A stretch of DNA of 53,316 nt. Origin: Accumulibacter sp. Lineage in GTDB: Bacteria; Pseudomonadota; Gammaproteobacteria; Burkholderiales; Rhodocyclaceae. The stretch covers positions 1-53,316 of the forward strand of contig NZ_JAMTDX010000001.1 of assembly GCF_023806625.1 (NCBI RefSeq), read 5' to 3'. The notes under the pieces were generated by a model that was not told the origin of the DNA, did no database searches, and worked only from the letters and a program-made list of their open reading frames with translations. Both the position numbers and the translations under genes were made by a program. Shown here piece after piece: positions 1 through 53,316 of the stretch (positions are counted from its first letter, which is position 1; every line of letters starts with the position of its first letter).

Positions 1-208
1 TCACCCCGGCAGGCTCGCCACGTGAGCTTGCTGAACATTGTGGCTAATCAAGTCTGGTTTTGCTGACCTCGCTTGCCCAAACCGGCGTCGCGCAGCAGGC
101 ACCGGTTCTAACGGTACCCGCGAACTGATCGGGCCGGGAGGCTCGCTCGCAGCGTCGGTGAGCCGATGCCCCCGGCAGCCGGGCGAGGAGCCGTCGCCGA
201 CCGGTTCG

Positions 209-1135
209 TCAATACACCTCCGGCACGTGCTTCAGCGGCAGGTGGGGTTCGCGGTAGTCGCCGGGCTTCTGTCGTTTGGGCAGCGTGATTTTCGGCTGCT
301 TGACGACCTCGTAGGGAATCGAGTTCAGGATGTGCCGGATGATGTTCAGGCGCACCCGCTTCTTGTCGTTCGAATTGGCGACGAACCACGGGGCCCACTC
401 GGTGTCGGTTTCGCGCAACATGTCGTCGCGCGCGCGCGAGTAGTCGTACCAGCGCTTGTACGACTCGAGGTCCATCGGCGAGAGCTTCCACTGCTTGCGC
501 GGGTCGGTAATCCGCTGTTCGAGGCGGCGCGTCTGCTCGTCCATGTCGACCTCGAGCCAGAACTTGAGCAGGATGATCTTGTTGTGCACCATCATCTTCT
601 CGAACCAGGGAGCGATCCTGAGGAAGCCTTCAACCTGCTCTTCGGTCGCGAAGCCCATCACGCGTTCGACACCGGCTCGGTTGTACCAGCTGCGGTCGAA
701 GATCACCACCTCGCCGGCAGCCGGGAAGTGGGGCAGGTAACGCTGGACGTACATCTGCGATTTTTCGCGGTCGGACGGAGCGGGCAGCGCGACGACACGG
801 AAGACGCGCGGACTGACGCGCCCGGTGATCGCCTTGATCGTCCCGCCCTTGCCGGCCGCGTCACGACCTTCGAAGACGATGATCACCTTGAGCCCTTGCG
901 CGATCACCCAGGACTGCAGGTGGACGATCTCGGCCTCGAGCTTCTCGAGTTCCTTGAGATAGTCGCGGCTGGACATCTTCTTCGGCGGCTTGGCCTCGAC
1001 CTTGGCCGATGCCTCGGCGCTGCTCCCGGCTTCGCCCTCCTGGGGCTCCTCGACGGCGGTCGTTGCGAACGCCAGGTCGGGGTTGATGATCGCTTGCGCC
1101 TTTGCTTTCTTGCCTGCCTTGCCCTTCTTGGCCAT
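209..1135 (-). CDS. ppk2: Polyphosphate kinase 2 (PPK2 family)
   Basis: A 308-residue cytosolic kinase that transfers phosphate between polyphosphate and nucleoside diphosphates or monophosphates. The first ~55 residues are a Lys/Ala/Glu-rich low-complexity tail. The P-loop-like core follows, with a Walker A motif (GRDAAGKGG, about residues 91-99), the lid/Walker B stretch FDRSWYNRAG near residue 147, and the C-terminal WYDYSRARD and WFVANSNDKKR blocks typical of one-domain PPK2. Length fits the family. The start is supported by GGAG seven bases upstream of the ATG. It is alone on its strand here, downstream of the efflux operon but about 115 bases away. Whether it favours ADP, GDP or AMP cannot be decided by eye. 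The family call is secure; the link to a polyphosphate-accumulating lifestyle is inference. Confidence 0.93.
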   Translation of the reverse strand: MAKKGKAGKKAKAQAIINPDLAFATTAVEEPQEGEAGSSAEASAKVEAKPPKKMSSRDYLKELEKLEAEIVHLQSWVIAQGLKVIIVFEGRDAAGKGGTIKAITGRVSPRVFRVVALPAPSDREKSQMYVQRYLPHFPAAGEVVIFDRSWYNRAGVERVMGFATEEQVEGFLRIAPWFEKMMVHNKIILLKFWLEVDMDEQTRRLEQRITDPRKQWKLSPMDLESYKRWYDYSRARDDMLRETDTEWAPWFVANSNDKKRVRLNIIRHILNSIPYEVVKQPKITLPKRQKPGDYREPHLPLKHVPEVY

Positions 1136-1251
1136 GGTTCACTCCTTCATCAGATGTTACCGGTGCGCCGGCATTTCGCCCCGGCCGACGCGGGGGCTGG
1201 GTGCGCGTCTTCCCGCCGCGCTCGGCGGCAGATTCCCCGCGGTGAGCGTGC

Positions 1252-2670
1252 TTACTCGCCGCGGCTCGCGGTGGTCAATCGGTCGGCTTCGACGACCCAG
1301 CCGCCGCCGATCGCCTTGTACAGGTTGACCATCGCCTGGAACTGGATGCCCTGCGTCTGGGCGTATTGCAGCTGGGCGTTGAACAGGCTGCGCTCGGCGT
1401 CGAGCACTTCGATGAAGCTGGTGTAGCCGTTGTCGTAGCGCAGCCGTGCGGTCGCCGCGTACTCCTCGAGTGCGGTTACCTGGCGCTTCTGCGCGCGCAA
1501 CTGCTCACGAGTCTGAGCCTGGTCGACGAGCGCGTCGTTGACCTCCCGGAAGCCCTGCTGGATCGCCTTCTGGTAGGCGAACAGCGCCTGCTGCTGGCCG
1601 GCTTCGGCGGCCTGGACCTGGCCGGCGATCGCCCCGCCGGTGAAGATCGGCATGGTGATCGGCGCGGCGTACTGCCAGACCTTCGACTGGCTGTCGAACA
1701 GGTTGCCCAGGCTCGTGCTGCTGAAGCCGAAAAGCCCGGTCAGCGAAATCGTCGGGAAATACTGCGCCTTGGCGGCGCCGATCAGCGCGTTGGCGGCGAT
1801 CAGCTTCTGCTCCGCCTCGAGGATGTCCGGCCTCCGTTCGAGGAGATCCGACGGCAATCCTTGGGGGATTCCCGGGAGGATCAGCTCGTCGATCGTCTTG
1901 CCGCGCGGGATCGCTTCGGGATTGCGTCCGAGCAGCACCGACAGGCCGTTCTCCTGCTGGGCGATGGCCTTCTCCAGCGCCGGGATCGTCGCCAGCGCTT
2001 CCTCGTACTGCGACCGGTTCTGGCTCAGTTCGAGGAGCGAGATGATTCCGCCTTCGAAGCGCAGCTTGAAGATCTCGTACGATTCGCCGCGTGCCTTCGC
2101 CGTCGCCTGGGCGATTTCGAGCTGGCGGTCGAGGTCGCGCAGGTTGATGTACGCGCCGGAGACGCTGCCGACGAGGGTCAGGATCACTGCCCGGCGCGCC
2201 TCGTCGCTGCCCAGAAGTTGCGCGCGGGCGGCCTCGGTCTGCCGGCGAATCCGGCCCCAGAGGTCGATCTCCCAGCTCGCGTTGAGCACCGCCGTATAGC
2301 TGTTGTAGACCTTCGCAGCGCCGGCGCCGACGACCACCGCCGAGACGTCGCGCTGGCGGCTGGCATCGTAGCGGGCGCCGACCTGCGGGAAGAGATCCGA
2401 GCGCACGAAGCCGTAGCGCCCGGCGAACTCGTCGACCCGCGCGCTGGCGATCAGCAGGTCACGGTTCTCGCGCAAGGCGGTGCCGATCAGCTCGTTGAGC
2501 ACCGGGTCGCCGAACTGCTCCCACCATGCGGTATTGGCGAGATCGCGAGCAGCCGGTTCGCTGAGCCGCCAGCCGGCCGGAGTGTCGACGGTCGGGCGCA
2601 CGTAGTCCGGGCCGACCATGCAGCCACTGGCGAGCAGGGCGAGCAGGGCGATTGCGCTTGGCTTATGCAT
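1252..2670 (-). CDS. RND efflux outer-membrane channel lipoprotein (NodT/OprM family)
   Basis: A 472-residue outer-membrane factor that forms the TolC-like exit duct of a tripartite RND pump. It starts with a lipoprotein signal peptide ending in a lipobox (LLASGC), so Cys17 should be lipidated. The two repeated outer-membrane efflux protein domains follow, recognisable by GGIISLLELSQNRSQYEEA near residue 205, LLERRPDILEAEQ near residue 280 and RYDNGYTSFIEVLDAERSL near the C terminus. Length is normal for OprM/CusC. The ATG overlaps the end of the RND permease gene by 8 bases, so the two are translationally coupled as the last gene of a three-gene operon. Substrate is unknown. Confidence 0.93.
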   Translation of the reverse strand: MHKPSAIALLALLASGCMVGPDYVRPTVDTPAGWRLSEPAARDLANTAWWEQFGDPVLNELIGTALRENRDLLIASARVDEFAGRYGFVRSDLFPQVGARYDASRQRDVSAVVVGAGAAKVYNSYTAVLNASWEIDLWGRIRRQTEAARAQLLGSDEARRAVILTLVGSVSGAYINLRDLDRQLEIAQATAKARGESYEIFKLRFEGGIISLLELSQNRSQYEEALATIPALEKAIAQQENGLSVLLGRNPEAIPRGKTIDELILPGIPQGLPSDLLERRPDILEAEQKLIAANALIGAAKAQYFPTISLTGLFGFSSTSLGNLFDSQSKVWQYAAPITMPIFTGGAIAGQVQAAEAGQQQALFAYQKAIQQGFREVNDALVDQAQTREQLRAQKRQVTALEEYAATARLRYDNGYTSFIEVLDAERSLFNAQLQYAQTQGIQFQAMVNLYKAIGGGWVVEADRLTTASRGE

Positions 2671-5600
2671 GGTCGTCTCCCTGCTTGCCGTCGCTCGATG
2701 CCTCGTCAGCCGCGTGCCTCTCTGAGACGTCGGTCCGGCCGCGGTGGCTGAGCCGCTCGACGACGTAGAAGGTCACCGGAATCAGGAAGATGGCCAAGCC
2801 GGTTGCGGCGAGCATGCCGCCGATGACGGCGCCACCCATCACCTGCCGGGAGATGGCGCCGGAACCGCTGGCGAGCGCCAATGGAACGCAGCCGAGGATG
2901 AAGGCGAACGAAGTCATCAGGATCGGCCGCAGGCGCAGCTGCGCCCCCTTGAGCGTCGCGTCCGCCAGGGACAGCTCGCCCTTTTCGTATTCCATCTTGG
3001 CGAATTCGACGATCAGGATGGCGTTCTTGGCGGCGAGGCCGATCAGCATCACCAGCCCGATCTGCGCGTAAACATTGAGTTCCTGCCCGCGCAAGAGCAG
3101 CGCCGCGAACGCGCCGGCGACGGCGATCGGAGTCCCGAGCAGCACCGAGAACGGCAGCGACCAGCTTTCGTACTGGGCGGCGAGGATCAGGAAGACGCAG
3201 AGCAGCGAGAAGGCGAAGATGGCGATCGGCGAGACGCCTTGAGCGGCTTTCTGCTCCTGGAAGGACATGCCCGAGTAGTCGAAGCCCATTTCACCGGGCA
3301 TGGTCTCGTGGAAGACCTCTTCCAGCGCGCGCATGACCTGTGCCGAGCTGTAGCCGGGCGCTGCCGAGGCGTTGATCTGCGCGCTGCGATACAGGTTGAA
3401 GCGCATCGTGAACTCGGGCCCGGCGATGCTGCGGATCGACGTCAGCGCCGCCAGCGGGACCGGCTGGCCATCCTTGTTGCGGACATAGAACTGCCCGACA
3501 TTGCCGATGTCGTTGCGGAACTCGCCCTCGGACTGGATGTAGACCTGCCACTGGCGGCCGAAGCGGTTGAAATAGTTGATGAAGCCGCTGCCGAGGAAGG
3601 ACTGCAGTGTCTGGTAAACGTCCTTGATGTTGACCCCCTGCTTGAGCACCTTGTCGCGGTCGACGTCGATGAACAGCTGTGGCACCACCGGGCGGAATGT
3701 CGACGTCACGCTGGACAGTTCGGGACGCTTGCGCGCCGCTTCGAGGAACCTGGTCGTCTGTTCGGAGAGGAAAGCGATGTCCTTGCCGGCGCGGTCCTGC
3801 AGGATGAACGTGGCGCCGCCCGAGACACCGACCCCCTGGATGGCCGGTGGCGGAAAGGCGAAGCCGATGGCCCCGCTGATCCCGCCCAGCCGCTTCGAGA
3901 GTTCGGCCTTGATCGCCCCGTACTGTTCCTCCGGCTTCTTGCGCTTCGACCATTCCTCGAAGGTGATGAAGAAGAAGGCGCTATACGTGTTCTGCACCTG
4001 GCTCAGCATGCTGTAGCCGACGACCGTCGTCACGTACCTGACGCCCGGGACTTCCCTGATCAGGTCTTCGGCCTGGCGGGCGATCTCCGAGGTGCGTTGC
4101 AGCGACCCCGCATCCGGAAGCTGCACACCGGCGAAGACGTAGCCCTGGTCCTCGTCGGGCAGGAATCCGGCCGGCAGCGTCTTGCCGAACAGTCCGGCGA
4201 GGGCGGCGACGCCGACGAGGAAGATCAGGCTGAGGACGCTCTTGCGGATGGCCAGGCGGCAGACGCCGACATAACCGCCGGTGACCCGGCCGAAAACCTC
4301 GTTGAAGCGGTCGTAGAACTTCTGCAGGAGCCCGGTTCCCTTGACCTTGGGGCGGAGCAGGAGGGCGCACAGTGCCGGGCTCAGGGTCAGCGCATTGAAC
4401 GCCGAGATGATCACGGAAATCGCGATGGTCACCGCGAACTGCTGGTAGAGCTGGCCGGTGATCCCGGGGATGAAGGCGGTCGGGACGAAGACGGCGGCAA
4501 GGATGATGGCGATGGCGATCACCGGGCCGGTCACCTCGCTCATCGCCTTGAGGGTCGCGTCCTTCGGCGACAGCCCGTGCTCGATGTGGTGCTCGACCGC
4601 CTCGACGACGACGATCGCGTCGTCGACGACGAGGCCGATCGCCAGGACCAGGCCGAACAACGACAGCGTGTTGATCGAGAAACCGAACAGCGGGAAGAGC
4701 ATGAAGGTGCCGACCAGCGACACCGGCACGGCGAGCAGCGGGATCAGCGTCGCCCGCCAGCCCTGCAGGAAGATGAACACGACGATGATCACCAGCACCA
4801 GCGCCTCGAACAGCGTGTGCTCGATTTCCTTGATTCCCTCGGTGACCGAGAGGGTCGTGTCCAGTGCGATGACGTAGTCGAGGTCGGGCGGGAAGCCCTG
4901 CTTGATCTTCTCCATCAGCGCCTTGGCGCCGTTCGCGGCATCGAGGGCGTTGGCTCCGGGGATCTGGTAGAGGGCGATCAGTGCCGCCGGCTTGCCGTTC
5001 AGCCGCCCTTCCATGTTGTAGGTCTGGGCGCCGAGTTCGATCCGGGCGACGTCCGAAACGCGGACGATCGAGCCGTCCGGGTTGGCGCGCAGGACGACCT
5101 TTCCGAAGTCTTCCTCGGTGACCAGCCGGCCCTGCGCGCGCACCGCGTAGGTGAATTCCTGGCCGCGCGGCACCGGCTCGGCGCCGACCTGGCCCGCCGG
5201 GTTGACGGTGTTCTGGTTCTGGATGGCGTTGATGATCTCGGGAACCGTGATGTTCAGCTTGGCCAGCACGTCGGGCCGCACCCACAGGCGCATCGCGTAT
5301 TGTCCGGCACCGAAGACGGTGACGCTGGCGATCCCCTTGACCCGCGTCATCTGGTCGTTGATGTTGATGTACGAGTAGTTGGCGAGAAAGATGTTGTCGT
5401 AGGTGCCGTTCGGCGAGTAGAGCGCGAACATGATCAGCGGCGACGAGGTCGACTTCTGGACCGTCACGCCGTAGTTGCGCACGTCCGAGGGCAGTTGTGA
5501 CTCGGCCTGTCCCTCGCGCATCTGCGCGAGAAGCTGGTCGGTGTTGGCGTCGGTGCCCAGCGCGAAGTTGACGTACAGCGTCGATTGGCCGTTGTTGGCG

Positions 5601-5845
5601 TTGATCGAGTACATGTAGTCCATGTTATCGACGCCGGACATCTGCTGCTCGATCGGGGTGGCTACGGCCTGTTCGACAGTCAGGGCGTCGGCGCCGGTGT
5701 AGGTGCTGTTGACCTGGATCTGTGGCGGCACGATGTTCGGGAACTGCGCGATCGGCAGCCCGGACATCGCGACGAGGCCGACGATGGTCATCAGGATCGA
5801 GATGACCATGGCGACGATCGGCCGGTTGATGAAGAACCTGGACAT
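2663..5845 (-). CDS. RND multidrug efflux permease (HAE1/AcrB family)
   Basis: A 1060-residue inner-membrane proton/drug antiporter of the hydrophobe/amphiphile efflux class. It begins MSRFFINRPIVAMVIS, a typical HAE1 N terminus with TM1. Two large periplasmic loops separate twelve expected membrane helices. The paired aspartates of the proton relay are present in TM4 (IGLVVDDAIVVVE, near residue 405). The gloop and porter blocks (GVSGGATFILQDR, MSFQEQKAAQGVSP) are intact. The C-terminal tail is rich in charged residues. It lies 6 bases downstream of the membrane-fusion gene and overlaps the outer-membrane gene. No local regulator (TetR or MarR) is adjacent, so control of the pump is not visible here. 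Aromatic and hydrophobic drugs or solvents are the usual substrates of the class. Confidence 0.96.
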   Translation of the reverse strand: MSRFFINRPIVAMVISILMTIVGLVAMSGLPIAQFPNIVPPQIQVNSTYTGADALTVEQAVATPIEQQMSGVDNMDYMYSINANNGQSTLYVNFALGTDANTDQLLAQMREGQAESQLPSDVRNYGVTVQKSTSSPLIMFALYSPNGTYDNIFLANYSYININDQMTRVKGIASVTVFGAGQYAMRLWVRPDVLAKLNITVPEIINAIQNQNTVNPAGQVGAEPVPRGQEFTYAVRAQGRLVTEEDFGKVVLRANPDGSIVRVSDVARIELGAQTYNMEGRLNGKPAALIALYQIPGANALDAANGAKALMEKIKQGFPPDLDYVIALDTTLSVTEGIKEIEHTLFEALVLVIIVVFIFLQGWRATLIPLLAVPVSLVGTFMLFPLFGFSINTLSLFGLVLAIGLVVDDAIVVVEAVEHHIEHGLSPKDATLKAMSEVTGPVIAIAIILAAVFVPTAFIPGITGQLYQQFAVTIAISVIISAFNALTLSPALCALLLRPKVKGTGLLQKFYDRFNEVFGRVTGGYVGVCRLAIRKSVLSLIFLVGVAALAGLFGKTLPAGFLPDEDQGYVFAGVQLPDAGSLQRTSEIARQAEDLIREVPGVRYVTTVVGYSMLSQVQNTYSAFFFITFEEWSKRKKPEEQYGAIKAELSKRLGGISGAIGFAFPPPAIQGVGVSGGATFILQDRAGKDIAFLSEQTTRFLEAARKRPELSSVTSTFRPVVPQLFIDVDRDKVLKQGVNIKDVYQTLQSFLGSGFINYFNRFGRQWQVYIQSEGEFRNDIGNVGQFYVRNKDGQPVPLAALTSIRSIAGPEFTMRFNLYRSAQINASAAPGYSSAQVMRALEEVFHETMPGEMGFDYSGMSFQEQKAAQGVSPIAIFAFSLLCVFLILAAQYESWSLPFSVLLGTPIAVAGAFAALLLRGQELNVYAQIGLVMLIGLAAKNAILIVEFAKMEYEKGELSLADATLKGAQLRLRPILMTSFAFILGCVPLALASGSGAISRQVMGGAVIGGMLAATGLAIFLIPVTFYVVERLSHRGRTDVSERHAADEASSDGKQGDDHA

Positions 5846-5851
5846 GGCGGC

Positions 5852-7069
5852 CTATTCCTTCGCGGCGGGTGCGGCCGGTCCGGACGCGGGCTTGCCTGGG
5901 GTGCCCGCCGCCGGGGCAGCCAAGACGAACGGCTTCGTCTCGACGGTCATCCCCGGCCTGACTTTCTGCGTGCCCTCGGCGATCACCTTCTCGCCGGGCT
6001 TGAGGCCCTCGCTGATCAGCCAGTCGCTGCCGATCCGTTCTCCGGCAATGACCGTCCGGATGTCGACCTTGTTGTCGGGCCCGACGACGGCGACGAGATA
6101 CTTGCCCTGCATTTCCGTCACTGCGCGCTGCGGGATGAGCAGCGCACCCCTGGCCACCGCCATCGTCGCACGCACCTTGCCGTACTGGCCCGGACGCAAC
6201 AGGTTGTCGGGGTTCGGGAAAAGCGCCGCGATCTTGAACGTCCCGGTCATCGGATCGACCTGCCGGTTGAATACGGCGACCTTGCCCTGGTGTGGATAAA
6301 CCGAGCCGTCGACAAGGATCAGTTCCAGCGGCACGTTGTCCGGCCTGTTGCCCGACACGGCCGCTTCGCCGGCCAGCTTGAGGTATTCGCGCTCGCTGAG
6401 GTTGAAGTACACCTTGATCGGGTCGACCGACGAGACTGTGGTCAGTTCGGTCGGCATGCTCGGACTGAGCAGGTCACCGATCTGCGCCTTGGCGATTCCA
6501 GCGATGCCGGTGATCGGAGAAGTGATCCTGGTGAAGCCGAGATTCAGCTTCGCCGTCTTGAGGTTTGCGTCGGCGGCCTCGAGTTCGGCCTTGGCCGACT
6601 GGTAGGCGCCGGTCGAATCGTCGAGGTCTTTCTGGCTGACCGCGTTCTTCGCCGCCAGCGGCTTGATCCGGGCCAGGTTGGCCGCGGTCGTCTCGAGCCG
6701 TGCGGCCTTTTGCGCACGCACTCCCTTGGCCTCGTCGAGCGCCGCCTCGAAGGTGCGCGGGTCGATCTCGAAGAGCAACTGACCCTTCTGGATCAGGTCA
6801 CCCTCGCGGTAGTTCTGCTTGATCAGGTAGCCGGTCACCTGCGGACGGATCACCGCGTTGACGTTGCCGTCCATCGCGCCCACCCACTCCATGTAGATCG
6901 GCACGTCGCGCTGCGTCGCCTCGACGACCTCGACGACCGGTGTCGGCGGCGCCGCCGCCTTTTGCCGGTCGCAGGCAGCGGTCGATACGAGAGCGACAGC
7001 GGCCAGTACGACCGCTGTACGATGCAGGCTGCTTCGTGCAGCCAGGATTCGCGCGAACTTGGGGATCAT
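5852..7069 (-). CDS. RND efflux periplasmic adaptor (membrane fusion protein)
   Basis: A 405-residue adaptor lipoprotein that bridges the RND permease and the outer-membrane channel. An N-terminal hydrophobic segment ends in a lipobox-like STAAC near residue 33. The barrel-sandwich (lipoyl) halves flank an alpha-helical hairpin (about residues 100-170), followed by the beta-barrel domain containing VYFNLSEREYL. The C terminus is an Ala/Pro/Gly-rich tail. A GGAG site lies eight bases before the ATG. It is the first gene of the mfp-RND-OMF operon; the 266 bases upstream must hold its promoter, although no clear box was recognised. Family call is firm. Confidence 0.94.
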   Translation of the reverse strand: MIPKFARILAARSSLHRTAVVLAAVALVSTAACDRQKAAAPPTPVVEVVEATQRDVPIYMEWVGAMDGNVNAVIRPQVTGYLIKQNYREGDLIQKGQLLFEIDPRTFEAALDEAKGVRAQKAARLETTAANLARIKPLAAKNAVSQKDLDDSTGAYQSAKAELEAADANLKTAKLNLGFTRITSPITGIAGIAKAQIGDLLSPSMPTELTTVSSVDPIKVYFNLSEREYLKLAGEAAVSGNRPDNVPLELILVDGSVYPHQGKVAVFNRQVDPMTGTFKIAALFPNPDNLLRPGQYGKVRATMAVARGALLIPQRAVTEMQGKYLVAVVGPDNKVDIRTVIAGERIGSDWLISEGLKPGEKVIAEGTQKVRPGMTVETKPFVLAAPAAGTPGKPASGPAAPAAKE

Positions 7070-7335
7070 GACGGGCTCCTGCTAGAGCTGGGGTCGGCGC
7101 AGGCTTCTGCGCAGCTTCTACCGGCTGCCTGCGCCAGCACGGACGTCGGAGACGACCCGCTTGCGCTGCGCCCGACGAAATGGACGTGCGGCACCGGCTC
7201 AGCCAACGGCTGTCCAGAGAAAAATGCGCGGATTATCGGTCAAAGCGATCGGTCGGTCCAGCGGCGAGACGCATCGCCGGCAGCCCGCCCGGTTCCGCGG
7301 CAGGCTGCCGGCCGGGGCTTCGCGGCAGGGGCCGA

Positions 7336-7908
7336 TCACTTCTGGATGCGGGTGATCTTGTTGCCCTGGATGCCGAGGCCGGCCATCGCGCCGTGCTGGT
7401 CGAAGATGAACGCGTAGATCTGGTCCTGCATCGTCGTCGTAGTCACCGACCTGGCAAAACCCTCGTCGGCGACGACCACCGAAGGTCCGACACCGACTTC
7501 GAATCCGTCGCTGGCGTCGAGATAGCGCAGCGTTTCCTCGCTGAGGAAGAACAGCGCGTAGCCGTAATGCTGGGCGCCGGCCTGGAGGCCGAACGACGCG
7601 CCCGCGGTGTTGTAATAAGCGACGGCCTTGCCCGACCGGAAGAGAACACCTTCGCCGAACTGGCCACCGACGACGAGTCCGGCCTTGGTGATCGACGGGA
7701 AGACGAGGATCGCCACGGCCTGCTTCTGCAGCGCGCGGGCGCCGGGGGTCTTCGCGTAGAGACGCTGCAGTGCGGACTGGGCATCACGGCGAAGTTCCGC
7801 TGCACTGGCTGCCGAAGCGGCCTGCGGCAGTAGGCCAGCGGTGATCACGATGAGCGCAGCGACGGTGGCGAGGATGTGCCTGCGAAATTGACGGACGGCG
7901 ACGGTCAT
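7336..7908 (-). CDS. SYLF/Ysc84-type lipid-binding exported protein
   Basis: About 190 residues. The chosen ATG has a perfect AGGAGG upstream; an alternative start 23 codons earlier lacks a ribosome site and would bury the signal peptide. Residues 1-35 form a signal peptide ending in a likely AASA-A cleavage region. The mature part carries the SYLF-domain pattern: ARALQKQAVAILVFPSITKAG, then GGQFGEGVLF, ASFGLQAGAQHYGYALFF and the C-terminal IYAFIFDQHGAMAGLGIQG block. Bacterial members are periplasmic or outer-membrane associated and bind phosphoinositide-like lipids in eukaryotic homologues; the bacterial role is not settled. It has no obvious operon partner. Confidence 0.88.
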   Translation of the reverse strand: MTVAVRQFRRHILATVAALIVITAGLLPQAASAASAAELRRDAQSALQRLYAKTPGARALQKQAVAILVFPSITKAGLVVGGQFGEGVLFRSGKAVAYYNTAGASFGLQAGAQHYGYALFFLSEETLRYLDASDGFEVGVGPSVVVADEGFARSVTTTTMQDQIYAFIFDQHGAMAGLGIQGNKITRIQK

Positions 7909-8021
7909 CGGTATTCCTCCTGGAAAAGGGCATGTCACGGCTGTTCGCGCAAGCCTCGAATCGGCATTGTACGTCACCCGACACCGCGCCTCAGGGGATT
8001 CAGCGCTCCCCGCCGAAGCGG

Positions 8022-8747
8022 TCAGTCGTCCTTCAGCACTTGTCCGGCTCGTTCTGTTCGTCGCCAGAGACCGAGCAGCATCAATCCGGCACCGAGCAGG
8101 GCGAGCGTTTTCGGGACCGGAACCGGCCGTCCGTCACACACCGATGCGGGGTCGCGCAGGCAGACGTTGTCCAGGCGAGAGTCGTCGTTCGCGCTCTCGT
8201 CGCCCGTCTTCCAGTCGGCGTTGATCCAGATCCCGTCGACGTCGGCAAGGACGGTGCGGATGTACGTGTCCGAGGCACGGCCGAGGAAGGTGGTCAGCCA
8301 GCCTGCCGACGAGTCGAGCGCAAAGTCGTAGTGCGTGAAACCAGTCGTGTTCGGTGCCGTGGTCGGGATGAAGATCATGTCGCCACTTCGCGCCAGGATG
8401 GCGATGTTCGGGTACGGCATTCCCGGGTCGTTGGCGGCGTCACTCAGATCGTAGCTGATCGATCCGCCGAAGAATGCACTCCTGTTCCCGCCGTACGCGG
8501 GCGACGAGCGGAACGTGGTCCATGGGAAGACGTCGTAGGTCTGGATGAGTTGGCGGGCCGGGTCGTAATTGACCGGGCTGGCGACTGCCGGATCAATCGC
8601 AAACCACAGGCCCGTGCGCGTGATGCTGCCGGTGGTCCAGCCCTCGCCTCCGGTGTCGAAACGCGATTCGATCACCGCTGCAGAGGCCCCGGACATGGCG
8701 ACGATCAGGCAGGCGCCGGGAAGCAACGCGCGAGCGGTCTGGTTCAT
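8022..8747 (-). CDS. Exported protein with PEP-CTERM-like sorting tail
   Basis: About 241 residues from the ATG that follows AAGGAG with 7-base spacing. A signal peptide (cleaved near SGASA-A) is followed by a beta-rich domain beginning FDTGGEGWTTG, reminiscent of laminin-B/carbohydrate-binding folds. A C-terminal tripartite signal comes next: VPVPKTLALLGAGL, a hydrophobic helix and WRRTER. This matches the PEP-CTERM architecture (exosortase-dependent sorting in EPS-producing bacteria), but the usual Pro-Glu-Pro is replaced by Pro-Val-Pro/Val-Pro-Lys. Two cysteines lie just before the tail. It is a single gene with its own ribosome site. The exact role (matrix or floc surface protein) is inference. 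Confidence 0.75.
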   Translation of the reverse strand: MNQTARALLPGACLIVAMSGASAAVIESRFDTGGEGWTTGSITRTGLWFAIDPAVASPVNYDPARQLIQTYDVFPWTTFRSSPAYGGNRSAFFGGSISYDLSDAANDPGMPYPNIAILARSGDMIFIPTTAPNTTGFTHYDFALDSSAGWLTTFLGRASDTYIRTVLADVDGIWINADWKTGDESANDDSRLDNVCLRDPASVCDGRPVPVPKTLALLGAGLMLLGLWRRTERAGQVLKDD

Positions 8748-9102
8748 GTGGTGGCTCCTTTCGCTCAAGGGTGCGCCTCGATAAGGCGCGAAGGCGAAGC
8801 CGGCCGGCTCGACCGACTGACGTCGACCGCGACATCACCGACCCGCGGACACCGCAGATGCGCACCCGTTTTCGGAAATGTAGAATGTTTTCATACGCCT
8901 GACAAGCGGGCCGTGAAGTGCCACCGGACGCGGTTCGCGGGCTGAGCCGATTGACGGCAGCCGCCGGCTTCGCGATACTCAGGCGTCCTGGCTGATTTAA
9001 TGGTCGATTCGCGTTTTTGACGGGTTTCTCCACTGCAGCTTGCCGGCGGGTTGCCTGCCGTGATCCTGCAAGGCAGATGCTCATCGCTTCAGGAAGGCTG
9101 GA
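8748..9102. other. Intergenic region between divergent genes, no gene seen
   Basis: About 355 bases between the PEP-CTERM-like gene (minus) and the response regulator (plus). The stretch around 8868-8900 is clearly less GC-rich than the surroundings and could hold promoters for one or both genes. No convincing -35/-10 pair, sigma-54 element or PmrA-type box was found. No open frame with a ribosome site was seen. Confidence 0.4.
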
Positions 9103-9765
9103 ATGCGTGTTCTGCTCGTCGAGGACGATCCGATGATCGGCAAGGCCGTTCAGCAGGGTCTGCGCCAGGACGGTTACGCGGTCGACTGGCTGAGCGATGG
9201 CGACGCGGCCGGGACGGCTCTGGCGACGACTCCCTACGACCTGCTGCTGCTCGACATCGGCCTGCCGGGAAGATCGGGGCTCGATCTGCTCGCCGGCCTG
9301 CGCCGGTCGTCGAGTCGCCTGCCGGTTCTGCTGATCACCGCCCGCGACGCGGTCGCCGACCGGATCAGGGGGCTCGACGGCGGGGCCGACGACTACGTCG
9401 TCAAACCCTTCGACCTCGACGAACTCTCCGCGCGCATCCGCGCCGTGCTCAGGCGCCACTCCGGGCGCGCCGGCGGCGAGATCGTCGTCGGCGACCTGTG
9501 CATGAACCCGGCCACCCACGAGCTGACGCAGGACGGCCGGCCCGTCGCGCTGTCGGCGCGCGAGTTCGCCCTGTTGCGCGTGCTGCTCGAGAATCCCGGG
9601 AAGCCGCTCTCCCGTGCCAGGCTCGAGGAGAGTCTCTATGGGTGGGGAGAGGAGATCGAGAGCAACGCCGTCGAGGTGCATATCCATTCGCTGCGCCGCA
9701 AGCTGGGCGCCGAACGAATCCGCAACATCCGCGGCGTCGGTTATCTCGTCCCGGGCAGTCGATGA
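9103..9765 (+). CDS. OmpR-family response regulator (QseB/PmrA type)
   Basis: 220 residues. The receiver domain (1-115) has the acidic pocket EDD at residues 7-9, the phospho-acceptor Asp51 (LLLLDIGLPG), the TARD threonine and the KPFD lysine. The C-terminal winged helix (about 125-218) contains LSAREFALLRVLLENPG and the recognition segment VEVHIHSLRRKLG, ending with RGVGYLVPGSR. Length and motifs match QseB/PmrA. The gene overlaps the downstream kinase by ATGA, so the pair is co-translated. A perfect PmrA-type tandem repeat lies just after the kinase gene, in front of a DegQ-like protease, suggesting a direct target. The inducing signal is unknown. Confidence 0.94.
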   Translation: MRVLLVEDDPMIGKAVQQGLRQDGYAVDWLSDGDAAGTALATTPYDLLLLDIGLPGRSGLDLLAGLRRSSSRLPVLLITARDAVADRIRGLDGGADDYVVKPFDLDELSARIRAVLRRHSGRAGGEIVVGDLCMNPATHELTQDGRPVALSAREFALLRVLLENPGKPLSRARLEESLYGWGEEIESNAVEVHIHSLRRKLGAERIRNIRGVGYLVPGSR

Positions 9766-11078
9766 GATCGATCCGCCACCAGCTGCTGTTCGCCCTCCTC
9801 ACGGCGATCACGCTGACCCTTCTGCTCGGCGGGCTGGTCACTTATCGTACGGCGCGCGACGAAGCCAACGAGATGTCCGACTATCACTTGCGGCAGCTCG
9901 CGCTGTCGCTGCGCGACCAGGCGATGAGCCAAATGCCGCGCAGGGAGTTCGGGATCGACGAGGACGTGCAGCATTTCTCGGTACAGATCTGGAGTCCCGA
10001 TGGAACGCGGATCTACTTCTCTCATCCGCGTCAGGAACTGCCGCGCCAGGCCCCGATCGGTTTCGCGACGATCGACACCGGGCGCGGAAAATGGCGCGTC
10101 TTCGGGCTGCAGCAGGGGGGGCAGCTGATCCAGGTCGCGCAGCCGATGCAGCTTCGCGACCAGCTGGCGTTGGCCGCAGCCTGGCGGACCGTCGCGCCGT
10201 TCCTGATGATGTTGCCGGTACTCGGGGTGATGATCTGGATCATCGTCGGCCGTGGGTTGCGGCCACTCGCGTCGGTCACGCGGGCGGTCACCGCGCGCAG
10301 CGCGCTGGCGCTCGATCCTCTGCCGGAGACCGGAACTCCGCACGAGGTCAGGCCGCTGGTCCGCGCGCTCAACGACCTGCTTGCCCGGCTGCAGCGAGCG
10401 CTCGACGCGCAGCGGGAGTTCATCGCCGACGCGGCGCACGAGCTGCGCACGCCGCTCGCCGCGCTGACGCTGCAGGTGCAACTGGCCGAGCGTGCCGGCG
10501 ACGAGGCGTCGCGGGCCGAGGGTTTCAGCGAACTGCGCGGTGGACTCGAACGCGTCACGCACTCGGTCGAGCAGCTCCTGACGCTGGCTCGCCAGGAGCC
10601 CGGCGGAGCCGATCTGCCGTTCGCTCCGGTCGACCTCGCCGAACTTGCCGGCGAGGTGATCAGCGAGTACCAGCAGCTGGCCGAGTCGCGCAGGATCGAC
10701 CTCGGTGCGATTCCCGGCGCTGGGCAGACCGTCGTAGACGGTGATCGGGAAGCGCTGCGCGTCCTGCTCGGCAATCTGATCGGCAACGCCGTGCGCTACA
10801 CGCCTCGCGGAGGACGCGTCGACGTCGCAACGGGCTCAGCGGCCGGCGGCCCGTTCGTCGAGGTCTGCGACTCGGGACCCGGGATTCCGGCCGAGGAACG
10901 CGAGCGCGTCTTCGACCGCTTCTATCGCCGTGCGCATGGGGAGACGACGGGCAGCGGTCTCGGCCTGGCAATCGTCAGGACGGTCGCCCGGCGTCATCGG
11001 GCAGAGGTCGTCCTCGGCGATTCGCCGCTCGGCGGGTTGCGGGTGCGAGTCGACTTCGCCGCCGGGCCCGGGTCTTAA
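9762..11078 (+). CDS. Sensor histidine kinase (QseC/PmrB type)
   Basis: 438 residues from the ATG that overlaps the regulator stop codon (ATGA). A longer open frame upstream is out of context. TM1 spans residues 8-28 and TM2 about 145-170, enclosing a periplasmic sensor of about 115 residues. A HAMP-like linker follows. The H-box is DAAHELRTPLAAL (His near residue 226), the N-box NLIGNAVRYTPRGG, and the G boxes DSGPGIP and GSGLGLAIV. It should autophosphorylate and pass phosphate to Asp51 of the preceding regulator. The stop codon lies inside the first repeat of the PmrA-type box that precedes the protease gene. Confidence 0.94.
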   Translation: MRSIRHQLLFALLTAITLTLLLGGLVTYRTARDEANEMSDYHLRQLALSLRDQAMSQMPRREFGIDEDVQHFSVQIWSPDGTRIYFSHPRQELPRQAPIGFATIDTGRGKWRVFGLQQGGQLIQVAQPMQLRDQLALAAAWRTVAPFLMMLPVLGVMIWIIVGRGLRPLASVTRAVTARSALALDPLPETGTPHEVRPLVRALNDLLARLQRALDAQREFIADAAHELRTPLAALTLQVQLAERAGDEASRAEGFSELRGGLERVTHSVEQLLTLARQEPGGADLPFAPVDLAELAGEVISEYQQLAESRRIDLGAIPGAGQTVVDGDREALRVLLGNLIGNAVRYTPRGGRVDVATGSAAGGPFVEVCDSGPGIPAEERERVFDRFYRRAHGETTGSGLGLAIVRTVARRHRAEVVLGDSPLGGLRVRVDFAAGPGS

Positions 11079-11107
11079 GCATTTCTTAAGTCGACGTCCC
11101 CTATCCT
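11074..11107 (+). promoter_or_regulatory. PmrA/QseB-type tandem box and putative -10 element
   Basis: Two identical hexamers CTTAAG lie at 11074-11079 and 11085-11090, separated by five bases, giving an 11-base period (one helical turn). This equals the PmrA/QseB-type consensus YTTAAK-N5-YTTAAK. Eleven bases further on is TATCCT (11102-11107), a plausible -10, so the box takes the place of the -35 element as in class II activation. It sits between the kinase gene and the DegQ-like gene. Functional use is inferred, not shown. Confidence 0.7.
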
Positions 11108-11160
11108 TGGCGAATGGCCGGTGGGGTGCTTCCCGCTGGCGAATCGAACAGGAGATACCC

Positions 11161-12609
11161 ATGCCAGGAACCACCCTCAAACGCAGTCTGCTTGCCGTTG
11201 CCCTGTTCACCGCCCTCGGTGCCGGCTACGCCAAGTACGGCGGCCAGCTTCCTGGCCCCGGCGAGGCGATCGCCGCGCCGCCGGCCAGTGCCGTGGCAGC
11301 GCCGGCGGCAACGGTACGGACCGTGGCACTGCCCGACTTCGCGGCGATCGTCGAGCACGCCGGGCCAGCCGTGGTCAACATCAGCGTTAGCGGAACCCGC
11401 AAGACGGCCGCGCGGATCGACGCGCCTGACCCGATGTTCGAGCTGTTCCGCCGTTTCGGCGTGCCGATGCCCCAGGAACGCGGACCGGTGCACGGCCTGG
11501 GCTCGGGCTTCATCGTCAGTTCCGACGGACTGATCCTGACCAACGCCCACGTCGTCGCCGAGGCCGACGAGGTCACCGTCAAGCTGACCGACAAGCGCGA
11601 GTTCAAGGCCGGCGTCGTCGGCATCGACCAGCTGACCGACGTTGCCGTGCTGCGCATCGACGCCCGCAATCTGCCGACCGTACGCCTCGGCGATCCGGCG
11701 CAGTCGCGGGTCGGCGACTGGGTCGTGGCGATCGGCTCACCGTTCGGTTTCGAGAACACGGTCACCGCCGGGATCATTTCGGCGAAATCGCGTTCGCTGG
11801 CCAGCGACAGCTACGTGCCGTTCATCCAGACCGACGTGGCGATCAATCCGGGCAACTCGGGCGGCCCGCTGCTCAACCTGGCCGGCGAGGTGATCGCCAT
11901 CAATTCACAGATCTACAGCCGTAGCGGCGGTTACCAAGGGTTGGCCTTCGCCATCCCGATCGACGTCGTCATGAACATCCAGGAGCAACTGGTCAGGTAC
12001 GGCAAGGTCAGTCACGGTCGCCTCGGCGTGACGATCCAGGAGGTGTCACAGTCGCTCGCCGAGTCTTTCGGCCTGAAGAGCACGGCCGGGGCCTTGATCA
12101 GCTCGGTCGAACCGGGTAGCCCGGCGGCTGCGGCCGGCCTCGAAGCCGGAGACATCATCCTGCGCGTCAATGGTACGGCGATCGACCGCTCGAGCGAACT
12201 GCCGCCGCTGATTGCCGCGACCAGGCCGGGGACGAGGGTCGCGCTCGGCGTCTGGCGCAAGGGTGCGAGCCGGGAGATCGCCGTCGCGGTTGGCGAGATT
12301 CCGACGGCCAAGATCGCTTCGGGCCGGAGCAGCGAGGCGGACGGGTCTCGTCTCGGCCTTGCGCTGCGGCCGCTGACCCCGGACGAGAAGCGCCAGGCCG
12401 GCAACGCGGAAGGGCTCGTCGTCGAGAACGTCAGCGGGCCAGCGGCACGCGCGGGGATTCGTCCCGGCGACATCGTGTTGTCGCTCAACGGGCAGTCGGT
12501 TCGCGATGTGCCACAACTGCGCAGTCTGCTCGAGCGGGCCGGCAAGACCGTCGCGCTGCTCATCGAGCGCGACAACGCGAAACTCTTCGTGCCGGTCGAA
12601 CTCGGCTGA
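11161..12609 (+). CDS. degQ: Periplasmic serine protease DegQ/HtrA family (Do)
   Basis: 482 residues from the ATG after AGGAGA. An N-terminal signal peptide or anchor (residues 5-25) targets it to the periplasm. The trypsin-like domain holds the full catalytic triad: His130 (TNAHVV), Asp160 (LTDVAVL) and Ser233 (GNSGGP). Two PDZ domains follow (about 285-370 and 390-480), with the GAL/GLVV carboxylate-binding loops. The LA loop is short, as in DegQ. The family degrades or refolds misfolded envelope proteins. The preceding PmrA-type box and the adjacent two-component pair suggest envelope-stress control. degP or mucD are alternative names for the same family. Confidence 0.93.
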   Translation: MPGTTLKRSLLAVALFTALGAGYAKYGGQLPGPGEAIAAPPASAVAAPAATVRTVALPDFAAIVEHAGPAVVNISVSGTRKTAARIDAPDPMFELFRRFGVPMPQERGPVHGLGSGFIVSSDGLILTNAHVVAEADEVTVKLTDKREFKAGVVGIDQLTDVAVLRIDARNLPTVRLGDPAQSRVGDWVVAIGSPFGFENTVTAGIISAKSRSLASDSYVPFIQTDVAINPGNSGGPLLNLAGEVIAINSQIYSRSGGYQGLAFAIPIDVVMNIQEQLVRYGKVSHGRLGVTIQEVSQSLAESFGLKSTAGALISSVEPGSPAAAAGLEAGDIILRVNGTAIDRSSELPPLIAATRPGTRVALGVWRKGASREIAVAVGEIPTAKIASGRSSEADGSRLGLALRPLTPDEKRQAGNAEGLVVENVSGPAARAGIRPGDIVLSLNGQSVRDVPQLRSLLERAGKTVALLIERDNAKLFVPVELG

Positions 12610-12754
12610 TCATCGATCTGCTGCTCCGGTCGGCGAGCGGCTCGGCGTCGGCCGCTGGCCGGGCGCTGCCGCCGCCTGCACCTGGAGCACCGGCTGTGCG
12701 GACCACGGCCACGCAATCGGCGCGATCCTTGCCCGTACCAGTGGAGGGTTGCCG

Positions 12755-13270
12755 ATGATCGACGCACTCTTCGATCTTCTTGGCACGTTCTATCGGAACG
12801 GTGACCTCGTCCTCGCGGAATGCCTGGCGCGCAGCATTCTCGCGGCGATTCCCGACGACCCCGTCTCGTTGCAACTGCTCGGGCTGGTTTACTACCGGAC
12901 GCGTCGTCGGCGCCAGGCGGTCGAAGCCTTTGCCGCCGCCGACCTCGACGACCGGCTCTTCGGGCAGACCGTCGGTACCCCGGCGGGCGGCCTGCCGCAA
13001 GCCTCGTCGCAGTGTCTGGCGGCAGCCAGCACGCGCGGCTCGCCGCTGGCGGTCGCCTGGTACGACCTCGGACTGGTCCTCTTCCGTGAGCGCCGCTACA
13101 CGCAGGCGCTCGCTTCGCTCCGCGCGGCGCTGGCCGCAGAGCCAGAGTGGAGCCGGGCACGCCGGGCGATCGCGCGCATCGAGCGTTTTTCGCGCAAGAG
13201 CCGTTCGCAGCAGCCTGCCGAGCGTCGGACGGTTGCGCCACGGTCGGCTGCGAGTTCAGGTGAGGTCTGA
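12755..13270 (+). CDS. TPR-repeat protein of unknown function
   Basis: About 171 residues. The start is the ATG following GGAGGG; the longer open frame upstream overlaps degQ and lacks a ribosome site. Two helical-repeat segments are visible: FYRNGDLVLAECLARSILAAIPDDPVS (about 11-37) and AVAWYDLGLVLFRERRYTQALASL (about 95-120), both with TPR spacing. The tail is basic and Ser/Arg-rich. No signal peptide is seen, so it is probably cytosolic. It lies 145 bases after the protease gene and may be cotranscribed. It probably mediates protein-protein contacts; partner unknown. Confidence 0.65.
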   Translation: MIDALFDLLGTFYRNGDLVLAECLARSILAAIPDDPVSLQLLGLVYYRTRRRRQAVEAFAAADLDDRLFGQTVGTPAGGLPQASSQCLAAASTRGSPLAVAWYDLGLVLFRERRYTQALASLRAALAAEPEWSRARRAIARIERFSRKSRSQQPAERRTVAPRSAASSGEV

Positions 13271-13314
13271 ACGGGCGCGCTCCTCCCGGTTGCTTCGGTG
13301 GTCAGGCGCGTGTT

Positions 13315-14637
13315 TCAGGTACTGCCGCCAGCGTCCTCCTCGGCGCGCAGTCGGCTGCGCATCCGGTGGATGCCGAGGACCGACGCGCCAGCGATCAGCG
13401 GAATCGAGACCGCCGTGGTCAGTTCCGGTGATAGCCAGGGCAGGATCGTGCTCGCGCCCTTGGCAAGGTAGTGAACGAGCTGAGAGGCGTAGTAGGTGAT
13501 GGCCACGACCGACAGTCCTTCGACGGTCTCCTGGAGGCGGAGCTGGAGTCGGGCACGGCGGTTCATCTGCGCGAGCTGCTCCTGATTCTGGCGCTCGAGC
13601 TCGACCTCGACGCGGGTCCTGAGCAGCTGACCGGTTCGCGCGAGGCGGCCGGAAAGCTCTTCCTGGCGGGCAGCCATGGCGATGCAGGTCTGCATCGCGG
13701 GTAGCAGACGGCGCTGCATGATCTCGTGGAAGGTCGGGCAGCCGGTCACGCGCTGCTCACGCAACTCGCCGATACGTTGCATGACCAGAGCGTGGTAGGC
13801 GCGCGCGGCGCCGAAGCGAAAGGTCGTCCGGGCGATCGAGTGTTCGACCTTTGCCGCCAGCCGGGTCAGCTCGGCGAGCACCTCGCGTTCGTCCGTCGGC
13901 GATTGTGCCTGGCCGATGCGGTCGACGAGTTCGGCCAGCTGCTCCTCGGCATGCCCGAGCCAGCCGCCGATTTCCCGGGCCACGGGCAGTGCGAGCAGCG
14001 CGAGCAGCCGGTAAGTTTCGATGTCGAGCAGCCGCTGAACGGTGCGTGCGGCCTGTCGCGGCGTCAGCGAGTCGTCGATGATCAGGAAATCCGAGAACGT
14101 GTCGTCAACGGTGAAATCGGTGAACACCCAGGCGGCGCGGTCGGCCACCCGGGCGCCGACCATCTGCCGGCCGGTCGGCGAGAGACCGGCGGTCACCGAT
14201 TCGGGCGAGATCCGTTGGCTGGCCAGAAGCTTCACCCGCGTGGCGACGATCAGTTCGCCAGGCACGCCGGACAGCCAGGCGGGGAGCAGAGTCTGCGGCT
14301 TGTCCTGGCCGGTACAGGCGGCGACGTCGGCGGCGAGCGCGCGAAAGAGGGTGTAGCTCGAGAACTCGGTGTGCTTTTCCCAGCACAGGCGGCAGTCCGG
14401 GGACTCGACGATCAGGTGCGTTTCGGATTGCGCGATCACCTGCCCCGATCCGGCCTCGGCGAGTTTGCGCAACCTCTGCCGTTCGGCGGCGGCAGCACCG
14501 GCTTCCTGGATCAACGCAAAGTGGCTGACGACGACCGGGCTGCTCAGCGGCATCGCCGGCCGCGCGTGGAATTCCTCGTTCAGCCGATCGCGCAGCGGGT
14601 GCGTGCGAAGGTCCGGGAGCGGGGTTGCGCTGATCAC
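13315..14637 (-). CDS. DUF3422 family membrane protein
   Basis: 440 residues starting at GTG. The N terminus has the family signature HPLRDRLNEEFHARP. The middle is helical, including long heptad-like stretches around residues 305-370 that suggest a coiled coil. Two hydrophobic segments near the C terminus (about 372-392 and 398-418) look like a membrane hairpin. Function of the family is unknown. No good ribosome site precedes the GTG, and the GTG lies only 13 bases downstream of the fba terminator, so either read-through or a promoter inside the terminator region is needed, or a later internal start is used. Confidence 0.8.
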   Translation of the reverse strand: MISATPLPDLRTHPLRDRLNEEFHARPAMPLSSPVVVSHFALIQEAGAAAAERQRLRKLAEAGSGQVIAQSETHLIVESPDCRLCWEKHTEFSSYTLFRALAADVAACTGQDKPQTLLPAWLSGVPGELIVATRVKLLASQRISPESVTAGLSPTGRQMVGARVADRAAWVFTDFTVDDTFSDFLIIDDSLTPRQAARTVQRLLDIETYRLLALLALPVAREIGGWLGHAEEQLAELVDRIGQAQSPTDEREVLAELTRLAAKVEHSIARTTFRFGAARAYHALVMQRIGELREQRVTGCPTFHEIMQRRLLPAMQTCIAMAARQEELSGRLARTGQLLRTRVEVELERQNQEQLAQMNRRARLQLRLQETVEGLSVVAITYYASQLVHYLAKGASTILPWLSPELTTAVSIPLIAGASVLGIHRMRSRLRAEEDAGGST

Positions 14638-14649
14638 GGGGACTGGAGC

Positions 14650-14685
14650 AAAAAAGGCCGCGACAGCCTTGCTCGGTGTCGCGGC
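14650..14685 (-). terminator. Rho-independent terminator after fba
   Basis: On the minus strand a 9-bp stem (14677-14685 pairing with 14657-14665) closes an 11-base loop and runs into six U residues (14650-14655). This is a textbook intrinsic terminator 14 bases past the fba stop codon. Confidence 0.85.
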
Positions 14686-14698
14686 TCGATGATGCGGG

Positions 14699-15763
14699 TC
14701 AGCGGACGGTCTGTTTGAGCTCGCCGCTGCTGTAACGTGCGGCCATCTTGTCGAGCGGAATCACCTTGATCCTGCTCGCCTGGCCGGCCGCGCCGAAGGA
14801 CTCGTAGCGCGCCTTGCAGATCAACTTGGCGGCCTCGCGGGCTGGTTTGAGGTAATCCCGCGGATCGAACTTCGACGGATTCTCGGCGAAGTAACGGCGG
14901 ATCGCCCCGGTCATCGCCAGGCGAATGTCGGTGTCGATATTCACCTTGCGCACGCCGTGCTTGATGCCGGTGACGATTTCTTCGACTGGTACGCCATAGG
15001 TCTCCTTCATGTCACCGCCGAACTGGCGGATTTCTTCGAGCAGTTCCTGCGGAACCGACGACGAGCCGTGCATGACCAGGTGACAGTTGGGAATTCGCTG
15101 GTGGATTTCCTTGATTCGGTCGATCGCCAGGATGTCTCCGGTCGGCTTCTTGGTGAACTTGTAGGCGCCGTGCGAGGTGCCAATGGCGATCGCCAGCGCG
15201 TCGCACTGGGTCTTGCCGACGAAATCGGCGGCCTGCTCGACGTCGGTCAGCAACTGTTCGCGGGTCATCGTCCCTTCCGCACCATGTCCGTCTTCCTTGT
15301 CGCCGCGCATCGTCTCGAGCGAGCCGAGCACGCCCAGTTCGCCTTCGACCGAGACGCCGATCGCGTGTGCGAACTCGACGACCTTGCTGGTCACCTCGAC
15401 GTTGTATTCATAAGTGGCCACCGACTTGCCGTCGGCCATCAGCGAGCCGTCCATCATCACCGAAGAGAAGCCGGAACGGATCGCGGCCATGCACACCGCC
15501 GGCGACTGGCCGTGGTCCTGGTGCATGACGATCGGGATCTGCGGGTAGGCTTCGAGAGCGGCGAGAATCTGATGGCGCAGGAAGGGTTCGCCCGCATACT
15601 TGCGAGCACCCGCCGAGGCCTGCATGATCACCGGCGCGTCGACTTCGGCGGCGGCTTCCATGATCGCCCAGACCTGCTCCATGTTGTTGACGTTGAACGC
15701 AGGCAGACCGTAGCCGTTCTCGGCAGCGTGGTCCAGCAATTGACGCATCGATACGATTGGCAT
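14699..15763 (-). CDS. fba: Class II fructose-1,6-bisphosphate aldolase (Calvin-cycle subtype)
   Basis: 354 residues. It catalyses reversible condensation of dihydroxyacetone phosphate with glyceraldehyde 3-phosphate or erythrose 4-phosphate in glycolysis and the Calvin cycle. Metal-binding residues are visible in [14 protein letters not shown] and VMHGSS, with the phosphate-binding end [10 protein letters not shown]. Length and sequence match the ~345-355-residue class II type found in cbb loci of autotrophic proteobacteria. It is the last gene on the minus strand of the tkt-gap-pyk-fba group and is followed by a clear terminator. A 250-base gap separates it from pyk, so it may have its own promoter. 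Confidence 0.96.
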
Positions 15764-16014
15764 GATTGTGATCTCCAGTAATGACCCGGTTGCCCGGGCA
15801 CAGAAACCGGCTGGTGCCGGCTCCGACGAAAAACCGCTACGCGGTCACGACCCGATGGCCGGCGCGTCTTGTTCCTTGCGCGGGAAGCAGCAACTCGCTT
15901 CTTCCTGCGTTGCAGCAGTTGCCGTGTTTGTGTCTCGAAGGGAACGGCATGCCCGTCGTCGATCGATCCGCTGTGCGACGCCCCAACCGCATCGCCGAGT
16001 CTGTTGTCTTTCCC

Positions 16015-17454
16015 TCAGACCTGATACGGCTGCTGGTCGCCGACGCGCACGATCTTCAGCGTATTCGTGCCCCCGCTGGTGCCCATCGGGTCGCCCGCGG
16101 TGAGGACGATGAAGTCCCCCTTCCTGACGATCCCGGCGTCGGTGAGCAACTGTTCGGCGTCCTTGAGCAGTTCGTCGCGGGTCGTCGGTCGCTGGCTCAT
16201 GAACAGCGGAAATACCGCGCGGTAGAGGCTCATCTTGGTCAGCGCGTCGGGCTGCGGGGTCAGCGCGTAGACCGGAACCCCGCAGCTCAGCCGGCTCATC
16301 CATAGCGCCGTGGCTCCGGACTCGGTGAGTGCGGCGATCGCCTTGACCTTCAGGTGATACGCCGTCCAGATCGCAGCCAGCGAGATCGTCTGGTCGATGC
16401 GTGTGAACACCTGATCGAGGAACTCGCGGTCGAGGGTCACTTCGGCCGACTCCTCGGCAGCCTGACAGATCCGCGCCATCGCCTCGACGGTCTCGACCGG
16501 ATATCGGCCGGAAGCGGTCTCTGCCGAGAGCATGACCGCGTCGGTGCCGTCGAGGACCGCGTTGGCGACGTCGGAAACCTCGGCGCGAGTCGGGGCAGGG
16601 GCGAGGATCATCGATTCCATCATCTGCGTCGCGGTGATCGCCAGCCTGTTCTTCTCGCGCGCCAGCCGGATCATGCGTTTCTGGAGCGCAGGGACCGCCG
16701 CGTCGCCGACCTCGACGGCGAGGTCGCCGCGGGCGACCATGATCCCGTCGGATGCGGCGATGATCTCTTCGAGTGCGGCCACGGCCTCGACCCGCTCGAT
16801 CTTGGCGATCGTGTGCGCCTGTCCGCCGGCAGCGTGGATCAGCTGCTTGGCCATGTACATGTCGGCCGCGCTCTTCGGGAACGAGACGGCGACGAAATCG
16901 ACACCCATGCCGGCGGCGGTGCGGATGTCCTCCATGTCCTTGGCGGTCAGAGCGGGGGCCGAGAGACCTCCCCCCTGACGGTTGATCCCCTTGTTGTCCG
17001 AGAGCTCGCCACCGTGCCGGACGATCGTGAAGATCTCCGATCCGACGACCCGCTCGACGTCGAGGACTATCCGGCCGTCGTCGAGCAGGAGCACGCTCCC
17101 CGCCGAAACGTCGCGGGTCAGAGCCTTGTAGTCGAGGCCGACGCGCTCACCGTTGCCGAGATCGCAGTTGGCGTCGAGGATGAAACGCTGGCCCTTCTCG
17201 AGCCAGATCCGCCCGTCGGCGAAGCGCCCGACGCGGATCTTCGGTCCCTGGAGGTCGGCGAGGATGCCGACCGGTCTGCCCACACGTGCAGCCACTTCGC
17301 GGACGAGCCGCCCGCGCGCGACGTGATCCTCGGGCTTGCCGTGTGAGAAATTGAGGCGCACGACATCGACGCCGGCGCGGATCATGCGCTCGAGCGTGTC
17401 CGCGTCGGATGAAGCCGGGCCGAGGGTGGCGACGATCTTGGTATCTCGTGACAT
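16015..17454 (-). CDS. pyk: Pyruvate kinase
   Basis: 479 residues, cytosolic. It converts phosphoenolpyruvate and ADP to pyruvate and ATP. Family landmarks: the N-terminal TKIVATLGPASS, VRLNFSHG, the catalytic lysine region AKIERVEAV, MVARGDLAVEVG and the ATQMMESMI signature, then the C-terminal allosteric domain. AGGAG is placed seven bases before the ATG. It sits between gap and fba; a phosphoglycerate kinase gene, common between gap and pyk in related bacteria, is absent here (only 100 bases separate them). Confidence 0.96.
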   Translation of the reverse strand: MSRDTKIVATLGPASSDADTLERMIRAGVDVVRLNFSHGKPEDHVARGRLVREVAARVGRPVGILADLQGPKIRVGRFADGRIWLEKGQRFILDANCDLGNGERVGLDYKALTRDVSAGSVLLLDDGRIVLDVERVVGSEIFTIVRHGGELSDNKGINRQGGGLSAPALTAKDMEDIRTAAGMGVDFVAVSFPKSAADMYMAKQLIHAAGGQAHTIAKIERVEAVAALEEIIAASDGIMVARGDLAVEVGDAAVPALQKRMIRLAREKNRLAITATQMMESMILAPAPTRAEVSDVANAVLDGTDAVMLSAETASGRYPVETVEAMARICQAAEESAEVTLDREFLDQVFTRIDQTISLAAIWTAYHLKVKAIAALTESGATALWMSRLSCGVPVYALTPQPDALTKMSLYRAVFPLFMSQRPTTRDELLKDAEQLLTDAGIVRKGDFIVLTAGDPMGTSGGTNTLKIVRVGDQQPYQV

Positions 17455-17513
17455 GGAGCTCCTATTGTTCTTGGATGGGGTTCACGGAATGCACGGTTGC
17501 CAAGCTTGGGCAG

Positions 17514-17544
17514 GACGAAAGGAAAGGGCGCCCGAAGGCGCCCC
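17514..17544 (-). terminator. Stem-loop terminator after gap
   Basis: On the minus strand a 7-bp GC stem (17537-17543 with 17526-17532) is capped by a UUCG tetraloop and followed by a T-rich stretch interrupted by two C residues. It lies 11 bases beyond the gap stop codon and would limit read-through into pyk. Confidence 0.7.
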
Positions 17545-17554
17545 TGTGCGATGT

Positions 17555-20573
<3,019 letters not shown>

Positions 20574-20836
20574 GATGGATCGCCGATCACCGAAACGAGA
20601 CGCTCACGCGTAGTTGGATTATCCGCCAAAACAGAATCATTTGCCACTCCTCCGGCCAGCAGCTCGGGGCGGGCCGCGGCGCTCACCCTGAACGGCTCCC
20701 GATTACCCGCCGTGAAGCATAGCAGGCTCCTTTGGAAAACAAAAGCTAAATAAGACGAGCAGAAAGTTTAACTTTTAATAATGATTGGCAGGGCCTACAC
20801 TGCAACGCATTCACACCCGAACCGCTGGAGGAAAGC
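20574..20836. promoter_or_regulatory. Divergent tkt / cbbL promoter region
   Basis: The segment 20725-20790 is strongly AT-rich against the GC-rich background and contains TTTAACTTTTAATAATGA around 20767-20784. TACACT near 20796 is a plausible -10 for cbbL. LysR-type CbbR commonly binds such AT-rich T-N11-A sites in front of cbb genes, but no cbbR gene is in this window and the exact operator cannot be fixed by eye. Confidence 0.5.
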
Positions 20837-22258
20837 ATGGCCGTCAAGACCTACAACGCTGGCGTCAAAGAGTATCGCCAGACCTACTGGGAACCGAAGT
20901 ACGCGGTCAAGGAGACCGACATCCTCGCCGTCTTCAAGATCACCCCGCAGCCCGGCGTAGATCGCGAGGAGGCGGCCGCCGCCGTTGCCGCCGAATCGTC
21001 GACCGGGACCTGGACGACCGTGTGGACCGACCTGCTGACCGACCTCGACTACTACAAGGGGCGAGCCTATCGGATCGAGGACGTTCCCGGCGACGACAGC
21101 TGCTTCTACGCGTTCATCGCCTACCCGATCGACCTTTTCGAGGAGGGGTCGGTGGTCAACGTGTTCACCTCGCTGGTGGGCAACGTCTTCGGCTTCAAGG
21201 CGGTGCGTGCGCTGCGTCTCGAGGACGTGCGTTTTCCGATCGCTTACGTGAAGACCTGCGGTGGCCCACCACACGGCATCCAGGTCGAGCGCGACATCAT
21301 GAACAAATACGGTCGCCCGCTGCTCGGCTGCACGATCAAGCCGAAGCTGGGGCTGTCGGCGAAGAACTACGGTCGTGCGGTCTACGAGTGTCTGCGCGGC
21401 GGCCTCGACTTCACCAAGGACGACGAGAACGTCAACAGCCAGCCGTTCATGCGCTGGCGGCAGCGTTTCGACTTCGTGATGGAGGCGATCCACAAGGCCG
21501 AACGCGAGACCGGCGAGCGCAAGGGCCACTACCTGAACGTGACCGCGCCGACACCCGAGGAGATGTACCGGCGTGCCGAGTACGCGAAGGAGATCGGCGC
21601 CCCGATCATCATGCACGACTTCATCACCGGTGGTTTCTGCGCCAATACCGGGCTGGCCAACTGGTGTCGCAGCAACGGAATCCTGCTGCACATCCATCGG
21701 GCGATGCACGCGGTGTTCGACCGCAACCCGCACCATGGCATCCACTTCCGCGTGCTGACCAAGATTCTCCGCCTGTCGGGTGGTGACCACCTGCACACCG
21801 GAACGGTCGTCGGCAAGCTCGAAGGCGACCGCCAGTCGACGCTCGGCTGGATCGACCTGCTGCGCGAGCGCATCATCCGCGAAGACCGCAGTCGCGGGAT
21901 CTTCTTCGACCAGGACTGGGGTTCGATGCCCGGCGCCTTCGCCGTCGCGTCGGGCGGGATCCACGTCTGGCACATGCCGGCGCTGGTCAATATCTTCGGT
22001 GACGACGCCGTGCTCCAGTTCGGCGGTGGAACGCTCGGCCACCCCTGGGGAAATGCCGCCGGAGCAGCGGCCAACCGGGTCGCCCTCGAAGCCTGCGTCG
22101 AAGCTCGCAACCAGGGCGTGCCGATCGAACGCGAAGGCAAGGAGGTGCTCACCCGCGCCGCGGCGCACAGCCCCGAACTGAAGATCGCCATGGAAACCTG
22201 GAAGGAGATCAAGTTCGAATTCGACACCGTCGACAAACTCGACGTCGCCCATCGCTGA
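20837..22258 (+). CDS. cbbL: Form I RuBisCO large subunit (form IA type)
   Basis: 473 residues. It carboxylates ribulose 1,5-bisphosphate. The active site is complete: TIKPK (Lys168), the carbamylated lysine in [12 protein letters not shown] (Lys194), HRAMH, and the loop-6 lysine region. The N terminus and the pairing with cbbS, cbbQ and cbbO indicate proteobacterial form IA rather than IC. GGAGG precedes the ATG by five bases. It is the first gene of the cbbLSQO operon. No carboxysome genes are adjacent, so it is probably a cytosolic enzyme. Confidence 0.97.
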
Positions 22259-22337
22259 GCGCGCCGCGCTGTCGGTTACCCCGCCGGCGCTGCGACGACG
22301 CCCGAATCATCCCACCGCATCGAAAGGAAAACCGCAC

Positions 22338-22691
22338 GTGAGCATGCAGGATTACGCCTCCCGTCTCAGTGATCCGGCCAGCCGGAAGTTCGAGACCTTC
22401 TCCTATCTGCCGCCGATGGACACTGCCGGGATTCGCAAGCAGGTCGAGTACATCGTCAACAAGGGCTGGAACCCGGCGATCGAGCACACCGAGCCCGAAT
22501 ACCTGATGGACACCTACTGGTACATGTGGAAGCTGCCGATGTTCGGCGAGACCGATGTCGAGAAGATCCTCGCCGAGGCCGAGGCCTGTCACAAGGCCAA
22601 TCCGGGCAACCACGTGCGCCTGGTCGGCTACGACAACTTCAAGCAGTCGCTGGGCGCCGCGATGGTCGTCTATCGCGGCAGGACCGTCTGA
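22338..22691 (+). CDS. cbbS: RuBisCO small subunit
   Basis: 117 residues starting at GTG (AAAGGA nine bases upstream; an ATG two codons later is an alternative). The family core [11 protein letters not shown], the Pro/Glu segment [19 protein letters not shown] and the C-terminal [12 protein letters not shown] are all present. It lies 79 bases after cbbL and would complete the L8S8 enzyme. It lacks the long loop insertion of plant enzymes, as expected. Confidence 0.97.
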
Positions 22692-22794
22692 CCGGACACC
22701 GGCCAGGCTGCCAAGCACTCGCGGCGGGCGGTGCCGCCTTTCCGGCGCTGCGGTCCGTCCGCTGCCCGATCCGCGCCAACCCTGGAGGATGGAG

Positions 22795-23673
22795 ATGAAC
22801 CCGATCGTCGACCAGTACCGGATCGCCCGCGAGCCGTATTACCGTCCTGTTGCCGACGAGGTCGAGCTGTTCGCCGCGGCGTATTCCACGCGCATGCCGA
22901 TGATGCTCAAGGGGCCGACCGGCTGCGGCAAGACGCGCTTCGTCGAGTACATGGCCTTCCGGCTCGGCCGGCCGCTGATCACCGTCGCCTGCAACGAGGA
23001 CATGACCGCCTCGGACCTCGTCGGGCGATTCCTGCTCTCGGCCTCCGGAACCGAGTGGCACGACGGTCCGCTGGCCATCGCTGCGCGCCACGGGGCGATC
23101 TGCTACCTCGACGAAATCGTCGAGGGGCGGCAGGACACGACCGTGGTCATCCACCCGCTGACCGACAGTCGCCGCGTTCTGCCGCTCGAGAAGAAGGGCG
23201 AACTGCTCCGGGCGCATCCCGACTTCCAGATCGTCATTTCCTACAACCCGGGCTACCAGAGCCTGATGAAGGACCTCAAGCAGTCGACCAAACAGCGCTT
23301 CGGCGGACTCGACTTCAGCTATCCGGAGCACGGCGTCGAAGCCGAGATCGTCGCCCACGAGTCGGGGGTCTCCCCAGATGTCGCCGGCCGGCTCGTGTCG
23401 ATCGCCGAGCGCTCGCGCAACCTCAAGGGTCACGGTCTCGACGAGGGGTTATCGACGCGCATGCTGATCCACGCCGGCAGCCTGATCAGCCGCGGCGTCC
23501 GGCCGCTGGCCGCGTGCCGCGTGGCGCTCGTGCGGCCGATCACCGACGATCCGGACATGCGCGACGCGCTCGATGCGGCGGTCAGCACCTTCTTCCAGGC
23601 GCAGGCGGGAGCGGCCGGCGCCGACCCTTCTCGAACCCCCAGCGGGGTAGCCGATGTCGATCGATCTGGCTGA
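22795..23673 (+). CDS. cbbQ: RuBisCO activase AAA+ subunit CbbQ
   Basis: About 292 residues of a MoxR-type AAA+ ATPase that works with CbbO to remove inhibitory sugar phosphates from RuBisCO. The ATG at 22795 is preferred because GGAGG lies six bases upstream; an ATG two codons earlier overlaps that site. Walker A is GPTGCGKTR (near residue 38), Walker B is [10 protein letters not shown] and the sensor/arginine-finger region [22 protein letters not shown] is intact. The C-terminal extension of about 20 residues is Ala/Gly-rich. The gene overlaps cbbO by 20 bases. Confidence 0.94.
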
Positions 23674-24523
23674 CTATCGCCAACTGCTCGACGGCCTCTC
23701 GCTGGCGAGCCGGGCGGCGCTGCAGGCGCACTGGCACGAGGCGACGCGCGTCCTTTCGCCGCGGGGTCTCGACAACTATCTGAGAGCCGCGGCAGCGATC
23801 GGCGATCTCGGTCGCGGCGATTCGCTGGTCGACGCCTGGCTCGGCGAAGCGCCGGTCGTCGCCCGGGAAATCGGCGAGGACGTCGTCGGCGATCTGGCTG
23901 CCGCCGCACTGTCGCTCGCCTCGCGGACCTCGGGGGCGGTGATCGAGCTGCTGCTTGCCACCGCCGCCACCGCCGCTCGTCGTCTCGCCGACGCCGAACT
24001 CTTCCGGAACTACCTGCAGTTCATCAACCTGCTCGTCGCCCAGGCGCCGCGCGGCGTGCGGCCGATGCTCGACAAGCTCGAGGTGCTCTTCGCGCAGCTC
24101 ACCCTCGGCGGGCTGCGCCGCTGGGCGCTCTGGGGGGCGCACGCGTACCGGACCGACTATCCGGAGCAGATCAGGTACTTCGGTCTCGATAGCCGCGAAT
24201 CGCTGGCCGTCCTGCAGAACGAGCGCAAGGGGACGCTGCTCGTCGACGTCCAACGCAGGATCAACATGTACCTGCGCGCCCTCTGGGGCGCGACTTCTTC
24301 ATGCGCCCGACTTCCGGAGACTTCGAGTCGCGTGAGGGCCATCGCCCGTACATCGCGGACTACCTGCTGCACCTGCCCGACGCGGTCGACGATGCTGCCG
24401 GCGTGCCCGGCCTCGAGATCTACCGGGCGATCGCCGCCCACTGTGCGGCGCACGTCGTCGAGACGCGCCGGCCGATCTGCGCCGACGCGCTCGACCCGCT
24501 GCAGGTCGCGCTCGTCTCGCTGA
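23654..24523 (+). CDS. cbbO: CbbO, N-terminal part (frameshifted)
   Basis: The first ~212 residues are the N-terminal helical portion of CbbO, the RuBisCO-activase adaptor. They run to [12 protein letters not shown] at about 24289. After that the frame translates into low-complexity Ser/Arg/Thr sequence and stops. The genuine continuation ([12 protein letters not shown]) is in the next frame. One missing C in the GGGGCGCG run at 24286-24291 (expected GGCCGC) accounts for the break. Either a real mutation or an assembly error; restoring the base would give a single protein of about 775 residues, the usual CbbO length. Confidence 0.85.
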
Positions 24524-25980
24524 TCGAGGACGCGCGCGTCGAGGCGCTGGCGATTCGCCGTTTCCCCGGGCTGCAGCTGTTGTGGAGCCGCTTGCACTTT
24601 GCGACGCCGCAGATGTCGACGAGCATCGGCGGCCATCTCGACCGCCTGGCGCGCTCGCTGCTCGACCCAGCGTATCGCGACGACGACCCGTGGATCGGCG
24701 AAGGCCGCGCGCTGTTCGGCGCCGCTGCCGAGCGGCTCGACGACAACCGGATCTCCCGGGAAATCGGTGTCGCGCTCGCCCAGCGCCTGGCGCAGAAGAA
24801 GATCCCGTTCGACCCGCGCTGCGACCTGCAGAGCGCCCCGTATCGCGACGACAACCGCTACTTCTGGCAATTTCGCGAGTTCGATCCGGTGCGCGCGGCT
24901 GCCGCCGGCTATGCAACGCTCAGGCAGGTGCGCCGCACCGTCAACGTGATGGAAATGGTCAACGAGGTCGACGTCGAGACCGCCGGCGACGACGCCCAGG
25001 AGGTCTGGGTCCTGGCCAGCGAGCTCTTCCCGTACGAAGACCGGGGCACGAGCTACAACGAACTCGAGGGCCAGGAGCCGCTCCCCGATCCGTACCACTA
25101 TGCCGAGTGGGACTATCAGATCCAGCTCGAACGACCGCTGTGGACGACGGTCGTCGAGAAGCGCGCACGGCCTGGCGACCTGCAGGTCGTCGCCGACATC
25201 GCCGCGCGCTACCGCCGCGAAATTCAGCGCATGCGCTTCGTCCTCGACGCGCTGCAGCCGCAGGGGGTCCAGCGCATCCGCAAGCTCGAGGACGGCGACG
25301 AGATCGACCTCGACGCGTCGATCGCCGGTCTCACCGACATTCGCCTCGGCCATCAGCCCGACCCGCGGATCATGATGCGCAGCGTGCGCAGGACGCGCGA
25401 CCTCTCGATCCTCGTCCTGCTCGACCTCTCCGAGTCGACGAACGAACGCGTGCATGCCCAGAAGTGCTCGGTGCTCGACCTGACCCGACGCGCCTGCGTG
25501 CTTCTCGCCGATGCGATCAACAAGGTCGGCGACCCGTTCGCGATCCACGGCTTCTGCTCCGACGGCCGGCACGAAGTCGCCTACTACCGCTTCAAGGACT
25601 TCGCCGAGAGCTGGGACGACCAGCCGAAAGCTCGGCTCGCGGGCATGATCGGGCAGCTGTCGACGCGCATGGGCGCGGCGATCCGCCATGCCGGCCATCA
25701 CCTCGGCCGACAGCGTTCGGCGAAGCGGCTGCTGCTGGTGATCACCGACGGCGAGCCGGCCGACGTCGACGTCCGCGATCCGCAGTATCTGCGCCAGGAC
25801 GCGAAGAAGGCGGTCGAGGAGGTTGCCCGGGCCGGAGTCACCGCCTTCTGCCTGAGCCTCGATCCGCGCGCCGACGCGTACGTGTCGAGGATTTTCGGGC
25901 AAAGGAACTACCTCGTCGTCGACCAGGTCGAGCGCCTGCCCGAACGGCTGCCGCAGCTCTACGCGGGGCTGACGCGATGA
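24301..25980 (+). CDS. cbbO: CbbO, C-terminal part with VWA domain (frameshifted)
   Basis: The open frame from 24301 (ATG inside the original gene) encodes 559 residues matching the remainder of CbbO. The true reading frame can be followed upstream to 24289. The C-terminal von Willebrand A domain (from about residue 360) has the MIDAS motif DLSES in LLDLSESTN and the later LLVITDGEPAD. The MIDAS site binds a metal and in characterised CbbQO contacts RuBisCO. It ends 209 bases before the CaiB-type gene on the other strand. An internal ribosome site is not evident, so this part may not be made unless the frameshift is an artefact. Confidence 0.85.
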   Translation: MRPTSGDFESREGHRPYIADYLLHLPDAVDDAAGVPGLEIYRAIAAHCAAHVVETRRPICADALDPLQVALVSLIEDARVEALAIRRFPGLQLLWSRLHFATPQMSTSIGGHLDRLARSLLDPAYRDDDPWIGEGRALFGAAAERLDDNRISREIGVALAQRLAQKKIPFDPRCDLQSAPYRDDNRYFWQFREFDPVRAAAAGYATLRQVRRTVNVMEMVNEVDVETAGDDAQEVWVLASELFPYEDRGTSYNELEGQEPLPDPYHYAEWDYQIQLERPLWTTVVEKRARPGDLQVVADIAARYRREIQRMRFVLDALQPQGVQRIRKLEDGDEIDLDASIAGLTDIRLGHQPDPRIMMRSVRRTRDLSILVLLDLSESTNERVHAQKCSVLDLTRRACVLLADAINKVGDPFAIHGFCSDGRHEVAYYRFKDFAESWDDQPKARLAGMIGQLSTRMGAAIRHAGHHLGRQRSAKRLLLVITDGEPADVDVRDPQYLRQDAKKAVEEVARAGVTAFCLSLDPRADAYVSRIFGQRNYLVVDQVERLPERLPQLYAGLTR

Positions 25981-25999
25981 GAAGTCGGGCGAATGGCGA

Positions 26000-26180
26000 G
26001 ATCCTCTCCGGCCGGGCTCGGATTGAAACGAGCGGCCCTCGCTTGGGCGTGGATCTCGCGAGGGATCTCCCGGCTGATCGGTGGTGTGAAGAGGATCGGA
26101 AAGCCGTGTGCGGAAAGAGCGAATGCACGGCTTGATGAGGGAGTGCGGGCGAAAGCCGGTCGTGTACTCTACCCCTTCTT
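26000..26180 (+). mobile_element. 3' end of a group II intron (domains V and VI), 5'-truncated
   Basis: Positions 26101-26133 form a hairpin with 8-bp perfect arms (AAGCCGTG / CACGGCTT) containing the AGC catalytic triad position of domain V. They are followed at 26134-26175 by a GAAA-capped stem ending in ACTCTACCCC, typical of domain VI with a bulged branch-point A. The preceding GAAGAGGATCGG is the usual linker into domain V. No reverse-transcriptase frame or domains I-III are present. Arms at 26000-26007 and 26090-26097 (GATCCTCT / AGAGGATC) may be part of a domain IV stem. Loss of the 5' part fits incomplete reverse transcription on insertion. The upstream limit is uncertain. Confidence 0.7.
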
Positions 26181-26189
26181 GAGCGCTTT

Positions 26190-27479
26190 CTAGTCGGGGC
26201 CGGCGACGATTCCCTGGTCGTGCAGGCGGCCGACTTCGGCTTCGCTGAGGCCGAGGATGTCGAGGAGGATTTCGTCGGTGTGCTCGCCGAGCCGTGGTGC
26301 GGGCATGGCCGGCAGGCGGGCGCTGCGCGAGAAGTCGAGCGGCGTCGCAGGCATCAGGTACGAGCCGATCCCCGCCTGCTCGACGACGCGGAACATCGGA
26401 TTGGCCGGCGAGCAGTCGGGATCGCCGGCAATCGTCTCGCGCACGCTGCGATACGGGCCCCAGGTCGCGCGATGGGCATCGAGCACCGCTGCCGCTTCGG
26501 CGAGCGTTCGGGCGTGGAACCACGGTTCGAGCAGGGCGGCGATCTGCTGGCGGGCGCGGTAGCGATTGCCCTCGTCGTCGAGGTCGAGGCCGAGGCGAGC
26601 GCCGAGTTCGGCCATTACCTGCCGCGACCCGGTGGCCCTGAGCAGCGTGTGCCACTGCCGGCGGGTCAGGCCGACGACCATCAGCCGTTTTCCGTCGAGT
26701 GTCGCGAAGTCACGACCGAAGGCACCGTACAGATAGTTGCCCTGGCGCGGGCGGTCGCTGTCGTTGACCATCACTTCGGCGAGCATGCCGAAGTGCCCGA
26801 GCATCGCCAGCGCGACGTCCTTGAGCGCCAGGCGGACGAATTGCCCTTCGCCGGTCAGCCGTCGGTGCCTTTCCGCGGCGAGCAGGCCGACGGCGATCAT
26901 CTGGCCGGCGATGAAGTCCCACGCCGGGAAGACGTGGTTGACCATTTCCGGCGAAGTCGTCGGTCCGGTCATCATCGGCAGGCCGACCTGCGGGGTCAGC
27001 GTGTAGTCGACCTCCGAACTGCCGTCGCGGCGACCGGTCAGGTTGACCATCACCAGATCCGTACGGCGTTTGCGCAGGGCTTGATAGTCGAGCCAGCCGG
27101 TCGCCGGGAAGTTGGTGCTGAACAGGCCGGCGTGCTCGCCCGGCGCGCAGATCAGCGCGGTGAGCAACTCCTGTCCGCGGGGCACGCGGAAATCGACGGC
27201 GATCGACCGTTTCCCCTTGTTGAGACCAGCCCAGAAGAGGCTGTGCTTGCCGTCACGGGTGACTGGCCAGCGCTGGTGATCGAGGCCGCCGCCGATCGGG
27301 TCGAAACGGATCACTTCGGCGCCGAGTTGCGCGAGGGTCATTCCGCCCAGGGGAGCGGCGACGAAGGCCGATCCCTCGACCACCCGCAGACCCTTGAGAA
27401 TTCCCTGCCCAGGGGCGCCGGATTGTGCTTCCCCGGCCGGCTTGACGTTGTCGGTCGCTGCGTTCTGGTCGTCGATCAC
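26190..27479 (-). CDS. CaiB/BaiF CoA-transferase, probable mesaconyl-CoA C1-C4 CoA transferase
   Basis: About 429 residues. A GTG start at 27479 is chosen because AGGAGG lies six bases upstream; the longer open frame has no ribosome site and an arginine-rich lead. Family III CoA-transferase features: LKGLRVVEGSAFVAAPLGGMTLAQLGA at the N terminus, the RSIAVDF block and the HTDEILLDILGLSEAEVGRL C terminus. It lies divergent to the EMC genes. In the 3-hydroxypropionate bi-cycle a related enzyme (Mct) moves CoA intramolecularly from C1 to C4 of mesaconate. Context supports that role here; the specific substrate is inference, and another dicarboxylate is possible. Confidence 0.75.
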   Translation of the reverse strand: MIDDQNAATDNVKPAGEAQSGAPGQGILKGLRVVEGSAFVAAPLGGMTLAQLGAEVIRFDPIGGGLDHQRWPVTRDGKHSLFWAGLNKGKRSIAVDFRVPRGQELLTALICAPGEHAGLFSTNFPATGWLDYQALRKRRTDLVMVNLTGRRDGSSEVDYTLTPQVGLPMMTGPTTSPEMVNHVFPAWDFIAGQMIAVGLLAAERHRRLTGEGQFVRLALKDVALAMLGHFGMLAEVMVNDSDRPRQGNYLYGAFGRDFATLDGKRLMVVGLTRRQWHTLLRATGSRQVMAELGARLGLDLDDEGNRYRARQQIAALLEPWFHARTLAEAAAVLDAHRATWGPYRSVRETIAGDPDCSPANPMFRVVEQAGIGSYLMPATPLDFSRSARLPAMPAPRLGEHTDEILLDILGLSEAEVGRLHDQGIVAGPD

Positions 27480-27583
27480 TGTCGTCCTCCTGGCTGCCGG
27501 GCCACCGGCGTCCGGACGCTGCTGCGCGCGGCCCGTGCCGACGGCGCGGACCCGCCGCAGGCGTCTGCACGCCGTGGTGGCAA

Positions 27584-27600
27584 GTCGACAAAATGTCAAC
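27584..27600. promoter_or_regulatory. Palindromic putative operator between divergent genes
   Basis: GTCGACA-AAA-TGTCAAC is a near-perfect inverted repeat (6 of 7 pairs, 3-base spacer) in the only AT-rich part of the 517-base gap between the CaiB-type gene and the lyase gene. TATATT at 27602-27607 is a possible -10 for the plus-strand operon. The remaining gap (about 27620-27990) shows no supported gene. A TetR- or GntR-type regulator is a fair guess; none is encoded nearby. Confidence 0.45.
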
Positions 27601-27996
27601 TATATTACTTTCCAGTGTTAGAGGAACGGTCAGCGTGCCGCGTCCGGAATCTGGGGGAACGATGAACACTGTGGCGAGACGGCGGAAGCCCGGTTGGCCA
27701 GCGACGGCGAGCCGGCCGTCGCTGGCCATCCCGCTGAAGGCGACGATCCGCGAGTCGCCCCCGTCGCTGCCTGCCGTCTCCGAGCTTTCCCGACTGCCCA
27801 CGGCTTCTGTCGCCGGCAGTGTGTCGGGCGTCACCGAAGACCCGCGGCGCCCGATCGGTAGCCCAGCGCCCGGGCGCCCGTCTCCAGTCATGCACCATCG
27901 GTTCCCGCGCGTCGAACCTGCGCGAAGAGCGTTCCCGCGCCAATCACCCGTTCGTATCCGTAACCGCTTTCCGAGCAACATTGATGGAGGAAAGAC

Positions 27997-29439
27997 ATGA
28001 AGCTCACGTTGACCCCTGACGATCTGGCCGCCTGCTACAACGAACTCCACGAGGCCAATGCGGCGTTCAAGGAGCACTACCCGGGCGATTCTTCGGACCG
28101 GCAGCAGGTGCACACGGTCTATGGTGGTGCCAACCTGTTCAAGGCCGGCTTCGCCGCCAAGCTCGGCGAAGTCGCGCTCAGGACGCTCGAAACCTACGCT
28201 CCCAATTACCACGTCTTCGCGCGCGTGCTCGGCTTGCCCGGCGCCGAAACGCTGCCCACCAACCCGCTCGAGATCCTCAGCCTGACGCGGGCACTCGAGA
28301 CCAATCCCGAACAGGTCCGGGAGGTGAAGCAGGCCGCCTGGCTGGCGTTCACGGTTTACAAGCGGGTGCTCAGGAAGCTCCAGTCCGAGCCGATCGAGGA
28401 CAACCGCATCGACTTCGAGGACGGCTACGGCAACCGTCCGGACGACGAGGAAGACGGTCACGCCGTCGCGGCGGCCGACGAGGTCGCCAAGGGAATGCGC
28501 GATGGACTGCTCTCTCCGTTCATCGGCATCCGCGTCAAGACCTTCTCCGACGAATGCAAGGTGCGTTCGATCCGCACGCTGGACATTTTCCTGACCCGTC
28601 TGGCCGAGCAGACCGGCAGCAGACTGCCGGAGAACTTCGTCGTGACGCTGCCCAAGGTGACGACGCCGACCCAGGTGTCCACCTTCGTCAGGATCCTCGA
28701 TACGCTCGAAGCGAGGCTGGGCTATCCGAAGGACTCGCTGAAGATGGAGATCATGATCGAGACCACCCAGTCGATCATCAATCACAAGGGCGAGAACACG
28801 GTGCCGTTGCTGGTCGCCGCCGCCGGTGGCCGCTGCCGCTCGGCGATCTTCGGGACCTACGATTACACGGCGTCGTGCAACATCACCGCGGCGTTCCAGA
28901 GCCACACCCATCCGGCCTGCGATTTCGCTCGCCACGTGCTGCAGGTCAGCCTCGCCGGCACCGGCATCACGATCAGCGACGGCGCGACGACGACCATGCC
29001 GATCGGGCCGCACAAGGCCGCTGCGGGCGGCGCGCTGACGCCGCAGCAGATGGATGAAAACCGCGCCGTGGTGCACGCCGCGTGGAAGCTGCACTACGAC
29101 AACATCATGCATTCGCTGAGTCACGGCTACTACCAGGGATGGGATCTGAACCCTGGTCAGCTGCCGGTGCGCTATGCGGCGGTCGATACCTTCTTCCTCA
29201 GCGGCCTGCAGGACGCCTCGGCACGGCTCAACGCGTTCCTCAACAAGGCCGCCCAGGCGACGCTGGTCGGCAATACCTTCGACGATGCGGCGACCGGGCA
29301 GGGGCTGCTGAACTTCTTCCTGCGCGGGATGGCCTGCGGGGCGATCACTGAGCAGGAAGTCCTGGCCACCGGCATCACGCTCGACGAACTGCGTTCGCGC
29401 TCGTTCGTGCGCATCGTCAACAACCGCGCCAGGCTATAG
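27997..29439 (+). CDS. CitE/HpcH-superfamily C-C lyase (DUF6986-like), probable beta-methylmalyl-CoA lyase
   Basis: 480 residues, much longer than the ~320-residue malyl-CoA lyases of alphaproteobacteria. TIM-barrel lyase features are visible: RIDFEDGYG (near residues 136-145) with acidic metal ligands, GIRVKTF with the substrate arginine, EIMIETTQSI with the conserved Glu, and GTYDYTASC. The extra N-terminal HTVYGGANLFKA segment matches the DUF6986-type branch of the superfamily. It heads the EMC operon (GGAGG before the ATG), so cleavage of beta-methylmalyl-CoA to glyoxylate and propionyl-CoA is the expected role. Another related aldol cleavage cannot be excluded. Confidence 0.75.
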   Translation: MKLTLTPDDLAACYNELHEANAAFKEHYPGDSSDRQQVHTVYGGANLFKAGFAAKLGEVALRTLETYAPNYHVFARVLGLPGAETLPTNPLEILSLTRALETNPEQVREVKQAAWLAFTVYKRVLRKLQSEPIEDNRIDFEDGYGNRPDDEEDGHAVAAADEVAKGMRDGLLSPFIGIRVKTFSDECKVRSIRTLDIFLTRLAEQTGSRLPENFVVTLPKVTTPTQVSTFVRILDTLEARLGYPKDSLKMEIMIETTQSIINHKGENTVPLLVAAAGGRCRSAIFGTYDYTASCNITAAFQSHTHPACDFARHVLQVSLAGTGITISDGATTTMPIGPHKAAAGGALTPQQMDENRAVVHAAWKLHYDNIMHSLSHGYYQGWDLNPGQLPVRYAAVDTFFLSGLQDASARLNAFLNKAAQATLVGNTFDDAATGQGLLNFFLRGMACGAITEQEVLATGITLDELRSRSFVRIVNNRARL

Positions 29440-29507
29440 GCCCGGGCGGCTCGCCAACACGGCCAGCGAAGAGTAGCGCCAACTCGCCAGAAGGAAAGGA
29501 ACAAGTC

Positions 29508-31187
29508 ATGACCGAGGTCAATCGCGGGATCCAGGAAGCGTGGCCGCATCTCGAATCTGCCGACGCAGCGATCAGGAAGTCGCTGCGCTGGCTCAAGCAG
29601 CAATGCACAGGTGCCAGGGGGGTGTCGAGCGAGAAGCTCGACGAGCATCAGATGACCAGTTTCGACCTGGCCTGGTGCGCGGCCGAATCGACCGCTGCCC
29701 GCTTTGCGGCGGAGTACGCCGCCAGGGTCGCGGCCGTCGGTAGGTCGGGCGGCGCGGGCGTGAGCATCGAGGAGCGAATGGCGCTCGCCTTCTGCGCCGA
29801 GGCCCTGCAGAACATCCACAACCGTCTGTGGGCGAGACCGCAAAGCTTCGGCCTCGACGAAGCCGACGTGGCGGCTCTCGCTTCGTCGGGTCTGAGTCAT
29901 TTTTGCCAGGAGCAGCTCGACGCGCACCATCTCGAAGCGCTCGGCAAGGACGTGATCGCGCTCAACGGCACGAGCGGGGCGTACCTGCTGAGCGACGACG
30001 CGACGATGATGCAGGATTCGTTCCGCAAGCTGGCGACGAACGTGGTGATGCCTCTGGCCGAGGAGATCCATCGCCACGACCGGATCATCCCGCAGGAAAT
30101 CCTCGAACCGCTGACCGAAATGGGTTGCTTCGGTCTGTCGATTCCCGAGCGCTACGGTGGTATCCAGAGCGATGCGCATGAAGACAACATGGGCATGATC
30201 GTGGTCACCGAGGAACTCTCGCGCGGCTCTCTTGGCGGTGCGGGCAGCCTGATCACCCGTCCCGAGATCCTCAGCCGGGCCTTGCTCAAGGGGGGCACCG
30301 AGGAACAGAGGGAGAAGTGGCTGCCGAGGGTCGCGATGGGCGATCCGCTGTGCGCGATCGCCGTGACCGAGCCGGACGCCGGCTCGGACGTCGCCGCGAT
30401 GCGCCTCAAGGCGACGAAGTGCGACGGCGGCTGGATTCTCGACGGCGTCAAGACCTGGTGCACGATGGCCGGCAAGGCCGGCGTTCTGCTCGTCCTGGCG
30501 CGGAGCAACCCGGATCGCTCGCTCGGCCACCGGGGTCTGAGCATGTTCCTCGTCGAAAAGGACGCCTACGAAGGGCACGACTTCGAGTACCGGCAGGCGC
30601 AGGGCGGCATGATCACCGGTCGCGCGATCGCGACGATCGGCTATCGCGGGATGCATTCGTACGAGGTGTTCTTCGACCATGTCTTCGTTCCCGACGAGAA
30701 CCTGGTCGGCGGCCCGGATGGCGAAGGCAAGGGTTTCTACATCGCGATGGCCGGCTTCGCCGGCGGCCGGATCCAGACCGCAGCGCGTGCGATCGGCGTC
30801 ATGCAGGCGGCTTTCGAGCGGGCGGTTTCGTATTCGCAGGAGCGCAAGGCGTTCGGCAAGCCGATCGGCGAGTTCCAGCTGACGCGCGTCAAGCTCGCGC
30901 GGATGGCCACGCTGCTGACCGTTTCAAGGCAGTTTACCTACGCCGTCGGGCGGCTGATGGACCAGGGTCTCGGCCAGATGGAGGCGAGCATGGTCAAGCT
31001 GTTCACCTGCCGGACGGCCGAGTGGCTGACCCGCGAAGCGATGCAGATCCACGGCGGCATGGGCTACGCCGAGGAAACGCCGGTCAGCCGTTATTTCGTC
31101 GACGCGCGCGTCCTGTCGATCTTCGAGGGAGCCGAGGAGACGCTGGCCCTCAAGGTCATTACCCGTTCCCTGATCGACGCGCTCTAG
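29508..31187 (+). CDS. mcd: (2S)-methylsuccinyl-CoA dehydrogenase
   Basis: 559 residues, with an N-terminal extension of about 160 residues before the acyl-CoA dehydrogenase fold, as in EMC-pathway Mcd. FAD-binding and core motifs are present: AIAVTEPDAGSDVAAM, KTWCTMAG, IQIHGG-type MQIHGGMGYAEE, and the catalytic base region LSIFEGAEETLAL (Glu near residue 540). It oxidises methylsuccinyl-CoA to mesaconyl-C1-CoA. AAGGAAAGGAAC precedes the ATG. It lies 68 bases after the lyase gene and 45 bases before the hydratase gene. The only alternative is another long acyl-CoA dehydrogenase; context makes Mcd likely. Confidence 0.9.
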   Translation: MTEVNRGIQEAWPHLESADAAIRKSLRWLKQQCTGARGVSSEKLDEHQMTSFDLAWCAAESTAARFAAEYAARVAAVGRSGGAGVSIEERMALAFCAEALQNIHNRLWARPQSFGLDEADVAALASSGLSHFCQEQLDAHHLEALGKDVIALNGTSGAYLLSDDATMMQDSFRKLATNVVMPLAEEIHRHDRIIPQEILEPLTEMGCFGLSIPERYGGIQSDAHEDNMGMIVVTEELSRGSLGGAGSLITRPEILSRALLKGGTEEQREKWLPRVAMGDPLCAIAVTEPDAGSDVAAMRLKATKCDGGWILDGVKTWCTMAGKAGVLLVLARSNPDRSLGHRGLSMFLVEKDAYEGHDFEYRQAQGGMITGRAIATIGYRGMHSYEVFFDHVFVPDENLVGGPDGEGKGFYIAMAGFAGGRIQTAARAIGVMQAAFERAVSYSQERKAFGKPIGEFQLTRVKLARMATLLTVSRQFTYAVGRLMDQGLGQMEASMVKLFTCRTAEWLTREAMQIHGGMGYAEETPVSRYFVDARVLSIFEGAEETLALKVITRSLIDAL

Positions 31188-31232
31188 GTCGGGCCGCAGG
31201 CCGACCACGCGTCTCGCGAAAAGGAGGATCCG

Positions 31233-32420
31233 ATGTCGCAGGCCATTCGTTTCCGGCCGCAGGTCGAACTTGCCGGGAAGGTCGCGGTGGACGTCCAGAA
31301 CGTCCGCTACCCGCACTACGGACGTTATCTCGAAGAGTTCTCGCCAGGGCAGGTCTTCGTCCACCCGCGCGGCTTCACCTTCCTGCGCGCGCAGATGGAG
31401 GCCTTTGCCCGGACCTACATGCAGTGCAATCCGCTCTACCTCAACGACCAGTATGCCAGGGCTTGCGGTTTCTCGGGGCTGGTCGCTTCGCCGCAGATGG
31501 TCTTCAACGTCGTCCTCTCGCTCGGCGTGCAGAACGACTCGGAGAAGGCGATGGCCAACCTCGGCTACTACGATGCGCAGTACCTGCGGCCGGTGTACGA
31601 AATGGACACGATCCGCTCGCTGACCAAGGTCGTCGATCGCAAGGAGCGGGGCCCGGGCAAACCGGGGATCGTGACGATCCGCACGCTCGGTATCAACCAG
31701 AACGGTGAGGTGGTGCTGCAGTATCAGAGGAAGATCATGGTCGCCGGGCAGGGCGAGCGTCCGCCAACGACGCCGTTGCCCGCGCCGGTCGACGGTCGCA
31801 TGCCGGCCTTCCCGTGGGTGGAAGACGGCGCAGTCGTGCTGCCCGATTTCCCGGCGCGGCTGCCGCTCGGGCTCACCGGACCCGGATCGTTCTTCGAGGA
31901 CTTCTCGGTCGGCGAGATCATCGTCCATGCCAACGGCCGGACGATCACCGACGAGCACCTCGCGCTGACCTACGCGGTCGGCAACACGCATCCGCTGCAC
32001 TTCGACCGGGTTTTCAGCTCGGGTCTGTCCGGCAAGATGAGCGGCGACCCGATCGTCTATGGCGGGCTGGCCTTTGCCTGGCTCGAAGGACTCGCCAGCC
32101 GCGACGTCAGCGACAACAGCGTCTGGGAACTCGGCTTCACCGAGGGCTACCACACGCAGCCGTCGATTGCCGGCGATACGGTCGCCGTGCTGTCGCGCGT
32201 GCTGGCCAAGGAAGAAGCGCCGGGTACGCTGGCCGATCGGTTCGGTATCGTCAGCTTCCAGCTCGTCGGGGTCAAGAACGTCAGCGCGGCGGCCGCGCTG
32301 GCCAGGCACGGCGGGGACCTGTTCGTCAAGGAGAACGACAAGAAGGATCTCGGCAAGGACAAGATCGACGAGAAGATCTTCGAAATCGAAAGACGTCTGC
32401 TGATCAGGAAGAGGAGCTAA
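31233..32420 (+). CDS. mch: Mesaconyl-CoA hydratase (MaoC family)
   Basis: 395 residues, a double hot-dog enzyme. The N-terminal MaoC half includes GQVFVHPRGFT and FARTYMQCNPLYLND. The C-terminal half has GEIIVHANGRTITDEHLALTYAVGNTHPLHFD, with the Asp/His hydratase pair region. It hydrates mesaconyl-C1-CoA to beta-methylmalyl-CoA. AAAGGAGG lies six bases from the ATG. The C terminus runs about 35 residues longer than typical Mch and is Lys/Asp-rich. It is placed directly before ecm (2-base gap). Confidence 0.9.
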   Translation: MSQAIRFRPQVELAGKVAVDVQNVRYPHYGRYLEEFSPGQVFVHPRGFTFLRAQMEAFARTYMQCNPLYLNDQYARACGFSGLVASPQMVFNVVLSLGVQNDSEKAMANLGYYDAQYLRPVYEMDTIRSLTKVVDRKERGPGKPGIVTIRTLGINQNGEVVLQYQRKIMVAGQGERPPTTPLPAPVDGRMPAFPWVEDGAVVLPDFPARLPLGLTGPGSFFEDFSVGEIIVHANGRTITDEHLALTYAVGNTHPLHFDRVFSSGLSGKMSGDPIVYGGLAFAWLEGLASRDVSDNSVWELGFTEGYHTQPSIAGDTVAVLSRVLAKEEAPGTLADRFGIVSFQLVGVKNVSAAAALARHGGDLFVKENDKKDLGKDKIDEKIFEIERRLLIRKRS

Positions 32421-32422
32421 TC

Positions 32423-34441
32423 ATGGTTGCCGCCTCGCGGAAGAGGGACCAGCCCTGGCTGATAAGGACCTACAGCGGTCATAGCTCGGCCAGGGCGTCC
32501 AACGAGCTGTATCGCAGCAATCTGGCCAAGGGCCAGACCGGTCTGTCGGTAGCCTTCGACCTGCCGACGCAGACCGGTTACGACGCCGACAGTCCGCTCG
32601 CGCGCGGTGAGGTGGGCAAGGTCGGTGTGCCGATCTCGAGCATCGAGGACATGGATCAGCTGTTCGACCAGATCCCCCTCGACCAGATGAACACGTCAAT
32701 GACCATCAACGCCACCGCGGCCTGGTTGCTCGCGCTGTACATCGCTCTGGCGCAGCGGCGCGGAATCGATCCGAGAAAGCTCAGCGGCACGACCCAGAAC
32801 GACATCATCAAGGAGTATCTCTCGCGCGGTACGTACATTTATCCGCCGGGTCCGTCGATGCGCCTGATCGCCGACACGATCAACTACACGGTCAGGCACG
32901 TCCCGAGGTGGAACCCGACCAACGTCTGCAGCTATCACCTGCAGGAGGCGGGCGCGACACCGGTGCAGGAACTCGCCTACGCGCTGTGCACGGCGATGGC
33001 CGTGCTCGACCGCGTCAAGGCTTCGGGCGAGATCGCTGCCGAGGATTTTCCGCAGGTCGTCGAGCGGATCTCGTTCTTCGTCAATGCCGGTATCCGCTTC
33101 GTCGAGGAGTGCTGCAAGCTGCGCGCATTCGGCGAGATGTGGGACGAGCTGACGCGCACCCGCTACCAGGTGGACGATGCGAAGATGCGGCGCTTCCGCT
33201 ACGGCGTCCAGGTCAACTCGCTGGGTTTGACCGAGGCGCAGCCGGAGAACAACGTGCAGCGGATCGTTCTCGAGATGCTCTCGGTGGTCCTCTCGAAGCG
33301 CGCCAGGGCGCGCGCGATCCAGCTTCCGGCGTGGAACGAGGCGATGGGCCTGCCGCGACCCTGGGATCAGCAGTGGGCGCTGCGCATCCAGCAGGTGATG
33401 GCCTTCGAAACCGACCTGCTCGAGTACGGCGACATCCTCGACGGTTCGCCGGTGATCGCCGCCAAGGTCGCCGAGCTGATCGCCGGCGCCCGGCAGGAGA
33501 TCGAGAACGTCGACGCGCAGGGCGGGATCATTGCCGCGATCGAGTCCGGTTACGTCAAGCGCGAACTGGTGGCCAGCCACATGAACCGTCTGCGCGCGAT
33601 CGAGTCGGGCGAGCTGAAGATCATCGGCGTCAACTGCTTCGAGGAAACGGCCGAGTCGCCGCTGACTGCCGGTAGCGACGCAGCGATCATGAAACCCGAC
33701 CCGGAAGCCGAGCGCCGGCAGATCGAACGGCTGCAGGCGCATCGCCGGCAGCGCAACGGCAGCGACGTGCAGGCCGCGCTGCAGGCACTCGCCGACGCCG
33801 CGCAGAGTGGCGAGAACATCATGCCGAGTTCGATTCGCTGCGCGCTCGCGGGGGTCAGTACCGGCGAATGGGGAAACGCGCTGCGTGCCGTCTTCGGCGA
33901 GTTCCGACCACCGACCGGAATCGACATCGCGATCGACAGCCGCGAGGTTCTCGGTCAGAAGGATCGGGTCAGCGACCTGCGCGACAGGGTGGCCAGTACG
34001 GGCAATGCCCTGGGTCGTCCGTTGAAGCTGCTGGTCGGCAAACCCGGCCTCGACGGCCATTCGAACGGCGCCGAACAGGTCGCCGTCAAGGCCAGGGACG
34101 TCGGTTTCGAAGTGGTGTACGACGGAATCCGGCTGACTCCGCAGCAGATCGCGCAAGCGGCCGAGGAGGAAGGCGTGCATGTGGTCGGCCTGTCGATCCT
34201 CTCGGGCAGCCACATGGAACTCGTGGAGTCGGTGCTGCAGGAACTGCGCACCCGCGACCTCGGCGACCTGCCGGTGATCGTCGGCGGCATCGTTCCGCCC
34301 GAGGATGCCGATCGTCTGTTCGCGCTGGGCGTGCGCGGCGTCTATACGCCGAAGGACTTCGACCTGAACGCGATCATGGGCGACATCGTCGATGTCGTCC
34401 GTGAGTGCAACGGGCTCGAGCGGCTCGGCGCGTTGCATTGA
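32423..34441 (+). CDS. ecm: Ethylmalonyl-CoA mutase, B12-dependent
   Basis: 672 residues from the ATG after GAGGAG; a longer frame upstream lies within mch and is rejected. The N-terminal barrel begins with WLIRTYSGHSSARASNELYR and contains the substrate region SGTTQNDIIKEYLSRGTYIYPP. The C-terminal cobalamin domain has the base-off His motif DGHSNG (Asp544), SILSGSH and the GGIVPPED loop. The type is adenosylcobalamin-dependent acyl-CoA mutase of the MeaA/Ecm branch, fused single chain. It isomerises ethylmalonyl-CoA to methylsuccinyl-CoA. It is followed by meaB with a 4-base overlap. Confidence 0.93.
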   Translation: MVAASRKRDQPWLIRTYSGHSSARASNELYRSNLAKGQTGLSVAFDLPTQTGYDADSPLARGEVGKVGVPISSIEDMDQLFDQIPLDQMNTSMTINATAAWLLALYIALAQRRGIDPRKLSGTTQNDIIKEYLSRGTYIYPPGPSMRLIADTINYTVRHVPRWNPTNVCSYHLQEAGATPVQELAYALCTAMAVLDRVKASGEIAAEDFPQVVERISFFVNAGIRFVEECCKLRAFGEMWDELTRTRYQVDDAKMRRFRYGVQVNSLGLTEAQPENNVQRIVLEMLSVVLSKRARARAIQLPAWNEAMGLPRPWDQQWALRIQQVMAFETDLLEYGDILDGSPVIAAKVAELIAGARQEIENVDAQGGIIAAIESGYVKRELVASHMNRLRAIESGELKIIGVNCFEETAESPLTAGSDAAIMKPDPEAERRQIERLQAHRRQRNGSDVQAALQALADAAQSGENIMPSSIRCALAGVSTGEWGNALRAVFGEFRPPTGIDIAIDSREVLGQKDRVSDLRDRVASTGNALGRPLKLLVGKPGLDGHSNGAEQVAVKARDVGFEVVYDGIRLTPQQIAQAAEEEGVHVVGLSILSGSHMELVESVLQELRTRDLGDLPVIVGGIVPPEDADRLFALGVRGVYTPKDFDLNAIMGDIVDVVRECNGLERLGALH

Positions 34442-35460
34442 CGCCGCAAGTGGCGCACGCCAGCCTTCCCGATCCGGAGCTGCTCGCTTCCCGGATCCTG
34501 CGCCGCGAGCGGGCAGCCGTGGCCAGCGGCCTGAACCTGCTCGACAACAGGCTCGCCGAGGCGCGCATGCGGGCCGTGCGCCTGCTCGCCTGTCTCTCGG
34601 GTGAGCGCTGGCTGAACGAAGGCCATCTGATCGGGGTCACCGGTCCTCCCGGAGCGGGCAAGTCGTCGCTCGTCTCGGCGATGATCCGCGAGTGGCGAGC
34701 ATCGGGGCGGACGGTCGGCGTGCTCGCCGTCGATCCGTCGAGTCGTCCCGAACTCGGCGGCGGCGCGCTGCTCGGCGACCGCATCCGGATCAAGACGCCG
34801 CTGAACGACGACGGCCTGTTCATCCGTTCGCTGGCCAATCGCAACCAGCTTGGCGGGGTGGCCAGCGAGGTCTGGCCGATGAGCTGGCTGATGCTCGTCT
34901 GTTTCGACGTGGTGGTGATCGAGACCGTCGGCGTCGGACAGACCGAGATCGACATTGCCGAGATCGGCGATACGGTGTGTTACGTCGCCCAGCCGGCTTC
35001 GGGCGACACGATTCAGTATCTGAAGTCGGGAATCATCGAAATTCCCGACATCTTCGCGGTCAACAAGGCTGACCTCGGAGCCCCCGCGCGCAAGACGGCG
35101 AGCGAGATCGCGCGCAGCGCGCGGCGTCAGGATCGTCGCGACGACTGGGATTACCCGGTTTGTCTGGTCAGCGCGACGATGACCACCGGCATCAGGTCCT
35201 TTCACGACCATTTCGACCGGCACCGCCGGTATCTGGTCGATTCCGGCCTGCTCGGCAGACTGCGCTTGCGCCATCAGAGCGCCTGGGTGGTGCGTCTGAT
35301 CAGGGAGGAATTCGGTACTTTCGGCCTCGATCTGGCGGGTGGTCGTGCCGCCGTCGAACGACGTCTGAGCGAGAGCCGATGCAATCAGTTCGAGGAGTAC
35401 GAGCGTATGCGGACGCATATGCTGTCCCGCTTGCTGTCGGTCAACCAAACGACCCTTTAA
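34438..35460 (+). CDS. meaB: MeaB-type GTPase chaperone of B12-dependent mutase
   Basis: About 340 residues when started at the TTG that overlaps the ecm stop (TTGA); a GTG 33 bases earlier is also open. It is a G3E-family GTPase: P-loop GPPGAGKSS (about 67-75), AVDPSSRPELGG, IETVGVGQTEIDIAE and NKADLG. MeaB proteins protect and load the mutase with cofactor. The tight coupling to ecm fits. The C-terminal dimerisation arm includes a RLRLRHQSAWVVRLIREE segment. No strong ribosome site is present, consistent with translational coupling. Confidence 0.9.
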   Translation: MTPQVAHASLPDPELLASRILRRERAAVASGLNLLDNRLAEARMRAVRLLACLSGERWLNEGHLIGVTGPPGAGKSSLVSAMIREWRASGRTVGVLAVDPSSRPELGGGALLGDRIRIKTPLNDDGLFIRSLANRNQLGGVASEVWPMSWLMLVCFDVVVIETVGVGQTEIDIAEIGDTVCYVAQPASGDTIQYLKSGIIEIPDIFAVNKADLGAPARKTASEIARSARRQDRRDDWDYPVCLVSATMTTGIRSFHDHFDRHRRYLVDSGLLGRLRLRHQSAWVVRLIREEFGTFGLDLAGGRAAVERRLSESRCNQFEEYERMRTHMLSRLLSVNQTTL

Positions 35461-35478
35461 CCAAGAAGGAGCTTCCAG

Positions 35479-37233
35479 ATGACGAAACAACTGTACGCAC
35501 TGGGTGAATTGCCTCCGCTGGGCACGGTCCCGGAAAAGATGCACGCCTGGCTGATTCGCCCCGAACGCTTTGGCAAGCCTACGGTCGCGTTCCAGCAGGA
35601 GGTGGTCAATACGCCGGCCATCGGCGACGATGAAGTCCTGGTTCTGGTGATGGCCGCCGGAATCAACTACAACAACGTCTGGGCGGCGCTGGGCATTCCG
35701 GTCAATGTGATCGCCGCGCGCAACAAGGCCGGCGAACCCGAAGACTTCCACATCGGTGGCAGCGACGCCTCCGGCATCGTCTACAAGGTCGGCAAGGACG
35801 TCAGGAACGTCAAGGTCGGCGACGAAGTGGTCATGCATTGCGGTCAATGGAGTCGCAACTGCGAGTGGGTCAAGGGCGGTGGCGATCCGATGTATTCGCC
35901 GAGCTTCCGCATCTGGGGCTACGAGACCAACCACGGCAGCTTTGCCCAGTTCACCAAGGTCCAGGACCATCAGTGCATGCCCAAGCCCAAGCACATGACC
36001 TGGGAAGAGTCGGCCGCCTATACGCTGGTGGCGGCGACGGCGTGGCGGATGCTGCACGGCTGGGGCGCCAACTCGATCAAGAAGGGCGACGTCGCCCTGA
36101 TCTGGGGCGGTGCAGGCGGCCTCGGTTCGATGGCCATCCAGATCGCCAAGGCCGTCGGCGCGACGTCGGTCGCGGTGGTCTCGGGCGAGGACAAGTTCGA
36201 CTACTGCATGAAGCTCGGCGCGAAAGGGTGCATCAACCGCAACGAGTTCGACCACTGGGGAATGCTGCCGCACTGGAAGGACAACGCGGGCTACGCGAAA
36301 TGGCTGAAGGGCGTGCGGGCCTTCGGCTCGAAGATCTGGGACATCCTGGGTGAGCGGCGCGCTCCGAATCTCGTCTTCGAGCATCCCGGCGAAACGACGA
36401 TCCCGACCTCGATTTTCGTCTGCGAGACCGGCGGGATGGTGGTCGTCTGTGCGGGCACCACCGGTTACAATGCGACGGTCGATCTGCGCTACCTCTGGAT
36501 GCGCCAGAAGCGCCTGCAGGGATCGCATTTCGCCAACGCCAAGCAGTCGAACGACATGAACCAGCTGGCGCTGCAGGGCCAGCTCGACCCGTGCATGTCG
36601 CGCGCCTTCACCTACGATGATCTGCCACTTGCCCATCAACTCATGCACGACAACAAACACCCGCACGGCAACATGTCGGTCCTCGTTTCCGCGACCCAGT
36701 TCGGTCTCGGAGTCAGCGGCAAGGCTGCGGTGACGATCGTCCATCCGACGCTGCCCAAGGACGACGTCCATACGACGCCGGCACCGTACCCGATGTCCGT
36801 TCCGCTGCCGAGCATCGCCGAGGGCGAACCGATCACCATCGCCGACGACGGCAGCAAGGTTCGCGATCTGATGCACCGCGGAATCATCTCCTGCACTCCG
36901 GACGACACCGTTGGCGTGGTCGCCAAACTGATGGTCGAGAAGGAAATACACGCGGTGGTGGTGATGGATTCCGAGGGCAAGGCGGTCGGCGTCGTCTCGC
37001 AGACCGACATGGTGCTCGCGCGCCAGGGCCGGACATCCGGGGAGGCGCGCGCGATGCTCGCCCGCGAGGTGATGACCCCCGGTTGCGCCACCTGCGACGC
37101 GGACATGTTGCTCAGCGACGCGGTCAGTCTGCTGACGGCTCGCCGGATGCATCGGCTGGTGGTCACCGAGAACGACCAGCCGGTCGGCGTGATCTCGATG
37201 ACCGACGTGGTGCGCAAGATCATCGGCGACTAG
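35479..37233 (+). CDS. ccr: Crotonyl-CoA carboxylase/reductase fused to a CBS-domain pair
   Basis: 584 residues. Residues 1 to about 440 match Ccr of the MDR superfamily: [24 protein letters not shown], the Rossmann segment [20 protein letters not shown] and the [10 protein letters not shown] region. It reduces and carboxylates crotonyl-CoA with NADPH and CO2 to ethylmalonyl-CoA. A Pro-rich linker (about 441-455) leads to two CBS motifs (about 460-515 and 532-584) with the adenosyl-phosphate signatures GVVSQTDMV and GVISMTDVV. Typical Ccr ends before this point, so the tail adds about 130 residues. There is no stop or start between the parts. AAGGAG precedes the ATG. A perfect hairpin follows. 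Confidence 0.94.
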
Positions 37234-37263
37234 GCCCCGCGCGCCGGTTGCGTCATCGCCGGC

Positions 37264-37295
37264 ATGCGTTCCTCGCGTTCGCGCGAGGAACGCAT
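37264..37295 (+). terminator. Perfect 14-bp hairpin after ccr
   Basis: Arms at 37264-37277 and 37282-37295 (14 of 14 pairs) surround a TTCG loop, 30 bases past the ccr stop codon. There is no T tract, so it may end transcription with Rho or stabilise the 3' end of the operon message rather than act as a classical intrinsic terminator. Confidence 0.65.
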
Positions 37296-37359
37296 CCGCC
37301 ACACTATGGTTGCGCCTTGAAACGGGAAGACGCTTCCCGAGCTTTGGGGGTTGTCCAGG

Positions 37360-38340
37360 ATGCGAGCCGTTGTCTGCGATACTCTTGCCGGACCCGAAGC
37401 GCTGCGTCTCGACGATCTTCCGGAGCCGCAGCCCGCTCCGGGTCAGCTGCGCATTCTCGTCCGCGCCTGCGGGGTCAACTTCGCGGACAGCCTGATCACT
37501 CGCGGCGAGTACCAGACGCAGCCGGATCTGCCGTTCACCCCTGGTTTCGAGGTCTCCGGCGAGGTGCTCGAGCTGGGCGCCGGGGCCACGGGCGCCGCAG
37601 TTGGCGACCGGGTGATCGCCGTCGTCCCCTGTGGGGGCTATGCGGAGCAGGTCGTCGTCGACCAGAGCCGCTGCGTATCGATCCCGGCGCAACTGCCGTG
37701 GGAGGAAGCGGCCGCGTTCCCGGTCGTCTTCGGCACCTCGCACGTCGCCCTTGCGCACCGCGCGCGGCTCCGCGCGGGCGAGACGCTGGTCGTGCACGGC
37801 GCTGCGGGTGGCGTCGGGCTGACTGCCGTGGCGATCGGCAAGCGGCTCGGGGCGACGGTGATCGCCACCGCCGGCGGGCCGGAGAAGCTCGCCGTGGCGC
37901 GTGAACACGGTGCCGACCAGCTGATCGATTCTCGCCGCGAAGACGTGCGCGCGAGGATCAGGGATCTGACCGGCGGGCAAGGCGCCGACGTCGTCTATGA
38001 TCCGGTCGGCGGGGACCTGTTCGCCGCCTCGCTGCGCAGCATCGCCTTCGAGGGGCGAATCGTCGTCGTCGGCTTTGCGGCGGGCAGTGTGCCGCAGATT
38101 CCGGCCAACCACCTGCTCGTCAAGAACGTGGACGTGATCGGCCTGAACTGGCCGGCGTACGCCGAGTTGAACCCCGGGGTGATGCGCGAGAGCCTCCGGA
38201 CGCTGCTCGGCTGGCTCGCCGATGGCCTGATCCGGCCGCATGTCTCGGCGGTCTACCCGCTGGAGCGTGTGGTCGAGGCGATCGACCAGGTGGTCAGCCG
38301 CCGATCGACCGGGAAGGTGGTCGTGACCACCGCACAATGA
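37360..38340 (+). CDS. Zinc-independent MDR oxidoreductase (quinone oxidoreductase-like)
   Basis: 326 residues from ATG 37360 (a TTG nine bases upstream is also open). The medium-chain dehydrogenase fold has GVNFADSLITRG, PGFEVSGEVLELG, the NADPH-binding AAGGVGLTAVAIGKRLGA and the C-terminal YPLERVVEAIDQV. No zinc ligands are seen, as in QOR and acryloyl-CoA reductase-like enzymes. It follows the ccr hairpin and may be a separate unit. In this context it could reduce an enoyl-CoA such as acrylyl-CoA, or a quinone; this cannot be decided from sequence alone. Confidence 0.82.
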   Translation: MRAVVCDTLAGPEALRLDDLPEPQPAPGQLRILVRACGVNFADSLITRGEYQTQPDLPFTPGFEVSGEVLELGAGATGAAVGDRVIAVVPCGGYAEQVVVDQSRCVSIPAQLPWEEAAAFPVVFGTSHVALAHRARLRAGETLVVHGAAGGVGLTAVAIGKRLGATVIATAGGPEKLAVAREHGADQLIDSRREDVRARIRDLTGGQGADVVYDPVGGDLFAASLRSIAFEGRIVVVGFAAGSVPQIPANHLLVKNVDVIGLNWPAYAELNPGVMRESLRTLLGWLADGLIRPHVSAVYPLERVVEAIDQVVSRRSTGKVVVTTAQ

Positions 38341-38478
38341 TCTCCGGTCATGGCAGGAGGCCGACGCGGCTGGCCGATCGCCAAAGACGCCTGAATCTGA
38401 CCGGCGCTGGCAGCGACCAGCGCCATCTTCCGAAGGCGCGGCCGGGGCCGCGCCACTGACTGTTGAGAAAGGACTTCC

Positions 38479-38928
38479 ATGAATCCTCAGAATGGCTACG
38501 ATATCGAAGACCTGTCGGTCGGCATGAGCGCAGAGATCGCCAAGACGATCACCGACGCCGACCTCGTCCTTTTCGCCGGTGTGTCGACCGACGTCAACGC
38601 CGTCCACATGGATGAAGAGTTTGGCCGGACGACGATGTTCGGCGGCCGCATCGCGCACGGGATGCTCACTGCCAGCCTGATTTCGGCCGTGCTCGGCAAT
38701 CGCCTGCCCGGCCCGGGGACGATCTACATGAATCAGTCGCTGCGCTTCCGCGCGCCGGTGCGTCCCGGCGAGACGGTCCATGCGAAAGTGACGGTCAAGG
38801 AAGTGATCGTCGAGAAGTCGCGGGTCGTGCTCGATACGGTGTGCACCGTCGGCGACAAGGTGGTCATCGACGGCGAGGCGACGCTGATGGCCACTTCGCG
38901 CAGGAAGCGCGAGGCCGCCGGCAAGTAG
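38479..38928 (+). CDS. MaoC-like (R)-specific enoyl-CoA hydratase, PhaJ-like
   Basis: 149 residues, single hot-dog domain. The hydratase-2 motif is present as GVSTDVNAVHMDEEFG (catalytic Asp/His near residues 38 and 43), followed by GGRIAHGMLTASL and a C-terminal strand set. AAAGGA is eight bases before the ATG. Such enzymes interconvert crotonyl-CoA and (R)-3-hydroxybutyryl-CoA, which would link the EMC entry substrate crotonyl-CoA to PHB. A 3-hydroxyacyl dehydratase for another chain length is the alternative. Confidence 0.82.
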   Translation: MNPQNGYDIEDLSVGMSAEIAKTITDADLVLFAGVSTDVNAVHMDEEFGRTTMFGGRIAHGMLTASLISAVLGNRLPGPGTIYMNQSLRFRAPVRPGETVHAKVTVKEVIVEKSRVVLDTVCTVGDKVVIDGEATLMATSRRKREAAGK

Positions 38929-38937
38929 GCAGGGACT

Positions 38938-38960
38938 GCCCGACGCGAGCGGCGTCGGGC
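38938..38960 (+). terminator. GC hairpin after the PhaJ-like gene
   Basis: A 9-bp perfect stem (38938-38946 with 38952-38960) and 5-base loop begin 10 bases after the stop codon. There is no T-run, so it is a possible Rho-dependent or attenuating structure only. Confidence 0.4.
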
Positions 38961-39324
38961 GGTCTGACGTCCAGAAAGCGGCGATCGTCAGCGAGCTTCG
39001 GCGCGGTGTTCGCCCACGGATCGGGCGCCATCCTGCTGCTCGTCAGCTTGGTGGAGGGGGCGAAGTGAGCCCCCGGCGGCAATCGGGCAGGCCGGTAAGT
39101 CGCAACCTTGGTTCGCTTCGATCGCCTGCGTTCTGCTCGACGGCCTGTGCCGCATCGGATGGCATGGCACCAAAGCAGGGCAGGCGGTCAGCCGGCCGGT
39201 GCAGCGGGGAGTCACCGGTATGGCGCAGAGATCGGAAGCCCGTCGGGCCGGGGATCGACCGGCAGCACGCGAATCGCATGCCGTCCGGGGGTACCCGTCT
39301 TCTCTCGAGCGAGTCTGCAGGGCT
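38961..39324. other. Intergenic stretch without a supported gene
   Basis: About 360 bases between convergent genes. Short open frames here lack ribosome sites and recognisable motifs. No RNA gene or repeat was recognised. Confidence 0.4.
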
Positions 39325-39870
39325 TCAGGCGATGCGGATCCGGCAGGCGCGCTGTCCAATTTTCTGCAGTGAGGCGAAGTGGTCGAGAACCTCGGGCCAG
39401 GGTCCGAAGCCCGAGGCCACGTTGATGTGTCCGGCGGCGCCGATCGTCCTGTACTGACTCCCCCAGACTCTGGCCCAGCGCTGCGCAGCGTCGGCGGAGA
39501 GCCAGGGATCACTCGTGCTGGCGATCAGCAGGCTAGGAAACGACAGGCGGCCGTCGATCAGTGACGCGGCACTTCCGAAGCGGGCAGGGTCGGCAGGTGC
39601 GACGAGCAAGGCGCCGAGGATGCGCTCACCATCGCTGAGTCCGGCGGCGACGGTGGCGAGGCAGCCGAAGCTGTGCGCGAGGATCCACACCGGGCCGCTC
39701 TGCCGGTCGATGTCTCTGAGCAGTGCGCCGGCCCAAGTGGGGAGGTGCGGCCGTTCCCAGTCGCTCTGGCGGACCTTGTGTGTCTCCGGCAAGACGCTCT
39801 CCAGCCAGCTCTGCCAGTGGCCGGGACCGCTGTCGTGAAGACCGGGAACGATCAGGATTCGACCAGTCAT
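39325..39870 (-). CDS. RBBP9/YdeN-type alpha/beta serine hydrolase
   Basis: 181 residues. It begins ILIVPGLHDSGPGHWQSWLE, a hallmark of the RBBP9/YdeN family. The nucleophile elbow is AHSFG (Ser68), the acid is in STSDPWLS and the catalytic His in GAAGHINVASG. It is placed 11 bases downstream of fccB and so is the likely last gene of the soxYZ-fccAB operon. Its substrate is unknown; a thioester or ester role near sulfur genes is speculation. Confidence 0.85.
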   Translation of the reverse strand: MTGRILIVPGLHDSGPGHWQSWLESVLPETHKVRQSDWERPHLPTWAGALLRDIDRQSGPVWILAHSFGCLATVAAGLSDGERILGALLVAPADPARFGSAASLIDGRLSFPSLLIASTSDPWLSADAAQRWARVWGSQYRTIGAAGHINVASGFGPWPEVLDHFASLQKIGQRACRIRIA

Positions 39871-39881
39871 CGCTTGCGTGG

Positions 39882-41174
39882 TCAGGAGAGTACGTCCTTC
39901 CAGATCGCCGTCGCCCAGGCGCGGGTGTACTGTCCCTCTTCGACCGACGGCTCCAGCGAGACGCCGCCCGAGCCCTCGACAACCAGCGGCAGGCGCTTTT
40001 CGGGGTCGTAGCGATGAACCGAATCGACGTGGATGGCGCGCCTGTCATCGACCAGCGAATAGCAGGTGTTGGCGAGGAGAGTCGGCTGCGGGTCTCGGCC
40101 GGAGAGAATCTCGACGATGGCTGAGGCCGCGGCCTTGCCGTGCTGATTGGCCATGTGCCCGGACTTGGGCATCAAGGGTGCGGCCTGCAGAGCGTCACCG
40201 AGGACGTGTATGTTGCCGACGGCGGTCGACTCCAACGTGATCCAGTTGACCTCCGCCCAGCGGTCGTTGACGTTGACCACTCCGGTGGAGCGCGCGATAT
40301 CCGCGGCTCGCTGCGGCGGCAGCAGATTGAGGATCTCGCCGCGTTCCTTGTCGCCAAGCTCACTGGTGACGATCTGCGTGGTCGCGTCGACCTCGACGAC
40401 GTTCCAGCCCGGCCGGTATTCGATGAGGCCCTTGTACTCGCTTTCCCAGACGCCGAGAAAGAGCTTTTCCTTCGAGATCACCTTGTCGTTGGCGTCGAGG
40501 ACGATGACCTTCGAACGCGGCTTGTGGGTCTTGAAGTACCAGGCGACCTGGCTGGCGCGTTCGTAGGGGCCCGGCGGGCACCGGTAGGGCGCCTTCGGGA
40601 TTGAGAGCACGTAGGTGCCGCCGTCCGGAAGATCGACGAGTTGCTGGCGCAAGGCCAGGGTTTGTGGACCCGCCTTCCAGGCGTGGAGGATGGTCTCGCG
40701 TGCTGTGGCGTCGTAACCTTCGATGGCCCCGAAGATGAAGTCGAACCCTGGGGCGAGCACCAGCCGGTCGTACGCGAGTTCTCCTGCAGAATCGGTGCGC
40801 ACGCGGCGGGAGTCGGCATCCACGCCCACGACCGTCGCGCGTACCACCCGGACCCCCCAGTTCCTGCGCAGGTTGTCGTAGCTGTGGACCAACGTCTCGT
40901 AGGGACGGTTGCCCGCGAGAACTTCGTTGGAAGCAGGGCAGGAGATGAACCGGCTGTTGCGTTCGATCAGCGTCACGTCGATCGCTCCGCCGCTCCACTT
41001 GCGCAGGTACTTGGCCGCGGTCGCGCCACCGAAGCCGGCACCGATGACGATGACCTTGCCGAGCTTCCGCCGGTTGTCACCGGCGCCGATGGCATTTCGG
41101 GAGAATGTGGCAAGAGTGGCGCAGGCCCCGAGTCCCTGGAGGACGCGACGGCGGTCGGGGTTGAAACGGGACAT
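39882..41174 (-). CDS. fccB: Flavocytochrome c sulfide dehydrogenase, flavoprotein subunit
   Basis: 430 residues. A twin-arginine-like signal (RRRVLQGLGACATLA, residues 8-22) directs export. The FAD-binding motif VIVIGAGFGGATAAKYL begins near residue 40. The conserved cysteine regions FISCPASNEVL and YRCPPGPYERA of the redox disulfide are present, as is GHMANQHGKAAA. The C-terminal flavin-binding domain is complete. It oxidises sulfide in the periplasm and passes electrons to FccA. fccA lies 12 bases upstream. Confidence 0.93.
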   Translation of the reverse strand: MSRFNPDRRRVLQGLGACATLATFSRNAIGAGDNRRKLGKVIVIGAGFGGATAAKYLRKWSGGAIDVTLIERNSRFISCPASNEVLAGNRPYETLVHSYDNLRRNWGVRVVRATVVGVDADSRRVRTDSAGELAYDRLVLAPGFDFIFGAIEGYDATARETILHAWKAGPQTLALRQQLVDLPDGGTYVLSIPKAPYRCPPGPYERASQVAWYFKTHKPRSKVIVLDANDKVISKEKLFLGVWESEYKGLIEYRPGWNVVEVDATTQIVTSELGDKERGEILNLLPPQRAADIARSTGVVNVNDRWAEVNWITLESTAVGNIHVLGDALQAAPLMPKSGHMANQHGKAAASAIVEILSGRDPQPTLLANTCYSLVDDRRAIHVDSVHRYDPEKRLPLVVEGSGGVSLEPSVEEGQYTRAWATAIWKDVLS

Positions 41175-41186
41175 GAGGGTATCTCC

Positions 41187-41510
41187 CTATTTCTGCTTCG
41201 AGAAGTAGTCGGCAAGGATGGCGATCTCGTCGTCGGTGTAGCCTTTGGCCAGCTGTTGCATGATCGTCGCTGGCCGCTCGCCGCGTTTGTAGGCTTTCAT
41301 CGTCTCTTCGATGTACTCCCTGTCGCGCCCGGCCAACGAAGGCATCGCCGTGGTGCTCTTGCCGTCCGTGCCATGACAGTTGAAGCAATTGGCGACGAAA
41401 TACGGAAAGCGCGGCGCCTGGGTCGTGCTTGCCGCCGGCTTTGTCTCGGCGGCAAGCAGAGGGGTGGCGAGGGAGCCGGCGAGGACGAGGGCACAGAGAG
41501 ATCGGTTCAT
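41187..41510 (-). CDS. fccA: Monoheme cytochrome c subunit of sulfide dehydrogenase
   Basis: 107 residues from the ATG after AGGAG; the longer frame adds a proline-rich lead without ribosome site. The signal peptide is cleaved near LLAA-E. There is one heme site, CFNCHG (CxxCH), and a distal methionine candidate in the AMPSLAGR block. The single heme resembles the small FccA type rather than the diheme form of purple bacteria. It accepts electrons from FccB. Confidence 0.88.
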   Translation of the reverse strand: MNRSLCALVLAGSLATPLLAAETKPAASTTQAPRFPYFVANCFNCHGTDGKSTTAMPSLAGRDREYIEETMKAYKRGERPATIMQQLAKGYTDDEIAILADYFSKQK

Positions 41511-41589
41511 CAGGACTCCTTGATACGGGAAGGAACGCGGGGGACGGGTCGGGCTCGGGGGGCTCTGGGTGGTCATCGTCGTCGAGGGG

Positions 41590-41904
41590 CTACCCGGCAG
41601 TCGCTTCGGCACTCTGTCGGTTGCCGCGGTTGTCCGACCAGCTCACGCGAACCGTGTCACCAGCCCGCACCCCGGCCACCCGCCAGCTGAATCTTGGATC
41701 GGCGGAGATGCCGGGTCCAGTGAAGACGGTTGCCACGAGTTCACCGTTGACCTGCAATTCGACCTCGGTGATGAAATGCGCAGGGAGCACCTCGCCGTCC
41801 GGTCCCTTGTTGGAACCGCTTTCCATCGGGTGTCGGAAGAATGCCCGGATCAGGGTAGCGCGCTCTTCGACAGTCACGCGCAGGCGTATCGGCGGCTGGT
41901 TCAT
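41590..41904 (-). CDS. soxZ: Sulfur-carrier partner protein SoxZ
   Basis: 104 residues from the internal ATG (14 codons into the open frame). It has the SoxZ immunoglobulin-like fold pattern: RHPMESGSNKGPDGE, PAHFITEVELQVNG and DTVRVSWSDNRGNRQS. It partners SoxY, to which sulfur atoms are attached. No signal peptide, as expected, because SoxZ is exported with SoxY. It starts 13 bases after the soxY stop. Confidence 0.92.
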   Translation of the reverse strand: MNQPPIRLRVTVEERATLIRAFFRHPMESGSNKGPDGEVLPAHFITEVELQVNGELVATVFTGPGISADPRFSWRVAGVRAGDTVRVSWSDNRGNRQSAEATAG

Positions 41905-41917
41905 CGCCCGGTCTTCA

Positions 41918-42370
41918 TCATCCCGGGCACCCGCCGACGATGACACGGATCGGCCGCGCTGCAGAGTACAGGCGACCTCCGGCTTCGGCGATGACCAGCA
42001 GGCGGGAGTTCTCGGAGAGTCTGACTCTGGTTGCGAACCACGAAAGGCTGCGTTCGCCGCGCCGGAAGTCGGCCAGCAGGGGACGGCGATTTCCTTCGCC
42101 GATCAGCAGAACGCGCTCCACATCGTCGATGCCGATGGTCACCTCGACGGGAACCTGAGCACCATTCTCGGCAACGTCCGGTGCAGCGATGGCGATCGCC
42201 CGGCTTTCGATCGGTGCAGGCAGAGAAAGGGCGGCGAAGATCGACTCCAGGCTGCTCGCGCCGAAGGCTTCCGCGTTTCGCGGCGATCCCCACGCCTGGA
42301 CGGGAGCAACGAGAAGTCGTGCGAGCAGCGCGACGCCCGCAATACTCAGGAAGTGGCGTCGGTCGGACAT
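41918..42370 (-). CDS. soxY: Sulfur-carrier protein SoxY with variant C-terminal GGCPG
   Basis: 150 residues from MSDRRHFLS; the longer open frame adds an arginine-rich lead. An N-terminal signal with RR and a hydrophobic stretch is followed by the SoxY domain (VPVEVTIGIDDVERVLLIGEGNRRPL). The sulfur-binding cysteine is the third residue from the C terminus, but the usual GGCGG ends here as GGCPG. The codons read GGC-GGG-TGC-CCG-GGA-TGA. It is the first gene of soxYZ-fccAB. No soxA, soxX, soxB or soxCD lies in the window. Confidence 0.9.
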   Translation of the reverse strand: MSDRRHFLSIAGVALLARLLVAPVQAWGSPRNAEAFGASSLESIFAALSLPAPIESRAIAIAAPDVAENGAQVPVEVTIGIDDVERVLLIGEGNRRPLLADFRRGERSLSWFATRVRLSENSRLLVIAEAGGRLYSAARPIRVIVGGCPG

Positions 42371-43224
42371 CCTTCGGGTCCACGGAATGGCGGTTGAACG
42401 GGCAAGCGGGCGAGTTGGACCGGAGAGTGCGGCCGCCTTGCTCCCCGGTCTGGCCTGTGGCCGTCCATGAGATGCGCGATCGGTCCGGGTTCGTGACGGC
42501 ACATGGCTTCGGGCCAATCACCGGGCGTGGCTCGGGAATCCATCAGACGCCGGGTGGCTACGCGCCGGGCAGCCCGAAGCAGATTCCGGACTGGGGGGGC
42601 AACTCGATGGGTTGGTGACTCATGGGCGATCTCGTCTGGCCTTCGACATTGGGGAGCGACGTCGACTGCGGGCCATCCTACCCAGGCTCCGGGGCTCGCG
42701 GAACGAAGTATTCCTGCTAAGCAAATTCCTCGGCTGCGGCGCGAGAGAGCCCCTCCTGGAGGCCGTTGGTCGGACTCCCGGGGCGGAATATGGATATCAG
42801 AAATGCTTCCTTTGCCCGCCGTCGGGATCCGCCTATTCTCGACGCTGGATGGGGCCAGTGGCACTGTGCCGATCCCGACCACGAGTTGCCTGTGGCAGTG
42901 GCGACCATCCGCGGTGTCGCCGGGAAGCGATTCCGAACGGGTTCCAGGGCGTCCATCAGGTCAGCCGGAGACGGCAAGGTCAGCCGGTTTCGTCTGGCGA
43001 TGGCCGAACGGACCTCCAACGCGGCGGCCAGCGGATGCGCGAACGCGTGTATCAGGTGGTGAACCATGTCCCGCTGCGCGACTCGGCGGGCGGAACAGAC
43101 GGACATGCCGATCAGGACTGTTGACATCAGACGGACCAGCAGCGAAGGCAGTAGCCGCGAAGCGCCTGGCGGAGAGCCTTCGCGTGGGGGAGCGCCGAGC
43201 GCACCCCACCTGGCCTTGCCGACG
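42371..43224. other. Long gap between divergent clusters, no gene supported
   Basis: About 850 bases upstream of soxY. Several open frames of 90-250 codons exist in different frames, but all are Arg/Ser/Pro-rich, lack ribosome sites and match no family I recognise. The region likely contains the soxY promoter and may contain decayed mobile DNA. Confidence 0.4.
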
Positions 43225-43530
43225 ATGCAGCTCAACGCGCTGAGAAGGCTTTTCAACCGCCCACAATTCGCGCCCCATGAAGTGGCCAGACTTGGCTGGC
43301 GTCGCCTCGAAAAGGCTGACGGCATCGGTCAGAAGGGGATGGCGACGATTGTCAAGTGGCTCCGGGAACAAGGCTACGAACTGGCTGACGCGGAGCAGGC
43401 AGCGGAGTCGCGCGGCACCCATCACGCACCAGATGCCAGGAAGGTGGAAAGGGCGATCCGTATCCTCAAGACTCAGGGCTATGCGGTCCTGCTGGCCAGC
43501 ACACCGGAGGCACTCGACGAGGATGCGTGA
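43225..43530 (+). CDS. Small protein with helix-hairpin-helix-like segment
   Basis: About 101 residues if started at the ATG at 43225; the open frame continues further upstream without motifs. The core EVARLGWRRLEKADGIGQKG resembles a helix-hairpin-helix or RpoA-CTD-like DNA-contact motif (LEKADGIGQKG), followed by a helix TIVKWLREQGYEL. The second half (VERAIRILKTQGYAVLLAS) is helical. No family was recognised with certainty. It ends close to an IS66 remnant, so it could be mobile-element cargo. Confidence 0.4.
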   Translation: MQLNALRRLFNRPQFAPHEVARLGWRRLEKADGIGQKGMATIVKWLREQGYELADAEQAAESRGTHHAPDARKVERAIRILKTQGYAVLLASTPEALDEDA

Positions 43531-43569
43531 TCGCGGCGGAGGTCGTCAGGGACGCCGGAATGCCCGGGG

Positions 43570-43668
43570 CGCAGCGGCTCGATCCCTGGACGTATCTGGT
43601 CGACGTCCTGTGGCGGGCGTCAAGATCCGGCCGCCGCAATCGCGGAGCTCAAGCCGCAGTCATGGCAG
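43570..43668 (+). pseudogene. IS66-type transposase C-terminal remnant
   Basis: Frame one reads RLDPWTYLVDVLWRAS and, after a frameshift near 43620, the next frame reads DPAAAIAELKPQSW. Together they match the C-terminal end of IS66 TnpC (xDPYxYLxDVL...HPAxxIxELxPxxW). Nothing of the catalytic domain remains. This marks an old insertion just before the ABC transporter genes. The rest of the gap to 43850 holds no gene. Confidence 0.55.
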
Positions 43669-43850
43669 GAGCCATGCGCGCGGAATCGATTGCACTCGTC
43701 GCCGCCTGCCCTGCGATCGGCCCTGGTGGGCAAGGACGCCGCGCATCCAACGGTTGCCCAGCTATAAGCAAACAAGAAATCGATAGTTCTCCCCGTAGCC
43801 GCGGGTTGCGACAATCGCCCGGTCATCGTCGCATACCCTGGGAGCACAGA

Positions 43851-44873
43851 ATGAAATCCTCTCTTCCCCTGCGTGCCTTGCTGGCAGGTCTGGCTCTGGC
43901 CGGGCTGCTCAGTCAGGCTTTCGCCGAGTCGCTGAAAGTGGGTTACCTCCCCGTGACCGGCCACGGCAAGTTCTTCGTCGCCAAGGAACAGGGGTTTTTT
44001 GCGAAGGAAGGCCTTGACGTCGAACTGATCGAGTTCCAGAACTCCGCCGATGGCCTGAACGCCATTCTGGCCGGCAAGCTGGATACCGGTGCCTTCGGCA
44101 CCACTGCCCCGGTGGCTCATCTCTCCAAGGGCGCCAGCATCAAGATCATCGGCGGGATCATGGGCGGTGACGCGGCGGTCATCACCACGGCCACCAATGC
44201 GTCCAGGATCAGGACCGTCGCCGACCTCAAGGGCCAGAAGATCGCCACCGTTCGCATGGCCTCGGGAGACGCGGTGCTGCGCGGCGCCCTGAAGTCGGCC
44301 GGCATCAACTGGAAGACGGATGTCAAGATCTTCGAACTGAAGAATCCGCCGGCCGTGATCGAGTCCGTGAAGTCCGGCCAGGTGGACGCGGGTGTGGTCT
44401 GGGGACCCCATGACTTGCGCGCAGAGGACCAGGGCCTCAAGGTCGTCATCCATTCCACCGACCTGCAGCCAGGCCATCCCTGCTGCCGTCTGGTGGTGAC
44501 CGACGCCCGCCTGAAGGATGAAGCCACTTGGGAGAAATTCCTGCGCGCCATCCTGCTGGCGGAAAAGTTCGCTCAGGAAAACAAGAAGGAGACCATCGAC
44601 GCGATTGCCAGGTACGTGAAGATCGACCGGCAACTTCTGTGGCGCGGTTACTACTCACCCTATCTGGACCAATCCAGTGACCCGAACTTGAAAGGGGTGC
44701 AGCACTTCGCCGACGTGATGGTGAACAGCGAGTTCATCACTACCAGGCCGGACATCGCGGGTGCCATCGACACACGTCTGTATAGCAAGGCGCTCAGCCA
44801 GCTCGCCAGGGAGAACCCGAGAGACCCCTACTGGAAGAAACTTCAGAAGGAATTCGAGCAGAAGGATTCGTGA
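43851..44873 (+). CDS. ABC transporter substrate-binding protein (SsuA/TauA/NMT1 type)
   Basis: 340 residues from the ATG after GGGAG; the open frame extends upstream only through the IS66 remnant. A signal peptide (cleaved near AFA-E) is followed by a type II periplasmic-binding fold: LKVGYLPVTGHGKFFVAKEQGFF, DLKGQKIATVRMASGD and AGVVWGPHDLRAEDQG. The class binds sulfonates, nitrate, taurine or aromatic acids. It is the first of the ABC genes and overlaps the ATPase gene by 1 base (TGATG). Ligand unknown. Confidence 0.9.
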   Translation: MKSSLPLRALLAGLALAGLLSQAFAESLKVGYLPVTGHGKFFVAKEQGFFAKEGLDVELIEFQNSADGLNAILAGKLDTGAFGTTAPVAHLSKGASIKIIGGIMGGDAAVITTATNASRIRTVADLKGQKIATVRMASGDAVLRGALKSAGINWKTDVKIFELKNPPAVIESVKSGQVDAGVVWGPHDLRAEDQGLKVVIHSTDLQPGHPCCRLVVTDARLKDEATWEKFLRAILLAEKFAQENKKETIDAIARYVKIDRQLLWRGYYSPYLDQSSDPNLKGVQHFADVMVNSEFITTRPDIAGAIDTRLYSKALSQLARENPRDPYWKKLQKEFEQKDS

Positions 44874-45664
44874 TGGCCGGCGGAGGACTCCAAATCACTG
44901 GTGTGCGCTTCGCCTACGATGGCAGCGGCGTGATTCTGCAAGGCATCAGCCTGGACATTCCCGCCGGGCAGTTCGTCAGTCTGCTGGGGGCCAGCGGCAG
45001 CGGCAAGTCCACGCTGCTGCGACTGATTGCCGGCCTGCAGTTGCCACAACAGGGAAGCCTCCTCTGGAATGGCACGCCGGTCCTGGCCCCCGGCCTGGAG
45101 CGGGGTGTGGTCTTCCAGGATTACGCCCTCTTTCCCTGGATGACAGTGGCAGACAACATCGCCGTCGCCATCGGCAAGGCCCGTCCGGCCTCCACCAAGG
45201 CCGAGTGTCGGGAGGAAGCCGAAGGACACCTGCGCAAGGTCGGGCTCGACTCGGCACGTCGCAAGTATCCCTTCGAGTTGTCCGGCGGCATGCGCCAAAG
45301 GGGCGCCATTGCCCGTACGCTGGCGGTGGGTTCGCCCCTGCTGCTGATGGATGAGCCTTTCGGGGCTGTCGACCCGGTGAACCGGGCCAGGCTGCAGGAC
45401 CTGTTGCTGGAAATCTGGGAAACCTCGGTCCCGCGAAAGACCATCGTCTTCGTCACCCACGACGTGGACGAGGCCCTCTATGTGGGCCAGCGGGTGGTGA
45501 TCCTCGGATCTGTACCGGGTCGTGTCATCGCCGACTTGCCGGTGAGCCTTGCCGGTGCCCGGGAGCGCCGCAGTCTGATCGAGAGCGAAGCGTTCCGTAC
45601 GCTGCGGGAGAGTATCGCCGAAGTCCTCGCCGAAGACACCCTGGCACAACTCGCCGTCAGCTAG
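44873..45664 (+). CDS. ABC transporter ATP-binding protein (TauB/SsuB type)
   Basis: 263 residues from the ATG overlapping the preceding stop; a GTG one codon earlier is also possible. Walker A GASGSGKST, signature LSGGMRQRGAIART and Walker B LLLMDEPFGAVD are all intact, with the switch His in FVTHDVDEAL. It energises import of the ligand of the preceding binding protein. The permease starts 13 bases later. Confidence 0.93.
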   Translation: MAGGGLQITGVRFAYDGSGVILQGISLDIPAGQFVSLLGASGSGKSTLLRLIAGLQLPQQGSLLWNGTPVLAPGLERGVVFQDYALFPWMTVADNIAVAIGKARPASTKAECREEAEGHLRKVGLDSARRKYPFELSGGMRQRGAIARTLAVGSPLLLMDEPFGAVDPVNRARLQDLLLEIWETSVPRKTIVFVTHDVDEALYVGQRVVILGSVPGRVIADLPVSLAGARERRSLIESEAFRTLRESIAEVLAEDTLAQLAVS

Positions 45665-45677
45665 AAAGGTGAAACCC

Positions 45678-46517
45678 GTGTCCAAACTTGCCATCATCGA
45701 AATCCCGGAACCGTCGGGTGGCCCGCTCGCGCTGGGTGTCGGCACTCCGACCGACAGCCAGCGCGTCCCGGTCTGGCTGCGACGCGGGCTGGAAGCCTCG
45801 CTGGTATGGGTTGCCCTGCTGGTTGCCTGGTTCCTGGCCGCGGCGTACCTGCCCCTGGGCAAGAATCCCCTGATTCCGGCGCCACCGGTGGTGCTCGAGG
45901 CGCTTGCGGATTCCCTGCCCGAATTATGGGAAGGCACCCTGTCGTCGTTCACCATCCTGTTGCCCGGCTTTGGTCTGGCCACCGTGCTGGGCATTCTGTC
46001 CGGTCTGGCGGTGGGCACCTCCGGTCGCCTGCAGGACGCCTTCCTGCCCTTTGCCCGAGTGGCGGCTCCCGTGCCGCCCACGGTGTACATCCCCTACGCG
46101 ATCGCGGTGTTGCCCACATTCAAGCTGTCGGCCATCTTCGTCGTCTTCATCGGCGCCTTCTGGCCCATCTTCCAGAACGCCGTGGCCGGTGCCCACAGCC
46201 TGGAGCAGCGTTACCGCGACAACGCCCGGATTCTCGGATTCACGGGATTCGAATACTACCGCCGTGTGGTCTTCCCCGCGGCCCTGCCGCACATTTTCTC
46301 CGGCATGGCGGTCGGGCTGGGTTTCTCCTTCATCCTGCTGACCGTGGCGGAGCTGTTCGGCGCCAACGCAGGCTTGGGGCGCTTCGTCCAGTACTATGCC
46401 GACTTCGGCGACTACCCGCGCATGGTCGCGGGAATCCTGTACACCGGTGCGGTCACCTTTCTCGCCATGACGCTTCTGGAAGCGGCGCGCACGCGTGCCC
46501 TGTTCTGGGTGAAATAG
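45678..46517 (+). CDS. ABC transporter permease (TauC/SsuC type)
   Basis: About 279 residues from the GTG at 45678, with AAAGG eight bases upstream (a GTG three codons earlier is also in frame). About six hydrophobic segments are seen. The EAA loop appears as DNARILGFTGFEYYRRVVFPAALPHI, which docks to the ATPase. It completes a one-permease importer of the nitrate/sulfonate/taurine family. The next gene begins 10 bases after its stop. Confidence 0.9.
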   Translation: MSKLAIIEIPEPSGGPLALGVGTPTDSQRVPVWLRRGLEASLVWVALLVAWFLAAAYLPLGKNPLIPAPPVVLEALADSLPELWEGTLSSFTILLPGFGLATVLGILSGLAVGTSGRLQDAFLPFARVAAPVPPTVYIPYAIAVLPTFKLSAIFVVFIGAFWPIFQNAVAGAHSLEQRYRDNARILGFTGFEYYRRVVFPAALPHIFSGMAVGLGFSFILLTVAELFGANAGLGRFVQYYADFGDYPRMVAGILYTGAVTFLAMTLLEAARTRALFWVK

Positions 46518-46527
46518 GAGTCCAGCC

Positions 46528-47088
46528 ATGCAACGGCTTGCCGCACTGATCCTGGGGACCGGACTGATGGTGCTTGTCTCGCCGCTCCGGGCGGAACTGT
46601 TCCAGCCGGCACCAGGGGACCTGGCGGTAGCCGTTGCGGCTGCCTCCAGGCAGGGCAGGGTGCTGGCCGTCCTCTTCGAACAAGAGGATTGTGACAACTG
46701 CCGGAAACTGCGCCAGGGGGTCTTCCCCGGCCCGTTCACCGAGAAGGCCTTCGCCCGGCGCTATGCCACCCTGGCGGTGAACCTCAGCACCAACGGCGAA
46801 CTGGTACTGCCGGATGGGAAGGCCGCGTCGGCCCGCGCCTGGGCGGAGAGCCTGCGGGTGGTGGGCACTCCGGCCTTCGCCTTCTTCGACCGGAGGGGTC
46901 GCTTGCTCTATCGTTACACGGGTGTCCTGAAGGACAGTGAGGAACTGCTGCTCCTGGGCAGGTACGTGGCTGTCGCCGAGTACGAGCGACGGCCTTTTGA
47001 CGACTACGTGCGCGGCCACAAGTCGGGCCCGAGGACGTTCGTGCCCGATGCGATGCTTCAGAGTCAGGTATGTCGTACTCGAAGCTGA
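46528..47088 (+). CDS. Periplasmic thioredoxin-fold protein (SoxW-like)
   Basis: 186 residues. A signal peptide ends near PLRA-E. The thioredoxin-like core has a CxxC site in EQEDCDNCRKL (about residues 52-62) and the cis-Pro in VGTPAFAFFD. The redox partner and direction are unknown. SoxW-type thioredoxins accompany sulfur-oxidation genes, and an ABC importer and CoA-transferase flank this one. It overlaps the CoA-transferase gene by 19 bases, implying coupling. Confidence 0.8.
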   Translation: MQRLAALILGTGLMVLVSPLRAELFQPAPGDLAVAVAAASRQGRVLAVLFEQEDCDNCRKLRQGVFPGPFTEKAFARRYATLAVNLSTNGELVLPDGKAASARAWAESLRVVGTPAFAFFDRRGRLLYRYTGVLKDSEELLLLGRYVAVAEYERRPFDDYVRGHKSGPRTFVPDAMLQSQVCRTRS

Positions 47089-48080
47089 TTTCCCTTGCCG
47101 AAGCCGTCCGCCGCCATACTCGCGACGGCCAGCAGTACGCCAGCGGTGCGGCTTTGCCGGTGGGCTCGGACGCCGTCGTTTTCGGTCGGGAACTGCTGCG
47201 CCAGGGGCGCCGGGATCTGCACGCCATCTTCCACTGCAGCACTCAGCAACTCAATCTGCTTGCGGCGGCCGGCGCCGTAGCGAGGGTCGAATGCGGCTTC
47301 AGCGGACTGGAGGTCTTCGGCTTCGCCAACGGCCTGCGTCGGGCGGTGGAGGAAGGCCGGACGGTCCTCGAAGACTATTCCAACCTCTCCATGGCGCTGC
47401 GCCTCCTCGGTGGCGCCATGAACTGGCCCTTCGTGCCGGCGACGGTCAACATTGGTTCCGACCTCCAGTACCGCAGCGCCTTCGCACCGGACGAGCATCC
47501 GGCCCGGCACAAGATTCCGGCGGTCGCCGATCCCTTCTCGGGCCGCGAGATTGGCGCCTTGAGTCCCCTGCGGCCAGCATTGGCGGGCATCCACGTGAGC
47601 TTGGCGGATCCCCTGGGGAATGCAATCATGCTGGGCACGGAATGGAGCCGCTTCGAGCTCTCACGTGCCGCCCAGAAGGTCATCCTGGTGGCCGACGCCA
47701 TCGTGGATACGGCGTGCATGCGCCAGTTTCCCAACCTGGTCCGCATCCCGGACGTGGTCGTGGAGGCAGTCGTCTGGTGGCCCTTCGGCGCCTGGCCCCA
47801 GGCTTCGCCAGGCTTGTACGACGCGGATGAAGAGCACATGAAGAGTATGAACCAGGCCCTCGCAACAGAGGAGGGCACGGCAGCTTACCTCAAGCGATTC
47901 GTCGAGGGGTACTCGGACGTGCCGAGCTATCTGGATCTCATCGGACGTGACAGGGTCAGACAGCTCGCTCAGACCAGCACTGCCTTCCTGATCGATCCCT
48001 TTCGTCGATGGCTGCAAACGCCAGCCGAGATCACCGCCCTCAGCGCAAGTTGCAGCCCGGCCGGCGAGGTCTACCGATGA
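47070..48080 (+). CDS. CoA-transferase subunit A (GctA-like)
   Basis: 336 residues, family I CoA-transferase alpha chain. Recognisable blocks include ISLAEAVRRHTRDGQQYASG at the N terminus, VECGFSGLEVFGFANGLRRAVEEG and the C-terminal acceptor/donor region NLVRIPDVVVEAVVWWPFGAWPQ. It overlaps the upstream thioredoxin gene and the downstream subunit B gene (ATGA). Together they would move CoA between carboxylic acids; substrate unknown. Confidence 0.85.
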   Translation: MSYSKLISLAEAVRRHTRDGQQYASGAALPVGSDAVVFGRELLRQGRRDLHAIFHCSTQQLNLLAAAGAVARVECGFSGLEVFGFANGLRRAVEEGRTVLEDYSNLSMALRLLGGAMNWPFVPATVNIGSDLQYRSAFAPDEHPARHKIPAVADPFSGREIGALSPLRPALAGIHVSLADPLGNAIMLGTEWSRFELSRAAQKVILVADAIVDTACMRQFPNLVRIPDVVVEAVVWWPFGAWPQASPGLYDADEEHMKSMNQALATEEGTAAYLKRFVEGYSDVPSYLDLIGRDRVRQLAQTSTAFLIDPFRRWLQTPAEITALSASCSPAGEVYR

Positions 48081-48865
48081 TCGCGGAGTACACGCGGCAG
48101 GAGATGATGGCCATCGCCACCGGGCGGGAGATACGGGACGGCGAACTGGCCATCTTTGGCGTCGGGCTTTCCATGCTGGCCGGTTTCTTCGCCCAGGCCC
48201 ATCATGCCCCGCGGGTGCGGGCGATGACCGAGGGCGGCATCTACGGTGCCACTCCCTTGGGCGGGCTGCCCTGGGGGATCGAATGCAACCGCATCTCGTC
48301 CAACGCCACCAGTTTCACCAGTGCCCTGGATGCCCTGGGCTGCCTGGTGGCCTCGGGCCGTTGCGACGTGGGCATCATCGGCGCAGCCCAGGTCGACAGA
48401 TTCGGCAACGTGAACACGACCGGCATCTGGGTTGGCGGGATCGGCGACGCTTACCGGCCGCCGAACACCCGCCTCACCGGAGCAGGTGGTGCCAATGACA
48501 TCGCTTGCGGGGCGAAGCGCTTCCTCATCATGGTCGGCCACGAGCCCAAGCGCTTCGTCGAGAAGGTGAGCTACATCAGTTCGCCGGGCTATCTGGACGG
48601 CGACGATGCCCGTCAGCGCCACGGCTTCGTCGGTGGCGGACCTTCCGCGATCATCACGACCCTGGGAATCCTCCGTCCCCATCCGGAAACGAAGGAATTC
48701 CACCTGGACGGCTGGTTCGGTTTCTCCAGCCCGGATCAGATCCGCCACGCCACGGCCTGGGACCTGAAGGTCTTGCCCGGTGCGCGTCCGGTCCCCGAAC
48801 CCAGCAAGGCGGAACTCGCGGCCCTGCGAAAGGTGGATGTAACCGGTGCGCTGCGCAAGGGATAG
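48077..48865 (+). CDS. CoA-transferase subunit B (GctB-like)
   Basis: 262 residues from the ATG overlapping the subunit A stop. The segment MTEGGIYGATP places Glu52 where the catalytic glutamate of family I beta subunits (GctB Glu54) lies, so true CoA-transferase activity is likely. Other blocks are GIIGAAQVDRFGNVNTTGIW and GAGGANDIACGAKRFLIMVGH. The gene ends 37 bases before the DsrE-like gene. An IpdB-like hydrolase is the alternative. Confidence 0.85.
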   Translation: MIAEYTRQEMMAIATGREIRDGELAIFGVGLSMLAGFFAQAHHAPRVRAMTEGGIYGATPLGGLPWGIECNRISSNATSFTSALDALGCLVASGRCDVGIIGAAQVDRFGNVNTTGIWVGGIGDAYRPPNTRLTGAGGANDIACGAKRFLIMVGHEPKRFVEKVSYISSPGYLDGDDARQRHGFVGGGPSAIITTLGILRPHPETKEFHLDGWFGFSSPDQIRHATAWDLKVLPGARPVPEPSKAELAALRKVDVTGALRKG

Positions 48866-48902
48866 GCCGTCGTTTGCAGAGCCCCGAGAGGAAGTTCCCG
48901 CG

Positions 48903-49342
48903 ATGACGGCTCGTGCCAGGTTCGTCAGTGCCGCCCTCTGCGTATTCCTGGCCGCGCTGGGCCCTGGCCACGCGCAGGACGAGGGCGTCGGGCAGAAGGT
49001 CGTCGATCAGGTCGACGCGGCCGAGCGCGTGCCCTTCGCACCAGGGAGCATCGAGAACCCCGTCCATGGGGGGTGGGACGCCCGGACTACCTGGACATCG
49101 TTCTGGTGGCCCACGGGCAAGCCTTGGAGGCCTTCGACACGAAGCACGCGCCTGCCGCCTCGTTCGAAGGTGTCTGCGTTCTGCGTCGTCATGCGGTCGA
49201 TTGCGCTGCCTGCGGCAACACCCTGCGCAAGAGCAGGACGGACATCACGGATCTGGTCGACGGCTTCGTTCGCGTCGCCCAGGGCAGGGTTGTACGCTTC
49301 GCAGAGCTGCAGCAAGAGGGATACATCCGTATCCGGCCCTGA
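48903..49342 (+). pseudogene. Periplasmic DsrE-like sulfur-transfer protein, frameshifted
   Basis: The frame from ATG 48903 gives a signal peptide (cleaved near HAQ-D) and the start of a DsrE fold (KVVDQVDAAERVPFAPGSIE). At the G6 run 49068-49073 the frame is lost. The continuing frame reads YLDIVLVAHGQALEAF, CAACGNTLRKS and the family ending ELQQEGYIRIRP. Adding one G restores a single protein of about 146 residues with a candidate active cysteine in CGNTL. Real frameshift, phase variation or assembly error are all possible. DsrE-type proteins carry sulfur. Confidence 0.75.
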
Positions 49343-49366
49343 TCCGCCGAAGAGAGGAAGTGTGCC

Positions 49367-50716
49367 ATGACCTGCATCAGCTGCCCCCGCCCCAGCAGCG
49401 ACCGCTATTGGGATGAAAGGCTCGAGACCCAGTCACGCACCGACTGGCAGGCGCTGCAGCTGCGGCTGCTGAGGGAGCACCTGCTCCACGCCTACCTGAA
49501 TTCGCCCTACTACGGGGCCAGTTTCGATCGGGCTGGAGTGCATCCGGACCAACTGCGGAGCCTGGACGACGTTCGTCGTTTCCCGTTCATCAGCAAGCAG
49601 GAACTGCGCGAGAGGCAACTGGCTGTGCCGCCCTTCGGAGACCTGGTGGCCGTGCCGGAGCGGGAGATCGTATACATTTCAGCCTCCAGCGGCTCCACCG
49701 GCGTGCCCACCGCCTCGCCCTTCACCGGCCAGGATTTCGAGGACTGGATCGATTACCAGGCGCGACAGTTCTGGTCCTCGGGCCTGCGCCCTGAGGACCG
49801 CTACGCCCATTCACTCAACTTCTCCCTGTTCGTCGGCGGTCCCTGCGTTCTCGGAGCCCAGAAGCTTGGCGCCCTTTCGATGCACGTGGGCACCGTGCCC
49901 GCAGAGCGCCTTCTCGCCATCCTGAAGCAGTTCCAGGCCACCGTCATCTGGACCACCCCTTCTTATGCCTGGTACCTTGGCGAGACGGCACTCAAGGAAG
50001 GCATCGACCCCAGGCAGGACTTGAACGTGCGGCGCATCCTCGTCGCCGGTGAGCCCGGCGGTTCCATCCCGGAAACCCGGGAACGCATCGAGGGCCTGTG
50101 GGGCGCCAGCGTGTATGACTATTACGGCCTCTCCGACATCTTCGGTGCCTGCGCCGGCATGTGCGAAGTGAAGCACGGTCTGCACTGGGCGGAGGACCAC
50201 ATCCTGGTCGAAGTTCTGGACCCGGATGGCGGTGACCCGGTGCCGGAGGGTGGTCGGGGCGAGCTGGTGCTGACCACCCTCAGGAAGGCGGCCCGCCCGA
50301 TGATCCGCTTTCGCACCGGCGACATCGTCTCCTTCACCTCCGAACCCTGCTCCTGCGGGCGGACCTCGGTTCGCCTGCTCGGCGTACACGGACGGCTGGA
50401 CGACATGCTGATCATCAAGGGTGTGAACCTGTTTCCCAGTGACGTGGAAGCGATCGCCAGGAAGGACCGCGACTTCGGCGGCGAATACCGCCTCGTCGTG
50501 GACAGGGAAGACCACCTGGACCGCCTCACGGTCGAGGTCGAGCGCTCATCGGCCTATCGTGGCTCGATCGAGGAACTGGCCTCCCGCTTCAAGCGCCAGC
50601 TCCAGTCCGTCACGGGTGTCAGTGCCGCGGTCACCATTCTCTCGCCGGAGACACTCCCGCGCGCAACCCACAAGGCCAAGCGGGTCGACGACCGCCGCGG
50701 AGGGGTGTGGGGCTGA
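49367..50716 (+). CDS. Phenylacetate-CoA ligase-like AMP-forming CoA ligase
   Basis: 449 residues of the PaaK branch of the ANL superfamily. The P-loop-like YISASSGSTGVPTASPF (near residue 105), the YYGLSDIFGA motif, the FRTGDIVSF hinge region and the C-terminal GRLDDMLIIKGVNLFPSDVE are present. CSCGRT (cysteine pair) is kept; the N terminus also has CISCPRP. It would activate a carboxylic acid as an acyl-CoA using ATP. GAGAGG precedes the ATG. It is the last gene of the plus-strand cluster and shares context with the CoA-transferase. Substrate unknown. Confidence 0.88.
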   Translation: MTCISCPRPSSDRYWDERLETQSRTDWQALQLRLLREHLLHAYLNSPYYGASFDRAGVHPDQLRSLDDVRRFPFISKQELRERQLAVPPFGDLVAVPEREIVYISASSGSTGVPTASPFTGQDFEDWIDYQARQFWSSGLRPEDRYAHSLNFSLFVGGPCVLGAQKLGALSMHVGTVPAERLLAILKQFQATVIWTTPSYAWYLGETALKEGIDPRQDLNVRRILVAGEPGGSIPETRERIEGLWGASVYDYYGLSDIFGACAGMCEVKHGLHWAEDHILVEVLDPDGGDPVPEGGRGELVLTTLRKAARPMIRFRTGDIVSFTSEPCSCGRTSVRLLGVHGRLDDMLIIKGVNLFPSDVEAIARKDRDFGGEYRLVVDREDHLDRLTVEVERSSAYRGSIEELASRFKRQLQSVTGVSAAVTILSPETLPRATHKAKRVDDRRGGVWG

Positions 50717-50957
50717 GGCGTGCCGGATGAGCGCGCTCGGCGATCGGAAGCGGCACGTAGTGGTGGGAATGGATGCTCAGGAACCGGAAGCCCGGAGACA
50801 ATGCCTCAGCCGGTCACGCCGTTCGTGAAGCCGTGGTCTCGCTTGTCTGGAAGCCCGGTCGCGAGGGCATGAAATCGACGATCGGAGGAGGCCCGTCGAC
50901 GCCAGTGGGGGCCGGATCGATGGATTCGGACAGGCAGCGAGCCGTATCCGGCGGTCG

Positions 50958-51219
50958 ATGCATGTCGGCCGTGTTGCACGGCGGTCAGTCCTTCGAGAAG
51001 CTCCTTCAGTCGATCCATGTGCGGGTGAAGGGTGCCGAAATGCCGGGCGAAACGCTTGTGCTCGCCGAGCGTGACGTGCTGGTTGCGGAAGACCGGAACG
51101 AGGTTGTCGGCTGGTCAGGTGACTTTCGGCCGGTTGCTCGGGCGTCACGTCGTGTCTGAGGTCGGTCCTTGCGCCTCGGCACCGAGGGCGGGGGAAAGCG
51201 GCATGACCCGGATGTGACG
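50958..51219 (-). pseudogene. Decayed TauD/TfdA-type dioxygenase
   Basis: On the minus strand a fragment reads VMPLSPALGAEAQG, the usual start of TauD-type enzymes, then stops. A second fragment in another frame reads LVPVFRNQHVTLGEHKRFARHFGTLHPH and joins directly to LLEGLTAVQHG. The middle of the gene with the Fe-binding HxD motif is missing. It belongs with the ssuA pseudogene next door as remains of a sulfonate-use locus. Confidence 0.55.
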
Positions 51220-51355
51220 ATACTCGGGTCACGGCCGGCTCTTCCAGCGCGCCAAGGCGAGCTTGTCGTCCCAGCCCCTGAAGAGCTGATCAGGCTTCCT
51301 TGTCCGGCAATAACGGACCGCGTGGATCGAACCGCCATCCGACCGGAAACGCGGC

Positions 51356-52118
51356 TCACTTCATTCGGATCGTGGCGTCTCTGACGTCGATTGCACTGGG
51401 GATCTGCTGCAACAGGTGGAAGGGGTTCAGCCCGGCTGTTGCTGCGCCTCGCTCACGGAGGCGCTGATTGGCTTGACGACGTTGCTGTGCTTGCGGACGG
51501 TCTGCTCAACGACGGCCGGTTCGAGGGGCTGACGTGGCGCGATGCGCGCCGCAGCGGCTTTCGGGTCCCGCTTCATCGCTGGCCGGTCTGCTGCAGAACG
51601 TCGAAGAGATCCGTGATTACCTCGGGGCGTTGGCTGGCGAGATTGCGCTTGCCGAGAAAGAACGCGTCGTTGTTCACCATTCCGGTCCGGTCGGCGATGC
51701 CGCGCGCGCCAGTCTCTTGCTGCGCGGCTGCCGTGAAAGGATCCCAGATCACGCAGGCATCGACGCTTCCGCGTTCGAAGGCAGGGCGCGCTTCGGCCGG
51801 TGGAACGAAGACCGGCTGGACGTCGGAATGGCTGAGCCCGTGCTTGCCGATCAGCCTGACCATGAGATCGTGGACGTTGGAACCCCTCTTCAAAGCCACC
51901 TTCTTGTCCTTCGGGTCGGCGACCGCCCCGATTGGCGGGTTGCCGGGGACGATGAGCGCCTGGGCGCGTGGCGCCGGTTCGCCGTGGCCGAGGTGAGCGA
52001 AGTTTGCGCCGGTCGCCTGAGCGAAGATCGGTGGTAACTGTCCGACATGTCTGAAGTCGATCGCGCCGACGTTCAGCCGTTCGAGCAACCGTGGTCCGGC
52101 CAGTCTCGCCAAACGCTC
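51356..52118 (-). pseudogene. ssuA: Decayed aliphatic-sulfonate binding protein (ssuA)
   Basis: One frame (about 51573-52118) reads LLERLNVGAIDFRHVGQLPP, VALKRGSNVHDLMVR and ERGSVDACVIWDPF, clear SsuA core sequence. It then stops and continues in another frame (DPKAAAARIAP, VVEQTVRKHSN) and, after a second frameshift, in LLQQIPSAIDVRDATIRMK. The N-terminal signal peptide and first lobe are gone; unrelated sequence starts near 52118, next to IS fragments. It cannot make a functional binding protein. Confidence 0.8.
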
Positions 52119-52366
52119 ATTGCGCGCGGTGGAGCGGCGCCACCCCGGATGATGAAAGAGAATGCGGGTGGGCGGAAACGGGAGAGGTCGAGCAATGATG
52201 TGGTGGTGACACCCCGATCCCAAACGTGACCCGCTGAACCGACTCGTACCCCGGATTGCCTCTTGTAGAGCGCACGGCAAAAAAGGCCGCAGGGGCAACC
52301 CTGCAGGGTGTTTCGGTCAAGCCCCATGTTCCACCCGCTCGTGACTTTACGGGAAGGGAGTGACGG

Positions 52367-52535
52367 ATGGAACTGGCGACGCTGTGTAAGCGGGTAGTCG
52401 GGTTGGATGTGCATCAGGCGAAGATCACGGCCTGTGCGATTACGGAAGACGAGGCGGGCCAGACCAGCATCAGCCTGGCGAAGTTCGGCGGATTCAAGCG
52501 TGACCGCCAGTCGATGGCGCAGTGGGTGGCGGTCC
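52367..52535 (+). pseudogene. IS110-family transposase N-terminal fragment
   Basis: After GGAAGGGAG an ATG opens a frame reading VVGLDVHQAKITACAI and FGGFKRDRQSMAQWV, the first ~56 residues of an IS110-type DEDD transposase (first Asp at residue 14). At about 52535 it runs into the inverted IS256 fragment and the rest is missing. The same frame stays open to the window edge only as an antisense frame. Confidence 0.75.
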
Positions 52536-53125
52536 ACGCGGCGCCGGCCATCCTGGGTGATGCCGACGGCGACCAGTACCGCGCAATCGAGCAATTGCCC
52601 GGCCTCGCGCACGCGCTCGTAGCGGGCATCGAGGAACAGGTAAGGGGTTTCGTCGAGCGGCCGCTCGCGCCAGGCGGCGAGCCCGGCGTCGAGCTTCTCG
52701 GCGGCACGACTGACCTGGGTCGAGGAGATCGACACCTCCGGCCCGAGGAGCTTGACCAGGATGTCGCACACCTTGCGGGTGGAGACCCCCTGGACGTACA
52801 TCTCGGCCAGGGCGAGGTTGAGCGCCTGTTCGGTGCGCGAGCCTTTCTCCAGGGCAGAGGGATAAAAGCCGCCGCCGCGCACCTGGGGGATATCAAAGGT
52901 CTGTTCTCCCAGGCGGGTCATGACGGTCTTGGGCTTGAAGCCGTTGGCATGGTCAGATCGCTCCGGGGTTCGCTCATAGGGTCTGGCGTTGAGAAAGTGC
53001 GCGCGCTCGATCTTGCTCGCTTCATTGACCAGAATGCGCAGCGCCTCGCCGGCGCCGTCCAGGCCGTTGGCCAGCAAGGCCGCAAACGCTGCGTCCAAGG
53101 GATGATGTTCTACGCGTTGGGCCAT
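52536..53125 (-). pseudogene. IS256-family transposase N-terminal fragment
   Basis: About 197 residues (MAQRVEHHPLDAAFAALL to VAVGITQDGRRRV) match the N-terminal half of IS256/Mutator-type transposases, including RGGGFYPSALEKGSRTEQAL and the first catalytic Asp in PYLFLDARYE (Asp166). Downstream the open frame runs on to 52073 through the IS110 fragment antisense, so the remaining catalytic residues are absent. It is a truncated, inactive copy. Confidence 0.78.
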
Positions 53126-53316
53126 CGTGTCGACTCCTTCGTGGGTGGGTGCGAGAATGCCCCGGAGAAATCGCCTGCGGGTAGAGCCTTCCGGGGTCGC
53201 GCCGCGGTGCTTTGCCGTCCTCCGCTCTTCGGGCGCTACGCGCCCTCATCGCTGCGGCCGGCAAAGCACCGCAAATCCAGCAGGCTACGAATTTACAGAA
53301 GAGATGTTGCACTAAC
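53126..53316. other. Probable IS256 left flank at window edge
   Basis: These 191 bases upstream of the IS256 transposase start hold no gene. The last 25 bases are AT-richer and could be near the element's terminal inverted repeat, but the window ends before this can be tested. Confidence 0.3.

Follow-up and report, generated by a model that had tools for sequence, protein, structure and literature searches.

The window analysed here, a stretch of 53,316 nucleotides of Accumulibacter sp. (contig NZ_JAMTDX010000001.1 of assembly GCF_023806625.1), encodes a crotonyl-CoA carboxylase/reductase (Ccr) that is joined in one reading frame to a C-terminal pair of CBS motifs. Ccr and the CBS pair are each of a known kind, and their combination is undescribed in the open-access literature searched. 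We favour, with moderate confidence, the reading that the protein is a catalytically competent Ccr whose activity is set by energy charge through adenine nucleotides bound at the CBS pair (a Bateman module). Its interest lies in a conserved, spreading fusion to a key enzyme of CO2 fixation, found in bacteria that are important in the environment and for the most part uncultured.

Domain structure of the fused protein

The frame starts with ATG at 35479, its stop codon ends at 37233, and the translation contains no internal stop (Table 1). The first-pass annotation had described a single frame with a full Ccr and two CBS motifs, each with the signature G-h-h-S/T-x-T-D, and the model searches bore this out. 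The protein scored 568.9 bits against the NCBIfam equivalog TIGR01751 (cutoff 378.55; aa 16-412, model positions 3-396 of 398). PF08240 (ADH_N) and PF00107 (ADH_zinc_N) covered aa 49-171 and aa 214-362, and PF00571 (CBS) was found in two stretches (E 9e-26), which scored 54.7 bits for CBS1 and 49.2 bits for CBS2 against a Pfam cutoff of 24. The two signatures read GVVSQTD (aa 504-510) and GVISMTD (aa 570-576). The catalytic part had been placed at about residues 1-440, but it ends near aa 410 and is followed by a linker (aa 412-458), which was predicted to be disordered in the monomer model (pLDDT <50 over 422-454) and was 42-54 aa long across the 63 fused proteins described below. In the genome scan, with one genome per species, the window protein was 95% identical to that of A. 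adjunctus.

In-frame ATG, GTG or TTG codons occur at aa 399, 418, 439 and 465, and AAGG was seen by eye a few bases 5' of those at aa 418 and 465. An extra short CBS-only product may be made from either of these two internal starts.

Table 1. Fused ccr gene, its parts and the neighbouring genes in the window
Feature	Position	Strand	Remark
DUF6986 protein (PF22484, E 2e-178)	27997..29439	+	weak beta-methylmalyl-CoA lyase match
acyl-CoA dehydrogenase with N-terminal extension	29508..31187	+	methylsuccinyl-CoA dehydrogenase (Mcd) by context
mesaconyl-CoA hydratase-like (Mch)	31233..32420	+	PF19315
cobalamin-dependent acyl-CoA mutase	32423..34441	+	ethylmalonyl-CoA mutase (Ecm) by context and identity
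MeaB-type GTPase, directly upstream of ccr	34405..35460	+	below NCBIfam MeaB cutoff, above that of Pfam
fused Ccr with CBS pair	35479..37233	+	584 aa
catalytic Ccr part, aa 1-408	35479..36702	+	TIGR01751; CO2-pocket residues by alignment
linker, aa 412-458	36712..36852	+	low model confidence at 422-454
CBS1, aa 461-514	36859..37020	+	above Pfam cutoff
SQTD motif, aa 507-510	36997..37008	+	T509, D510 invariant (63/63)
CBS2, aa 528-582	37060..37224	+	above Pfam cutoff
H558-R559, aligned to HR of AMPK gamma	37150..37155	+	H 63/63, R 61/63
SMTD motif, aa 573-576	37195..37206	+	D576 invariant (63/63)
quinone oxidoreductase-like MDR protein, downstream	37351..38340	+	at most Accumulibacter and Competibacter-type scan loci
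MaoC-type (R)-enoyl-CoA hydratase-like, downstream	38479..38928	+	

The residues that bind CO2 in KsCcr, given as N81, F170, E171 and H365 in the accessible text of PMC10966969, map via the S. collinus alignment to N65, Y148, E149 and H350, and each of the 63 fused proteins has all four. Among 60 unfused proteins, Y148 and H350 were found in all 60, N65 in 59 (with one X) and E149 in 52. The F170 position was occupied by Y in every fused (63/63) and every unfused protein (60/60), as it is in the solved enzymes of M. extorquens and AntE. E149 alone does not define the class, since the best fold match, the solved ECR 9kva, carries N there. Since the CO2-pocket residues are present, carboxylation is taken to be intact, and the fused enzyme is predicted to be a competent Ccr.

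Distribution of fused Ccr

The genome scan yielded 79 loci from the best 80 of 123 relatives, a list that is biased to close relatives since only these were kept and the search patterns came from the window protein. Among these 79 loci, 53 matched through the CBS part, 51 of them in one uninterrupted frame and two (L043 and L049) in broken frames, and the reading frames of the other 26 (L054-L079) ended near residue 410. Scan loci and loci from genome searches together gave 63 distinct fused proteins including that of the window (582-597 aa) and 60 distinct unfused ones (407-425 aa), after identical proteins had been merged and frames not covering residues 16-370 dropped; lengths were counted from the position matching residue 1, and a few genomes contributed two proteins. 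To the first-pass annotation Ccr was known only as a stand-alone enzyme of about 430-450 residues; the fused form is no singleton.

By record label, the fused holders included Accumulibacter, Propionivibrio, Competibacter, Contendobacter, Defluviicoccus, SAR324, Rhodospirillales, other Alphaproteobacteria and one Anaerolineae chromosome (n=1). Two of the fused proteins, L045 and L052, lie on records labelled as chromosomes. Many of the holders are storage bacteria of phosphorus-removing sludge. A life that alternates between storage and growth, for which the first-pass annotation thought nucleotide tuning sensible, would match many of them (the PAO and GAO genera); the fusion is also present in Anaerolineae, in SAR324 and in several alphaproteobacteria that are uncultured.

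Overall, fused Ccr is the rarer form, and in certain lineages it is common. At E<=1e-60, 61 of 398 genomes of the window phylum had a match, and in two of these, the window genome and one other, the match ran through the tail. At the same threshold 12 of 251 genomes matched in the phylum of L052, where only the centre genome did so through the tail. The order of G439 had 112 matching genomes out of 199 (E<=1e-60), 15 of them through the full tail, several being genomes of loci already in the scan, in addition to G943 with a match starting at a contig edge. Within the window family three of 150 genomes matched (E<=1e-60). All three matches include the tail, and all three genomes belong to the window genus; of the four genomes listed for this genus, one (G125) had no match above the TIGR01751 cutoff.

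Copies per genome were examined in 32 genomes reached via hand-chosen loci. Of these, 28 were of the fused type, and 25 of the 28 held only fused copies at E<=1e-40. An unfused second copy was present in the remaining three, G556 (56%), G549 and G550 (39%), and two fused copies were present in four of the 28 (G559, G560, G561 and G566). The single Ccr of the window genome is the fused one. An unfused paralogue doing the real work was rejected for this genome, whose other matches (E<=0.001) were short and covered MDR or CBS parts.

Some loci had unusual arrangements. The contig of L016 carries two fused genes with about 4 kb between them (6001-7752 and 11995-13746). The fused Ccr of a Propionivibrio MAG lies in two overlapping frames (L049:5638-7745), probably owing to a frameshift error. 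A MAG labelled Synechococcaceae (L043) contains a fused Ccr with 85% identity and a frame broken at both ends, and this is probably a misbinned Competibacteraceae contig. The odd hosts of L038 (Rhizobiales) and L043 may be binning errors.

Phylogeny and probable horizontal transfer

A quick maximum likelihood tree was calculated from the catalytic part (aa 1-408) of 70 rows, 36 fused and 34 unfused, which had been thinned at 93% and 85% identity, respectively; support was given as SH-aLRT. All 36 fused rows clustered together with one unfused row, L054 from Hahella sp., in one clade (SH-aLRT 97), and the program warned of long branches elsewhere in the tree (L170, L063 and L168). According to the record labels this clade spans Beta-, Gamma- and Alphaproteobacteria, SAR324 and Anaerolineae. 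Two changes between the fused and the unfused state are needed on the tree, for which one gain and one loss of the tail is the simplest reading; two independent gains may also account for them. The Anaerolineae protein is the deepest branch within the fused clade and its tail keeps SQTD...ARQGRT and IHRLVV...SMTD, which argues for one tail. Pairwise identities of head and tail were correlated (r = 0.92, 630 non-independent pairs). In a tree of the tails alone with seven CBS pairs of the window genome, an outgroup row that was very long came to lie within the tails.

The identities between the window and Competibacter-type loci were 82-86% for Ccr-CBS, 75-78% for Mcd, 70-71% for Ecm, 66-69% for Mch and 47-50% for MeaB. 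L039 was lower (Ccr-CBS 75%, Mcd 68%, Ecm 68%). Compared with SAR324, the Ecm of the window was 75% identical and its Ccr-CBS only 63-64%. As the identity of Ccr-CBS is out of step with that of its operon neighbours, the gene appears to have moved horizontally, partly apart from the operon. Vertical inheritance in the window family was considered and is unlikely, since 147 of 150 genomes had no match at E<=1e-60 and the other three belong to the window genus. A single fusion event was probably followed by horizontal spread.

Gene neighbourhood and the ethylmalonyl-CoA pathway

The window ccr sits in a cluster of the ethylmalonyl-CoA (EMC) pathway, of which Ccr is the key step. At scan loci of Rhodobacteraceae and Rhizobiales type, the mutases encoded next to ccr were 62-65% identical to that of the window. 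The DUF6986 protein was also found at EMC loci of Propionivibrio (L029, 85%), SAR324 (L048, 79%) and Anaerolineae (L052, 62%) and is a candidate for the last EMC step (mcl). It is not among the Competibacter EMC genes in the accessible text of PMC8956781, and the window genome encodes other HpcH/HpaI proteins besides it. The MaoC-type protein downstream could supply crotonyl-CoA.

The EMC pathway has been reported for several of the fused holders. In Contendobacter, ccr, mcd and mch transcripts rose more than 4-fold during reactor operation (PMC8956781), in Accumulibacter EMC expression was raised under low phosphate and a role in redox balance was proposed (PMC12604563), and the pathway in Defluviicoccus is treated in PMC9041414, all according to the accessible parts of these papers. 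Competibacter and Contendobacter carry a second fused copy between genes for a beta-carbonic anhydrase and a GTP-PEP carboxykinase (L034:5199-10447 and L035:5278-11528), the latter being followed in L035 by a malate/lactate dehydrogenase-type gene. These copies are located away from the EMC operon, and their surroundings are a CO2-handling neighbourhood.

Isocitrate lyase (ICL) was surveyed in 39 fused-type and 40 unfused-type genomes picked by hand. Matches above the cutoff, many of them short, were present in 33/39 and 17/40 genomes, respectively. Full-length ICL (both model ends) was present in 21/39 fused-type vs 2/40 unfused-type genomes, and G296 had a fragmented one. The 21 fused genomes with full-length ICL came mostly from two lineages, and one of the two unfused genomes was that of L054. 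No full-length ICL was found in the Defluviicoccus, SAR324 and Anaerolineae genomes of the survey set. ICL was rejected as an explanation of the fusion, as it follows lineage and gives no rule. Many fused holders may split acetyl-CoA between two anaplerotic routes.

Conservation and fold of the CBS tail

Across the 36 thinned fused rows, the head had a mean pairwise identity of 0.80, the tail of 0.63 and the linker of 0.51, and 16 tail positions were invariant. The corresponding Nei-Gojobori dN/dS medians were 0.103, 0.182 and 0.309, from up to 1313 pairs that are not independent and have high synonymous changes. Purifying selection acts on the tail, though less strongly than on the enzyme, and the tail evolves faster than the head.

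T509, D510, Q516, G517, H558 and D576 were present in all 63 fused proteins, and R556 and S507 (62 each), R559 and S573 (61 each), T575 (60) and H491 (59) were nearly invariant. By alignment, each CBS motif has a ribose-type Asp (D510, D576), accompanied by H558 and R559 as basic residues of the phosphate-binding type. CBS2 aligned to the last CBS of AMPK gamma over about 32 residues (E ~7e-4), with HR and S-x-S/T-D in common, and H558-R559 with S-x-T-D follows the pattern of the ligand residues of the AMPK gamma site. A ribose-binding role of the Asp is described for AcuB (PMC13121692).

When the full model was used as query, dehydrogenases filled the structure search, so the tail was modelled and searched alone. 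The tail model (pLDDT 92.9) matched CBS-pair folds, with AcuB in complex with AMP and ADP at the top, tied with other CBS pairs. The first 25 rows lay within 1 Z unit and CBS pairs with differing ligands share this fold, so the fold match picks no ligand. No contact between sensor and enzyme was seen in the monomer models, in which the linker is flexible. The reaction itself can probably proceed without a tail, since L054 belongs to the clade and has none.

Proposed regulation and alternative explanations

Tuning of Ccr by a nucleotide, as suggested in the first-pass annotation, appears well supported by the invariant ligand-type residues, the purifying selection and the AMP/ADP-bound fold matches. 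Through the CBS pair, the entry step of the EMC pathway would follow the cellular energy charge. AMP/ADP and ATP would compete for the sites of D510, D576, H558 and R559, nucleotide binding would alter the rate or the oligomer, and the signal may pass via the linker or via CBS-CBS contacts between subunits. The adenylate-gated Ccr would sit at the branch point between PHB and the EMC pathway.

The sign of this regulation is a guess that may well be wrong: AMP/ADP, at low energy charge, would turn the enzyme up and ATP would turn it down. Crotonyl-CoA would then be directed away from PHB towards propionyl-CoA, which would take up reducing power in cells that draw on glycogen and not on polyphosphate. 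Activation at low energy charge was chosen because glycogen-based metabolism under phosphate limitation is considered to generate excess reducing power and coincides with raised EMC transcripts (accessible text of PMC12604563); the physiology papers behind this choice measured transcripts and not the fused enzyme. AcuB is a precedent for the opposite sign, as its AMP form inhibits the deacetylase responsible for reactivating acetyl-CoA synthetase (PMC13121692) and low energy charge thus lowers an acetyl-CoA pathway. More doubtful still is the idea that the fusion arose only once and that the gated and not the ordinary Ccr, passed horizontally among phyla, is a shared switch with which polyphosphate- and glycogen-accumulating bacteria (PAO/GAO) apportion acetyl-CoA carbon to PHB storage or to reductive, CO2-fixing propionyl-CoA formation.

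The CBS pair might instead sense another adenosine-containing molecule, such as NAD(P)(H), a CoA ester, SAM/MTA or a dinucleotide like Ap4A, and Ccr would then be gated by redox state, substrate supply or stress and not by energy charge. We regard this as unlikely, as the aligned H558-R559 and S-x-T-D residues follow the pattern of the AMPK gamma site, and a c-di-AMP cyclase occurs in only 2/12 fused genomes. These two genomes (G546 and G547) carry DAC (PF02457), and c-di-AMP was rejected as a general ligand. A DarB-type receptor would call for c-di-AMP made in the same cell, and no PF02457 cyclase domain was found in the window genome.

The same invariant ligand-type residues, which occur in both CBS motifs and go beyond the need of a pure scaffold, make it improbable that the tail is mainly structural, with CBS dimers tying Ccr dimers into tetramers or larger forms, or docking the mutase or MeaB, and the nucleotide playing a structural part only. 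Such a role could draw on the known Ccr/ECRs, which are dimers or tetramers with an oligomer state proposed to affect activity (accessible text of PMC12632816), on the dimerising CBS pairs of AcuB (PMC13121692) and on the MeaB and mutase genes that adjoin ccr. The operon, however, is not co-inherited: MeaB shares only 47-50% with the Competibacter-type loci against 82-86% for Ccr-CBS (75% in L039).

That the tail is a functionless passenger kept by common descent is very improbable and largely refuted by the selection data: a variable linker and the tail-less L054 would fit it, but the tail has a median dN/dS of 0.182 and 16 invariant positions in the 36 thinned rows, and is retained in five higher taxa (record labels) at identities down to 62%. 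An assembly or frameshift artefact joining two genes is refuted, since the same junction in 63 distinct uninterrupted proteins, two of them on chromosome records (L045 and L052), excludes the read-level stop or frameshift that had been named as a possible objection, even if such errors occur in MAGs and broke the frames of 2/53 related loci (L043 and L049).

Relation to known systems

Stand-alone Ccr/ECR enzymes (M. extorquens 4gi2, AntE 4y0k and 9kva) share with the fused protein the whole catalytic domain, the CO2-pocket residues and the pathway context. They end near residue 410-445, whereas the fused clade adds the linker and the CBS pair. AMPK gamma contains four CBS motifs and is part of a kinase complex; its last CBS shares HR and S-x-S/T-D with CBS2, which is only a short sequence similarity. 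IMP dehydrogenase and GMP reductase carry their CBS pair on purine-metabolism enzymes with a different catalytic fold. As far as the accessible sources describe them, they are likewise a dehydrogenase and a reductase with a nucleotide-binding CBS pair as an allosteric module; unlike in these enzymes, the CBS pair of the window protein is C-terminal on an MDR-fold carboxylase. The energy-charge sensor AcuB of Bacillus and Geobacillus, which contains an ACT domain, is a protein of its own and has the deacetylase AcuC as its target, whereas the putative sensor of the window protein is covalently part of the metabolic enzyme. The phosphate contacts of AcuB are R33 and H34, and the window tail is likened to AcuB by fold.

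It had been considered that the fusion might turn out to be common and already described. It is widespread, but no paper on it was found in the open-access literature, outside which most subscription journals lie; domain databases may list the architecture. The term CBS is absent from the main text of PMC8956781, PMC12604563 and PMC9041414, and no description of allosteric control of Ccr was found in the accessible open-access texts.

Ccr is among the fastest classes of CO2-fixing enzymes (accessible text of PMC12632816). If the adenylate gating is true, this would be the first Ccr known to us with allosteric control and a direct target for tests of PAO/GAO metabolic switching. It would offer an assayable mechanism for redox balance and the choice between PHB and PHV when polyphosphate is low in Accumulibacter, Competibacter and Defluviicoccus, which the accessible parts of PMC8956781, PMC12604563 and PMC9041414 argue from genomes and transcripts. 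It would also provide a nucleotide-switchable carboxylase for synthetic CO2-fixation cycles.

Other genes in the window

The plus-strand region 20837-25980 encodes, in this order, a RuBisCO large chain (NF003252, 800.8 bits), an AAA protein of the CbbQ type and a VWA protein that is CbbO-like by position. The window therefore contains CO2-fixing genes of both the CBB and the EMC type. The minus strand at 39882-41612 encodes a flavocytochrome c sulfide dehydrogenase flavoprotein and, upstream of it, a small ORF (41187-41612) in which a CxxCH haem motif was seen by eye.
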